Shown here: in pieces, positions 1-64,000 of the stretch
Layout: each line of letters begins with the position of its first letter
Position numbering within the stretch: the first letter of the stretch is position 1
NCBI GenBank assembly: GCA_951812925.1
Contig: OX638368.1
Coordinates: 77,358,909 to 77,422,908, forward strand
Length of the DNA: 64,000 bases
Direction of reading: 5' to 3'
Origin: Calliopum simillimum
Taxonomy: Eukaryota > Arthropoda > Insecta > Diptera > Lauxaniidae
The notes under the pieces: model-generated
Told to the model about the DNA's origin: nothing
Databases searched by the model: none
Seen by the model: the letters and a program-made list of their open reading frames with translations, nothing else
Position numbers and translations under genes: made by a program

Positions 1-1545
1 CGATCCTTTGAATCGTTAAAAAGTAGGCGTGGCACTTTTTGGTCAGCGGATGATAATTATGTGGAGCACCTACCTATCAAATTTCATCGAAATAGCTCGT
101 AGCGTTTTAAAGTGCCGATTCTTTGAATCATTAAAAAGTAGACGTGGCATTGTCCGATCACGCCCACTTTTTGGTCAGCGGATGATAAAAAGTGCCGATT
201 CTTTGAATCGTTAAAAAGTAGGCGTGGCATTGTCCGATCACGCCCACTTTTTGGTCAGCGGATGCTAATTATGTGGAGCACCTACCTATCAAATTTCATC
301 GAAATAGCTCGTATATTTTAAGAGATATAGCATTTTAAATTGCCGATTCTTTGAATCATTATAAAGTAGGCGTGGCAGAGTCCGATCGCGCCCACTTTTT
401 GGTCAGCGGATAATAATTATGTGGAGCACCTACCTATCAAATTTCATCGAAATAGCTCGTATATTTTAGGAGATATAGCGTTTTAAAGTGCCGATCCTTT
501 GAATCGTTAAAAAGTTGGCGTGGCATTGTCCGATCACTTTTTGGTCAGCGGATGATAATTATGTGGAGCACCTACCTATCAAATTTCATCGAAATAGCTC
601 GTATCTTTGAGGAGGTATAGCGTTTTAAAGTGCCGATTCTTTGAATCATTAAAAAGTAGACGTGGCATTGTCCGATCACGCCCACTTTTTGGTCAGCGGA
701 TGATAAAAAGTGCCGATTCTTTGAATCGTTAAAAAGTAGGCGTGGCATTGTCCGATCACGCCCACTTTTTGGTCAGCGGATGCTAATTATGTGGAGCACC
801 TACCTATCAAATTTCATCGAAATAGCTCGTATATTTTAAGAGATATAGCATTTTAAATTGCCGATTCTTTGAATCATTATAAAGTAGGCGTGGCAGAGTC
901 CGATCGCGCCCACTTTTTGGTCAGCGGATAATAATTATGTGGAGCACCTACCTATCAAATTTCATCGAAATAGCTCGTATATTTTAGGAGATATAGCGTT
1001 TTAAAGTGCCGATCCTTTGAATCGTTAAAAAGTTGGCGTGGCATTGTCCGATCACTTTTTGGTCAGCGGATGATAATTATGTGGAGCACCTACCTATCAA
1101 ATTTCATCGAAATAGCTCGTATCTTTGAGGAGGTATAGCGTTTTAAAGTGCCGATTCTTTGAATCATTAAAAAGTAGACGTGGCATTGTCCGATCACGCC
1201 CACTTTTTGGTCAGCGGATGATAAAAAGTGCCGATTCTTTGAATCATTACAAAGTAGGCGTGGCAGTGCCCGATCGCGCCCACTTTTTGGTCAGCGGATG
1301 CTAATTATGTGGAGCACCTACCTACCAAATTTCATCGAAATAGCTCTTATATTTTAGGAGTTATAGCGTTTTAAAGTGCCGATTCTTTGAAGCGTTAAAA
1401 AGTAGGCGTGGCATTGTCCGATCCCGCCCACTTTTTGGTCAGCGGATGCTAATTATGTGGAGCACCTACCTACCAAATTTCATGGATATAGCGTCCATAG
1501 TTTTCGAGATATAACGTGTTAAATTTTTTTTCGATCAATCGTTAA
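1..1545. repeat. Satellite array with 518-bp higher-order repeat
   Basis: About twelve diverged monomers share the words GGTCAGCGGAT, TTTGAATC and GTGGAGCACCTACC. The register AGCGTTTTAAAGTGCCG recurs at 101, 619 and 1137, exactly 518 bp apart, and a second landmark (AAAAAGTTGGCG) recurs with the same 518-bp spacing. Two full higher-order units (101-618, 619-1136) and part of a third are therefore present, made of full monomers plus a shortened one of about 80 bp. The array runs off the left edge of the window. The short reading frame at 29-214 lies inside the repeat and is not a gene. Confidence 0.9.
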
Positions 1546-1810
1546 ATAGTGGGCGTGGCATATCCGTACTATCTCAAATGGGGTACGAAAAGTACGAGGT
1601 ACGAAAAGTACGAAGTACGAGGTACGAATAGTACGAAGTTCGTATCAAAAGTACGAACTTTACCAAATTCACGTACCTGTGCGAACCTCAAATTCACGTG
1701 AATTGGAGGTACGTGATTTCGTACCTTTAAAGTACGAAGTTCGTACTCACGTGATCACGTGAGTACGAACGTGATCACGTGAGTACGAACGTTCGTACAG
1801 AAACAGACAG
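1546..1810. repeat. GTACGA / CACGTG palindrome cluster
   Basis: A short block built almost only from GTACGA, TTCGTAC, ACGTAC and CACGTG words. It contains a perfect 32-bp palindrome at 1739-1770 centred on GTGATCAC, and several CACGTG E-box cores. It directly follows the satellite and resembles none of the other repeats here. Function is unknown. Confidence 0.75.
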
Positions 1811-1947
1811 CTCTAATTCAGAGGTTGCGTCGAATTTTCATGAGCTAACAGCCTCTCAAAAATTAGACTTAGAGAAAGCAATAGTTTAATTTCCTTCGTA
1901 CGAAAAACTTGGCTTATGTTGCACTCATTTGCTCGAGCATCACATTG

Positions 1948-2670
1948 CACGGTGCTCTTGAACAGTCGATAGGTTTTTTGAATATGTGGAGAAAATCTGT
2001 GAATGGGGTTTCATTTGCATTAGTTTAGTGGTCTGAAAAATGCAAACCCCGAAATCGTAGCTGATCATCCCCGCGAAATATCGCAAAAATGCATATCCCA
2101 TATAAAATAAAAAAAATTCAGAAAAAAAAACGCAACAAACAAATATAAAAATAGTTAATTTTAAAGTATTTTGCAATGCTGGATCCGAATCTGGCATTAG
2201 AATTGCTGTATCTCATACGGTTTTTGCGATATCTTAGCCAAAACAAGGAAAAAAAGTCGACGCTATGTTTTATTGCTGTGTTTTGGAGCTATGTAACAGG
2301 ACGTATATACGTAAATTCTGATGCAGAAATGAAAAGCTCTAATCAATCTTCCAAACCTAATTCAAATAATGTCGATATCTTTATTTTTTTCGGAGATATC
2401 CTGACCTAAAGAAAGTGCAAAAAACGTGTTTTGTCATTATTTCAATCTACGATATTTCGAAGAAAAATTAAGCTATTGACGTAATTTGAATGCGGTTCTA
2501 AAGAAAAAGACTGGATCTTTCAGATAATGTATCGAATTTTGAGTATGCATGTTCTATATTATAGTTATATAGCTTCAAAATATAGCAAAAACGGTCTTTT
2601 TCCTTGTTTATGTTAAGATATCTCAAAAACCGTATGAGATCTAGCAAATTTAAGACCGTCTGATCTATAA
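1948..2670. mobile_element. Foldback element Y, copy 1 (right arm lost)
   Basis: Starts with CACGGTGCTCTTGAACAG and matches the complete Y element at 24841-25749 over most of its length, including the inner words TGATCATCCCCGCG and GATATCTTAGCC. The right terminal repeat is missing, so this copy is truncated near 2670. It keeps about 50 bp of inner arm (GCAATGCTGGATCC region) that copy 2 lacks on its left side, showing that the ancestral arms were longer. No transposase is encoded. Confidence 0.75.
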
Positions 2671-4078
2671 GATGTCGGCAAAGCGTCTGATGAGGAATTG
2701 ACTTATTATAGTCAATTTTTACCTGTGGTGGGCCCGAAACTAGTAACGCAAACCAGCCTTCCGATACATTTTTTTGCTTTTTTTATTTATGTGTATTTTT
2801 GCCTTGTTTTTATTGTTGTTTTACTCAAAAACACTGGACAGTATGCTCCGACCATCAATGTATTTTCATTGTTGGTAGCTAACAATGTAAATCATCATCT
2901 GTTCCAAAAACTAAAAAACTAAAAAATTTTTTTTTTAATAAATTATGCTTTAATTTAAAGTATTTTTAAAAAAAATCTAAGGGGGGTGTTTTTAAAAAAA
3001 TTCAAAAGTATTTTTAAGTGTAAAAAATTTTGGTGAAAAAACATTTTTTTCACCAAGAAATATTTTTTTATAAAAAGAACACTTCAAAATAAATGGGACC
3101 TGTAACTTAGATTTATAAATTTACAAACTTTAGTGTCAGCTAAAAATTTTTGAAAAAACACCCTTTTCATGAAAATAACTAAAAATGCCAACTTCAACAC
3201 CCTGTATTTTAACAACAAATGGTACTAGGACCAAATCCTCCCGGATTGTCGTTCTTGCACACTGGATCTACCATATTGCCAAATTTGAGCGAAATCGGAG
3301 ACAAACAAATTTAAACCTGGTACACTTGGCGTGTTTTGCTTCATGGGTATTTTTTACCCCTTTTTTCAAAAACTTGGTTATAATGGGTAAAAATATTCCA
3401 CAAAAAAATTGTATGAAAAATTTCACTGAAAAAAAATACCATCCGGATGGTGTGCGAACGCGCACAAACGACTCATGATAAACACAACATTATACAACTT
3501 CAAAAACTCATAACTTGATAACCGTAAAACATAACACAATTTTGAGGGCCGGAAAATAATTGTTATTAAATTTTTTTAAAAAAAAAATATTTTAAAAAAA
3601 AAATAAAAAGGGTGCACCAAGCCCCAAAATGGTTTTGAAAAAGAAAAAAGGTTTTTAACCACCAAAAATTTATTTTCTGCTTTTTTCTAAAGCTCATACT
3701 TTTCTACAGAAACTAATCAAAATCGGATAAAAAGCCGAGGAGCTATGAATTTTCAAATGTGGGAGTATCCAAAAGTTGGATCGAACTTCATGTGGCCGCC
3801 ATCTTGGAAATTTTCGGAATTTCGGAAAATCATTTTACCACAGTTATATGTGTGTCAAATGCTAACTTTCCATCAATTTTCATTAAAATTGCAGATGTCA
3901 AGTCGAATCCTGATCGGTTACGCAAAGAAAGACTCAATTTTTAATTAATCAATTCACTTAAAAATTCATTAATCGTAAGAGTACTTTTAAACATCATGTT
4001 TGACCATAAATAGTACATAATAATAAAGTTAGGCTCTTAAATTTTGCTACACATACCTTTAAGATTGCGTGAATATAT
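2671..4078. other. AT-rich DNA without recognisable gene
   Basis: Long A/T homopolymers and a small hairpin at about 3030-3057 (TTGGTGAAAAAA / TTTTTTCACCAA). Reading frames of up to 97 codons on both strands are low in complexity and overlap one another; none has a recognisable domain. I see no gene or element boundary. Confidence 0.5.
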
Positions 4079-4829
4079 CGCGGTGGTTTTTAAAAAATTT
4101 TAACTTTTTTAAATACCACCCGCGATTTTTATCAGGGATAATGTTGGGGGACCCTTCTAGTATCAAAATCCGCAAACCGCGAAATCGAACGTCCAGCCGT
4201 TTTTTTTTTCGACATTTTAGTTTTTGTAACGGTTTTTGGGTATGTCTTGGTGTTTATATACATATTATATACACATATATGTAGTGCATCACAAATATAC
4301 TTTACACAAAACACTTTGTTTTAAAAATTTTATAATTTTATAGTTTCCAGTTTTTAAATTTTCAATTGTATTCAAATAAAATTTATTCTAATAAAATAAT
4401 TCAATTGTTAACAACAAAAATTAAATCATACATACAGTGTTCCAATTATATCTTCGTACAGCAGCTGTTTTAAAATTTAGTGAAAAAAAACAATAAAGTA
4501 GGCCAACAAATTTGAAAAAGTTTTGATGCAGATTTATTTAATAAATATTTATGTTTAATTTAGATACGAAAAATTATTCACTTTAATTATTTTTTGCATA
4601 TATATTGACTAAAAATAAAACAAAGTCGCAGATTTGACTCCAATAAAGTCTTCGTACACTTGAACTTTTGTTTGCATTTTTGTTCTTTTTTACTGAAAGT
4701 TTTCTTAAAAAATAACGGTTCTTAACAGAGAGTGGTACACATCCACACGTTATACACATGCGTAACAAGGCAAGTGCCAATTTGATGAGTTCTGATTAAA
4801 ATTTTTTAAAATTGCGTCTGGTAAATACT

Positions 4830-5310
4830 TGTTAGTTGAAGAGCGAAAGCTTTTATTGGATCTACATGTGAAGAAGCAAAAATCATACTCGGTACTAGCC
4901 AAACTATTGTCCCGCAACCTCTCTACTATACAGTGTGCAATCGGCCGGTGTAAATATGAAGACCGCGTCGAGAAAAAGCCCAAATAATAACGCCCTACAG
5001 TTCTCACATATGGAGATCGGCTGCAAATCAAGCGTATGTTCGCCTTGGATCCGTTCATAACTACACAGAAACTAAGTGCAGAGCTCCTTCAATCCAGTCA
5101 AAGCGAACTTCATCCAGAAACCAATAGAAAACTCATGATTGATGCCGCATTTAGCTCTCGCAAACCTCAGAGTAAGCCTTTGGTTAATGCCATAAATCTT
5201 AAAAAAAAGTTTAAATTGAACTCGCCAAGACCGAAATGCCTCTCTAGAGATCTGGCAGAATGTTATATTATCAGATGAGCCTAAGTACAACATTTTTGGG
5301 TCTTATCATT
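4830..5310 (+). pseudogene. Tc1-like transposase, 5' half (left arm)
   Basis: Reading frames on the plus strand encode the N-terminal helix-turn-helix region of a Tc1-like transposase (words KQKSYSVLAKLLSRNLSTIQ and DPFITTQKLSAELLQ), then a basic linker with SSRKP, and after a frame change the first catalytic-D motif LSDEPKYNIFG near 5268-5304. Stops and at least one frameshift interrupt it. The region carrying the last two catalytic acids is absent. The same half-gene lies inverted in the right arm. Confidence 0.75.
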
Positions 5311-5374
5311 GAATTTAGGTCTTAGGGAGAGCAATTTAAACATTTTTTACGATTTATTGCATTACTATGAGGTT

Positions 5375-5711
5375 TCCGAGAGCTAAATCTGGCATCAATC
5401 ACGGGTTTACTAATTGTTTCTGGATAAAGATCGTTTTGACTGCATTGAAGGAGCTTAGCACTTAGTTTCTGTGCAGTTATGAACGGATTCACGGCGATCA
5501 TATGCTTGATTTACAGCCGATCTCCATGTGTGAGAACTGTAGGGCGTTCTAATTTAGGCTTATCCTCTAGGCGGTCTTCATATTTAAAGCGGCCGATGGC
5601 ACACTGAATAGTAGAGAGGTTGCGCGACAATAGTTTGGCTATAACCGCGTATGATTTTTGCTTCTTCACGTGTTGATCCAATGAAAGCTGAAGCTCTTCA
5701 ACTAACAAGTA
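5375..5711 (-). pseudogene. Tc1-like transposase, 5' half (right arm, inverted)
   Basis: On the minus strand the word KQKSYAVIAKLLSRNLSTIQ repeats the N-terminal helix-turn-helix of the left arm with a few changes. The frame stops at 5511, and the following DNA-binding linker reads on past that stop. It ends before the first catalytic-D motif, so this arm is a little shorter than the left one. Confidence 0.7.
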
Positions 5712-6171
5712 TTTACCAAACGTAATTTTAAAAAATTTTAATCAAAACTCATCAAATTGGCACTTGCCTTGTTACGTATGGGTATCACGTGTGAATGTGT
5801 GTCACTCTTTGTTAAAAACCGTTATTTTTAAAGGAAAGTTTTCAGCAAAAAAGAACAAAAATGCAAACAAAAGTTCAAGTGTACGAAGACTTTATTGGAG
5901 TCAAATTTTCGACTTTGTTTTATTTTTAATCAATATATATGCAAAAAATATTTAAAGTGAATAATTTTTCGTATATAAATTGAACATGAATAGTTAATAA
6001 ATAAATCTGCATCAAAACTTTTTCAAATTTGTTGGCCAACTTTATTGTTTTTTGTCACTTAAGTTTGAAATAGCTGCTGTACGAAGATATAATTGGAACA
6101 CTGTAAATAAAATAATAATAAAAATATCTGGCGCTCTAAAAAATAATTTAAATAAACGAAGCACCTACAAC

Positions 6172-6183
6172 TGGCGATCCTGC
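6172..6183 (+). promoter_or_regulatory. Primer-binding site of element A
   Basis: TGGCGATCCTGC lies 2 nt after the LTR end. The same sequence follows the LTR ends of element C at 50663-50680 (minus) and 53026-53043 (plus), again after a 2-nt gap, which supports its role as the tRNA primer site. I cannot name the tRNA with confidence. Confidence 0.75.
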
Positions 6184-6594
6184 TAAACCATTCAAAATAA
6201 TTTGTGCACATCTTGTCAACTTTAATTTTCATCTTGCCAGCTAAAATATATCCCGCCAACAACATTCAACATTACATCCTGTAGACTCGAACATTGATCC
6301 AATACTGCAATTAATGCCCAATTTATGTATGCATTCTCCATACAACTGTACGATTGAATGAATGAATGCCGTATCCTGTATGCGTGTTCCCTAGAGATTT
6401 ACATTTGAATGAATGAATGCCCTTTCCTGCTTTTAAATAGACCCTGCTTAGTTAGATAAGTAATTTTATTAATTAAATATATTATATTAACTTCTTTTTC
6501 CAGGAACTATAAAATTTTAAAATTTAAACATAACATTCCACTCCTTATTTTTATATTGCGTGACGTATTTATAATTTAATTTAACTCATACACT

Positions 6595-7575
6595 ATGAAT
6601 ATAATACGCTCTCCACAACGCTCTTCTCAACTTGAGGAACGTAATACAGATAACTCAGACTTAATTAATTTAAGATCCGATTCTATAGCTAACTCTTCCG
6701 AGATACAGCCTAATTTAGAAATTCATGCAACGTCGGTTAAATTGCCTCAATTTTGGACTAGTTGTCCGGATGCATGGTTCATCCATGCTGACATCCAGTT
6801 CCAGTCCAAGGCCATTACGGCAGATAAAATAAAATACGAATATTTAGTTACAGCTCTTCCCCAAGAAGTTATTTTGACTGTGTTAGACTTCATACAGAAA
6901 CCCCCTACAAATAATCTGTATGAAGGCTTAAGAAAATTGTTGATTGAGAGACATTCTCTAAGTGAAAACAAGAGAATTGACAAAATTTTATCTGACACTG
7001 AGATGGGAGACCGAAAACCATCTCAATTGTATAGGTCACTCCTCTTACTAGCTGGTTCTTCAGTAGAACCCGAATTTTTAATAAAATTATGGCTACGTAA
7101 GTTGCCTAAGAACCTTAATATCGGCTTAACAGGATCAGGACACACAGAATTACAAGAACTTCTGAAACTAGCAGATAGACTGTGGGAAGTGATGACAGAA
7201 AGGGAAGTGATGACAGAAAGCGAAGTTTCTGCAATATATAAAACTTCCCACCAAATATTTAATAAACAAAGTTCTACTTCTAACGAACTAGCAGTCGTGA
7301 TGCAAAATTTTACAGAAACTACCATACAAATTTTAGAGTCTTTCAACAAACTCTCTTTAGAAGTAGAAGCCATCAGGTCTGATCATAATTATCGTTCACG
7401 CTCACGTTCAGATTCAAGAGGTTTTCCTAGACGTCGATCAAACTCTAGGGATATATCTCGTCCACATTCATCCAATTGGTTGTGCAGGTATCACTACAGA
7501 TTCGGTAATGAAGCAAGAAGATGTGAGCAACCATGCTCATTCGTTCAAAACAATTATAAAAACTCAACAAACTAA
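6595..7575 (+). CDS. gag: Gag protein of LTR element A
   Basis: An intact 326-codon frame from an ATG about 425 nt after the PBS. The N-terminal half carries a capsid-like domain (words WTSCPDAWFIHADIQF and ALPQEVI, also found in element C). An acidic stretch around residues 195-215 holds a short repeat (EVMTE, REVMTE). The C-terminus is Arg/Ser-rich (about 268-290), then has a CHCC finger C-x2-H-x9-C-x3-C that should bind nucleic acid. It would assemble the cytoplasmic particle. Pol follows in the -1 frame, so a -1 frameshift would link them. It is the best-preserved gene of this element. Confidence 0.88.
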   Translation: MNIIRSPQRSSQLEERNTDNSDLINLRSDSIANSSEIQPNLEIHATSVKLPQFWTSCPDAWFIHADIQFQSKAITADKIKYEYLVTALPQEVILTVLDFIQKPPTNNLYEGLRKLLIERHSLSENKRIDKILSDTEMGDRKPSQLYRSLLLLAGSSVEPEFLIKLWLRKLPKNLNIGLTGSGHTELQELLKLADRLWEVMTEREVMTESEVSAIYKTSHQIFNKQSSTSNELAVVMQNFTETTIQILESFNKLSLEVEAIRSDHNYRSRSRSDSRGFPRRRSNSRDISRPHSSNWLCRYHYRFGNEARRCEQPCSFVQNNYKNSTN

Positions 7576-7589
7576 AGGACTCTGTCATC

Positions 7590-9327
7590 GCGACGGCTGA
7601 TGATGGAAGTCTCACAACACTTTTTATTTATGATACTACAAACAAATTAAATTTCCTTATTGACAAAGCAGAAGTATCGGTACTTCCCTCTTCTAAATTC
7701 AAAAATCAAAAACAGAAATCAGATTTAAGTTTAACGGCAGCCACTGGCACATCCATTGCAACTTTCGGAAAGAAATTACTTACACTCAATTTAAAATTAC
7801 GACGTGACTTACCTTTTACATTTATCATTGCTGACATAAACAAACCAATTATAGGAGCAGATTTTCTAACAAAATACGGATTACTAATTGACCTCAAACA
7901 TAAACGCCTCATAGATCCACTCACAAAATTATCAATAAATGCATTTTCTGCATTCACAGAAACACCTCTTCCTAAATTATTCATAATAGAGAACATATAC
8001 ACTCAATTGCTCAAAAAATTTCCATCACTAACAACAGAACCAGACTACACTAAACATGTCAAACACAAGACAGTACATCATATTATAACAGAAGGATAGT
8101 TACCTTTTACAAGACCACGACGTCTAGATTTACAAAAATCGAAAATAGCTAAACATGAATTTGATTTCTTAGTCAAAGTTGGCATTTGTAGACCATCAGA
8201 TTCCAAGACAGCATCTCCACTCCATCTAGTACCAAAACGCAAACCAAACGACTGGAGACCATGCGGTGATTACAGAAGACTTAACGCTATAACAGTACCA
8301 GACCGCTATCCACTACCACACATACACGATCTCTCAATTAATTTACACAACAAAAATTTTTTCTCGAAACTTGATTTGGTAAGAGTCTATCATCAGATTC
8401 CAATGGCCTCCAATGACACATACAAGACAGCAATCACTACACCATTTGGAATGTTCGAGTTTCTCCGAATGCCCTTCGGTTTAAGAAACTCAGCGCAAAC
8501 ATTTCAAAGGTTTATAAATGAAGTTTTACATGGACTCGATTTCGTCTTCGTTTACTTAGATGACATATTAATAGCTAGTGAAACAGAAGATTAACACTTG
8601 AAACATCTAATACAAGTTTTCAATCGACTAAGTGATTATGGACTAAATATTAAGCTCAACAAATGTGTTTTCGGAGTCAATAAGATAAATTTTCTTAGTT
8701 ATAATGTTTCTAAACAAGGTATACAACCATCAACAGAACGAATACAATGCATACAAGACTACCCACAACCCGCTACAGTTAAACAAATGCAAAAGTTTAT
8801 CGGTATGACAAACTACTACCACAGATGCATTCCTAAACTTGCGCACACGCTAGGTCCCATTTATGAGATGGTGACATCCGCTTCTAAAACAAAAGACAAA
8901 CATCTTAAATGGACAGATACCACTTTAAACGCATTCACAGCAATAAAGGATAGTTTTGCTAAGAAAACACTAATTAATCATGTTAATAGTAAAGCAAAAA
9001 TATCAATCGCTGTAGACGCATCCAACACTGCTCCTTCAACAGGAGCACATTGGCATACTTTAGCCACTAGCATTCTTTTCAAAGAAACTTGGACCTGCAG
9101 AAACAAAATACAGTACATTCGACCGCGAATTACTGGCTATATACTTAACAATCAAACATTTCAGACATTACTTAGAAGGAAATACATTCACAGTTTACAC
9201 TGATCACAAACCTTTAACTACTGCATTACACTCCAAAACAGAACGCAGTCCTAGGCAAACACGACACTTAGAATACATTGCGCAGTTTACCAACACGATA
9301 CTTCACATTAAAGGCACAGAAAACACA
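7590..9327 (+). pseudogene. pol: Pol of element A: protease, reverse transcriptase, RNase H (broken)
   Basis: Frame 0, starting about 15 nt after the gag stop. The protease active site, DSG in sister element C, reads DKA here, so it is dead. In-frame stops are TAG at 8097-8099 and TAA at 8592-8594; comparison with element C suggests CAG and CAA glutamine codons changed by C-to-T. The RT keeps [25 protein letters not shown] and the catalytic FVYLDDIL (near 8550-8570). The RNase H start (SIAVDASNTA, near 9005) is followed by frameshifts around 9040-9110; later RNase H words (TVYTDHKPLT, VADALSR) are in frame 1, which runs into integrase. Confidence 0.88.
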
Positions 9328-10326
9328 GTGGCTGATGCTCTATCAAGATGCGAGGTAGAAGAACTTAAAACACCCGATCTTGATCTTAAGCACTTATACA
9401 AAGAACAAGTTATTGACTCAGAATTAAAAACCGCTATCGCCAAGAACATCTATAAATTCGAACAAATTGATGTTCCATTTTTAAACATCAAAATTTGCTG
9501 CAAAAATTCTACAGACACTGTACGTCCGTACATTCCACAGACATTACGTAAAATATTTTTCGAACAGCTACATAACATTTCCCATCCCGGAATAAGAGCG
9601 TCCAGACGATTAATAACACAACGTTACTTTTGGCCAAACATGAACACACAAATTAACAAATGGTCACAAGAATGTATTAACTGCCAACGAGCAAAAATAC
9701 ACAGACATACACGAACACTACCCCACAAAATAAGCATTCCACATGGTCGTTTTGAGCATATTCACATCGATCTAGTCGGTCCACTGCCCATTTCGAATGG
9801 TGATAGATATCTCCTCACTACCATAGATAGAAATACACGTTCGCCAGAGGCATATCCACTTAAAGATACAAAATCCAATACAATTGTTGACACATTAAAT
9901 AGAGAATTTGTTTCACATTTCAGAGTTCCTCTTGAAATAACATCTGATCGAGGACCCCAGTTCACTTCTACTACTTTTAAACAATTTGTTAAAAATCTTG
10001 GTAGTCACCACATAACGACTTCTGCTTATCATCAGCAAGCAAACGGAATGATAGAACGGTTTCATCGTCAACTGAAAGCTTCACTCATGGCGAGTAATAA
10101 TCAAAAAAACTGGTATTCAGAACTGCCACTAATTCTTTTAGGCCTAAGATCAACTGTTAAGGAAGATATTAAAGCATCTCCAGCTGAAATGGTTTTCGGT
10201 CAAACTCTTAAGTTACCACATCAATTGGTTATTCATAATTCACAACCTTTCAATTCGTCAGATATCTTGTTTAATCTTAAAGAAAACATCAAGAATACTC
10301 AATCACATATTTCACATCATAATGCA
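9328..10326 (+). pseudogene. pol: Integrase of element A, N-terminal and core part (split by element B)
   Basis: Carries the H-H-C-C zinc finger (LHNISHPGIRASRR ... CINCQRA), then the catalytic D-D-E core: D in HIDLVGPLP, D in ITSDRGPQF, and E in NGMIERFHRQ. The frame itself is open, and it is interrupted at codon AAT-GCA by LTR element B; the remainder continues at 19143 after the duplicated TGCA. Rejoined across the insertion, the reading frame is continuous (described only, not written out). All three catalytic acids are present. Confidence 0.88.
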
Positions 10327-10611
10327 AGTTAGTCACATCGTGCCAAACAAATCAATTTGCATCCGCCCCACCGTACATTATCAATATGTCAATATTTTCG
10401 TATATGCTTAGATCTATGTATATGTATTTTAAGAAATCTTGTTTACCGTATAATAAGTACTAAAAACATAACTGCGCTTAGCACGATAAATATTACATAC
10501 TGTCAGCGTCAAAAGAAATTGTACACGTTAATATGTTATGTTTTTGTCTTTATTTTACTAGTTTGCTTTATCATTTTATTCAACATATTATGTTTTTTGA
10601 AAAATATATTA

Positions 10612-11181
10612 GCCGTATTCACGATCTTGTTGCATCGTAGCAAATGCAAATTTGCAAGAGTAAATAATTGTGAGCACACACTGTTGTAAATTGATATTGC
10701 AAACGTTTAAGAACAGCTGTTTTTTGTTTTGCTGTCAAATATTTTTTGAATTTAAAATTTATTTGATATCTTATTTTGATTTAAAAGAAATTTTACTGAA
10801 TAATTGTGCGTTATTTAGAAAAAAAATCACAATTTTATTAACTACATACAATGTGCTTAATTCGAACATTACGTAGAAATCTTTTTTAATCAAACCAAAA
10901 CGAAATAATTGAAATTTAATTGTATTTGTTTACATTTAAATTCAATTTGTGACAAATACGGTTGTCAAAAACATAAAAGTCAGTTAGCAATTGTGCCAAT
11001 CACAAATTAAAAAATAAAATCAGTCACAATAGACTATTGGAAATCAATCGTGCAATAGGTTTTTGTGTTGCAAATTTGGTCTTGCTTACAAGACTCTTGC
11101 TTTTCAAAATTCAATAGAATTTGTTTTTGTAATTTAAAATAATTTTGCATTTGCTACGATGCAACAAGATCGTGAATACGG
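10612..11181. mobile_element. MITE with TTA target duplication in the Tc1 left arm
   Basis: Inverted ends of about 38 bp (CCGTATTCACGATCTTGTTG and complement) flanked by TTA (10609-10611, 11182-11184). The length of about 570 bp, lack of coding capacity and 3-bp TWA target suggest a PIF/Harbinger-type MITE. The superfamily call rests on the target size only. Confidence 0.7.
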
Positions 11182-11336
11182 TTATTGTATATTCTTTCAT
11201 TTTATAAAAAAAAAAAAACAAAAATTTAACAATAAAAAAAATTATAGAACAACAACTTAAAATACTTCAAATTCACAGCGTCAAAAGAAATTGTACAGTA
11301 AGTATAAAAAAATTATTTCAAAGAATTTTAAAGAGG

Positions 11337-12346
11337 TTAGTATTTTCCATTTGCGTTGATTACAGCTTGCAATCTTCTGGGCATCGATTCCACTAGGTTT
11401 CGGGTTACATCGGAAGAGATTTTTTGCCATTCCTCCATTATCACTGATTTTAGAGAGTCTTTGCTGGTAATCGTTCTTTTTCTAATCTGACGGTCCAGAT
11501 GCTCCCACAAATGCTCGATAGCGTTAAGGTCGGGTGACTGGGCGGGATGATCCAGCTGTTTTGGGGTATGATATAGCAGCCATTCCTTTACTATTTTAGC
11601 AGTGTGCTTAGGATCATTGTCTTGTTGAAAGACCCAAGTTTGATCCAAGCCCAATTTGTCGACACTAGGTTGCAAATTATCTTTCAAAATGGTGAGGTAA
11701 TCTGTTTTATTCATAGTGCTCTCTATGAAAACCAAGTTACCTACACCACTGGCTGCCATACACCTCCATACCATGACCGAACCACCACCATGCTTGACGG
11801 TAGATATTACATTTTGTTGGGCAAATGCTGAATTTTTGCATCTCCAAATTTTAGTTGGTGTTTTCTTACCAAAAATTTCAAATTTGCTCTCGTCAGTAAA
11901 GACCACATTATTCCAGAATGAATTTGGTTTATTTTGATACTTTTAGCAAAATTCAGACGTCGCTGTTGATTGATTTTTGATATGAAAGGTTTGCTTCTTG
12001 GAACTCGTCCACGTAGTCCATTTGCATGTAGTGCTCTACGTATAGTACTGGAGCTAACGTTAACACCTGAGCGTTCTGAAATGTTCTCGGATATTTTAAC
12101 AGCACTTTCAGTTGGATTTTGTTTCACTCGTCGCACAATGGATCGTATTTGAGTCGCATTTAGTTTACGGGGTCTTCCAGATTTGGGACGATTTTGTAAA
12201 TTTTCGAACTTTTTGTAATTATCAATTATATGTTTTACAGTATTATGGCTTCTATTTATCATCAAACCAATTTCACGCAATGTTTTTCCTTTTTTATAAT
12301 ATTTTAGCACAAGTTCGCGAACATCCAGGGAGGTTTGTTTACCCAT
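11337..12346 (-). pseudogene. Tc1-like transposase (DD34E), one frameshift
   Basis: Reads from ATG at 12346 down to 11337. The N-terminal part (first 130 residues) has two helix-turn-helix units (REIGLMINRSHNTVKHII; then SGRPRKLN and a second HTH). A one-base indel at about 11935-11945 moves the frame. The catalytic part then shows D in VFTDESKFEIFG, D in FQQDNDPKHT and E in LNAIEHLWE, with 34 residues between the last two: a DD34E triad. The joined length is about 340 aa, the usual size. Except for that single lesion it looks complete, so a very recent loss of function is likely. Confidence 0.9.
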
Positions 12347-12984
12347 TTTGAAAATAAATTTCGTTACTCAAAAATCTTCAGATTTGAACTGATCCTCACG
12401 ACGTCAAGTCAATTAATAATTATTATAATTAGTTAATATTGCCTACAACATGATAAAAAGTCAAATCACTAAAAATAACGGGAATTTTTTACCGTTAAAA
12501 TTCTTTAAAATATTTGGTGCACGTGTTGTACAATTTCTTTTGACGCTATTAATATGAAGATGTTTTTGTTTTTGTTCTATGAATTTTTGTTATTGTAATA
12601 TTGTTGTTGTTTTTATTATGTACATTTAGAGAGGAGAAAATATATTATTAAAAAAACAAAAAATGTAAAACAAAAGGGAATTGCAAAAGAGTATAATTTA
12701 ACTGCAAACATAGAGGAACAACGTGTACAACTTCTTTTGACGCCGACAGTATGTAAGTTTTTACTATGCAAAATGAATTAGTGAGAAATGCATAGCAACA
12801 TAATAGAATATACCGCATGGAAACTTGATGTAGAACGGTTGAAGAAAACATTATTGTTACAAGCGAAACTAAACTAAATAAAATTCTTAAATAATTTAGA
12901 TTAAAGTTAATAAAAAATTGTAAGCTGAATGCAAAAACTCGTCACCATAATTAGAGCTGAAGGTAAAAACCTACTAAAGATAAT

Positions 12985-12995
12985 TGGCGCCCAAC
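12985..12995 (+). promoter_or_regulatory. Primer-binding site of element B (tRNA-Lys type)
   Basis: TGGCGCCCAAC begins on the last base of the LTR, an overlap typical of this group. The 11 bases match the complement of the 3' end of tRNA-Lys(CUU), as used by gypsy; identity does not extend further downstream. Confidence 0.7.
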
Positions 12996-13014
12996 AAAAA
13001 ACGAACCTGTTCAT

Positions 13015-14574
13015 TAGAGGTGTTTTAGTGCACGAATTTTGGATTTTGATACTTGACACCCCTCAATTTCGTGAGGTTGGAAAAAAAAATTAGTTTGCAA
13101 AAAAAATTTTGGGGGTAGGGTGAGGGTAAGGGTTGGCGCATCGAGGTCAAAGATGAGAGAAAAGGAGAAACAATTTACTTACAGCCCTACAAGAGGGGCC
13201 ACCTCTAGAGGGTTCAAATGTATGACCGACCCACATTTTTTTTTCTCCCCCAACATTTTTACCAAACATACCCACCCCTTATCTCTAACCCCTAAGGGGT
13301 CTTCTATACAAAATTGACATTTTTTGGGAAATCGACCCCTACCACTCCCAGGGTGCCCCTAGAAGGGTCAAATGTATGACCGGCCCCTAATATTTTTTCC
13401 TCCGCAACATTTTTTCCCACTATGCTTACCCTCTAACTTTAGCTCTTTAGGGGGCTCCCATACAAAACTGACGTCATAGACATAAAAAATATGGAAAGGA
13501 AATCGTCAAATAGGCCCATAACTGCCCAGGAGTCTCTCCTAGAGGAGTCATATATATGGCCGACCACCATTATCCCCCCTCCAAAGTTTCACAGCTTACC
13601 TACCCCCCAATTTCCAATCCTTAAGGGGGCTCCCATACAAAGTTACGGTTTTTTAAAAACTGCCCCGACTGCCCTAACTGGACCATAACTGGACCATGGG
13701 TACCCCTAGAAGGGTCAAATGTATGACCGACCCCCATAATTTCTAGGAAAATTTATAAAAAAAAAAAATTGTATGGCAGCCCCTTTCAGGGTTGAAAATA
13801 GGGGGTAAGTATGTGGCGGAAAAATATAGGTCGCGAAAAAATAATGGGGGTCGGTCATACATTTAACCCTTCTATGGGTACCCGTGGGCCAGTTAGGGCA
13901 GTTGGGGCATTTTATACAAAAACAGTAACTTTGTATGGGAGCCCCCTTAAGGATCAGAAATAGGGGGTAGGTATGCTGAGAAAAAACTTTGGAGGGGGCT
14001 AATGGGGGTCGGTCTTATATTTGACTCCTCTAGGAGTGACTTCTGGGCAGTTATGGGCCTATTTGACGATTTCCTTTCCATATTTTTCATGTCCATGACA
14101 TCTATTTCGTATGGGAGTCCCCTAAAGAGTCAGAGATAGAGGGTAAGTAAGTTAGGAAAAAATGTTGGAGAGAAAAAAATACTAGGGACCAGTCATACAT
14201 TAGACCGTTCTAGGGGCACCCAGGGAGTGGTGGGGGTCGATTTCCTAAAAATGTCAATTTTGTATGGGAACCCCCTTAGGAGTTAGAGATAGGGGGTAAG
14301 TATGCTTGGTAAAAATTTTGGTGGGGAAAAAATAATGTGGGTCGGTCATACATTTGACCCCTCTAGAGGTGACCCCTGAGCATTTGTAAGGCTGTATGCA
14401 AATTTTTTCTCTTTTTCTCGCACCTTTGACCTCGATGCGCCAACCTTTAGCCTCACCCCACTCCCAAAATTTTTTTTGCAATCTCATTTTTTTTTCCAAC
14501 CTCACAAAATTGAGGGGTGTCAAGTATCAAAATGTTGTTACTAAGGATCTCCATACATTCTTAAAACACCTCTA
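13015..14574. mobile_element. hAT-like foldback made of tandem repeats
   Basis: Ends TAGAGGTGTTTTA / TAAAACACCTCTA with an exact 8-bp target duplication CTGTTCAT (13007-13014, 14575-14582). Each arm of about 0.75 kb is itself about four tandem copies of a 155-180-bp unit; the word CTAGAAGGGTCAAATGTATG or variants starts near 13205, 13361, 13539 and 13709, with inverted counterparts near 13850-14370. The 8-bp duplication and TAGAG start fit hAT. No transposase. It lies in the leader of element B between PBS and gag. Confidence 0.85.
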
Positions 14575-14829
14575 CTGTTCATCAAGGAGAACGATATGAT
14601 CCCGGTTATGTAAGAAATAAGTTATCATTTATAGTGAAAATTTTCTACGAATACAGTAAAATTTAATTAAATAAGAATAATTATAGTGAAAATCAAGAAC
14701 AAATTTGTCAAAATTATTAGATAATCATTTCTAAAAAAATTTAAAATTTTTTTTACAAAAATACGATCCATAGTGCTTTTCTAAATCTCCTCTATTTTGT
14801 GTGAGTCAAAATTTTTATACTCGGTAAAA

Positions 14830-16029
14830 ATGAGTCTCGATAGAAATCAGATTTTAAGTTTAATAGAAGCAGCGGTCGAAACCTCGAGAGACGATTTAGC
14901 CGAACAGATCAGGCAACTGACAGTAGCAATTGGTACGCTGCAACCCCCTCAAGTAGAGCCGTATCGGCCCGTCATAATTATTGCAGGTGTTCCCAATGTC
15001 CATACAAATTTAGATCTGATAAAATCTCTTCCGGAATTCAAAGGTAATTCCACTGAGTACCCAGCCTGGAGAGAAGCGGCACACTTTGCCATGGGGTATT
15101 ATACTGAAGGTTCGGAAACATATTATATTGCCATCGGCATTTTGAGAAATAAAATTACAGGATCCGCCCTGGCGACCCTTAGTTCTTTTAGTACCCTTTT
15201 AAATTTCCAAGCAATAATTGCAAGGCTCGATCAGTCATTCTCTGATAAAAGACCACTTCACGTATTAGAGAACGAAATTAGTGTTCTAAGACAGGGAAAA
15301 ATGTCGATAAACGAATACTATGACGTAGTGGACAAACATTTGACACTGATAACCAACAAACATATAATGACACACACTGGAAATGACTTATTGATCTCGG
15401 CACTTAACGAACGCGCTAGGGAAAACGCATTACGCATTTTTATATCAGGACTCAGAAAGCCTATTTGCGATATTTTGTTTTCATCACGCCCAGCTGATTT
15501 ACCAACAGCTCTTGCTACAGCAAAAGAGCTTGAGCAAAATCATCGGAGGTACGATTTTGCACTCACTTTTGCATCAGCGCATGACAGTCCTAATCCCAAT
15601 AAAAACAAATTTCATAAATTCAATCACCAGAATTCAAACCAACAAGCTCGATATTCTCCCCACTACAGTCGTGACATACCGACACCGATGGAAGTTGATC
15701 GTGGAACATCTTATTATCGAAGACCTACAAATTTTTCAAATAATAATAAAGACTCACAACACCAAAATGAAAGGGAAAACCACAATAACAATCAATGTCA
15801 ATACCTTGGAATGGCTCAATATCAAACAAATACGAATAACTTTAACCCTAAACGAAACCATTCTGGAGGAAATTCGGGTCAATCCCCTCAACAAAAGTTA
15901 CAGCGGGTTAATCATATCAATTTAAATAACCCTACTCATCCTAATTGTGTTGAGCAACAACAACAACAATTTCAAAATCAATGCTGTTGTCAACACCAAC
16001 CACTAAATTCAAATTCTTTTTTAGAATAA
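14830..16029 (+). CDS. gag: Gag protein of LTR element B
   Basis: I chose the ATG at 14830 (AAAAATGAG context) over the upstream in-frame ATG at 14797; the result is about 399 aa. It has a gypsy-type capsid domain (FKGNSTEYPAWREAAHFAM near residues 75-95, and LRQGKMSINEYYDVV). The C-terminal third is Asn/Gln/His-rich with no clear CCHC zinc knuckle. It is cytoplasmic and particle-forming. The frame is intact. Pol overlaps it in the -1 frame around 15981-16029, consistent with -1 frameshifting. Confidence 0.87.
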   Translation: MSLDRNQILSLIEAAVETSRDDLAEQIRQLTVAIGTLQPPQVEPYRPVIIIAGVPNVHTNLDLIKSLPEFKGNSTEYPAWREAAHFAMGYYTEGSETYYIAIGILRNKITGSALATLSSFSTLLNFQAIIARLDQSFSDKRPLHVLENEISVLRQGKMSINEYYDVVDKHLTLITNKHIMTHTGNDLLISALNERARENALRIFISGLRKPICDILFSSRPADLPTALATAKELEQNHRRYDFALTFASAHDSPNPNKNKFHKFNHQNSNQQARYSPHYSRDIPTPMEVDRGTSYYRRPTNFSNNNKDSQHQNERENHNNNQCQYLGMAQYQTNTNNFNPKRNHSGGNSGQSPQQKLQRVNHINLNNPTHPNCVEQQQQQFQNQCCCQHQPLNSNSFLE

Positions 16030-17789
16030 AATCTCTTTTGCCATTTATAAATCGATCGATGCCGAATGGCGACAATCTTCGCCTTCTTATTGACACGGGA
16101 ACCTCAAAAAATTTTATTAAAAACAATATATTAAAAACCGGTATCCAGCTGGTTGAAACCCCATTCCAAATTAAGTCCGTAAACGGTGTAAACGATATAA
16201 AGGAAAAATGTAAAATAAATATTTTTGGTGAAATGGCAACTTTCTTCATACTTCCTAAGCTCAAAAGCTTTGATGGAATCATAGGATATGATACCCTCAA
16301 AGAACTAGAAGCTACAATTGATATGAAAAATTATATTTTTTTTCATAAAAGTGGAAAAGAACAACTCAATTATTTGCATTGCCAACAAGTGAACTCTATA
16401 GCTATCAGCTATGAGAATGATGCCAAGCACCTTCAGTTTGAAATAGAAAAATTGATAGAAAACAACATAGAAGCATTTTCAGATCCAAATAGAGCTTTAC
16501 CCTTTAATACACAGGTAATAGCAACGATTAATACAAACATCAACGAACCAATCTACTCCAGAAGCTATCCATATCCGATATCAGCAGCGGAATTCATAAA
16601 TAATGAGATCAAGTGTCTGCTGAAGGATGGCATAATACAAAAATCATCTTCTGCCTATAATTCCCCAATTCACGTAGTGAACAAAAAAGGCCTGGATGAG
16701 AATGGAAGACAAAAATTGCGAATGGTTATTGACTTTCGAAAAGTTAATCAACATACTATAGTAGACAAATATCCCATACCAGATTCTACTGTCATTCTCT
16801 CTAACCTCGGGAAATCTAAATACTACTCAACTTTAGATTTGAAATCTGGCTTTCACCAGATAATTTTAGATGAACGTGATAGACATAAAACCGCTTTCAG
16901 TGTGAATAATGGCAAGTACGAGTTTTGTCGTTTACCTTTTGGACTGCGAAACGCCCCCAGTATTTTTCAGCGGGCCATAGATGATATCCTTCGGGATGAA
17001 ATTGGAAAGACATGTCATGTGTATATGGATGATATTATCATCTATTCAGAAGATGAGCATTCTCATCTTAATCATGTACAAAACATTTTAAAAAAACTCA
17101 TGCAAGCTGGTATGCGTGTATCCCCTGAAAAATCCAAATTCTTTCAACGGGAAGTAGAATTTTTAGGCTTCTTAGTTTCGGGAGATGGCATTAAAACATG
17201 CCAAAATAAAGTGGAAGCTATTTTAAATTACGAACAGCCAAAATCATTAAGGTCTCTGCGCGCTTTCCTAGGGCTTTCTGGATATTATAGGAGGTTCATA
17301 AGAGATTATGTACGAATATCTAAGCCACTAACAAAATATTTACGGGGAGAGAATGGCCATGTTGGAGCCAAGCACTCAAAAAATATTAAAATTAATTTTG
17401 ATAATGAAGCATTAAATGCTTTTAATAAACTGAAACAAATCCAACAGAATATGGTAGACACAATAGAACTAATATTATTAGCCACTCACAAATATAATAG
17501 AAGTATTCATTCGGTGATAGATGCTAGACCAACGGACATTCTTCATGAATTTCCAATAAAAAAATTGGAGGCAATAAGAGATAAGCTAGTTAGAGCTCAG
17601 GAAACTACTCTTAAACGATTTAATAGTGTTAGCCGTACGTTCAATGAGGGAGATATCGTTTTTGTACGTAGAAATAAGCGTTTGGGAAATAAGTTTGAGA
17701 AGGTCTTTGTTCAAAAGACTATTCAAAAAGACTTGGGGACTACCGTCCTAATAGATGGGAAAAAAATTCATAAGAATAATATTCGATAA
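15981..17789 (+). CDS. pol: Pol of element B with in-frame loss of RNase H and integrase core
   Basis: An open frame of about 602 codons. The aspartic protease shows LLIDTGTSKNF (residues ~34-44). The reverse transcriptase has LRMVIDFRKVNQ, YYSTLDLKSGFHQI, LPFGLRNAPSIFQ and catalytic VYMDDIIIYSE (about residue 350). The thumb (FLGLSGYYRRFIRDY) is followed by the start of the connection/RNase H. At about 17436 (after NKLKQ) the protein jumps directly to the integrase C-terminal part (YNRSIHSVIDARPTDIL ... GDIVFVRRNK). About 1.5 kb is therefore missing by comparison with the usual pol, yet the frame stays open to the end. It cannot supply RNase H or integrase itself. Confidence 0.9.
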   Translation: MLLSTPTTKFKFFFRIKSLLPFINRSMPNGDNLRLLIDTGTSKNFIKNNILKTGIQLVETPFQIKSVNGVNDIKEKCKINIFGEMATFFILPKLKSFDGIIGYDTLKELEATIDMKNYIFFHKSGKEQLNYLHCQQVNSIAISYENDAKHLQFEIEKLIENNIEAFSDPNRALPFNTQVIATINTNINEPIYSRSYPYPISAAEFINNEIKCLLKDGIIQKSSSAYNSPIHVVNKKGLDENGRQKLRMVIDFRKVNQHTIVDKYPIPDSTVILSNLGKSKYYSTLDLKSGFHQIILDERDRHKTAFSVNNGKYEFCRLPFGLRNAPSIFQRAIDDILRDEIGKTCHVYMDDIIIYSEDEHSHLNHVQNILKKLMQAGMRVSPEKSKFFQREVEFLGFLVSGDGIKTCQNKVEAILNYEQPKSLRSLRAFLGLSGYYRRFIRDYVRISKPLTKYLRGENGHVGAKHSKNIKINFDNEALNAFNKLKQIQQNMVDTIELILLATHKYNRSIHSVIDARPTDILHEFPIKKLEAIRDKLVRAQETTLKRFNSVSRTFNEGDIVFVRRNKRLGNKFEKVFVQKTIQKDLGTTVLIDGKKIHKNNIR

Positions 17790-18686
17790 TTTTGGCTAAG
17801 CACTTCTTTTTTCTATCTCAGACTACTTAATTTAAAAACCATTTTCAAAAAGAACTTTGCACAAGATAGGGAAGAAATGTTATATTTCCTTATAATTTAA
17901 TTTGAAAAAATACTTAATATTATAAGCTTATTAATTTTGAATTACATTGAATTCAGAAAAGTTATTTTAACTAAAAATGTTTCCATTAGCATAGAAAACC
18001 TAATTATCGCATTTTGCAAAACTTAGATGTTATTAGTTATATTTTAAGGAAAAATTATAATATTTGTAAATTTATTATATTAATTTTATAAGTAGGATTA
18101 ACAATGTTAAGCAAACGATTAACAAAGCATCAAATTTCGAGGGCACGCAACCATTTAAAAATTACACGACTGGCGCAATCAATTATTTCTCAACTCTTAA
18201 AAAACACTGGTAATTGTTCCCTGGAATCATGACTCTTTTTGAGACAAATTCTACGAGTTACTGGGAAAGTTATAGAACTACATGATACTCCCAATGTTAA
18301 TATTCAACCAACAAGAGATTAAAGTTAATCAAATAGTTTAATATCATTTTCAAAATTGATTACGATAAATGTCATAACATATTGACTAAAAAATGCAGAT
18401 TTGGAAGCACATCCTCCTAAAATGGTCCAAACCACTTACTTTAATCATTAAGATAAATTATTTTCTACATTAAGTTCATATCGATGATACCAGATACACC
18501 AATGCTTTACTTTGCAGAAAACAACATATGGTCGACAACTGCAAAAATAGTTGTCATGGTCATACTCACACTTGATGTTTTAATTAAAAATCATGAAAAT
18601 ATCATCATCAGCCGAAAATGCTTTGGAATTGGCGTGAAAGAAATTGTCCAATAAATCCGAAATCGAAACAGGGACGTTTCGAACTT
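17790..18686 (+). pseudogene. Degenerate region at the env position of element B
   Basis: This is the place where errantivirus-like elements carry env. No long frame remains. Short frames near 18230-18320 and 18476-18655 are compatible with the C-terminal end of a membrane protein: the latter has a hydrophobic stretch of about 15-20 residues followed by a short polar tail. I call it an env remnant by position and by that segment only; it has no visible signal peptide or intact ectodomain. Confidence 0.4.
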
Positions 18687-18698
18687 AAGAGAGGGGAG
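18687..18698 (+). promoter_or_regulatory. Polypurine tract of element B
   Basis: AAGAGAGGGGAG directly abuts the 3' LTR start; it should prime plus-strand synthesis. Confidence 0.75.
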
Positions 18699-19138
18699 AG
18701 TTAGTCACATCGTGCCAAACAAATCAATTTGCATCCGCCCCACCGTACATTATCAATATGTCAATATTTTCGTATATGCTTAGATCTATGTATATGTATT
18801 TTAAGAAATCTTGTTTACCGTATAATAAGTACTAAAAACATAACTGCGCTTAGCACGATAAATATTACATATGTAAGTTTTTACTATGCAAAGTGAATTA
18901 GTGAGAAATGCATAGCAACATAATAGAATATACCGCATGGAAACTTGATGTAGAACGGTTGAAGAAAACATTATTGTTACAAGCGAAACTAAACTAAATA
19001 AAATTCTTAAATAATTTAGATTAAAGTTAATAAAAAATTGTAATAAAACTAAAAATAAGTTTTCATTTCACATGAAGCTGAATGCAAAAACTCGTCACCA
19101 TAATTAGAGCTGAAAGTAAAAACCTACTAAAGATAATT
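18699..19138 (+). repeat. 3' LTR of element B
   Basis: 440 bp, AGTTAGTC...GATAATT, followed by target duplication TGCA. It is uninterrupted and shows the empty TA site for the Tc1 element found in the 5' LTR. Confidence 0.9.
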
Positions 19139-19142
19139 TGCA

Positions 19143-19439
19143 CCTAGTCAATACGTTCCTCAAGCGCTTAAGACCTGTAAATTTGTTTTTGTCCGTAATG
19201 ACACTATCCGACGTTCATTACAAAATCCATATGATGGACCTTTCGAGGTCATAGATAAAACACCAAAATTTTTTAAAATAATAAAAAATAACGCCACAAT
19301 TACAGTCAATATAGATAGACTCAAACCAGCTTTTTTGAATGCAGAAACAACACGAGCACTTTCTTCCACACACAGAGGTGTTAAAAAAGTTCATTTCAAC
19401 CTACTTAACAACACTATTAAACACTACGAGGGGGAATAA
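19143..19439 (+). pseudogene. pol: Integrase C-terminus of element A
   Basis: Continues the frame of 9328-10326 beyond element B. Words FVFVRNDTIRRSLQNPYDG and GPFEVIDKTPKFFKI are the C-terminal integrase (GPY/F-like) domain, and the end is RVHF-like (KKVHFNLL). The stop TAA at 19437-19439 touches the 3' LTR, and the purine tract GAGGGGGAATAA overlaps the last codons. Confidence 0.87.
19428..19439 (+). promoter_or_regulatory. Polypurine tract of element A
   Basis: Purine-rich GAGGGGGAATAA immediately before the TG of the 3' LTR. Confidence 0.7.
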
Positions 19440-19487
19440 TGTAGTGCATCACAAATATGTATGTATGTATGTATTCTCCTTTAACTC

Positions 19488-19856
19488 CTAGGAGGAGCAT
19501 AGGGCCAATATGAAATCTCTCCATTTGTCACGATCCCTTGCGATGACTTTAATCTCTTGCCACGACTTTCCCGATTCTTGGATTTCCTTTTCCAGCGACC
19601 TCTTCCAGTTGGTTTTGGGTCCACCACGTCCTCTACTGCCTTGTGGATTCCACTCAAGAGCCTGGCGACAAACTTCGCTGTGTGGTTTCCGGAGAGTGTG
19701 ACCAATCCATTTCCATTTGCGCAGCTTGACCTCGATTGCTATAGCCCTCTGATTGCATTTTTGATGTAGCTCGGCATTTGATATAGTGCGAGGCCACCAA
19801 ACCTTTAGAATTCGCCTTAAGCATTTGTTGACGAATACTTGTAGCTTGTTTCGCAC
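19488..19856 (-). pseudogene. LINE C-terminal domain
   Basis: Continues after the RT in another frame. Words FVNKCLRRILKVWWP and WKWIGHTLRKP, then GRGGPKTNWKRSLEKE and DRDKWRDFI, are the usual C-terminal block of these insect and animal LINEs. The stop lies about 30 nt before the tetranucleotide tail. Confidence 0.8.
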
Positions 19857-21046
19857 CCATATAACAAAACCGATTTCACATTCGAATCAAAAATGCGCAC
19901 TCTCGTTTTGATGGATATAACGGATGAAGACCATATTTTGTTCAGTTGAGCAAACGCGCCTTTTGCTTTTGCTATTCTTGAGTTGATATCCACTTTTGCT
20001 CCACCATCCATGGAGATAATGCTGCCTAAATACGTGAAGCTATCGACGTTTCCGATGTCATCACTGCCAGCTTTAAACGTGATGTCATTGCTTGCGTTTA
20101 GCTTCATGCTTTTAGTCTTGGATACGTTGATTTTTAGGCCGGCCTTTTGTGATTCCAAGACAAGGTCTTCAATTTTGCTTTGCATATCTGAATGTTTAGA
20201 CGATAAGAGGCAGATGTCGTCAGCGTAGTCGAAATCTTCCAGATGTTCGGTAAAGTTCCATTGGATACCCCTTTTGGCCTTATTAAGAGCTTTATCTAGG
20301 ATATCATCAAGAACGATAAGGAAGAGTGATGGTGATAGTAAACAGCCCTGCCGTACGCCTGAATTAGTGGTGAATGTCGGTGACAACAACCCATTGTGTA
20401 ACACACTGCATTTAAAGCCTTCATATTGTGCACGTACTAAGTTTATGGCCTTTGCTGCAATACCTTTTCGTTGCAGTGAAACCCAGATGTTTTCTCGGGA
20501 GACACTGTCGAAGGCAGTGCTATAGTCAACGAAGACAAGTTGAAGTGCAGCACGCCACTCGCATGATTGTTCGACAATTATTCTGAGGCTGTTGATTTGA
20601 TCCACGCATGATCGGTTTCGCCAGAATCCTGCTTGCTGCTTTCGAATGGCCGAATCAAGTTTTTCGTTTACCCTGTTCAGAAGCACTTTCGTCAATACTT
20701 TTGATGGTACTGAGAGCAAGGTAATGCCTCTATAGTTTCGGCACTCGCTTAGGTCACCTTTTTTCGGTAGTTTGACTAGCATGCCATGTAGCCAATCTTC
20801 TGGCAAACGCTCTTCGCTCCAGATTTTGGTGAGCAGAGGATGGATAATTTTAGCTGATGTTATGGGGCATGCCTTTAGCAGTTCAGCTGTTATTTGATCT
20901 ATACCGGCGGCCTTGTTGTTTTTCATGCTTTGGATAGCTTTCACTATTTCATCGATTGTAGGCGGTGGTGTTTGTATTCGACTACTACTGCGAGTCACTG
21001 CGGCAGTTGTAGTTGGTGATTCTGGTTGTGCGGATGTGGTAGACAT
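19817..21046 (-). pseudogene. LINE reverse transcriptase
   Basis: About 410 codons. It carries the RT blocks LPKKGDLSECRNYRGI, QAGFWRNRSCVDQI, LVFVDYSTAFDSV (motif A), GVRQGCLLSPSLF, and FDYADDICLLS (motif C, YADD), then TYLGSIIS and a thumb. It is complete as an RT domain, but frameshifts at both ends (about 21112 and 19850) cut it from the endonuclease part and the C-terminus. Confidence 0.88.
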
Positions 21047-21084
21047 GGGATTTAGTATATCACAAAAATACTCTTTCCATCTGT

Positions 21085-21700
21085 TTAGTTGGTCGTCCGC
21101 AGATGGTAAGAGTTTCCGTTTTTGCCTTTGATAGGGCGGCTCTGTTGGAGTTTTCTGCCTGATAATCTGCGGGTGATATCGTAAAGCTGCCTGAGATTTT
21201 GAGCATTTGCAGCGCTTTTGGCTTCGCTCGCGAGGTCGTTATACATTCTTCTTTTGTCTTGTCTGCACGATCGCCTGACTTCTTTATTGAGAGAGTTAAA
21301 GACCTTTTCGGCGACGTTCTTTTGCGCTCTAGTTTTAGCGTCGTCTCTCAGTTTTTTCGCGCTTCTTCTTTTTTCGACAAGACCCCACGTTTCCTCGCTC
21401 ATCCAGTGCTTCTTGTTCGAGGGTTGAAACCCAATTATTTTTTCACTGGATTTTAAGAACGCAGCCTTAGCGGCCCTCCATGATGTTTCAATACTTCCAC
21501 CACAATCGAACGGAACTGTTTTAAATTCTTCTACGAAAGATCTGCGTACCTCGTCGTTCTTAAGCTTAAGCACGTCGAATTTTTTTGCTACAGATTGTTC
21601 GCTGGGATGTTTATTAGCGGCGAGGTTTAGTCGAATGACCGCGACGAGAAGATGGTGGTCGGAGCCTATGTCAGCGGCCCTCTTTACTCGTACGTCACAA
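21085..21700 (-). pseudogene. LINE endonuclease C-terminus and linker
   Basis: The frame enters from the truncated 5' end. It shows RAADIGSDHHLLVAVIRL, the last conserved block of APE-type endonucleases, then a Lys/Arg-rich coiled linker (SEETWGLVEKRRSAKK). Near 21112 a one-base change moves the frame, so that the proper continuation (LLPSADDQLNRWKEYF) is in the RT frame. Confidence 0.8.
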
Positions 21701-21877
21701 ATCACAAATATACTTTACACAAAACACTTTGTTTTAAAAATTTTATAATTTTATAGTTTCCAGTTTTTAAATTTTCAATTGCATTCAAATAAAATTTATT
21801 CTAATAAAATAATTCAATTGTTAACAACAAAAATTAAATCATACAAAAATAAAATAATAATAAAAATATCTGGCGCA

Positions 21878-22754
21878 CAGTGCTGCGATAGAAGGCATTT
21901 GCGTAAAAAATTTTTGTTCAAATTTAACATTTTTTTTATGCCATTCTACAGCAAATAGTCCAATTAAGAAATCGCCTGAAAATTTTTGAAAACTAGTGTG
22001 ATTTGTAAGTGTTACAGCTTTTTAAAGTCGAACTTTTTTTCGAAAAAAAAACATTTAAGAAAATTTTCTAATCGCAGAACTTTTTAAAAATAATTGCTGC
22101 TCCTAAACCTCAAAAGCAATTGTTTTAAAATAAAATGCATACAAAAGCCTACATACTCATTTATTTTTAATATTTTTTGTATGCCAATTTGATTACCCAA
22201 ATTAAAGTTATTTTAAAAGATATAAACAAAATTTTTCAAATATTGAAAACCGGAAAATGCTAATTTTTTTTAGAGCAGGAAAAAAAAGACGGGACTTGCG
22301 GGCATTGTTCTTAAACGTACAAATAGTACAGATTCCATATTTTAAGATAGGAAAAATTCACAACCCCGTTTTTCCCCGTTTACTTTAAATATTTATCTGA
22401 ATATCCCGTATTTACGTAAAAATCAATGATTTTATAAAATTTACACCACAAAATTTTTTTCAAATGCTTTTGAATTTTTTTAAATTTGATTTTTTTTACA
22501 GCATACTTTTATTTGTCAAAAACACATTATTAAAATTTTATATGGTTTTTTACAGCCTAAAAGCATGCGCAAACATTTTTTCCAGTTAACATTCGAAGTT
22601 TTATTTATTTGAATATCTTTTTTTCTATTCATTGCATTTGAAAATTAATTGCATTTCTGAAAACAACGTAAAAAAATATATCAGTATGGTAAATCTCATT
22701 GAAATCGAACCAAAACTGTGGAAATGCCGTTCCGTTGTATGGAGTGACAGCACT
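21878..22754. mobile_element. Non-autonomous hAT-like element
   Basis: Ends CAGTGCTG / CAGCACTG; the 5' LTR of element A shows the unoccupied site. Flanks TCTGGCGC and TGTGGCGC would be an 8-bp duplication with one mismatch and one extra base. 877 bp of AT-rich DNA with no coding frame. Family assignment rests on CAGTG ends and target length. Confidence 0.65.
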
Positions 22755-22907
22755 GTGTGGCGCTCTAAAAAATAATTTAAATAAACGAAGCACCTACATA
22801 TATATGTATATACGTACATATATATTCTTGTATATGTATATATGCGTAATATATATATATGTATATATATATACATACACACATATATATATATATTGTA
22901 TATATAA

Positions 22908-23013
22908 GGTATCGTTTCCGCACCATCCACTTTTAAAAAAATCAGTTTTTTCGTATTTAAGAAAAACACAAACAAAAACCGGAAACAGCAATAGTCATTC
23001 CAGATGTGATTTT
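22908..23013. repeat. Core segment of palindromic element X1
   Basis: The word GGTATCGTTTCCGCACCAT and the following ~85 bp (ending CCAGATGTGATT) match 61661-61763 in X2. TA-rich microsatellite flanks it on both sides in X1 (22798-22907, 23014-23078). Confidence 0.75.
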
Positions 23014-23079
23014 TATATATATATATGTGTAGGTATACATATACATACATATATATTACACATATATACATATACAATA

Positions 23080-24488
23080 GGGTGGGCCGATTTGAAAACT
23101 GATCTCGGCTACCCCCGTATGTGAAAGTTCATTCAATTCTATGAATATTTGTCCAAGGAACTATACCTCTGCGTTCAACTTTAGTTCGGCGCATTTTTGA
23201 TCGAAAATTTTACCTTTTAGTAATTTTTTTTTTATTTTCATACTAAATTTTAAAAATTTTTATAAAGGCAAAAGTAATGTCATGAATTGGCTGGTATTCT
23301 GTCAGTTATCAATAAAATTAGGTCTTGTTTACATAAAAAGTTTACTTGGTGGTGTGGAATTGATGCTACATATTTAAAAAAGTGATACGGGTCAAATAGC
23401 CGATTATTATGACCAACTTTCAAAATAAACGATTCATATTTTTGGATGATTTTTTTCAAACAAAACACCAACCTTGGCTGAAAGTTCATTCAATTCTATG
23501 AATATTTGCCCAAGGAACCATACCTCTACGTTCAACTTTGGTTCGGCGCATTTTTGATTGAAAATTTTACCTTGCGTTTAATATTTATTTTTATGCTTAA
23601 TTTTCAAAATTCTAATAGAGACAAAAGTAATATCATAATATGTTTTGGCTGGTATTCTGTCAGCAATCAAATAATTGGGTTCCGTTTTTATGGAAAGCTT
23701 ACTTGATAGCGTGGAATTGATTATATTTTTAATTTGACAGAACAATATACCAAAAATCCATGTAAAAATATGACTCGTTTATTTTGAAATCGGTTATTTG
23801 ACCGATATAATTTTTTGAAATAAATATAATCAATTCCACGCTATCAAGTAAACTTTTCGTAAAAACAGAACCTAATTTTACTGATTACTGAAAGAATACC
23901 AGCAAAAACATATTATGATATTACTTTTGTCTCTATAAGAATTTTGAAAATTAAGCATAAAAATAAATATTAAACGCAAGGTAGAATTTTCAATCGAAAA
24001 TGCGCCGAACTAAAGTTGAACGTAGAGGTATGGTTCCTTGGGCAAATATTCATAGAATTGAATGAACTTTAAGCCTAGGTTGGTGTTTTGTTTGAAAAAA
24101 TTGATCCAAAAATATGAATCGTTTATTTTGAAAGTCGGTCATAATAATTGGTTATTTGACCCATATCACTTTTTTAAATATACAGCATCAATTCCACACT
24201 ATCAAGTGAAGTTTGCGTGTAAACAAAACCTAATTTAATTGGTTACTGATAGAATCCCAGCTAAATCATATAATGACATTACTTTTGTCTTTATAAAAAT
24301 TTTTAAAATTTAGTATGAAAATAAAAAAAAAATTACTTAAAGGTAAAATTTTCGATCAAAAATGCGCCGAACTAAAGTTGAACGCAGAGGTATAGTTCCT
24401 TGGGCAAATATTCACAGAATTGAATGAACTTTGACATAGGGGGGTAGCCGAGGTCGATAAAATTTCGTTCATACAATTTGGCCCACCC
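23080..24488. mobile_element. TA-flanked foldback of paired tandem repeats
   Basis: Ends GGGTGGGCC / GGCCCACCC with TA on both sides (23078-23079, 24489-24490). Each arm holds two tandem copies of a ~360-bp unit, starting with the AAAGTTCATTCAATTCTATG word near 23125 and 23481; inverted copies lie near 24000-24070 and 24360-24440. The order is thus R1-R2-R2'-R1'. No transposase. A Tc1/mariner-like MITE is likely from the TA target. Confidence 0.8.
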
Positions 24489-24735
24489 TAATATACAAGT
24501 ATATATATGTGCGTATATACATATATATCTGTATATAATATGTATACAAACACCGAGACATACCCGAAAATCGTTAAAAAAACTAAAATGTTGAAAGAAA
24601 AAAAACGGCTGGACGTTCGATTTCGCAGTTTGCGGATTTTGATACTAGAAGGTCCCCCAACATTATTCCTGAAAAAAATCGCGGGTGGTATTTCAAAAAG
24701 TTAAAATTTTTTAAAAACCACCGTGTATAAACATA

Positions 24736-24836
24736 CTAGCTGTTTTACCCGGCGTTGCACGGGTTTTAATAAGAAGCCAGATTGCACAAAAAAGCTAATA
24801 ACGAAAACTTTTTTTTATTTTTTAAAACAATGTGCC
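24736..24836 (-). mobile_element. Helitron-like 3' end fragment
   Basis: Read on the minus strand it ends with a small hairpin (CCCG TGCAACGC CGGG, 24748-24763), about 8 nt, then CTAG followed by T, the usual 3' signature of Helitrons (hairpin, CTRR, insertion before T). Only about 100 bp remain between X1 and Y copy 2. Confidence 0.45.
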
Positions 24837-24840
24837 ACAA

Positions 24841-25749
24841 CACGGTGCTCTTGAACAGTCGATAGGTTTTTTGAATATGTGGAGAAAATCTGTGAATGGG
24901 GTTTCATTTGTATTAGTTTAGTGGTCTGAAAAATGCAAACCCCGAAATCGTAGCTGATCATCCCCGCGAAATATCTCAAAAATACATATCCCATATAAAA
25001 TAAAAAAATTCAGAAAAAAAAACGCAACAAACAAATATAGAATTGCTGTATATTATACGGTTTTTGAGATATCTTAGCCAAAACAAGGAAAAAAAGCCGA
25101 TGCTATGTTTTATTGTTGTGTTTTGGAGCTATATAACAGGACGTATATCCGTAAATTCTGATGCAGAAATAGAAAGCTTTAATCAGTCTTCTAAACCTAA
25201 TTCAAATAATGTCGATATCTTTATTTTTCTCGGAGATATCCTAACCTAAAAAGTTAAAAGATGCAAAAAACGTGTTTTGTCATTATTTCAGTCTACGATA
25301 TTTCAGAGAAAAATTAAGCTATTGACATAATTTGAATGCGGTTTCAAAGAAAAAGATTGGAGCTTTCAGATAATGTATTGAATTTTGCGTATGAATGTTT
25401 TCTATTCTAGTTATACAGCTTTAGAATATAGCAAAAACGGTATTTTTTCCTTGTTTAGGCTAAGATATCTCAAAAACCGTATGAGATATAGCAATTTTAA
25501 GGCCGGATTCAGATTCAGCATTGCAAAATACATTAAATATTACTATTTTTATATTTGTTTGTTGCGTTTTTTTTCCGATTTTTTATTTTTTTTATATGGG
25601 ATATGTATTTTTGCGATATTTCGCGGGGATGATTAGCTACGATTTAAGGGTTTGCATTTTCCAGCCCACTAAACTAATACAAATGAAACCCCATTCACAG
25701 ATTTTCTCCACATAGCCAAAAAACCTATCGACTGTTCAAGAGCACCGTG
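24841..25749. mobile_element. Foldback element Y, copy 2 (complete)
   Basis: Ends CACGGTGCTCTTGAACAG and complement, with a 4-bp target duplication ACAA (24837-24840, 25750-25753). The arms of at least 200 bp are inverted copies (CCCGAAATCGTAGCTGATCA / inverse). The centre has AAAACAAGGAAAAAAAGCC and its complement, so nearly the whole 909 bp folds back. No gene. Copy 1 is at 1948-2670; weaker relatives are at about 54575-54655 and 61764-62060. Confidence 0.82.
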
Positions 25750-25810
25750 ACAAACAGATGCTACAATATATTTATTTTATCGGTAAAAATCCAAAAGTCT
25801 CGCAAAATAT

Positions 25811-26291
25811 TAGTGCAGGCAAATTAGGTATTCATATCTAATTTTGTTGAACATGCACCGATTTTGATCCAACAGGGCTCATTTTGTTCGTAATAAAATT
25901 TAGAACAAAACCAACACATTAGTTTTTTCCGGCCTTTCCCCAAAATTGTTTTAGTCCCCCGTGAACCTTCAAAATCGGATAAATTCAATAAAACTGTTCT
26001 AAAATGCTTCTTTCATTTTCCAACATCATATTTGGATTCAGCAATCTAGAGAACCCCGTGAATAGCATAACTTTCAATTTTTAAGCATTTTAGAACAGTT
26101 TTATTGAATTTATCCGATTTTGAGGGTTCACAGGGGACTAAAGAAATTTTGGGGAAAGGCCGGAAAAAACTAATGTGTTGGTTTTGTTCTAAATTTTATT
26201 ACGAACAAAATGAGCCCTGTTGGATCAAAATCGATTCGTGTTCAACAAAATTAGAAATGAATACCTGTTTTTACCTAATTTGCCTGCACTA
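25811..26291. mobile_element. 481-bp foldback MITE
   Basis: TAGTGCAGGCAAATTAGG and its complement at the ends, flanked by AATAT on each side. The arms of about 230 bp (GATCCAACAGGGCTCATTTT etc.) meet around 26030-26050. Confidence 0.75.
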
Positions 26292-26299
26292 AATATAAA

Positions 26300-27460
26300 A
26301 ATACATTGAAGAAATCGGTAAGAGTTCAAGTTTATGGAAAAACGTCCAAGATATCGGTAAATGTCCAAAAGTATCCAAATACACCAAAAAAATCGGTAAA
26401 AGCCCAAATGTATCGAAAAACATCTAAAATATCGGCAAAAGTCTAAAAGTATAAAAAAACATCTAAAGTATAGATAAAAGTCCAAATATAACGAAAAACA
26501 TCCAAAATTTCGGTAAGAGTCCAAAAGTTTCGAAAAATATTGAAAAACATCTAAAATATCGGTAAAGGTCCATAAATGTCGAAAAACATCCTAAAATCGG
26601 TAAAAGACCAAAAGTATTGGAAAACATCGAAGAAATAATAATAATAATACTTGATTGTTATTATTATACCTAATAAGTGGCATCAATCAATAAACTCTAT
26701 ATATTAAAAAAATCAGTAAAAGTCCAAATAAAGCGAAAAGATCCAATATTCGAAAAGGTCCAAAAGTTTCGAAAAACATTGAAACACATCGAAGAAATCG
26801 GATAATGTCCAAGTTTATCAAAAAACATCCTATGTACCGGTAATAGTTCAAATACATTTATTGAAAAACATCCAATACATATATCGAAAAAAGTTCAAAA
26901 GTTTCGAAAAATAGTGAAATAAAAAAAAAATTTTCGAAAAACGTACAAAATATCGGTAAAAGTAAAAAAATGTCGAAAAACATCCTACATATCGGTAAAA
27001 GTCCAAAATTATTGGAAAACATTGAAGAAATTGGTGAAAGTCCAAATACATATTTCGAAAAATATTCAATATATCGAAAAGGGTCCAAAAATTTAGGAAA
27101 ATATTGAAACACAACGAGGAAATCGGTAAGTCCAAGTTTATAGAAAAACATCCAAAATATCGTTAAAGTCCAAAAATGTCGAAAAACATCCTATTTATCG
27201 GTAAAAATCCAAAAGTTTAGAAAAATATTGAAACACATTGAAGAAATCGGTACAAGTCTAAAAACAAAACATCCAATATATCGAAACAAAATCAAAAGAT
27301 TCGAAAAATAGTGAAATATGTACATCGAAGAAATCGGTCAAAGTTCAAGTGTTTCGAAAAACATCCAAAATATCGAAAAAAGTCAAAAAGAATTGAAAAA
27401 TATTGAAAAACATGTAAAACATCGTTAAAAGTCCAAAAATATTGAAAATATTGAGTTGGC
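26300..27460. repeat. Degenerate minisatellite (about 37-bp unit)
   Basis: Over 1.1 kb built from diverged copies of ATCGGTAAAAGTCC + AAAAGTATCG + AAAAACATCC. The unit length varies from about 30 to 45 bp. Reading frames on the minus strand look like Phe/Tyr/Arg-rich repeat proteins only because they translate this array. Confidence 0.8.
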
Positions 27461-27687
27461 ATCACTGACGAAATCACTCTCATTTTTGCTCTAATCAATA
27501 ACACAACATCAAGAATAAAAAAAAAACAATAAATGAAAGAGACGGAAAAGACAACAACAACACATAACTCATGGCGCAGCAAGCTATAGCGACTGAAATG
27601 CAAACTTCATACTAAAACTAGTAAGGGTGTAACCTTTGGCCTGGCCAAACATTAAATACCCTACACAGCAGTATTTTGAAAGTTTTG

Positions 27688-28430
27688 CTTATATGGGAGG
27701 TGCCACGCCCTCTTGTCCAAATTCACCCAGTTTTTTCTCAGAGTTTAAACTTATAGTTCTTAGCATTTGAGTGAAGTTTGGTTGGATTATCTCAAAAAAT
27801 GTTTTCAGTATAGCGTTTTGAACCTTTTGCTTATACGGGAGGTGCCACGACTTCTTGTCCAAATTCACCCAGTTTTTCTCAGAGTTTAAACTTATAGTTC
27901 TTAGCATTTGAGTGAAATTTGGTTGGATTATCTCAAAAAATGTTTTCAGTAAAGCGTTTTGAACCTTTTGCTTCTATGGGAGGTGCCACGCCCTCTTGTC
28001 CGAATTCTCCTGGTTTTTGTTCAGAGGGTGCGCTTACAATTCGTAGTATTTCTATGTATTTTGGTTGCATTGTCGTAAAAAAACTCAAAAAGTTGCATTT
28101 TGAATATATTTTTTGTATGGGTGGTAGGCGTGTCCGTTGACCGATTTCGCTCATTTTCAATCCCCCGAGCTAACTTTGACAACGAAGACTGTGCACAAAA
28201 TTTCATTGAATTATCTTGGTTAGTTTTCCCAAAAAGTGTATTTCCACACACAGCACCCAGCCAGCCAGCCAGCCACCCAGCCAGCCACCCAGCCAGACAG
28301 ACGGACATGGCTATATCGACTCAGGAAGTGACGCTGATCAAGAATATATATACTTTTCTATATCTGCCACGCCTCCTTCTCTGCGTTACAAACGGAAGGA
28401 CAAAGTGAATATACCCTGGGTGTAGGGCAT
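27688..28430. repeat. 142-bp tandem repeat plus dispersed tail
   Basis: GGGAGGTGCCACG recurs at about 27694, 27837 and 27978, three copies of a ~142-bp unit. It is followed by an (AGCC)n tract and the words GACGGACATGGCTATATCGA and GCTGATCAAGAATATATATA, a combination I recognise from dispersed repeats of flies. It ends about 28430 (TATACCCTGGGTGTAGGGCA). Confidence 0.7.
28253..28305 (+). repeat. (AGCC)n microsatellite
   Basis: Irregular run of AGCC/ACCC units with no coding meaning; frames through it give proline/serine repeats. Confidence 0.8.
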
Positions 28431-29779
28431 AAAAAGGGTTATCTTATAAAAACCAAAAAAAATAAGTATACAATCCTGTTTCTTATTACACGTAAAACGT
28501 TTTAAAAAAAAAATTATTAAAATCGGTTCGGTATATTTTGCACCAAATCGTTACATAGGGTTTTCATATAAGCAATTTTATATAAATAGTATAGATTTGT
28601 CAACGAACACGCCTACCACGTTGCTGTTCTGAGAATTTAAATAACGATAACAACACCCCTCTGAGATTATTTATATTATGAAAGCCTATCAAATTCCGCA
28701 TATTTTGGTGGATTTTCAAAAAATTCGTTAGAGCGGCTTTTGAAAAAATGCCAAAAAATCTGATAAAAATAGAATGAACAAAAAATTTTGAGTTGACACA
28801 CAAAAAAAATGCATGCGATCCCAGGATTTTCGGGATCAGAAATTTGAATCCCGGGATCCCGGGATTTGTATGCATTTTTTTTTTTTTTCTAAATAATGCA
28901 AAATTTAGTATTAGTATTATTATTTAGTATTTAGTATTAAAAAATCCTAATATTTTGTCTAATATACCCCTACTACACCCCTACAAATATATTTTATTTA
29001 AAAAGTGTCAAAAATATTAAAACACATATTTAATTATATAAAATAGTGAGATCAAAGTTTTAACAAGTGTTGGACTTGAAATAATTAACTTTTCTTTTAA
29101 TCAGTTTTATTATTATTAAAATATGATTTTAGGAAAATTAAAGCATTTATTGTTTTATCATCCAATTTTTATCTAAATTTATTACATATCTGTGGACTTT
29201 TGACAAAACAACCTAACTCGAAATTGGAACTTTTCAGGATAGCTTAAAAACTGATTAATTACTTTTCAATAATGTGGCTCAATTTCGTTGATGCAGCGTT
29301 GAATCTCCTTTGTCTAGTTATGTCAAATTGAGATTTTAACTTCAATATGTTCCTCGTATGCAACTCCTTATTGTGTCAAAATCTCACGCAAATCGGTTGC
29401 TTGGTTACATAGAGTTTAGAGTTTAGCTACTACAGCTATTAGCCTTCTTGGCTATTTAGCTTCAAACTTTAAATCAGGTAAAGCTTATTAAATATTATGA
29501 AAATGAAAAAATTATGAGTTTTAATGTGTTATTTTTTCATAGCTTTTTCGCACTTTCTCAACATACCCACTCAGATCACGTGTACACATAACTACAAATG
29601 CATAAATGCAGTTGTATATATGCTGTGGGGCTCGGACAACACAAACGTTAAATAAAAAACAACCAATAACCAATAACCAACAAACTTAATTATAATAATT
29701 TTTCAATTTAAGTTTGACAAGCTAATGCTATATACTTCGCAATGATTTAAAGTACAGTAATTTGGTAGTTTTACTTGGA
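28431..29779. other. AT-rich DNA, no gene seen
   Basis: Contains a small foldback at about 28806-28877 with a perfect 20-bp palindrome (28847-28866, ATCCCGGGATCCCGGGAT core). The rest is AT-rich and holds no convincing coding sequence or element ends. Confidence 0.5.
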
Positions 29780-32105
29780 AAGTTTCGCGGGATTTTTGCA
29801 AATGAGTTATTTTATAGATTTCGATGTGCTCTTTCAGAATTTCAACTTTGCTACCTCTAGTCGTGTTCGCTCTCGCCGCCATATTGGAAAAATGGCGTTC
29901 AAAATCAGTTTTTTACAAATATCTCTTTAACGGTTACATTTAGAGAAAAATATTGTGGCTCAATATTTCTATAAAAATGGCATCTCAATTGTTTTCATAC
30001 GACTTATAACTCAGGAGATATCCTATTTCAAAAATTTCAAAATCCCGACGCTAAAAAAATAGCTTAAGAAATAAGGGTGGTGGCATTCGAAAGGTAATTG
30101 CATGTACTTTTTGGGAAAATTGGTCCCGAATGTACTTACAAGAGTCTTACTTACTTACTTAGAGGGTTAAAATTGTCTACAAAAATATTCCTCGTAATAT
30201 CCTGCATAAGTTTACTGAACACATAATACACCTCAAATGTAAGGATCATATAGTTAAATTCATCGATTTAACACAAGAACGCGCTATTTTGGTATTTGTC
30301 ATGTAAAGTGGATTAAAAAACTTAAAAAATCGATTTAGAAAAAATCTGACGTGCAGGAGAAAAACGACGAGACACGGGTATTTTTTTTAACGCCTACTTT
30401 AAGAATTTTTGGATTTTCTCATGTGTTTTACAAAAAGTTTTAATTATCGAACAGTTTATTACAAAAAAACGAAAAAAATAGGGAAAAATGCATTTTGGTA
30501 ACTTTTCAATGAATTGTATACAACTTTTACATTTTTCCATCGATTTTTTAAGTGGTATCTTAGTTTCTTCACAAATATATAGTCCATGATACAAAAAAAA
30601 AATTATAACAAAGTTATTTTTTCTTGTATAAATCTGCAGTTGATTTTGATTTTTTGTTAATTTTTTCGAAAAAAAAAAATGTTTTTTTAGAAATCAATTT
30701 ATTTCGCCGAAACTAACAAACCAACCAAAAAGTGATGTGAATATTATTTGTAGGCAATTTAATTACCTTTAATATGACACGTTTGAATACAAACATTGGT
30801 TCTTGAGATATTTGTACTTAAATGGAACTATCTTTTTTTTTTGGTCCGAAAACCGAAAATGACCGATATCTCGAAAACGACACGAAAAAAAAAAAAGTAA
30901 TGCTATTTTCGGAATGAACAGCCCATTTTACATATAAAATGAATAATGGCATTCCCTGGGGAAAAAATTTTTACTCATTTGTTGCATAATGTAAGACAAA
31001 AAAAAAAAACCCATGTTTAGGTCGTTCTTTAGGGATGCGGACTTCTTAAGCTATTTTTTAGCGTCGGGATATTGATTTTGTCCATTTTTATCGAAAAAAG
31101 TCACACTGTGTGAATAGGCACAGTGATGTGTTGAGCTTAAAATTACGATGCATCATGAACGGTGAGTCAAAGTAAAAACAGTTATTTATAGGGAACTACT
31201 TCCACTATAAGCTACATATTGTTTTATTGTTCATATGACCCATAGTTCAGGAGATATTTTTTCAACAAACCTAAAATTTAGAAAAAATCGCTTTTTCAAA
31301 ATAGCTTCAAAGCGATTCGTCCTAGAAAAAAATTATTCATGTATTTTCTAGAACGTTCAATTGCCTATAAGGGTCTCTCGCGACTTGAAAATCATTCAAA
31401 AGTGAACATAGTAGGGAACATAGTACAATTTTCAATTTGAATAATTTTCAAGTCGCGATATCTCATGAAGGGTAAGTCTGACGAAAAAACAGTTCGAAGA
31501 AACCCTTATAGAGAATTGAACGTGCTACAAAATGCATGAACAATTTTTTTTCTCGGACGAACCGTTTTGGACCTATTTTGAAAAAGCGGTTTTTTTCTAA
31601 ATTTTAGGTTTGTTGAAAAAATATCTCCTAAGCTATAGGTGATATGAAAAAAAATAAGATGTAGCTTGTAGTGCAAGTAATTCCCTATAAATAAATATGT
31701 TTACTTTTAACGTGTGACTCACCATTCATGAGTTATCGTAATTTTAAGCTCTACACATAACTGTGCTTATTCATAAGCGGCATGCATGATTTACAAATTT
31801 ATTTCAATTTTTGAATAAGGATATCTCCTGAGTTATAAGTCCTACGAAAGCAATTCCAAGGTAATTTTTGTAGAAAATTTCAGAACCTAAAATATTGCTC
31901 CATAATATTTTTCTCTAAATGTAACCGTTAAAGAGATATTTGTAAAAAACTGATTTTGGGAGCCATTTTTCCAATATGGCGGCGCGAGCGAACAAAATTC
32001 GAGGTAGCAAAGTTGAAATTCTGAAAGAGCACATCGAAATCTATAAAATAACTCATTTGCAAAAATCCCGCAAAACTTTCCAGGTAACATCATTTTATTC
32101 TCACA
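29780..32105. repeat. Large palindrome with an insert in its left arm
   Basis: Left outer arm about 29780-30040 and right outer arm about 31800-32105 are inverted (GGAAAGTTTCGCGGGATTTT near 29788; complement near 32075). An inner palindrome at about 31090-31790 is centred near 31425. The left arm is interrupted by the 30043-31068 segment. No coding frame is credible. Confidence 0.72.
30043..31068. mobile_element. Inverted-repeat element inside the palindrome
   Basis: Bounded by CCCGACGCTAAAAAA / TTTTTTAGCGTCGGG; the inner 30160-30990 sequence recurs inverted at about 32640-33425 and again direct at about 34165-34740. No target duplication could be settled by eye. Confidence 0.5.
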
Positions 32106-32219
32106 AATGATTGTACTAAAGTCTTCTAATATTGAAATAGCAAAATTTTTACAGTTTTCCTTATAAAACAAAAACTACCATGCGGAATCTCAAGTGCTAT
32201 ATCTTTATTTTCCGAAATA

Positions 32220-34740
32220 TATGAAAAAAAAAAAATGTACATTGAAAATGATTTTGCTTATAAAACAAAAACTACCATGCGGATTCTCAAGTGCTATATC
32301 TTAAATTAAAGGTAAGGACATGAGCAACATTTCATAATAAGATGGTTTTTTCATAAAATCTCAAAATTTCATATAAAACGCGAACTTTAAGCTTTGAGGA
32401 GCCATAAAATGGAAAAAATCACTGATACACATATTCGGTTTGGTGAAATACGTGAATTTTTATTTTTCATAACCTATCAGAAAAACTTTATGAGACCCCA
32501 GGGGCATTTTTTGTGTTACACTGTGTAATTTGAACTAGGTTCTGGCTTAGGAATTACAGATAACGTAGTGAAATTTAATTCGAAATTCCTGTCCTATAAG
32601 ATAGGTTTGTTTGTAATTATCAGATCACTTTTTTGTTTCTTTGGATTACACTAGTCTACAGCCAAAATTCCCAGTGAATGCCACTATCCATTTTATATGT
32701 AAAATGGGCTGCTTATTCCGAAAATCGTATTATTATTTTTTTTTCGTGTCGTTTTCGAGATATCGGTCATTTTCGGTTTTCGGACCAAAAAAAAAGATAG
32801 TTCCATTTAAATACAAATATTTCAAGAGTCAATGTTTGTATTCAAACGTAAATTACCTACAAATGATATTCACATCACTTTTTGGTTGGCTTGTTAGTTT
32901 CGGCGAAATAAATTGATTTCTAAAAAAACATTTTTTTTCGAAAAAATTAACAAAAAATCAAAACCAACTGCAGATTTATACAAGAAGAAATAACTTCTTT
33001 ATAATTTTTTTTTTTTTTTTGTATCATAGACTATATATTTGTGAAGAAAATAAGATACCACTTAAAAAAATCGGTGGAAAAATGTAAAAGTTGTATACAA
33101 TTCATTCAAAAGTTACCAAAATGCGTTTTTCCCTATTTTTTTCGTTTTTTTGTAATAAAATGTTCGATAATTAAAACTTTTTGTAAAACACATGAGAAAA
33201 TCCAAAAAATTCTTAAAGTTGGCGTTGAAAAAAAATACCCGTGTCTCGTCGTTTTTCTCCAGTACGTCAGATTTTTTTTTATTCGATTTTTGAAGGTTTT
33301 TAATCCACTGTACATGAAAAATGCAAAAATAGCGCATTCTTCGTTATATTTGAGGTGTATTATGTGTTCAGTAAACTTATGCAGGATATTACGAGGAATA
33401 TTTTTGTAGACAATTTTAACCCTCTAAAACCCCCACATGTGGGTCATTTTGACCTAAATGTGGGGGGGTCAAAATGACCCACTTGGATTTTCTCATGTGT
33501 TTCACAAAAAGTTTTAATTACACAGTGCGACAAAATGGAAAAAAATTTTTGCCCCTGGGGTCTCATAAAGTTTTTCTGATAAGTTCTGAAAAATAAAAAT
33601 ACACGTATTTCACCGAATATGTGTATCAGTGATTTTTTCCATTTTATGGCTCCTCAAAGCTTAAAATTCGCGTTTTATATGAAATTTTGAGATTTTATGA
33701 AAAAACCATCTTATTATGAAATGGTGCTCATGTCCTTACCTTTAATTTAAGATATAGCACTTGAGAATCCGCATGGTAGTTTTTGTTTTATAAGCAAAAT
33801 CATTTTCAATGTACATTTTTTTTTTCATATATTTCGGAAAATAAAAAAAAAATAAAATTATCACAAAGTCTTCTAATATTGAAATAGCAAAATTTTTACA
33901 GTTTTGCTTATAAATCAAAAACTACCATGCGAAATCTCAAGTGCTATATCTTAAATTAAAGGTAAGAACACGAGCAACATTTCATAAGATGGTTTTTCAT
34001 AAAATCTCAAAATTTCATATAAAACGCGAATTTTAAGCTTTGAGGAGCCATAAAATGGAAAAAATCACTGATACACATATTTGGTGAAATACGTGTAATT
34101 TTATTTTTCATAACCTATCAGAAAAACTATATGAGACCTCAGGGGCATTTTTTGTGTTGCACTGTGTTATCGAACAGTTTATTACAAAAAAACGAAATAA
34201 ATAGGGAAAAACGCATTTTGGTAACTTTTCAATGAATTGTATACAACTTTTGCATTTTTCCATCGATTTTTTTAAGTGGTATCTTATTTTCTTCACAAAT
34301 ATATAGTCTATGATACAAAAAAAAAAAATTATAAAGAAGTTTTTTCTTCTTGTATAAATCTGCAGTTGGTTTTGATTTTTTGTTAATTTTTTCGAAAAAA
34401 AAAAATGTTTTTTTTAGAAATCAATTTATTTCGCCGAAACTAACAAACCAACCAAAAAGTGATGTGAATATTATTTGTAGGTAATTTAATTACCTTTAAT
34501 ATGACATATAATACGTTTGAATACAAACATTAGTTCTTGAGCTATTTGTATTTAAATGGAACTATCTTTTTTTTTTGGTCCGAAAACCGAAAATGACCGA
34601 TATCTCGAAAACGACACGAAATAAAAAAAATTAATGCGATTTTCAGAATCAGCAGCCCATTTTACATATAAAATGAATAATGGCATTCACTGGGGAAAAA
34701 ATTTTTAATCATTTGTAGACTAGTGTTATCAGTATAGCAT
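32220..34740. repeat. Interleaved inverted and direct repeat blocks
   Basis: A ~300-bp block (GAGGAGCCATAAAATGGAAA, GCCCCTGGGGTCTCATA) occurs plus at about 32230-32530, inverted at 33525-33835 and plus again at 33870-34168. A second block (TTTTTGGTCCGAAAACCGAA) occurs inverted at 32640-33425 and plus at 34165-34740. The blocks look like repeats that moved or recombined together. A small GTGGGTCATTTTGACC hairpin lies at 33432-33483. Confidence 0.7.
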
Positions 34741-35066
34741 AATTCTTATTGGAAAAGCGTCATGATAGAATTTGGTTTGTCATTATCGACCTTAAGTACT
34801 ATATGTGCTTACTGATGACAATTTAGTTCTTTTAATAGTAAACCTTTACTCATCTTTAATAACGATTTTTAATGGAGATTTCGTAACATCGTGATAATGC
34901 AAATTAATTGTCATAACACGACGATTAAACTTCTTAGAATTTAAACTTTTCTAGTTTCCTTTAGTTTTGTTTTTTTTGCTAACCTGACCGATTACCTAAC
35001 TTTTACCTGACCTACTAACACTCTGAATCTGAACATAATCATTTATTTTAAAAACTCTTTGTCATA
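34741..35066. other. AT-rich leader upstream of element E
   Basis: No LTR pair could be found between this stretch and the DNA after 40084. It may hold the eroded 5' LTR/leader of element E, but I cannot show it. Confidence 0.35.
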
Positions 35067-35441
35067 ATGTCTGTAGTACACAGCAATGAAAATTTTGCTG
35101 CAGCGCTTAGCGCTGAATTAGATCCATTTTGTGGTGTTTGTAATGATGTTTTGGAAGTAAGGTAAGATATTTGCTCCGCTCCTTGCAAACACAAATTTCA
35201 TTTTCAATGTCTTTCAACATGGTTGAAAGAAAAACAAAACTATCCAATATGTCGTCATAAATGTGAAACATCACAGTTGGTCAAGGTATCACCTAGTGAA
35301 GAACCAAATTTACCTGATAGCTCTAGAACCTCTAACTTGCCAATTAACAATACAGAAACTGTACCTCCTGCACCTCTAGAAGATGTGCGTAGACAAAGTG
35401 ACATAATAAATCGTTCTTGGAGTTCGAGGATATACTCATAA
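35067..35441 (+). pseudogene. RING-finger-like frame upstream of gag in element E
   Basis: From ATG 35067 the frame reads FCGVCND, then a stop TAA at 35163-35165, then APCKHKFHFQCLSTWL and YPICRHKC, to TAA at 35439. The spacing C-x2-C ... C-x-H-x2-H-x2-C ... C-x3-C resembles a RING-H2 domain, with Tyr where the seventh ligand Cys is usual (YPIC for CPIC). RING domains are usually E3 ubiquitin ligases. A +1 shift near 35420 would continue into the gag frame (GYTHKTNRPTTRYM), so a RING-Gag fusion is possible in the ancestor. A stand-alone accessory ORF is the alternative. Confidence 0.65.
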
Positions 35442-35466
35442 AACTAATAGACCGACAACACGATAT

Positions 35467-36737
35467 ATGACAAATAAAAACTTAAATTTTACCCCTGGAA
35501 GATCTTATCGCGAATTTGATGTTAATAGTCGCAATCAGGCTGTTCATGTTGGCGATAACAATAGTTATCAACCTCTCCCAAATATGGTAAGACCATCGCT
35601 AGGTCAAGAGGAAGTGGCAAGAATTGCCCAAAATATTGTAGAAAATAGCAACCGAGTGTTATTAGAACAATTTACTTCGTACATGAATGCTACTTTAGAG
35701 CGAACTATGCAAAGACAATTAGAAACTTTGAGACTTAACGATAATCCGGCTCCTGTTAGGAATCGCGATCCAGAATGGCCGTGTAACGATCCCAATTTAG
35801 TACTCAGGGATATTTAGCCAGCAAACAATGCTGGATTGAACGAACTCATAGTTTCCGATTATCAGAGAGTTTCTCAAATCAGCCAGTGGGGAAATATGGT
35901 TCAACGACCAGAAAAGATTGCTAATATAATCCAAAATTGGCACATCAAATTTGATGGCTCTAAAGATGGTATAACTGTAGATGAATTCATCTATAGATTG
36001 CAGTCATTAACTCAGCAAAATTTAGGTGATGATTACCAAGTTTTATGCGATAGTTTACATATACTTTTTATCGGCAAAGCCAAAGATTGGTTTGGAGGTT
36101 TCATCGCAGCCACCAGCAATTTTCGTGGAACATCTTTTGTAGCGAGCTTCGTAAGCGCTATAATGATATTTTGAACGATTTTGATATTTGGGACAAAATA
36201 CGAAACCGCAAACAAACAAATACTGAAACCTTTGACGAATATCAAATGGTTATCGAAGATCTGGCAGCTCGGCTTCAATCCGAAGTGTCTGAGAATGATC
36301 TTATTTTTTTATTAAGAAATCTAAAACCAAATCTACGATAAGAACTTTTGCACTTGAATATTCGAACTATGGCAACGCTACGCGAAGAAGTTCGTAAGCA
36401 TGAGGCTTACTTTTCAGATGTGTACTCAAATGCAGTAAAATCTAAATATCAGTGGCCTAAGCCTCGCATTTCAGAACTTGACTCTGATTGTTGTAATAAT
36501 GAATTTGAGAAAATAGGGGTTGCTGAAATTAAAACTTTTCGTCTTGCTTTAATTTGTTGGAACTGCGAAAGGCAAGGTCATCGATATGACGATTGCTTGG
36601 ACCTGCGGAAAATCTTCTGCTATGGGTGTGGTAAAAAAGAGACTTTTAAGCCAAATTGTGCTTCCTGCAATCCTTCGGTAAACCGAAAGAGGGATGCGGC
36701 AACAACCTTTGCATCGCATCCCGAATCCTCCAAATAG
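35467..36737 (+). pseudogene. gag: Gag of element E
   Basis: Frame 1 to about 36110, then frame 0. In-frame stops are TAG 35815 and TAA 36339; a frameshift lies near 36090-36140. Capsid-like words are NWHIKFDGSKDGITVDEFIY and KRYNDILNDFDIWDKI. The nucleocapsid has two CCHC-like knuckles: CWNCERQGHRYDDC and CYGCGKKETFKPNC. The latter lacks the usual His (C-x2-C ... C with Thr-Phe), so it may bind zinc weakly. Confidence 0.8.
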
Positions 36738-37400
36738 AAAATAAAGATGCTAGTACATCTACAGAAAAGTTGTCTGATTCGAAATTTTTGGACACCGTCA
36801 AAAACTTTTCGTCCTCGAATTCTATTGCATCTGACAAACTTTTACATAATATTAAACTAATTACATTGTCTAAACCTTATTTAGAAAGTAAACCTAAACT
36901 TAAAACCTTAATACATTTCCATGAACGTTTATTAAATTATAATAAAACTCGGCAGAAAATTTTTGGTGATACATGCCAAATAAGCTGCAAGCATAAGCCT
37001 AAGCGCTCAACCATTCGTTTAAGAAATTTTTGGAAAAACGTTACTGCAATTCGAAAAGAATAATTATCCTCTATTTTGTTTAAATCTGATAACCGACTAT
37101 ACACTGACATTAAAATGTTAGAAAAATCTTATATTGCTCTTCTTGATTCAGGAGCATCGATAAGCTGCATCGGCGCAGAGGCAGCGAAAAATCTTGAGAA
37201 AAGCGATCTCCTTAAGAAATGCTCTAGTGGTATAAATACAGCTGATGGCAGCACCTGTCGTGTAGTTGGCAAAGTTTCAATCCCGATGACTTTTAAAAAG
37301 GTTACCAAAACTCTAGTTTTTTTTTTTTGTAGTTCCTGGTCTGAAACAGGGTGTTTATTTGGGTATGAACTTATGGCAGAAATTTGGCCTAGTAGATTCT
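36738..37400 (+). pseudogene. pol: Spacer and protease of element E
   Basis: Frame 2. A Lys/Ser-rich spacer (to 37063) is followed by a stop and then the aspartic protease: ALLDSGASISCIG (DSG active site near 37139-37160) and DGSTCRVVGKV. At the T-run 37316-37331 the frame slips; the proper continuation (LGMNLWQKFGL) is in frame 0. Confidence 0.78.
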
Positions 37401-38680
37401 CTTTTAGATAATAAAGGTAAAGTTTCAAAATTTGATGTTGGAAAGGAAGAAATTCCATTAGAAGAACCAAAAATGCACATTTTAGATAGCGATCAAGCTA
37501 AGCGTCTTAAATCTGTGATTGAAATTGTTCCCTCTTTTGAAAGAGATGGCCCTGGGAAAACTAACCTTCTAGAGCATGTCATTGACGTAGGTAGTGTGAA
37601 GCCTGTGAAGCAACGACACTTTTCTGTGTCACAAGCAATTGAAAAACTTCTGTTTGCTGAAGTTGATCATATGCTTGCGTTAGATGTTATAGAAGAATCT
37701 TCTAGTCCGTGGAGTAGCAATTGTGTGTTGGTTCGAAGAAATAGTAAAAATCGCCTTTGTTTAGATTCTAGAGAAGTGAATAAATATACCCTAAAGGATG
37801 TTTATCCTCTCCCGCATATTCACGGAATATTGAGTCGTCTGCCACCTGCTCAATTTATTACTGGTTTGGACATGAAACAAATTCCTTTAGAGGAAAAATC
37901 AAGACATATTACCGCGTTCACAATACCAAACAGGCCGCTTTATCAATATAAAGTTATGCCCTTTGGGTTGTGTTACGCGCCACAAACGTTAGTCAGGCTT
38001 ATGGATTGCGTGCTTCCTGCAAACATCAGAGATCGAGTCTTTGTTTATCTCGATGATCTGCTAATTTTATCCGAAGATTTTGAATTGCACTTAGTGTTGT
38101 TGGAAGAGGTTGCTCTTTATTTTAGAAAAGCAAATTTAACGTTAAATATTGCTAAGTCAAAATTTTGTATGAATGAAATCAAGTACCTTGGTTTTATTAT
38201 TGGTCAAGGACAAATTAAGACTGATCCTGAGGAGGTATCAGCCATAAAAGAATTTCCTGTACCAACAACTGTGAAGAAACTAAGAAGCTTCTTAGGTCTA
38301 GCAGGTTGGTACAGGAGATTTATAGACAATTTTGCTTCCGTTACGTTTCCACTTTCTGAACTCCTGAAGAAAAGTAAAACGTTCCAATGGAACCCTTCTG
38401 CTCAAGCAGCTTTTGACGAACTGAAACGCTTTCTGACTACTGCTCCGATTCTGATTATGCCTAACTTTTCTAAACCATTTTTGTTGCAATGCGACGCTAG
38501 TATGATGGGCTTGGGTTGCGTACTCGCTCAATAAATTAAGATGGGGTCGAGTTACCAATTGCTTTCATGTCTACAAAGTTAACAAAAGCTCAAAGAAACT
38601 ACTCTGTTACAGAGTTAGAATGCCTGGCAGTCATTCAAGGAATAAAGAAATTTCGCTCATACATTGAAGGGTAAGATTTC
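37359..38680 (+). pseudogene. pol: Reverse transcriptase and RNase H start of element E
   Basis: The frame-0 RT runs to TAA at 38532. Motifs: RLCLDSREVNKYTLKDVYPL, MPFGLCYAPQT, catalytic VFVYLDDLLILS (near 38037-38072), and FLGLAGWYRRFIDNFA. Between LDMK and QIPLEE about four residues of the conserved palm block are missing, so the RT is probably inactive. RNase H starts with LLQCDASMMGLGCVL, then continues in frame 2 (FMSTKLTKAQRNYSV) with a stop at 38672. Confidence 0.82.
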
Positions 38681-40084
38681 ACAGTGATCACTGATCACTC
38701 CAGCCTTCAATGGTTAATGAGGCAGAAAGATTTGTACGGACGACTAGCCAGGTGGGCATTAAAACTGCAGGGGTTTTCGTTTAAAATTTTACATAAACGT
38801 GGCACACAAAATGTAGTGGCTGACACTTTCGCGAGGCGTCCTGAAGAGGAACTTAGCGAACTTGAAGATATTGGCCCTATAAATGATTTAGACTCTGAGC
38901 ATTTTAAGGCAGCAGAATATAAAGAACTTCAAGACAAAATTCGGCAAAATCAGCATAAGTTGTCTGATCTCAAAATTATAGACAATTGTGTTTATAAGCG
39001 AAATGAACCATCCACCGGTGATCCTGAGCAGGAAGACAATTCCTGGAAGCTCTGAGTACCAAAAGCTTTAGTACTTGACATTCTTCAACGCTCTCATAAT
39101 CTCCCGTTAGCGGCTCATTGTGGCGTGGCAAAAACTATTGAAAAAATTAAAAGATATCTGTTTTAGCCTGGAATGGTTTCTCAAATTAAGGAATATATGC
39201 AGAATTGTGATACCTGTCGTTGTACTAAAAGTACAAATAAAGTATTACGTACGCCAATGGGTAGACCGATGACGACAGATCGACCTTTTCAAAAACTTTT
39301 CCTGGATATTTAAGGACCATATCCGCGCTCAAAATCAGGACATATTGGGTTACTAATTGCTGTAGACCACATGTCGAAATGTCACTTTTCAAAGGCACTG
39401 AAGAAATTTACATCATCAGTCATTTGCCAATTTTTAGAAAACGAAATATTTTTCACTTTTGGAGTTCCTCAGGTTATATTAACTGATAATGGTTCTCAGT
39501 TTAAGTCTGGTTTATTCGAATCTTTTTTGAGACGCTTCGGAATTGCAAACATGTGCACTGCAATATACTCTCCACAATCTAACTCTTCCGAGAGAGTAAA
39601 CATAATATAATTGTAGCAATAAGGGCGTATGTAGACAAAGATCACTCGACGTGGGACTTACATATATCCGAAATTTCTTGTGCACTTCGTAGTACGGCAA
39701 AACATGATTCTTCATGGAAAAGATTATAAATTGTTGCGAAAAATTAATTTGAACACTGTGGACACAATTATAAAGTATCCTGATATGATGTCAGTGATAC
39801 GTGAAAAGGCAAAAGAAAACATGACCAAATCGTACGAAAATAACGCTAGGAGATAAAATTTACGCTCGCGTGTGGTTGATTTTAAGATTGGAGAAGAAAT
39901 CTTTGCACGAGATTTTGTGCAAAGCAGCCAAATTAAAAAATTCAATGCCAAATTGACACCAACATTTACTACAGCTACTGTAAAGCAGAAAATAGGCTCC
40001 ACATACTACGAACTAGTAGACAATAATGGCAAAATTATGGGTGTTTATCACGCCAAAGATATCCAGAAGAAATTAGTAAAATAA
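38681..40084 (+). pseudogene. pol: RNase H end and integrase of element E
   Basis: Frame 2: VITDHSSLQWLMRQ and NVVADTFARRP are the RNase H end. The integrase has the H-H-C-C part (AAHCGVAKTIEKI, CDTCRC) and the D-D-E core with FLDI, ILTDNGSQF and SSERVN. Stops fall at about 39053, 39164 and 39312 and the frame is lost after 39610. The last part, 39872-40084, is a C-terminal domain (FKIGEEIFARDF ... YHAKDIQKKL). Confidence 0.8.
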
Positions 40085-40174
40085 AATTGTCCTCTTCAGC
40101 TATAGTATTTTATTTCAATAACTTATTTTTGAAAATAAACTACATTACCTGCTTTGTAATGGCCAATTTATTTT

Positions 40175-40677
40175 ATCTATAATCTATAAGTATATATAAA
40201 AATGACTGTGTGTCTGTGTGTGTCATTTGGAAATGAGTATATATTAGGTATGGGAATGTTTTTATGCTATACACGAAGGTTTCCGAAGACCATCCGAAGG
40301 CTTAATAGTCAAAACGAAGAATATCTAGGTATACGAGAGGGAAAAAATCTATGGCGGACTATCAAAAAACTTTAACTGATAGTTTTTTGGAATACCCGAT
40401 GCTTCCCGAAGGTCACCCGAAGGCTTCATAGTCAAAACGAAGAATATCTAGATGTACTACAGGAAAAACATCTAAGACAAACTATCAACAAGCCTTAATT
40501 GATGGTTTCCTGGGACACTCCAGCTATGCCATTGCCAATTTTTAAGATGGTTTTTAATTTTCTCAAAATACCTAAATTTTTATTGGTGACGTGGCAGTGG
40601 CGTAAATCAAAATTTTATCCCTGTATAGCTTCAAAAAACTAAAGAAACATGCCTAGCGAAGCGGGCAAAGAAGGCTA
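40175..40677 (+). mobile_element. Non-autonomous Helitron-like repeat
   Basis: Starts A|TCTATAATC and ends GCGGGCAAAGAAGGCTAG|T, consistent with the 5'-TC...CTRR-3' ends and A/T target of Helitrons. It includes TATATAAAAATGACTGTG near the 5' end and a direct repeat with 123-bp period (TAGTCAAAACGAAGAATATC at about 40306 and 40429). The hairpin before CTAG is weak, so this is tentative. Confidence 0.4.
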
Positions 40678-41076
40678 GTTTGAAATAAATGAGACCCACC
40701 TTAATGCAAATGCATTTTTTTTTTTTCTATTTAAACTTGTTTTTTTTATTACGTCAAATAAATAATATTTATTTGCACTAAATTTCCCATTTTTGCTAAC
40801 TGTTATACAGATTATGGTTTCAGAAATGCATCCAAATAGCCCCTTTGCCCACCTACACACTATATGTTTGCGTTATCAACATATGATAATACGTGTGGTT
40901 ATACATATCATTCTTCAAGTAGACACACAACACTCCTTCTAACTTGCAGTAAGATGCACTTCCGCTATATATTAGCAAACTAAACTTCCTAATTAGTGTT
41001 ACGTTGCATAGCGTACATCGAAAGTAGTTTCACCGATCGATTTTCATTTCTTTCGCAAAATATTGTACATTTACAT

Positions 41077-42566
41077 TAGAGAGGATCAATTTGTTCCAAG
41101 CCAAATTTTTCTACTTACTTTCATTTAGTTTCGGATTTTCCGTTAAAATCTAAATTAAAAACTCCTTAGGACCATATATCTGAGGTGAATTTCGACTCAG
41201 CCAAAAATCGTTTGAAGTTTTGGGTTTCTTTCGCAGTTGCGAGATTGTCTTTGATAATTTATAACTTCCGAACAACTTGTTGTATTGCTATGATTTTAGC
41301 ACCGTTAGAAAGGTGTTGTTGCGTAGTAAGAACGCTTTGGCTAATTTATTGAAAAAAATTATCTGGTTCAAAAGTTATGACCTTTTGAATGAAAATATAT
41401 AAAAACTTTATACAAAATGTACCAAAACTTTCATCTTTAAAAAAAAAAAAAATATACTTTTAAATTTTTTTTATAGTGTAGAAAAAGAACTATCTAGAGA
41501 GGGTCTATTCATCCAGATACGGCTAGGCATTTCAAAAATATGACCTTTTGAATAAAGACAAATACAAACTTCATACAAAGTATATTAGAAATTTAATCTT
41601 CCAAAAACAAAAAAACCGTTATTTTTGAATTTTTTTCTATAGCTCATCAAAACGCCTTTCCAACGTAGTCCTGTTCTTTAAGATACGGCTAGCAATTCCA
41701 AAGTTATGACATTTTGAATGAGAGCAGATGAGAACTGTTGAGTGAAAAAATATTTAATACAAAGTTGAACAAAAAAAAAATTTTTTTTTTGTATGAGTTC
41801 TTGTGTAGTACTTTCGATTACCATTAATTAGTAGAAAAAAGCCGCCAAAGGATTTTTTGAAGTTGGGTCACTAAGCGGTGCTATAATGGCTCAAATTTCG
41901 AAAAATCAAGTATTATAGAGAAAATGTATGCTTTGAATCAAAATGGCATAATTTTGGAATTTCTTGCCGTATCTTATAGAACAGAACTGTGTTGGAAAAG
42001 CCTTTTAATGAGCTACAGAAAAAAATTCAAAAATAACGTTTTTTTTTGCTTTTGGAAGATTAAATTTCTAATATACTTTGTATGAAGTTTGTATTTGTCT
42101 TTATTCAAAAGGTCATAACTTTGAAATGCCTAGCCGTATCTGGATGAATAGACCCTCTCTAGATAGTTCTTTTTATACACTATAAAAAAAATTTCAAAGT
42201 ATATTTTTTTTTAAAAAAAGATGAAATTTTTGGTATATTTTGTATAAAGTTTTTATATATTTTCATTCAAAAGGTCATATCTTTTGAACCAGATAACTTT
42301 TTTCAATAAATTAGCCAAAGCGTTCTTACTACGCAACAACACTTTTCTAACGGTGCTAAAATCATAGCAATACAACAAGTTGTTCGGAAGTTAAAAATTA
42401 TCAAAGACAATCTCGCAACTGCGAAAGAAACCCAAAACTTCAAACGATTTTTGGCTGGATCGAAATTCACCGCAGATATATGGTCCCAAGGAGTTTTTAA
42501 CTTAGATTTTAACGGAGGATCCGAAACTGAATGAAAGTAAGTGGAAAAAAAATTTGATCCTCTCTA
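41077..42566. mobile_element. hAT-like foldback, 1.49 kb
   Basis: Ends TAGAGAGGATCAA / TTGATCCTCTCTA with an exact 8-bp duplication ATTTACAT (41069-41076, 42567-42574). The two arms are inverted over most of their length (GCAGTTGCGAGATTGTCTTT / inverse; GCGTTCTTACTACGCAACAA), meeting near 41830. No transposase. TAGAG ends are shared with the foldback at 13015. Confidence 0.85.
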
Positions 42567-42574
42567 ATTTACAT

Positions 42575-43617
42575 ACACCGTTTAGCCGAATTCGCTTGAT
42601 TTTAGTTAACCAGCAAGTTTTATATGCACTTCTTTTAGAAGAAAGAATGCAATTGTTCTTTCTTTCCAAAATCAATATCGAACCGAAAACACCAAGTGCT
42701 GCGATAATAAATTTTTATAAAGTAATAAAGTGCAAGGTTAAATTTCTTGAAACGTGGTTTAAAAAAACTTGAAAAATTAGTATTTCTTATAAGTGTTAAA
42801 CACATAAATTAAATGGATTCTCAAAACCTAGAAGCCTGCTCATATTTAATTTGAAGGTAAAGTGTATTTGAGGTGTAAATTGTCTTCTAAAAATGTGCAA
42901 ATTTCTAGATTCAATCAAGGGCCAGGAAGTTTTCAACATTAAATACCTAGACGCCGAAGTCCAGATCAATAAATTCTGCTCCAAAATTGGAAAAACGAGC
43001 GCTTCTTCAGAAGACGATCTGAAGAGGCGCTGCAGAGTTTTCTTTTGCGATCGGATTGTCCAGCGAACATGTATAATAACAGCCACATGGCCTTGCAGTT
43101 AATACTTTGTTCTTTTATCGGTTCAGCATCAGGATAAATCACGGCATATTTAAATTATAATCCAAACCACGATTATATATATCCAGTGATTCGTATGGAA
43201 TTTGTATTTTTTAAAAAAAAACAAAAACATAAATCCGCGACATTTTCAAAGTTTCAAGGGCATAAGATCCTCAAAATGGAGTTTTTCTAATCGAAGTTTT
43301 ATATATATGATCTCATACATCCTACAAGTAAAGCAAATATTGCTAAAGTTTTAAATACTCGAAACATAAATTAGAATTTTTAAATCTTGAAGTGATTAAT
43401 TTTAAATTAAAATTAGTTGGTTTAATACCTTTATTTAAGATTCATATGAAAATTAATGATCTTTCGATGAATTTATTAAAAAAAAAAAGCTAGTTTAAGT
43501 ATAATTGAAACTTAATAATTAATAGAATTAGTTCTAAAATTTCTTATCATTGAATTTAATAATTTTCTTTAAAATAGTCATTTAAAAACGAAACAAAATG
43601 TGTCATGTATCTTAAGA
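42575..43617. other. AT-rich DNA, no gene seen
   Basis: A short frame at about 42796-43086 on both strands overlaps itself and has no domain. Nothing recognisable. Confidence 0.45.
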
Positions 43618-45060
43618 GGGCTATTCTGGCTAAGACATCAGAAAGTCTTTCGGAATACATGTCAGAATTACTTTCTAAGATTTTTTAAGACTCCCGAAGA
43701 CATTCGGTATTCTGGCGCAGAAATCTTTTAGAAAAAGCTCATAAATTCACCACACAAAAGCTTTCGAGGTGAACTTGTCAAATTGTGCAAAATAACATGG
43801 TTGAATTGCTCTGGTTGCAGCGATAACAAATGCTGCTTCTTCTTAAACTACGAAAATGTCAAAATTCTTTGTTTTGATTCTAGACTTTTGACAGATAGCA
43901 AGGCAAGATGCCGGGTTCCATTTTTTATTTTGACATGCAAAATAAGTTCTTCTTGCGCGCCGCCTATGATATTGTGCAGAAATTGTTGCTACATGTTTTT
44001 ACACAAACTTTTCTTTTCTTTTGTAACTATAAGAACAAATATTAAACCAAAATAGTTATAATTTTGTTTTTCCCTTTATCATTATCACTCACACAAACAA
44101 AAATTTAACAACTGCCAAATCTTAGGCAACAATTTTACTTTAAAAACTGTTGTTGTTTTTTTATATTTTTTTGCCCAAATAGGGCTCTCAAAATTAATTA
44201 GAACAACAACAACAGAAAGTTCTGGTCAAATCTACTTTCGAAGATATAGCCATCGGAAGATCGGGATATAGCTTTTATGAAAACCGGTAAAAGTTCAGAA
44301 TCCCTTAATGGATTTTAATAATATTGGTGTCATATGAAACGTATTTTAACTGGCTATAAAAACAATACGTAAAAGCTTTAAATCCGAGTCATGGTTTCGG
44401 AGATATGGCGAATTTTCGAAAATTTTTACCAAAATGTCATATTAACAAAAACGGCATATGAAAGGTAATTTAATAAACTACAATACTGAACACAAAATTT
44501 TCTAAATCTGGCTCTTAGTTTTCGGGATATTACGACTTTTCTGAAATTTGTGCCGATTTTTTTCCCACAGTAATTTGGCATAAGAGTACGGGTAAGTGGG
44601 CGGCTTCGGGCGCAGCTCAGGATTTAAAACTCCCAAAAATCCAATACCGGCTTCACGGTCTATAATATATCCATCACCTAGTTTGCTAGCAAAATTCCAA
44701 ATTTCCGTTGTTGTTGTTCATGAAAATTTCTTTGGCTTACTTTATTGTTTTCCTATAAAAAATGTGCTAATGAAGGAAATGAGGTATAAATTGCATATCA
44801 AATCGAATGAAATTGATTAGGATTCCATAATTTGTTACAAAAACTATAGGTTAATCAGACATTTTTTGGAAAAATAGTGATTTAAAAATAAAAAAACTGG
44901 TCAAAATTTTTGAAAATACGCCATATCTCGAAAATGTTGACTCAGATTTACAATTTTTGTACAACAACTTTATAGTGTGTTAAAATACCTTTCATATGAC
45001 ACCAATATTATCAAAATCCAGCCAGGGGTTCCGAACTTATACCGGTTTTTATTAAAGCTA

Positions 45061-45945
45061 TTGAGTGTACAACTTAAAAACCGGAATTTTTTAGCGAAAT
45101 TTGATGCTTTACATATTGTGGAAAAATGTTACAATATATTTTATTCAAAGTATTGTCCATTGGAAGCTACAACATTTCCCCACCTTTCAGGCAATTTATG
45201 AATTCCATCACAAAAAAATTGCGCCGGCTTGGCGGCCAAAATATCTTGAAATTAAGTGAAGCTTATTCCCGATAGGGCATTCTGCATCGATCGGAACAAA
45301 TGGTAGTCTGATGGTGCAAGGTCTGGGCTATAAAGCGGGTGAGGCAAAATTTCCCATCCGTTGTTTTCAATTGTTTTCCAGGTAATTTTTGACTGGGGCA
45401 GCAATATGTGGCCGAGCGTTATCGTGGTGGAAAATGGTTGACTCATGTCTGGTCGCATACGTTGGCCGCTCTGCCTGGATTTTCTGCTTCAATTGGATCA
45501 CTTGTTGACGATAGAATTGAGCATTAATGGTTTGGCCACCTGGCAACAGCTCATAATGGATCACACCTAGCTGGTCCTGACCAGTACGTTCTTTGTCTTC
45601 AACATCAAAATAACCACTTTTAAACCACTCACGACAGCTTGATTCAGCTGGAGCATAGTCCTCATAAACTTCTACAAGAATGCGATGACTTTCGGCAGCT
45701 GTTTTCTTTGCAAAAAAATGACCCACTAGAACCCCCCCGCAAATGCTGTCTTTTTCTCCAATTTTCGAAGTTATTCATCGTGAAAAATAATAATGATGCA
45801 CACAAGATAAAATTGTTTTGTTGACTGATTTTGACAGCTGTCAAATGTACCTTCAAAATGACATATATATAAAGTTCGAGCTTTCACGATATTTGTTAGT
45901 ACGGACATCCACCGTCAAATTCCGGTTTTTAAGTTGTACACCCAA
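45061..45945 (-). mobile_element. Deleted mariner element
   Basis: TIRs TTGAGTGTACAACTTAAAAA (left) and the complement of TTGGGTGTACAACTTAAAAA (right), with TA on both sides (45059-45060, 45946-45947). At 885 bp it is shorter than the usual 1.3 kb because the transposase gene is deleted internally. Confidence 0.88.
45141..45778 (-). pseudogene. Mariner transposase with internal deletion
   Basis: Starts at ATG 45778 and ends at TAA 45141-45143. The N-terminal HTH region (TAAESHRILVEVYED, CREWFKSGYFDVEDKERTG) is joined directly to LGVIHYELLPGGQT, so the second HTH and the stretch up to the first catalytic D are lost. The rest has HDNARPH and YSPDLAPSDYHLF (second and third acids of the D,D34D triad) and a mariner C-terminus (KLPERWGNVVASNGQYFE). 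Frameshifts lie near 45715 and 45370. About 640 bp remain of the usual 1040. Confidence 0.86.
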
Positions 45946-46371
45946 TATATCCCGATCTTTCGATGGCTATATCTCCGAAAATAGATCCGACCAGACATTT
46001 TTGATTATATATTCTTTCTTAAAATTAAAAGCTTAATAAGCCAAATTAGGTTTAAAAAGAAAATATTAACAGTCGATAATCTAACATTAAGCCCAGCTGT
46101 TTTATGATAAAAAATTATAAACAAGCAATAAAATAAAATTTTTCATAATTCTTCACTTTTCACATAAAAAAAACCTGACAGCAAGCAACTAATAGTTTTA
46201 AAATCGCTCTAAGACCTCCTACGTAGCAGGTATTAAAAGTCGTATTCATAAAGACGGAAAAGAGCTTTCTAAATGCTGCCAGAATACCAAAACATCTTCG
46301 TTACTACTTTCGTAGCAGTGAAGACTGTGGTGAGCTGTTTGACAGCTTTAATACTGTCGCCAGAATAGCCC

Positions 46372-47715
46372 TATAAATCTAATAACTTAAATATAATAAT
46401 GCAATTTTAAGATACAGAGAGAAATGAATGTAGAGTAGCATATTAGCAATAAGAATTTCATTAAAAGATTTTAAAATTTAACTCTAGGCTTCTAACAGCT
46501 GAATACCATCAGACACGCTGAGTTCATCGTCGAAGATGCTGAATATAAGTAAGTGATTTTTCTCATACTCTTGCTTTTATACTATCTATATTCTTATTTA
46601 AAAAAAAAAAATCAGATTATAAAGAGATTGAATAAAACTAGTTTCATATTATGGTTGTTGTAAAGTATGCTCAATAAGCTAATGCTCATTGCGTTTCAAT
46701 TCAGTTCGTTCCGCAATGAACTCGATTTGTTGAATTCGAAAATGTAATTTTCGCCGATCTCTTTATATTCAGCGGTTGTTAGTAATATTAAGTCTCTGCT
46801 CTGAGAAGTTAAAATCAAAATACTTTTATTTACACTGTAAAAACTTTGTAAGTGAAGATTTTATTGTTTGAATGATGGAAAATTTAATAACCAGTTGCTT
46901 TCTTTAAATTTATTAAATAATTAGAGATTTGTTTACTGCTAAGGTACTTATGAATACTTTCAGTAAATTCTAAAGCTGCGACTTTAAAAAAAATGATTAT
47001 TTTATTAGAATTAAAGGTGTAAGGTTGTGTTACACATACATTTATTGAATTTATCTTTTGAAATAGAATTTAAAAGGAATAAAATTTGTAATGCTGAAAT
47101 TGAATAAGATGTTGTGCTAATTTCGAAATAGCCAGATTCAGATGATTGACGGTCATGGTGGGGTAATCGGTTGATTTCATCCTTTTCAGGACTAATAGGG
47201 GTAATCAAACATAATCGGAAGATTACCATGGTGGGTTTAGACGACGGGTTGCAACAACAACAAGTAAACCCAAAACATCAGGTAACATGAAATACAACTT
47301 TAGTTTCCGGTTAACTTCAATAGTTTTTTCTTATGAATAAATTGCGTATCCTTTTCGTTTTCCCTCCTTTAAATTGCACATAATAATTTATGTGAACTGT
47401 CTAGGCATGTTAGGGTGATGTAAGATCCCCCGACAATCCGGCGAGCTAGCTAGAGCACAGCTAGATGTGCACACCCGCAAGTCCTAATATGCCCAGAAAT
47501 GTTGGACCGAACCTAGCTCATAATCGGTTGGTAACAGTAATTTTATTCTCGTTTTCGTAATTAATTTTACCATTACCAACCGCAATTCAATAACAGCTAT
47601 TTTAGTCAAATAGTATCGGTACGTTTCGGGTCTGACACAACACAAGGCAACCATCAAGCTTTTAGTTTTACTGGTTACTGACAGTTTTGTTAAATCAGAT
47701 CACACAGACAGACGC
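46372..47715. other. AT-rich DNA, no gene seen
   Basis: No domain-bearing frame. A GC-richer patch at 47405-47530 (GATCCCCCGACAATCCGGCG) stands out in base composition but I do not recognise it. Element C begins abruptly at about 47716. Confidence 0.45.
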
Positions 47716-48900
47716 CTTACAGTCTTGGGCTTCTGTCAGCTTTGAAGCTAAGGGCGTACGTTAGAGGTTTATGATCAGTAAGAACAGTAAATGTTCGTCC
47801 CTTAAGAAAATGTTTAAAATGTTTTAAATTTAGATAGATTGCCAACAATTCTCTATCAAAAGTACTATATTTAATTTCAGCTGGACTTAGCTTCTTCGAG
47901 AAAAACGCGAAGGGTTCAATTTCATTATTGACTTCTTGTTGAAGAAGTCTACTGCAATGGACAATGTTGCTTTGCTATCAAAATGATTTAACAGTGTGTT
48001 CTTAGCAAAATTTTCCTTAATTTGCTTAAATGCTTCTACTGTGTTAGTGTTCCATACGAGTGTTTTTGATTTATTTTTGGTCGCGGCGATTATCATGGAG
48101 TGAATTGGACTGAGTATATGCGCTAGATTTGGAATATAACGGTGGTAATAGTTTACCATTCCAACAAACTTTTGTATTTGTTTTATTGATTTTGGCTGTT
48201 CGAAATCTCTGATAGCATGTACTTTGGTTTCTTTTATCTCTTGGGACGAAATATTATAGCTAATAAAATCAATATTTGAGACTCCAAATATACATTTGGT
48301 TGGTTTGATATTTAGTCCGTATTCCATTAATCTTTCGAAAACTGTTTTAAAGTGTGTAAGATGTTGCTTTTTAACGTGACTTCCTATGAGGATGTCGTCA
48401 AGGTAAACAAAAGTGAAATTTAAACCAGTCAAAACTTTATTGATAAACCTTTGGAATGTTTGCGCTGGGTTTCGAAGACCAAAAGGCATTCGGATGAACT
48501 CATGCATTCCAAAAGGTGTCGTTATTGCGGTTTTGTATATGTCCTCTTCGGCCATTGGAATTTAATGATAGGCACGTATGAGGTCTAATTTGGAAAAAAT
48601 GGTTTTGTCGCGAAGGTCAATATTGAGATCGTGAATGCGTGGAAGTGGGAATCTGCCTGGAACGGTAACAACGTTTAATCTGCGATAATCGCCACAAGGT
48701 CGCCATTCATTTAGTTTTTTCTTTGCAACTATATGTAATGGTGATGAAAATGATGAACATGAAGGACGACAAATGCCAGATTTTACTAAAAAATCTAATT
48801 CTGTCTTTGCAACCTTATGTTTAATGGGGTCTAAACGTCTCGGTTTTGAAAAAGCTAATTGACCTTCAGTAACAAGGTGGTGAACAGTTGAATGTTTCAC
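47716..48900 (-). pseudogene. pol: Reverse transcriptase and truncated RNase H of element C
   Basis: RT start [19 protein letters not shown] and FSKLDLIRAYH, then a stop at 48557-48559 that replaces Gln (CAA to TAA). It continues with MPFGLRNPAQTFQRF, catalytic [13 protein letters not shown] (near 48395-48430) and VGMVNYYHRYIPNLA. RNase H follows with a deletion/frameshift at about 47950, then FFSKKLSPAEIKYSTFDREL and LTDHKPLT, ending near 47716 where homology stops. Confidence 0.85.
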
Positions 48901-49599
48901 TGGTATATTATAATTTAGTTCTGCTGTAATGGAGGGGAAAAGTTTAAGAAGTTGTGTGTATTTATTTTCTACTGTAGAAATACGAGATAAAAAAATATTG
49001 GAAAGAACTGAAATGGCATTTATTGTTAATTTCGTAAGAGGATCTATTAAACATTTATTTTTAACATCTATAAGAAGTCCGTATTTGGAGAGAAAATCTG
49101 CTCCAATAATCGGTTTTGAAATATCTGCAATGAGAAAAATGAAAGAAAATTATATACGGAGGCCTAAATTTATGTTAAGCATCTTCTTTCCAAAAGTTGA
49201 AATAGTTCTGCCATTTGCAGCCGTTAAAATGATGTCCAAAGATCTTGAACTTTTTTTGAATTTGGAGGAAGGTAAAACTGAAATTTCTGCTCCACTATCG
49301 ATAAGGAAATTCAACTTGTTGTCTTTATCGTACACAAATAAGCGACGAGTGAAAATGTCCAAGTTCCCATTGTCTGTCGCTGCGACAATGGGTTTCTTAG
49401 TTTGTTGAAGGTGAATTGTTATTATAGTTTTTAAAGGAACAAGGCTGCTCGCATTTTCTAGCCTGGTTTCCAAATCGGTAGTGGAAACGACAGACCCAGT
49501 TTTTAGACCAAGGTCTCCTACGCTGTTGGGATCTTTGCCTAAATTGTGACCGAGAATTTCTTTCGTGAAACTATTGTTTAATTGAGTTGACTTCAACAC
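48901..49599 (-). pseudogene. pol: Protease region of element C
   Basis: LNFLIDSGAEISVLPSSKF holds an intact DSG active site at about 49285-49310 (minus), unlike element A. It is followed by AANGRTISTFGKKML. The frame breaks at 49150, but the plus-strand sequence to 48929 still carries the complement of the protease C-terminus and linker. Confidence 0.78.
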
Positions 49600-50257
49600 T
49601 TAGTATTTGAAAATTTTCACACATTGTCGAAGTAACGCGAGTTAAATTTTCTAAAACTTTTTCAAGATTTGAAGTTGAGTTATTCCGTATGGAACTTACT
49701 TCACTATAATGAGTTACTTCCCATATATTATCCGCGAGACGAATTAAATCATGAATGTTATTAATATTCGAATTTGTTAAAGCGATATTTAAATTTTTAA
49801 GAAGGTCAGAAGAAATACTTGTTCCGGCAATTAGTGTTAAGGACCTATAATACTCGGATGGTTTACGGTCACCGATTTCCGAATCCGATAATATTTTCTC
49901 AAGTTTGCGTTGTTCACTTAGAAAATTACGTTCGATCAAAGTGTTTTTAATGTTTTCGTAATACGGTTTTTGTAATACGTCAAGAACGTTCAATATAACG
50001 TCTTGTGGTAGTGCAGTGATTATGTGTTCATATTTTGTGTTGTCTTGTATAATACCTTTTGTAGCAAATTGCATGTCGGCATGAACAAACCAAGCCTCTG
50101 GACAATTAGTCCAGAATTTTGGAAGTTTGACCGTAGATTCCGTAGATGTGTATTGAACATTTGTGTGAATTTGTGGATTATCTGTGTCAAGATGTGTTAA
50201 CTGTATAAGATTTGATGTATCTCCACTAGTTGGAGCATGGATAGGGGAAAGTATCAT
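49571..50257 (-). CDS. gag: Gag of element C (capsid part)
   Basis: The ATG at 50257 (MILSPIHAP) opens a frame of about 228 codons. It shares KLPKFWTNCPEAWFVHADMQF-like and ALPQDVILNVLDVLQKP words with gag of element A, and LSDSEIGDRKPSEYYRSL. The Arg/Ser-rich tail and CHCC finger of A are not found in frame, so the C-terminus is truncated or out of frame before protease begins at about 49599. Confidence 0.82.
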   Translation of the reverse strand: MILSPIHAPTSGDTSNLIQLTHLDTDNPQIHTNVQYTSTESTVKLPKFWTNCPEAWFVHADMQFATKGIIQDNTKYEHIITALPQDVILNVLDVLQKPYYENIKNTLIERNFLSEQRKLEKILSDSEIGDRKPSEYYRSLTLIAGTSISSDLLKNLNIALTNSNINNIHDLIRLADNIWEVTHYSEVSSIRNNSTSNLEKVLENLTRVTSTMCENFQILSVEVNSIKQ

Positions 50258-50662
50258 ATTGATCAAGGAGGGAGGTGTACAAGTTTTACTATCTTATTAA
50301 ATGTTTAAATATATTGTTTATATTTTATATCAATGTATTTCTATATATTTTATGTATATATACTAGTATTTAGTGTACTTATCTTAGTGAATGAGAAAAA
50401 AATAACTTGAGTGACTGCGTTGTTTATGTTGATATTGCCAGAGGTTGATGGTGTGGTTGATAGGTGTTGGACTCACTATCCTTGAAGTAATCGGTTAAAC
50501 GTTTTCTATTGCTAAAAAATTATCTCTATTTTTATAATTGAAGATGCTGTTGTAATTGCTGTTATTAGCTTCGCTGATCGGTGTTGCTGTTGCGTAATAT
50601 GTTACTGTTAAGGAGCACGTTTGTCTTGTTTTTGTTATTCAGGCTTTCGTTGACTTAATGTT

Positions 50663-50680
50663 CTCCTGGCAGGATCGCCA
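50663..50680 (-). promoter_or_regulatory. Primer-binding site of element C (left copy)
   Basis: On the minus strand TGGCGATCCTGCCAGGAG, 2 nt after the LTR end ...GGACTGCA (50683). The mirror copy is at 53026-53043. Confidence 0.75.
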
Positions 50681-50892
50681 ATTGCAGTCCTTATTGTTGT
50701 TTATTAAATTAATTTATTTCGTTGTTTATTTGTTTAATTTATTTTTGTATCGTATATTTAATATTAATTTAAAATTAATTTTTACTTGAACGTTTAGTCA
50801 TTGTAAAGATCGATTTACATATAAATCTATCAATGCATTTTCTTTCTAACACATAATTATGGCAAATTAAAGAACGGATTAAAAACACGGCT

Positions 50893-50943
50893 ATAGTGAC
50901 ATAAGTATGTTTCGTCTTTTGCCACAAAGACTCATCAGACTAT
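50893..50943 (-). ncRNA. Hammerhead ribozyme motif, type I (left copy)
   Basis: Minus strand 5' to 3': stem I strand AUAGU, core CUGAUGA, stem II GUCUUU-(GUGGCA)-AAAGAC (6 bp, perfect), core GAAA, stem III of 4 bp (A-U, C-G, A-U, U-A) with loop ACUU, cleavage triplet GUC, stem I strand ACUAU (5 bp with AUAGU). All conserved hammerhead core bases are present. The open stem I and short stem III are the arrangement known from Penelope-like elements, animal retrozymes and schistosome SINEs. Predicted cut after C complementary to 50898. Activity is not shown. Confidence 0.85.
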
Positions 50944-51029
50944 TTTTGTTGTAATTATAATTATATTTATTTTACTAAACTAATTATAATTGAAAAATTG
51001 CAAGTTGAAAAACTCTTTGTGTTTTGGCC

Positions 51030-51095
51030 TGGGCGGGAGTTGAACCAGGGACCTCCCTGTTGGTAGCACAAGTCATTAACCAATGCACCAGCCTT
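51030..51095 (-). promoter_or_regulatory. tRNA-like pol III promoter boxes (left unit)
   Basis: Minus strand: A-box-like TGGTGCATTGG (51080-51090) and B box GGTTCAACTCC (51036-51046), a full match to GGTTCRANTCC, 33 bp apart. The surrounding sequence looks tRNA-derived but does not fold into a full cloverleaf with an acceptor stem, so it is a SINE-type promoter rather than a tRNA gene. It lies about 100 bp upstream of the left ribozyme in the same direction. Confidence 0.65.
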
Positions 51096-51699
51096 GTCCG
51101 GCTGCGAAGCCGACTTTTGCCAGTTTTGTTCGTGTGTTAATACGTGGGCCTTGTCATGTGATAATTGTTGTTTGTGTTATTTATTAATATGTAGTACAGC
51201 TATTCCATTGGAATTAGATTCAATAACGATTGGTCGGTGGCAAGTGTTGCCACCTTATCAGGGCGTGTTCTCCCAAATAACTTTTAAGAATTTTTAAGTG
51301 TGTTACTTAATGACATTTATATATTGAAAATTAATTTTTACTTGAACTTTTAGTCATTGCAAAGATCGATTTACATATAAATCTATCAATGCATTTTCTA
51401 ATACATAATTATGGCAAATTAAGGAACGGATTAAAAACACGGCACGATCTTTGCAATGACTAAAAGTTCAAGCAAAAATTAATTTTCAATATATAAATGT
51501 CATTAAGTAGCACACTTAAAATTCTTAAAAGTTATTTGGGAGAACACGCCCTAATAAGGTGGTAACACTTGCCACCGACCAATCGGTATCTAATTCCAAT
51601 GGAATAGCTATACCATATATCAACAAATAACACAAACAACAATTATGACATCACAAGGCTCACGAACAAAAATGGCAAAAGTCGGCTTCGCAGCCGGGC

Positions 51700-51765
51700 A
51701 AGGCTGGTGCATTGGTTACCGACTTGTGCTACCAACCGGGAGGTCCCTGATTCAACTCCCGCCCA
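51700..51765 (+). promoter_or_regulatory. tRNA-like pol III promoter boxes (right unit)
   Basis: Plus strand: TGGTGCATTGG (51705-51715) and GATTCAACTCC (51749-51759), a one-base decay of the left B box. About 95 bp upstream of the right ribozyme, same strand. Confidence 0.62.
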
Positions 51766-51852
51766 GGTCAAAACACAAAAAGTTTTCCAACTTGCAAATT
51801 TTCAATTATAATTAATTTAGTAAAATAAATATAGTTATAATTACAACAAAAA

Positions 51853-51899
51853 TAGTCTGATGAGTCTTTGTGGCGAAAGACGAAACATGTGTCACTATA
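51853..51899 (+). ncRNA. Hammerhead ribozyme motif, type I (right copy)
   Basis: Plus strand: AUAGU (51853-51857), CUGAUGA (51858-51864), stem II GUCUUU-(GUGGCG)-AAAGAC (51865-51882), GAAA (51883-51886), stem III of 2 bp with loop AUGU, GUC (cut after 51894), ACUAU (51895-51899). Six nucleotides are missing from stem III relative to the left copy, but the A-U and C-G pairs next to the core remain. Such a short stem III usually needs a dimer to cleave well. Confidence 0.82.
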
Positions 51900-52076
51900 G
51901 CCGTGTTTTTAATCCGTTCCTTAATTTGCCATAATTATGTGTTAGAAAATGCATTGATAGATTTAAATCGATCTTTGCAATGACTAAAAGTTCAAGTAAA
52001 CATTAATTTTAAATTAATATTAAATATACGATACAAAAATAAATTAAATAAACAAATAAACAACGAAATAAATTAA

Positions 52077-52993
52077 GGGGACATTCGCTTTTGTAATTGA
52101 AACAAAAAACACTTTTTAAAAATTTAATTATGAAAAAACTATTATATTTATTGACAAAATTTCTTTTAGACATTGTTAAATATTGTCTAAGGAATATGAA
52201 AAAAAAATTTTTTTTTATTTTTAGTTTCCCTTGGCTGCTGTAGAGGGCGTCATCCAAAAGATACTTTTTAAACCGTAGGAAATTTTGTAGACCTCCTGTA
52301 ACAGATTTTTGAAAAATTCAAAATGGATTTTATTCTTGAGATTCAAAATTATACAATAAGCCTTTAAAATTCATACTTTTTTATATTTTGAAGTTTTTGT
52401 ATGAATATTTATGAAAAATGCGAAAAAATTGAGAGACTTTCCCTCAAAAAATGCCCCGTAAAAAAAAGTGGGGGGTATTTTTTAAATTTTTCAGAGGTTT
52501 ATTGTTTAATATTTTTAATGAGTAATCGAATGCTCTTTGGGTTTTTAAAATCAGTCGAGTAGATTCGGAGAAAAATTTCCTACCAGTTTGAAAAGTAACT
52601 TTTGGATGACGCCCTCTACAGCAGCCAAGGGAAACTAAAAATAAAAAAAAAAAAAATTTTTCATATTATGGTGATATTTTGTTCGACCTTATGACTTTAA
52701 AATTTTTAATCTAAGTTTCTTCAGGCTCTAGGTGAAGACGAACACCGAAGGAGTTCGAAATATTGAAAAAATTAAACAAAAACAAATTTATTTCATTAAA
52801 ACATAAAAGAGTTTTATTTGGAACTGACCTAGAGCCTGAAGAAACTTAGATTAAAAATTTTAATTTTTTCATATGTTTTGGACAATATTTAACAATGTCC
52901 AAAAGAAATTTTGTCAATAAATATAATAGTTTTTTCAGAATAAAATTTTTAAAAAGTGTTTTTTTGTTTTCAATTACAAAAGCGAATGTCCCC
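52077..52993. mobile_element. piggyBac-like foldback MITE
   Basis: Ends GGGGACATTCGCTTTTGTAA and complement, flanked by TTAA on both sides (52073-52076, 52994-52997); the mirror arm near 50715 shows the empty TTAA-like site. Arms include GACGCCCTCTACAGCAGCCA and its inverse. A further hairpin (52700-52870, CTTCAGGCTCTAGGT / ACCTAGAGCCTGAAG) lies inside the right half. No transposase. The exact TTAA duplication is the basis of the piggyBac call. Confidence 0.75.
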
Positions 52994-53025
52994 TTAATTT
53001 AATAAACAACAATAAGGACTACAAT

Positions 53026-53043
53026 TGGCGATCCTGCCAGGAG
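53026..53043 (+). promoter_or_regulatory. Primer-binding site of element C (mirror copy)
   Basis: TGGCGATCCTGCCAGGAG after LTR end GGACTACA and a 2-nt gap. Downstream leader sequence matches the left copy only to about 53072, then diverges. Confidence 0.72.
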
Positions 53044-53072
53044 AACATTAAGTCAACGAAAGCCTGAATAAC

Positions 53073-53838
53073 AACACACTTAAAAATTCTTAAAATATTA
53101 ATTTAAATCTTTGAATGATGATGATTTTATATATAAATTTTTTATAGAAAGAAAACTTTTCGTAGAACTGAATTTTTAGAATTTTTAAAATAGGAAATTG
53201 AATTTTAAAATATTATAGTGAACATCAAACTTGTAAAGTATATACATAATATAATAAAGTACCTACAACCATTATGTTTTTTATTGGGTGGTGCTACGCC
53301 CCCAAATAGAAAAAACTCTCTCACAGCTAAACAACAGCATCGATTTTTACAAAATTTTATATAAAGGTAGGATAAACGCTAAGGAATGATAACATGACCA
53401 TTACGCTTTTTTCAAATTGGGACGGAAAGATATCAAAAACTTTTTGCTCTTTAGTAGGAGTAACACCCCTCTAAATGCCAAGCACGCTATTGCAACTAAG
53501 CTGCTGCACCGATTTTTATGAATGCAGATAACCAGAACCCTAAAGAAGAATATTAAAAGCTTTTTGAGTTTTATCGACCAAGGACGGTTATAAAAACTTT
53601 TTGCTTTATAGTCAAATCTAAATGGTCGAATTTCGGCCACAAGGCGAACTCTAGTCAACATAAAAAGAGCAATAAAACCAATTTCTTTTGGTCGGAATTA
53701 CCATATCTGACACCACTCATCAGGACCGTGCACACGGGGGGGTTCTGAGGGTTCTTTAAATCTGATTATTTGATTCATAAGCCGCACTACCAACTTAAAT
53801 TTGAAGAAATCTTAGACCATTTAAATACGTACACCTAC
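53073..53838. other. Probably intron or intergenic DNA next to the receptor exon
   Basis: Two diverged copies of a ~180-bp repeat (CTAAACAACAGCATCGATTT near 53330; CTAAGCTGCTGCACCGATTT near 53500). No further receptor exon could be recognised here. Confidence 0.4.
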
Positions 53839-54165
53839 CTGAAATGATCCCCACATAGTTTTATACTGCGCCACGCGGTTTGCAACACCCCATCCAACGT
53901 AAGGTATCCAAAAATGAGGAACAAGAAAAATAATAAAAATTATTGCGTAGATGTATTCATCAAATTCTTCAGTAGTTTGCATTATTTTTACTCGCTCGTA
54001 ACCCACTCTAAGGACAAGAGCAGATGTAAAGATGTATAGGATAAAAGCATACGTCATTTGCGGTGATTTCCAGTTAAATGCGATCAATCCAGGTGCGGAA
54101 CGTTCAACAGGCATCACTCCAAGAAACACAAAAAGTTTTAAGAGCAGTTTATGGTCGCGGTAAAA
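53839..54165 (-). CDS. Internal exon of an insect gustatory receptor (CO2-receptor-like)
   Basis: A 109-codon open exon on the minus strand. It is preceded by a pyrimidine-rich acceptor (TTTACTTTCTATTTATCAG) and followed by donor CAG|GTAGGT; both boundaries are phase 0. It has two hydrophobic membrane segments (around TYAFILYIFTSALVL and YIYAIIFIIFLVPHFW) and motifs FLGVMPVERS, FDEYIYAIIF, VGWGVA and YKTMWGSFQ. These resemble my memory of the conserved central part of insect gustatory receptors of the Gr21a/Gr63a (CO2) group; other gustatory clades are possible. It would be part of a seven-pass channel subunit in sensory-neuron membranes. The other exons are not in view. It is the only host gene I see, between two element blocks. 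Confidence 0.65.
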
Positions 54166-54672
54166 CTGATAAATAGAAAGTAAAAGCTTTGTGATTATTA
54201 AAACATACGTAGGTTTATTTTATTTAACTTAACATTTTATAAAAAAAGTGATGGTGTTACTTTGTACCTGACTTTATTCTTTATTTATGTAGTATTCACA
54301 AACGCTTTCGCCTGTAAATAGTTTCTTGTGATCTGCAAATTGTGCTCTTTCTAAAATTATAAATCGTAATTTTGTTTGCAATTGGTTTTTCCAGGTTTTT
54401 TATTTCAAATTCAGGCAAGTCAATTTAGACAATTGAAATTTAGAAAAAATGTTTTTTTTTTTTTGGGTGCAAATAAAAATAAAAATCTTTTGATTCCCTG
54501 ACATTTTAAATCAAATTTTCTATTTTTTTGTGTTACGCGCAAACGGTGTTTTTAGTGCTTTTAGATGAAATTATCTCAAAATACGTACAATATATAACAC
54601 TCTTGAGACCGGATTCGGAATAAGCATAACCAAATACATCAGAAATGGCTATTATTGTTCTATTTCGCAGTA
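54166..54672. other. Intron/intergenic DNA with a Y-related fragment
   Basis: Mostly AT-rich. 54575-54655 resembles the right arm of Y (GAGACCGGATTCGGAATAAG), and may resume after the Tc1-like insertion at 56299. No exon seen. Confidence 0.4.
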
Positions 54673-56298
54673 CAGTGGCTCACAGCTTATTTCGTGCAGT
54701 AATTCTTTTTTAACTTTAAAACACTGTATCTTTTATCAAATTTTAAATGCAGGCTTATACGGGCATGTCTATTGTTAATAATAAGTAAAAGAAAATCCAT
54801 ATAATTTGATTCCGAGACGCTTAAGGCGGAAAAAAACGACCGAACAGGAGAAATTGAAGTCACAGCTTATTTCGTGCAGATGCTGATTTTCCCTTTGGAG
54901 TCAGCGTTTCGCGTTATTTAATGAGAATTTCTTTTTCAATGTTCTCTGTGGGGTATTTTCAACCAGATGCATCCAATTTTTAGTTTGATCATGTACATGT
55001 GAGGGTAAAAAAGTGCATTTTGCAGAAATGGCTCGTCCAGTAACGAAAATCAGTGATAACTCATTTTAAGAACGTCCAATCCATGCGCTAATCTTCTTAA
55101 TATGTTAGTTTGAGTCCAACCTACAATGCAAAGTACAATTGAAAGCTTCGTTCATGCAAATCGGGTCCAAAATTAGGGTAAATGTGCGTCAAAAAACAAT
55201 TTTAGTTCCGCTGACGATTCATTTATGGTCCACAAAATCAATACTAACCCACATTATTGGCTCCGAAAACCGTCTGGGATATACATCAACAACTAAGTAA
55301 CTCGTAGAGTGCGAAAACTGGCGGCTGCGTGTCCCGAGACCACAGGTTCAAAGCCCGAGTAGTCCTTCATAAGCAAAAAAAATTCAAAAAAGTCTACTTG
55401 GTTTTGCGATTCGGCTCAATATTACGTTTCCGCCATAAGTATGTCATGTCATCAGGTTCAAATATGTTAAATTTAGACTCGTCCATGATTATGACGTTGC
55501 TTTAAAAGTCCTAACCTTTGTGGGCGTGCTAATACTGAGCTCAATATCAAAAATAATGTGGGCTATTCTGGCTTTTTTTGTTTATGAAGGGCTACTTAGG
55601 CTTTAAAATTGTGGTCTCGGGACATGCAGCCGCCAGTTTTTGCACTGTACGAGTTACTTAGTTCTTGATGTATATCCCAGACGGTTTTTGGAGCCAATAA
55701 TGTGGGTTAGGATTGATTTTGTGGACCATAAATGAATCGTCAGCGGGATTAAAATTGTTTTTTGACGCACTTTTACCCTAATTTTGGACCCGATTTGCAT
55801 GAACGAAGCTTTCAATTGTGCTTTGCATTGTAGGTTGGACTCAAACTAACATATTAAGAAGATTAGCGCATAGATTGGACGTTCTTAAAATGAGTTATCA
55901 CCGATTTTCGTCGCTGGACGAGCCATTTCTGCAAAATGCACTTTTTTACCCCCACATGTACATGATCAAACTAAAAATTGGATGCATCTGGTTGAAAATA
56001 CCCCACAGAGAACATAGAAAGAGAAATTTTCATTAAATAACGCGAAACGCTGGCTCCAAACGGAAAATCAGCATCTGCACGAAATAAGCTGTGATTTCAA
56101 TTTCTCCTGCTCGGTCGGTTTTTTCCGCCTTAAGCGTCTCGGAATCAAATTATGTGGATTTTCTTTTACTTATTATGAACAATAGACATTCTTGTCTAAG
56201 CCTGCATTTAAAATTTGATAATATATGTATTAGTTTTAAAGATACAGTGTTTTAAAGTTAAAAAAGAATTACTGCACGAAATAAGCTGTGAGCCACTG
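54673..56298. mobile_element. Palindromic Tc1-like element, IR/DR type
   Basis: Ends CAGTGGCTCACAGCTTATTT and complement, with TA on both sides (54671-54672, 56299-56300). The end word CACAGCTTATTTCGTGCAG recurs about 180 bp inside each arm (54862; 56074), an IR/DR layout. The arms (~750 bp) are inverted copies and meet near 55480. The centre holds a transposase fragment. No complete gene. Confidence 0.85.
55385..55510 (-). pseudogene. Tc1-like transposase fragment around the first catalytic D
   Basis: On the minus strand: NVIIMDESKFNIF, then YLWRKRN, the block around the first catalytic D of Tc1 transposases. A stop replaces the usual Trp just upstream. It belongs to the right arm; an N-terminal MARPVTKI-like start is found in each arm (54986 and the inverse near 55930). 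Confidence 0.7.
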
Positions 56299-57177
56299 TA
56301 AATATATTATACTGAACTTTTTATTTTGGTTCTTTATGATTAATTTACACTGACTCACAAAAGTTTATGAATTTTGTCGTTTTTAAGGAAACTTCCAACC
56401 AGGGTTTGATCTGCTGACTATAAAATAGCTATAGCAACGAAAATTTGCTGAACTGTGCTGCGTCAGTTATTGCGTTTAACATTTTGGACTTACTGCTTGC
56501 TGTGCTTTTTTTCAACCAACGAAGTCAAGCAATTCAAGCAAGCACATTTTTGGTTTTGTGCTCTGCTGTTGCTTTTGTTATTGGAAATAGCAAAGTTTTA
56601 ACCAAGCAAGCACAAACACGAAGCGAAGCGTAACTCCGATTGTGCTTTTGCTTTTTGTTTAACTCGGCTGTTTGAACTTCGGCTTTTCGCTGTACAGAGC
56701 AGAAGCAACTTTTAGGATTGCCAAATGTTTTTTTTTTTGTAAAATTTGCTAAAACCATACATATAAAAAAAAAATTAATTTTAGCCTTAAACTGCTTAGA
56801 TAAACTTTTAAAAAATCCAACATATTTTTTAGGGTTGCCACCAGGTTTTTTCAATAAAATCAAAATTTTGTTTCAATAAATTGTTAAAATCATCATTTTC
56901 TCTCTATAAGTTGACATCTTGGGTCCAAAAACAACGAAACAAAAATTTAGGGTTTCCATATTAGGGTTACCAGACGTTTATTTTGCAAAATACATTTCTT
57001 TAGCAACTTTCTTCATTGAAAGTTATAGAATTGACCCAAAAACGCATAGTAAAATTTGATTTTATTAAAAAAACCAGGTGGCAACCCCAAAAAATTTATT
57101 ATGGGTTTTTGGGTCGATTCTATAACTTTCTATAAAGAAATATGACAAAGAAATGCAATTTTGCGAAAAAACGTCTG
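56299..57177. repeat. AT-rich DNA with inverted repeats
   Basis: GGGTTGCCACCAGGTTTTTT at about 56833 and AAACCAGGTGGCAACCCC at about 57071 are inverted. A second, overlapping pair runs from CAGACGTTTATTTTGCAAAA (56970) to its complement at about 57155-57175. Short TIR MITEs are likely. A 62-codon frame at 56445-56633 has no recognisable domain. Confidence 0.5.
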
Positions 57178-57409
57178 CACGGTGGTTTTTAAAAAATTTT
57201 AACTTTTTGAAATACCACCCGCGATTTTTTTCAGGGATAATGTTGGGGGACCCTTCTAGTATCTAAATCCGCAAACCGCGAAATCGAACGTCCAGCCGTT
57301 TTTTTTTTTCGACCTTTTAGTTTTTTTAACGATTTTTGAGTATATCTTGGTGTGTATATACATATTATGTACACATATATATGTATATACGTACATATAT
57401 ATACTTGTA

Positions 57410-57818
57410 TGTAAGAAGGTAGTCGGTTTGTCAGCAGTAGTCAACAGCCGTAGTTATCTTTTATCAGCATTGATCAATTGTCAGTAATCATCGTGAGTCA
57501 GCAGTCAGTCGTTTTTTAACCATCGTCGTTCGCAGTTGATCCGTTGTTAAGTAGTCGCAGTCGTTATAACTTAAAGACTTTGTATTAAAATTCGATCGTC
57601 AGTTGCTTTAGTTTGAAGTTGTTTCTGTTGATTTAATTTAAATTCAGTTGCCTCAGTTGTTTTTCTTAATTATCTTTAATTTAATTATAATTCAATTTAA
57701 TCGTTTTTTTTCTAAATATTATAATTTAAGACTTGAATTTGTGAAATATTATTTTCCCAAAAATACTCTTTAATAAAACTTATTGAAATCATCATTGAGT
57801 GTTTTAACACACTTTACA
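57410..57818 (+). repeat. 5' LTR of element D
   Basis: Begins TGTAAGAAGGTAGTCGG, ends ACACACTTTACA. Contains AATAAA (near 57773), a likely polyadenylation signal. Confidence 0.9.
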
Positions 57819-57820
57819 TT

Positions 57821-57834
57821 TGGGGGCTCAACCG
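57821..57834 (+). promoter_or_regulatory. Primer-binding site of element D
   Basis: TGGGGGCTCAACCG two bases after the LTR. Its first nine bases match the complement of the tRNA-Pro 3' end (TGGGGGCTC); the match then weakens, so the primer identity is tentative. Confidence 0.5.
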
Positions 57835-58031
57835 CTCAAAACTAGTGAAAAAAAAAATAAACAGAAAAAGAAAAGTGTATAAAGTTGTTGGGGGTGCACC
57901 CAAGAAAAAAAAGTTTGCACCCAAGAAAAAAAAGCGTCGCAAGACAAAAAAGTGCTGCTCTACATAACTATAACACGCGGTCGCGGGTGAAACATTTAAT
58001 TTCTAGAAGTTTTACAAAAAGTACAGTCAAC

Positions 58032-58577
58032 ATGTCCCATAGTAACAAAGGGGAAAATGAAAATTCGATCAACGGTAGTGTCGTGTCTGACGATATTGAA
58101 ACGGTTGTCGGCGGTTCTTCTAATCAAAACGTGCAGTTGTGTGAGTTGATGCGCTTACTCGCTCTAAAAATAGAATCCGATGATAAAAGAGATAGCAAGA
58201 TGAACGTTTCGATTGACAGTTTTTCGAAAATAGTGCCGGAGTGCGACGGTGAAACGATACCGATAAAAAAGTGGTTTGAAATTTTTGAATCCAATGCCGA
58301 CGCATATGGATTAAATGAAAAACAAAAATATGTTCAAGCACGCAATAAAATTACAAAAACTGCTCAGCTTTTTCTTGAGTCAGTTGCGTTGAGTGATTTC
58401 GGTTCGTTAAAAAATGCGCTTATAAGTGAATTTCACGTTGATTACAACAGTGCAGAAATCCATCGTCAAATGCGCGAAAGAAAAAAAACAGAAACAGAAA
58501 CATTTCATGAGTATATGCTCAAAATTAAAAAAATTGCTGCACTCGGTAATGTAGATGACATTTCTGTTTTGCGTTAA
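58032..58577 (+). pseudogene. gag: Gag of element D, N-terminal part
   Basis: I chose ATG 58032 (MSHSNKGENENS). The capsid-like part has IPIKKWFEIFESNADAYGL and MRERKKTETETFHEYMLKIK. TAA at 58575-58577 stops the frame after SVLR; the same frame continues immediately as VVDGLKIKSECKIALYG, so this is a single-codon lesion. Function: particle formation in the cytoplasm. Confidence 0.83.
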
Positions 58578-58589
58578 GTTGTTGACGGC

Positions 58590-59636
58590 TTGAAAATAAA
58601 ATCAGAGTGTAAAATTGCGTTATACGGTTCTAAGTCATTTGCTGAATTAAAAGAGAATTATGACATTGTAATGAGAGCATCTTCTTTTGCGTTTGATATT
58701 CCGCACAAAGCAAACAAAAGAAACGAATCAGTGAAAGAAACAAAAAACAATGAATATGCAAAGAAAGATCATTGTTATAATTGTGGTGCTTCTGATCATA
58801 AGAGATCAGAGTGCACAAGAGAAACCAAATGTTTCAAGTGTAACAAGAACGGTCATATATCGAAAAATTATGATCAAAACAAAAGAGTTGACAGTTCTCG
58901 TGTAAACAAAATATCCGATAAGAGACGTTTGAAAAATGTAAATATTAATGGTGAACAGTTTGAGTGTTTGGTGGACACAGGAGCTGATGTCTCGATTATT
59001 AAAGAAAGTGCGTGTAAAAAATTAAAAAAAGTGACTTTGGCAAAAAGTAATTTAACTCTTTATGGTTTCGGAAATATGCCAAGTAAAGTTTTATCAAGCT
59101 TTGTTGGTACGGTGGAAGTTGATGGACTAAAAATTGAACAAAAATTTTTCGTTGTGCCTGATAAAGAAATTGAACATTGTGTGCTGCTAGGTTTTGATTT
59201 TTTAAATAAATTTCTTTGGTCGTCAGATGAAAATGGATATTCATTTCAAACATTAGCGACAAATAATAAAGGTGAAGATTGGCAAGCTGCAATTTACAAA
59301 ATTCATTTAAATGAAGCTGAGGCAGACACACCACCACAGTATGCAGCAGAAATCAACAACATTATTAAAACGTATTCTGCAGCAATAAGCAATATGAAAA
59401 AATGTCCAATTGTAATGCAGATAACACCAGATAAGATGACACCATTTCGCCAAGCACCAAGCAGATTACCACCAAGTCAGCAAGAAGTCGTGAAGGAGCA
59501 AATAATGGAGTGGCTTCAAAAAGGTATAATTCGACAGTCCACATCGAATTACGCCAGCAGAGTGGTCGTGGTAAAGAAAAAAGATGGCACTCACAGAGTG
59601 TGCATCGATTTCCGTCAATTGAATAAATGGTCCTGA
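58590..59636 (+). pseudogene. pol: Nucleocapsid, protease and RT start of element D
   Basis: Same frame as gag. Two CCHC knuckles: CYNCGASDHKRSEC and CFKCNKNGHISKNY (last Cys changed to Tyr). Protease CLVDTGADVSIIK (DTG at about 58974-58983) and LLGFDFLNKFLW. The RT fingers follow: IMEWLQKGIIRQSTSNYASR, VVVVKKKDGTHRVCIDFRQL. The frame is lost at 59630 by a deletion that removes roughly ten residues before the palm. Confidence 0.85.
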
Positions 59637-60766
59637 AAGATAGTTTTCCAGTTTTACAAAAAGCTAAATATTTCTCTGCGATGGATCTTGAGAATGGATT
59701 TTTCCACGTCCCCATTGATGAAAGTAGTAAAAAATATACAGCGTTTGCCACAAAAGAAGGATTGTACGAGTTTAACTATGCACCATTTGGATTTTGTAAT
59801 TCACCAGCTGTTTTCATTAGGTATGTAAATTACATATTTCAACCGCTAATTAATGAAAACGTGATGGAGCTTTACACGGACGACATCGTCGTATTTAGTG
59901 AAACAGCGGAAGAAGGCATTAAAAAAGTTCGTATGGTTTTGGAAGCAGCAAAAGAATATGGCCTTAACATCAAGTGGAAAAAATGCGTTTTCCTGAAACA
60001 TCGAATCGACTTTTTAGGTCATACTATAGAAGCAGGTAAAATTTATCCAAGCAGCGAAAAAATACAAGCAGTGAGAAAATTTCCCATACCGTCGAATGTA
60101 AAAGCCGTCCAGTCTTTCCTCGGATTAACGGGCTATTTTAGAAGATTCGTGCATGATTATGCCCATAAAGCTCGTCCGCTATCGGAGCTACTAAAAAAAG
60201 ATACGACGTTTAAGATGGGGCAGAATGAGTTGCATGCCGTTGAGTGTCTTAAATTGGCACTGATGAATGAACCTGTTCTACATATTTACAACAGAGAGTC
60301 AGATACAGAGCTGCATACCGACGCGTCGAAGGAAGGTTTTGGAGCAATATTGTTGCAGAAAGCAGAAAATAAGTGGCACCCAGTATTTTATTGGAGCAAA
60401 AAGACAAGCCCACAAGAATCAAAGATGCACAGTTACTCGCTGGAGGTGAAAGCTGCTTTCCTATCGCTTAAAAAATTTCGGTATTATTTACTTGGTAAGG
60501 AGTTCACGTTAGTCACAGATTGTGCAGCATTTAAGCAGACAACAACAAAGCAAGAAATTCCACGCGACGTCGCTCAATGGATACTGTATATGCAAGAATT
60601 TAATTTTAAGATCGAGCATCGAGCTGGCAGTAGGTTAAAACACGTTGATGGACTTAGCCGATTTCCTTGCAACGTACTAACTATTACAACAGAAATATCA
60701 GCACGGTTGCGGAAAGCACAACAACAAGATGATCATTTAAAAGCTGTAGCAGAGTTGCTAAAATGA
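59637..60766 (+). pseudogene. pol: RT palm and RNase H of element D
   Basis: Frame 2 from KDSFPVLQKAKYFSAMDLEN, with YAPFGFCNSPAVFIRY and catalytic ELYTDDIVVFSE (YTDD rather than the usual Y[LMV]DD; near 59866-59900). The connection FLGLTGYFRRFVHDY, then RNase H: LHTDASKEGFGAILL, YSLEVKAAFLSL, HRAGSRLKHVDGLSR. It stops at 60764 just where integrase should start. Confidence 0.85.
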
Positions 60767-61185
60767 GGAACGATTTCAACAACGATATTTTGGAGGCGAT
60801 TAGCAGTGAGTTCATGTCTATGTTCAACGAAGAGAGGCAGAAGTTGCGTGATGAAGCCAAGTGTCAAATTGAAAAAGCTCAGCGAATTTATAAGGCGAAT
60901 TATGACAAAACGCGAAAAAAGGAGTACCATTATCAACTTCACGATCTCGTCGCAATAAAAAGAACGCAGTTCGTTGCTGGAAGGAAACTTGCAAGTGAAT
61001 ATTTGGGTCCATACGAAATATCTAAAGTCAAGCGTAATGGGCGCTACGATGTTCAAAAAGCAGCCAACTTCGAAGGTCCTTCAAAAACTTCAACAGCAGT
61101 AGACTTCATGAAACCGTGGAGAGATAGTGGCTATGAAGATGAGCTATCATCTGGGTCAGATGTAGATCAGGAAGGCCGATTGTAA
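60767..61185 (+). pseudogene. pol: Integrase C-terminal remnant of element D
   Basis: Frame 1. It starts inside the end of the core/linker (EERQKLRDEAKCQIEKAQRI) and carries the GPY/F-type domain (LGPYEISKVKRNGRYDV). About 0.9 kb with the zinc finger and the D-D-E triad is absent. The stop TAA lies four bases into the 3' LTR. Confidence 0.83.
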
Positions 61186-61590
61186 GAAGGTAGTCGGTTT
61201 GTCAGCAGTAGTCAACAGCCGTAGTTATCTTTTATCAGCATTGATCAATTGTCAGTAATCATCGTGAGTCAGCAGTCAGTCGTTTTTTAACCATCGTCGT
61301 TCGCAGTTGATCCGTTGTTAAGTAGTCGCAGTCGTTATAACTTAAAGACTTTGTATTAAAATTCGATCGTCAGTTGCTTTAGTTTGAAGTTGTTTCAGTT
61401 GATTTAATTGAAATTCAGTTGCCTCAGTTGTTTTTCTTAATTATCTTTAATTTAATTATAATTCAATTTAATCGTTTTTTTTTCTAAATATTATAATTTA
61501 AGACTTGAATTTGTGAAATATTATTTTCCCAAAAATACTCTTTAATAAAACTTATTGAAATCATCATTGAGTGTTTTAACACACTTTACA
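61181..61590 (+). repeat. 3' LTR of element D
   Basis: 410 bp, nearly identical to 57410-57818; followed by the TGTA duplication. Confidence 0.92.
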
Positions 61591-61763
61591 TGTATATGTA
61601 TATATGTGTAATATATATATATGGATATATATATACATACATACATACATACATATAAAAGGTATCGTTTCCGCACCATTTATTTTTTAAAAAAATCGGT
61701 TTTTTCGTGTTTAAGAAAAACACAAACAAAAACCGGAAACGAACGTAGTCACTCCAGATGTTA

Positions 61764-62210
61764 TTTTCGATGTTTAATCCGATTCCGGTATTAGAATTGC
61801 TCTATTACGTCTGGACTTTGAGATATCCTTACATATATGTTTAAAGGACACCATTTTTTTAGTATTTTTGAAGTTATATAACAAGATAAGGTAATATTAT
61901 GCCGTAAAATCTGGTATGACAGTTAATAGCCCCAGTTTTTTTCTTGAAAACTCAATCAAACCGATAACGATATCTTTTTTTTTTTCGGAGATATTTTTGC
62001 CTAAAAAGTTAAAAAAGTGCAAAAACACGATTTTTGGCTATATTGGATGTTATATGCAGGACACACAAATTTTTTCTGTGAATTTCTATTACCAGAAGCA
62101 TTTATTTCTTTTTTTCGGCTTTCAATTGAGCTATCAAATGTTCATCTGCAATATTTCTCTACAAAGTTCTGACCATTTAAAAATTACATTATGAAGTGCA
62201 AACTCACAGG
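61764..62210. repeat. Diverged Y-related fragment
   Basis: TTAATCCGATTCCGGTATTAGAATTGC, given here in two parts (TTAATCCGATTCC, TATTAGAATTGC), then GATATC and ATATCTTTTTTT + CGGAGATATTTT, follow the same order as Y copy 1 at 2185-2405. Identity is weak. Confidence 0.5.
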
Positions 62211-62252
62211 AGTGTCTAGTGTACGAGTATTCCTTATATGGGCACGGCCACC

Positions 62253-63638
62253 GTTGGGAACGTTACGTTCGCACGCACATTTTTGCCCATATCTCTTTGA
62301 AAATTAATCAAACATCATAATATCTTAAGTGCATGTAATAAGGCTCCCTAAGGCCAATATTTTGTAGGAACAAAGTTTTTGTCTATCACTTATGGCTTAG
62401 AAGTTATAAGAGTTTAAGTGCCGTTGGGAACGTTATTTTTTTTTTCAACAATTTTTGAGGTCAGTGCACATTTTCTAAAAAGTCTGCGAATCTAGTAATG
62501 TATTTTCCCGAACATCTTCTATAATTTGAAGGTAAAGGATCAAAGCTATGATTGAACTTAAAATTGTGCAGAAAAAATTATTTTTGGTGGATTTATAGAC
62601 GTTAAAGCAACGTTGGTTTCGTCACGCAAAAGCGTTGGGAACGTTATGCGTATGAATTTCCATAAATAAATTGAGGGCAAATACAGCCAAACAGTCCAAA
62701 CATCCATAAAGATGAAAATATGTGAATATTTCATTCCTTGGAAGGTTCCCATTTACACTACATTACAAATTTTTTGCTCCAAGACCTCGATACATATTTT
62801 TTTTTGAAATTACGATTTCTCCCAAAAGGATAAAGCTATCTACATGAAACTTGGTACAGATAATACTAAGAGCCATTTTCTGATCAGGATTAAAATTGAG
62901 CGTGATCGGTTAATGTTCACGCCTACCTCCCATATATGCTAGTTAAAACGTTGTATGGGAAGTAGGCGTGGAGATTAACCGATCACGTCCAATTTTTGTC
63001 TCAGGCAGCTTAGTAATATTGGCGTTATCTGTACCAAATTTCATGCATCTAGCTAAATTCGTTTGGCCGCCAGTCTGGGTTCAACAAAAAAAATTAGATC
63101 GAAAATAAATTTTCTTCTGTTTTTTCAGATTTTTATGTTGAGCCCTGACTGGTGGCCGAACGGATTAAGCCAGATGCATGAAATTTGGTACATGTAACAA
63201 GAATATTACTAGGTTGTTTTGGAAGCTTTAAAAAGCCTGTATAGAACGAAATATTTGTGATATCCTATGCACTTGGATGGATCTCAAAACAGCAATTAAC
63301 GTGATTTATGTCCATAATTTCCTCTTCAATCCAACAGTTCTTATTAATTGATTTAAATTATTGTAAGGAATTTCTATCCCTTTCAACACAGCTCATCGCG
63401 TGGATTCAGAAGAAATTTTAGTAGAAAAATATAACTTATGATTTTTGATTAAAAAATGTTGGGAACGTTACACATATTTAGTGGCTATGTTCACCATGGT
63501 AGATACTTTATTTAAGTAATTTTAAAATGGATTCAGAAATTAGACTGAAAATACTCGAAAAGGGTGATTGCATTTAAATATTTTACCCACTAACTTCCGC
63601 TACAAGAAACTTCTTTAAATATTTCGTTGGGAACGTTA
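62253..63638 (+). repeat. Five interspersed copies of GTTGGGAACGTTA
   Basis: The 13-mer occurs at 62253, 62423, 62634, 63458 and 63626, all on the plus strand, with gaps of 170, 211, 824 and 168 bp. The intervening DNA is not obviously repeated. It contains the palindromic core AACGTT. No gene here. Confidence 0.75.
62840..63205. repeat. Stacked foldbacks
   Basis: GTGATCGGTTAAT...TAGGCGTGG at about 62898-62990 folds on itself (arms ~45 nt). A larger pair (ACCAAATTTCATGCATCT near 63036; AGATGCATGAAATTTGG near 63173) encloses GGCCGCCAGTC / GACTGGTGGCC. The wording resembles the 1-1.5 kb satellite in part (CACGCCTAC, GTAGGCGTGG). Confidence 0.6.
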
Positions 63639-64000
63639 TGTTTTTTATTGCGGTAGAATTCATCGCCAACAAATATGCACAAGCAACCGGTTTTCCTTCA
63701 AAATATCAATGTTAATCCTTAATTTCAAACATTTTCTTTCTGCGGAAATCAAAATTGCATTGATACAATAAAAATAAAGCAAACTTTTACCTTTTTTTCG
63801 GGACTTGTTTTTTTGGCATTTTTTTTTCTTTTCAGAAGCAAGAGTAAGTTTTTATGAAAAAAGCACCCCTTAAATCAACTTATATACTTGAAAATGGTAT
63901 TTTTGGACAGCATTAGATATAAACTTATGAAATATGGGCAAATGAGTGGGAGATTTAAAGAAAAAAAAAAGTTGTATAGCTTCGTCTTACGTGGCCGTGC
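63639..64000. other. AT-rich DNA to the window edge, nothing recognised
   Basis: No open frame with a domain, no element end visible. Confidence 0.4.

Follow-up and report, generated by a model that had tools for sequence, protein, structure and literature searches.

Two type I hammerhead motifs in mirror-image units with a PBS-like site: a probable LTR end of a Ty3/gypsy-type retrotransposon

Described carriers of hammerhead ribozymes

Plant LTR retrozymes, as far as they are described in the available part of Cervera 2016 (PMC4918200), are non-coding elements with two LTRs, a tRNA-Met PBS, a PPT and a 4-bp TSD, and their hammerheads are mostly of type III. The locus analyzed here lies in a window of 64 kb (i.e., the whole stretch of DNA under study, 64,000 nucleotides), and it has in common with the plant retrozymes a hammerhead upstream of the PBS, a connection to Ty3-gypsy elements and a ribozyme placed where it would trim the RNA, whereas its hammerheads are of type I, its PBS is a different one, a single end is seen, the element is mirror-duplicated and, instead of a non-coding interior, gag-RT-RNase H follow the PBS on the left side. 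The non-LTR retrozymes of animals (PMC7229834) share with it the type I hammerhead and an AT-rich unit, but the units presented in the accessible text of that work are 170-400 nt long, arranged in tandem and devoid of LTR, PBS and PPT; for the class as a whole, tandem units of 150-450 bp were allowed in our comparison. Here the descriptor scan of the window found one hammerhead on each strand and no tandem array, a PBS-like site is present, and the repeat period of 552 nt is represented by 1.2 copies. According to the portion of PMC4918200 at hand, neither PBS nor PPT was present in metazoan hammerhead repeats, although those of schistosomes contain a tRNA.

Penelope-like elements and Terminons (PMC11167929, PMC7761336, PMC6155905, as excerpted) resemble the present element in that a hammerhead is located in the terminal repeat of a coding retroelement. 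The typical combination, a PLE RT with or without GIY-YIG and a minimal hammerhead without helix III, is not what was found here: the RT is of another type, the hammerhead is fuller, a PBS-like site is present, and none of the 19 distinct ORFs scanned with Pfam had a GIY-YIG domain. The SMalpha and W36.2 repeats of schistosomes (PMC8490949, PMC4918200) also have a type I hammerhead and possibly a tRNA-derived part, but they are presented as a 335-bp SINE-like repeat, and the available passages of these papers describe no PBS-gag linkage. Finally, fly DUF7041 Ty3/gypsy elements and the Mdg1-type gypsy elements of mosquitoes with an Arg PBS (PMC3286476) share with our element the gag family, the RT-RNase H and the place of the PBS; the accessible part of PMC3286476 mentions no hammerhead, and none was found by the descriptor scan in the related element of this window (4281-10332) either. 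Among the titles and beginnings of abstracts that searches of the open-licence literature listed, none showed an LTR element of an animal or insect with a hammerhead.

Hammerhead motifs and the units that carry them

Exactly two strict type I hammerheads with intact cores were detected in the window (Table 1), so that the original prediction, which had placed two motifs with these cores and stems at 50893..51899, was correct in this respect. In both copies a 5-bp stem I, open outward, is followed by CUGAUGA, by a 6-bp stem II with a 6-nt loop and by GAA; stem III is closed by A15.1-U16.1, and then come C17 and the 3′ strand of stem I. Both copies hence display the CUGANGA / GAA / UH core, the three helices and the opening at stem I by which a type I hammerhead is defined. 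The left copy reads ATAGT-CTGATGA-GTCTTT-gtggca-AAAGAC-GAA-ACAT-actt-ATGT-C^ACTAT (- strand, 50943 to 50893), with the predicted cut between 50898 and 50897, and the right copy reads ATAGT-CTGATGA-GTCTTT-gtggcg-AAAGAC-GAA-AC-atgt-GT-C^ACTAT (+ strand, 51852-51898), with the predicted cut between 51893 and 51894. Stem III consists of 4 bp and a tetraloop in the left copy (5 bp when the loop is counted as 2 nt) and of 2 bp and a tetraloop in the right copy (3 bp when counted in this way). The pairs next to the core were kept, as had been proposed, but the difference between the copies amounts to 4 bases and not to six, and the stem III of the right copy still pairs. In most of the constrained folds stem I contained an internal loop (AGCCG on the 3′ side), and loop II read GUGGCR; GGC/GCC complementarity between both loops may be possible, a weak hint that at such a length is, by our own estimate, likely to be chance.

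The strict descriptor (CTGANGA, GAA, A15.1-U16.1, H17, and at least 5 bp in stem I, 6 bp in stem II and 2 bp in stem III) was run on both strands of 16,412 dinucleotide-preserving shuffles of the window, which amount to about 1,050 Mb, and 0 matches were obtained; the two real copies are homologous and were counted as one independent event. When at least 4 bp were accepted in stems I and II there were 0 matches in 200 shuffles and 20 in the 16,412, and with at least 3 bp in each of these stems the number rose to 106. At this last setting one extra match appeared in the real window, at 39472 (-) with stems of 3/3/3 bp, and was taken as chance. Three more CTGATGA...GAAA strings of the window were absent from the descriptor matches. 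A chance origin of the motif is ruled out by these shuffle controls.

The covariance search proposed as a check gave another picture: in the entire window, none of the Rfam families was matched at or above its gathering score. Under a relaxed threshold on 1.7 kb, the right copy was matched by Hammerhead_1 with 21.5 bits (cut-off 34, E 0.039), and the left copy by Hammerhead_3 (20.8 bits, cut-off 48.5, E 0.25) and RAGATH-1-hammerhead (17.3 bits, cut-off 56.3, E 9.9) only. When the whole window was searched, only Hammerhead_3 was listed for the two copies, at 22.0 bits with E 4.1 and at 20.8 bits with E 9.4. Taken to the letter, the lack of a covariance match above cut-off is the outcome that the original prediction had named as its refutation, but by the descriptor control the motif is not due to chance. 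Furthermore, the hammerhead fold was less stable than the minimum-energy fold by 2.1-6.6 kcal/mol in the left copy and by 2.3-10.4 kcal/mol in the right copy, for sequences that ranged from the bare core to a core with 45 nt on each side. Neither copy has lost an essential base, which is weak evidence of constraint, because by our own arithmetic a mismatch of 4.6% predicts about two changes in 40 bases. The sequence anatomy is that of a hammerhead, and self-cleavage is a prediction from this anatomy.

Table 1. Coordinates of the features at the locus and of the related element (positions in the window)
Feature	Position	Strand	Remarks
Left arm	50632..51443	-	R1, body, hammerhead, R2, AT-rich LTR end, PBS-like site, leader start
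Right arm	51444..53074	+	order as in left arm, R1 minus first 75 bases; split by foldback element 52077-52993
R1, left arm	51323..51443	-	first copy of 121-125-bp direct repeat; 92.8% identical to 50767-50891
Left type I hammerhead	50893..50943	-	stems I, II and III of 5, 6 and 4-5 bp
R2, left arm	50767..50891	-	second repeat copy, directly after hammerhead; 125 bp
Right type I hammerhead	51852..51898	+	stem III 2-3 bp; Hammerhead_1 21.5 bits, below cut-off
R2, right arm	51900..52014	+	R1 remnant at 51445-51490
Foldback element	52077..52993	.	917 bp, ends GGGGACATTCGC, TTAA-flanked, within right arm
23-bp exact copy of unit-internal sequence	53073..53095	+	just outside right arm
Pol III A-box/B-box-like pair, left body	51037..51090	-	weak; two such pairs in whole window
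TATATAAA, sole TATA[AT]A match of left unit	51316..51323	-	left unit position 121, about 380 nt upstream of hammerhead; weak
PBS-like 18-mer TGGCGATCCTGCCAGGAG, left arm	50663..50680	-	2 nt past presumed LTR end ...GGACTGCA (50683)
PBS-like 18-mer TGGCGATCCTGCCAGGAG, right arm	53026..53043	+	2 nt past ...GGACTACA (53023)
gag-like ORF, DUF7041	49574..50266	-	E 3e-19; about 415 nt past PBS-like site
Reverse transcriptase fragment, left element	47890..48561	-	RVT_1 8.8e-17
RNase H fragment, left element	47720..47974	-	homology to relative stops there; integrase and 3′ LTR missing
Related DUF7041 element, reference	4281..10332	+	inferred LTR TGTAG...CTACA (4281-6169), TGGCGATCCTGC at 6172, gag 6595, RT, integrase

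The two motifs lie, as had also been predicted, in mirror-image units, and the alignment of both arms gave 32 mismatches in 696 aligned bases (4.6%) and 36 gap columns. Read in the direction of the ribozyme (from 51443 down), the left unit is composed of R1 (121 bp), a body of about 380 nt, the hammerhead and R2 (125 bp), after which an AT-rich stretch with several AATAAA/ATTAAA leads to ...GGACTGCA-AT and then to TGGCGATCCTGCCAGGAG; the terminus of the right unit is ...GGACTACA-AT-TGGCGATCCTGCCAGGAG. The period of R, body and hammerhead is the 552 nt mentioned above. The R1 of the left arm begins 6 nt past the position that corresponds to the ribozyme cut, and if starts were random we estimate the chance of this at roughly 1% (6 of 552 positions). 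Mismatches between the arms were distributed as 24/361 in the body, 2/47 in the hammerhead, 4/116 in R2 and 1/126 in the LTR end, 18-mer and leader taken together (body versus LTR end, PBS and leader, Fisher p 0.008). Such a drop toward the PBS end is as expected if the copies had diverged while mobile. The arms diverge from each other about 31 nt beyond the 18-mer, and the outer 81-bp arms are 99% identical. The empty site of the 917-bp foldback element is present as a single TTAA in the left arm. An assembly artefact is unlikely to be the source of the palindrome, since the arms differ by 4.6% mismatch and the insertion is present in one arm only. The mirror image is best read as secondary, with two copies of the 5′ end of the element joined head to head, and the 23-bp copy that borders the right arm on its outer side resembles filler from end joining or a product of template switching.

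Other repeats were observed in the window. A TACAGTG-ended palindrome of 1.63 kb, whose arms are 88% alike, is located at 54671-56300, and more long palindromes and nested inverted repeats at 13043-14533, 23034-24535 and 30159-34730. The region 109-1523 contains tandem repeats of 80/148 bp and the region 26314-27454 others of about 39 bp, and a fragment of a Mos1-like mariner transposase is found at 45370-45774. An LTR retrotransposon at 57410-61591, with LTRs of about 411 bp that are 99.3% identical and with protease and RT-RNase H ORFs, is apparently a recent insertion.

The PBS-like site, the coding region and the LTR boundary

The 18-mer TGGCGATCCTGCCAGGAG is 217 nt away from the hammerhead cut in the left arm and 212 nt in the right arm once the foldback element is removed. 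We take this 18-mer to be complementary to the 3′ end of tRNA-Arg(ACG). Its letters did not occur in the literature searched. In Culex (Diptera), gypsy elements of the Mdg1 type and some others are reported to have an Arg PBS, in the part of PMC3286476 available. When the 1-kb regions upstream of the gag of the left element and of the gag of the relative were compared, the longest exact match was the 12-nt TGGCGATCCTGC, 414 nt (left) and 423 nt (relative) before gag, and the next longest one had 11 nt, was AT-rich and was out of register. Immediately before TGGCGATCCTGC the relative and the right arm have CTACAAY, and the left arm has CTGCAAT. A conserved 12-mer at a matching distance from gag is the look expected of a primer-binding site, and by position and conservation the site is placed just after the presumed LTR.

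Behind the left PBS-like site, gag, RT and RNase H are homologous to those of the relative and follow in the same order, with 44-77% amino acid identity. The coding frames of the left element are broken and the element is truncated before the integrase, whereas the relative has H2C2 and rve after the region of RT-RNase H homology. The window yielded no 3′ LTR, PPT or second LTR copy, as the element is broken off within RNase H at 47720; the two LTRs, PPT and target duplication of a Ty3/gypsy element are hence not seen in this truncated copy. In the relative, an LTR that ends with CTACA at 6169 is followed by AC, TGGCGATCCTGC, gag, the RT-RNase H homology and an ORF with zinc-binding and integrase-core domains. 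Its LTR start near 4281 was deduced by comparison with two other copies of the flanking repeat, which continue uninterrupted where the LTR would begin, and the LTR itself is split by a mariner-like palindrome of 1.67 kb (4433-6105, TACAGTG...CACTGTA), of whose insertion site an uninterrupted copy is present at 21701-21876. Two 173-bp direct repeats that are 100% identical (10327-10499 and 18699-18871) enclose an RT-bearing ORF and are perhaps those of a short-LTR element nested in the DUF7041 element.

All the relatives of the left gag (n=40) that carry an organism name are from flies. Among the relatives of the second gag (n=64), 19 carry such a name, i.e., 15 flies (Lucilia, Rhagoletis, Haematobia, Calliphora and Musca), 2 moths, a beetle and a spider, and from these gag relatives the host is probably a schizophoran fly. 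The protein search with the RT returned, within the best 120 of 434 matches, 8 organism-named ones, which were flatworm, nematode or bacterial, with no fly among them, so that they are of no use for placing the host. The exact hammerhead pattern gave 0 matches in viral, bacterial and archaeal contig collections and the body pattern gave 0 in the viral one, collections that say little about flies; with an alignment of 15 gag sequences, 0 of the 15 and 16 pattern matches in the viral and the genome contig collections, respectively, were confirmed.

The 5′ edge of the LTR lies outside the visible sequence, as it is cut there by the centre of the palindrome. From its first base down to the PBS, the left unit contains no TGTAG that could match the ACTACA end, and an LTR of the TGTAG...CTACA type would therefore have to begin upstream and so include the hammerhead. 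The simplest reading would be an LTR that begins farther out, is truncated at the palindrome junction and has the hammerhead within it. As an alternative boundary, a 205-bp LTR could start with TGTTTTT 10 nt past the cut, with the ribozyme just outside; the LTR of the relative is about 216 bp long and has no ribozyme. The arrangement common to both arms, together with an R1 that repeats the supposed LTR start, fits better with a hammerhead inside the LTR than with the 205-bp LTR. The AT-rich stretch that precedes the hammerhead matches the LTR of the relative at 75%, but this match was discarded, because AT-rich sequence from elsewhere in the window matches too.

Possible carriers, proposed RNA processing and meaning

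From these data we place the hammerhead, with a probability of about 0.58, within the LTR of a retrotransposon of the Ty3/gypsy type whose host is probably a fly, in the stretch that directly precedes the PBS, and we regard the mirror image as secondary. The reading is based on the anatomy of the motif, on the 212-217 nt to the 18-mer in both arms, on gag, RT and RNase H that follow the left PBS in collinear order, and on the order LTR-PBS-leader-gag that is also present in the related element of the window. Against it count the single locus with its two homologous copies, the Rfam scores below cut-off and the more stable competing folds. The hammerheads had originally been compared with those known from Penelope-like elements, retrozymes of animals and the SINE-like repeats of schistosomes, and a resemblance of the carrier to these is not supported in view of a PBS-like 18-mer in each unit, gag-RT-RNase H of the LTR type on the left, the lack of GIY-YIG in the 19 ORFs and the lack of an array. 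The idea of a new carrier family survives in part: this may be a new kind of carrier, and with moderate confidence we now regard it as the end of an LTR that belongs to an element of the Ty3/gypsy type.

Compatible with the LTR reading and with its rivals, and in our opinion somewhat doubtful, is the possibility that the motif is an inert relic, i.e., a fossil that no longer cuts and whose folding is blocked by the opposite arm and by competing structures. The truncation and the broken coding frames would agree with this, as would the ability of the arms to pair and the minimum-energy folds that are not hammerheads; on the other hand, all the conserved core bases are intact in both copies, stem III pairs after its 4-nt change, and the family may be active elsewhere.

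We consider it unlikely that the ribozyme serves a small non-LTR unit, SINE-like or retrozyme-like and ∼552 nt long (R, a body with pol III-like boxes and the hammerhead, in 1.2 tandem copies), located directly upstream of the 205-bp LTR or captured by it. R1, body, hammerhead and R2 do form such 1.2 tandem copies, which start near the cut site, and 205 bp is close to the LTR length of the relative, but in both arms R2 runs on into the LTR end and the PBS. Schistosome hammerhead repeats carry a tRNA according to the available part of PMC4918200, and A and B boxes are present in the left body, yet the two A/B pairs of the window are near what is expected by chance, and no tRNA was detected with the Rfam models in the 1.7 kb searched under the relaxed threshold or with ARAGORN (bacterial settings) in the window. 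In the right arm the A box is kept (51705-51715) and the B box is mutated. Moreover, a TTTTT at position 432 of the left unit would stop a pol III transcript ahead of the ribozyme, and 552 nt exceeds the length of animal retrozymes given in the part of PMC7229834 consulted. For a tRNA-derived SINE as the carrier there is no indication beyond the A/B boxes, which occur once more in the window.

That the locus is a foldback DNA transposon, whose long inverted repeats contain a hammerhead and LTR debris by happenstance, appears very improbable. The abundance of long palindromes in the window, such as 4433-6105 and 54671-56300 with their TACAGTG...CACTGTA ends, and the near identity of the outer arms would speak for it; however, inspection by eye of 50632 and 53074 revealed no transposon-like ends or target duplication, the arms stop in the leader just past the PBS-like site while the left arm continues to gag-RT, and the palindrome 4433-6105 is an independent mariner-like insertion in the related LTR. 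A Penelope-like element or derivative is hardly tenable, since the minimal type I hammerheads reported for PLE pseudo-LTRs (PMC7761336, PMC11167929, in part) and the partial direct repeat around the motif are outweighed by a neighbouring pol with LTR-type RT and RNase H, by the PBS-like site, by the absence of GIY-YIG from the ORFs scanned, and by a real stem III and a possible internal loop in stem I, unlike the minimal PLE forms (PMC6155905, PMC7761336, as far as available).

If a transcript started upstream, near the sole TATA[AT]A match, which precedes the ribozyme by about 380 nt, and ended in the cluster of AATAAA/ATTAAA that immediately precedes the PBS, the ribozyme would be in R and at both ends of the RNA. 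TATA and AATAAA are common in AT-rich DNA, and here they point only weakly in this direction. Cleavage after GUC would produce a 5′-OH RNA that begins with ACUAUAGCCG and retains the PBS and gag. If both LTRs carried a ribozyme, cleavage would leave a genomic RNA of unit length whose ends could be ligated, so that it might be circularised as in the plant LTR retrozymes; the ligation of retrozyme RNA ends by tRNA ligase in vitro is described in the accessible part of PMC7229834. Since each strand carries one ribozyme and the complement of the other, no circle would be released from the present locus alone. The start of the left copy 6 nt past the cut-equivalent base might reflect the joining of a cDNA that was copied from cut RNA. 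In an Anolis Penelope element the hammerhead was dispensable for insertion in vitro and, in the part of PMC11167929 available, no RNA ends were seen at the cut site, so that the hammerhead of a retroelement need not be used.

Tentatively, and with clearly less confidence than in the LTR reading itself, we propose that animal LTR retrozymes exist: a protein-coding Ty3/gypsy lineage of flies, whose LTRs bear a type I hammerhead in R, might trim its genomic RNA at both ends and replicate through, or give off, a PBS-bearing circular RNA. In the available part of a review by an author of the papers that defined retrozymes, the metazoan ones are described as elements without LTRs, PBS or PPT, in which no conserved motif reveals the mobilising machinery (PMC7761336). 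If our proposal is true, a fly hammerhead tied to a PBS and to an RT of the LTR type would supply a link to this machinery. It would also point to independent acquisitions of hammerheads by LTR elements in plants, where they are mostly of type III, and in animals, where they would be of type I, and it would pose the puzzle of how a retrotransposon that cuts off the ends needed for strand transfer still replicates.
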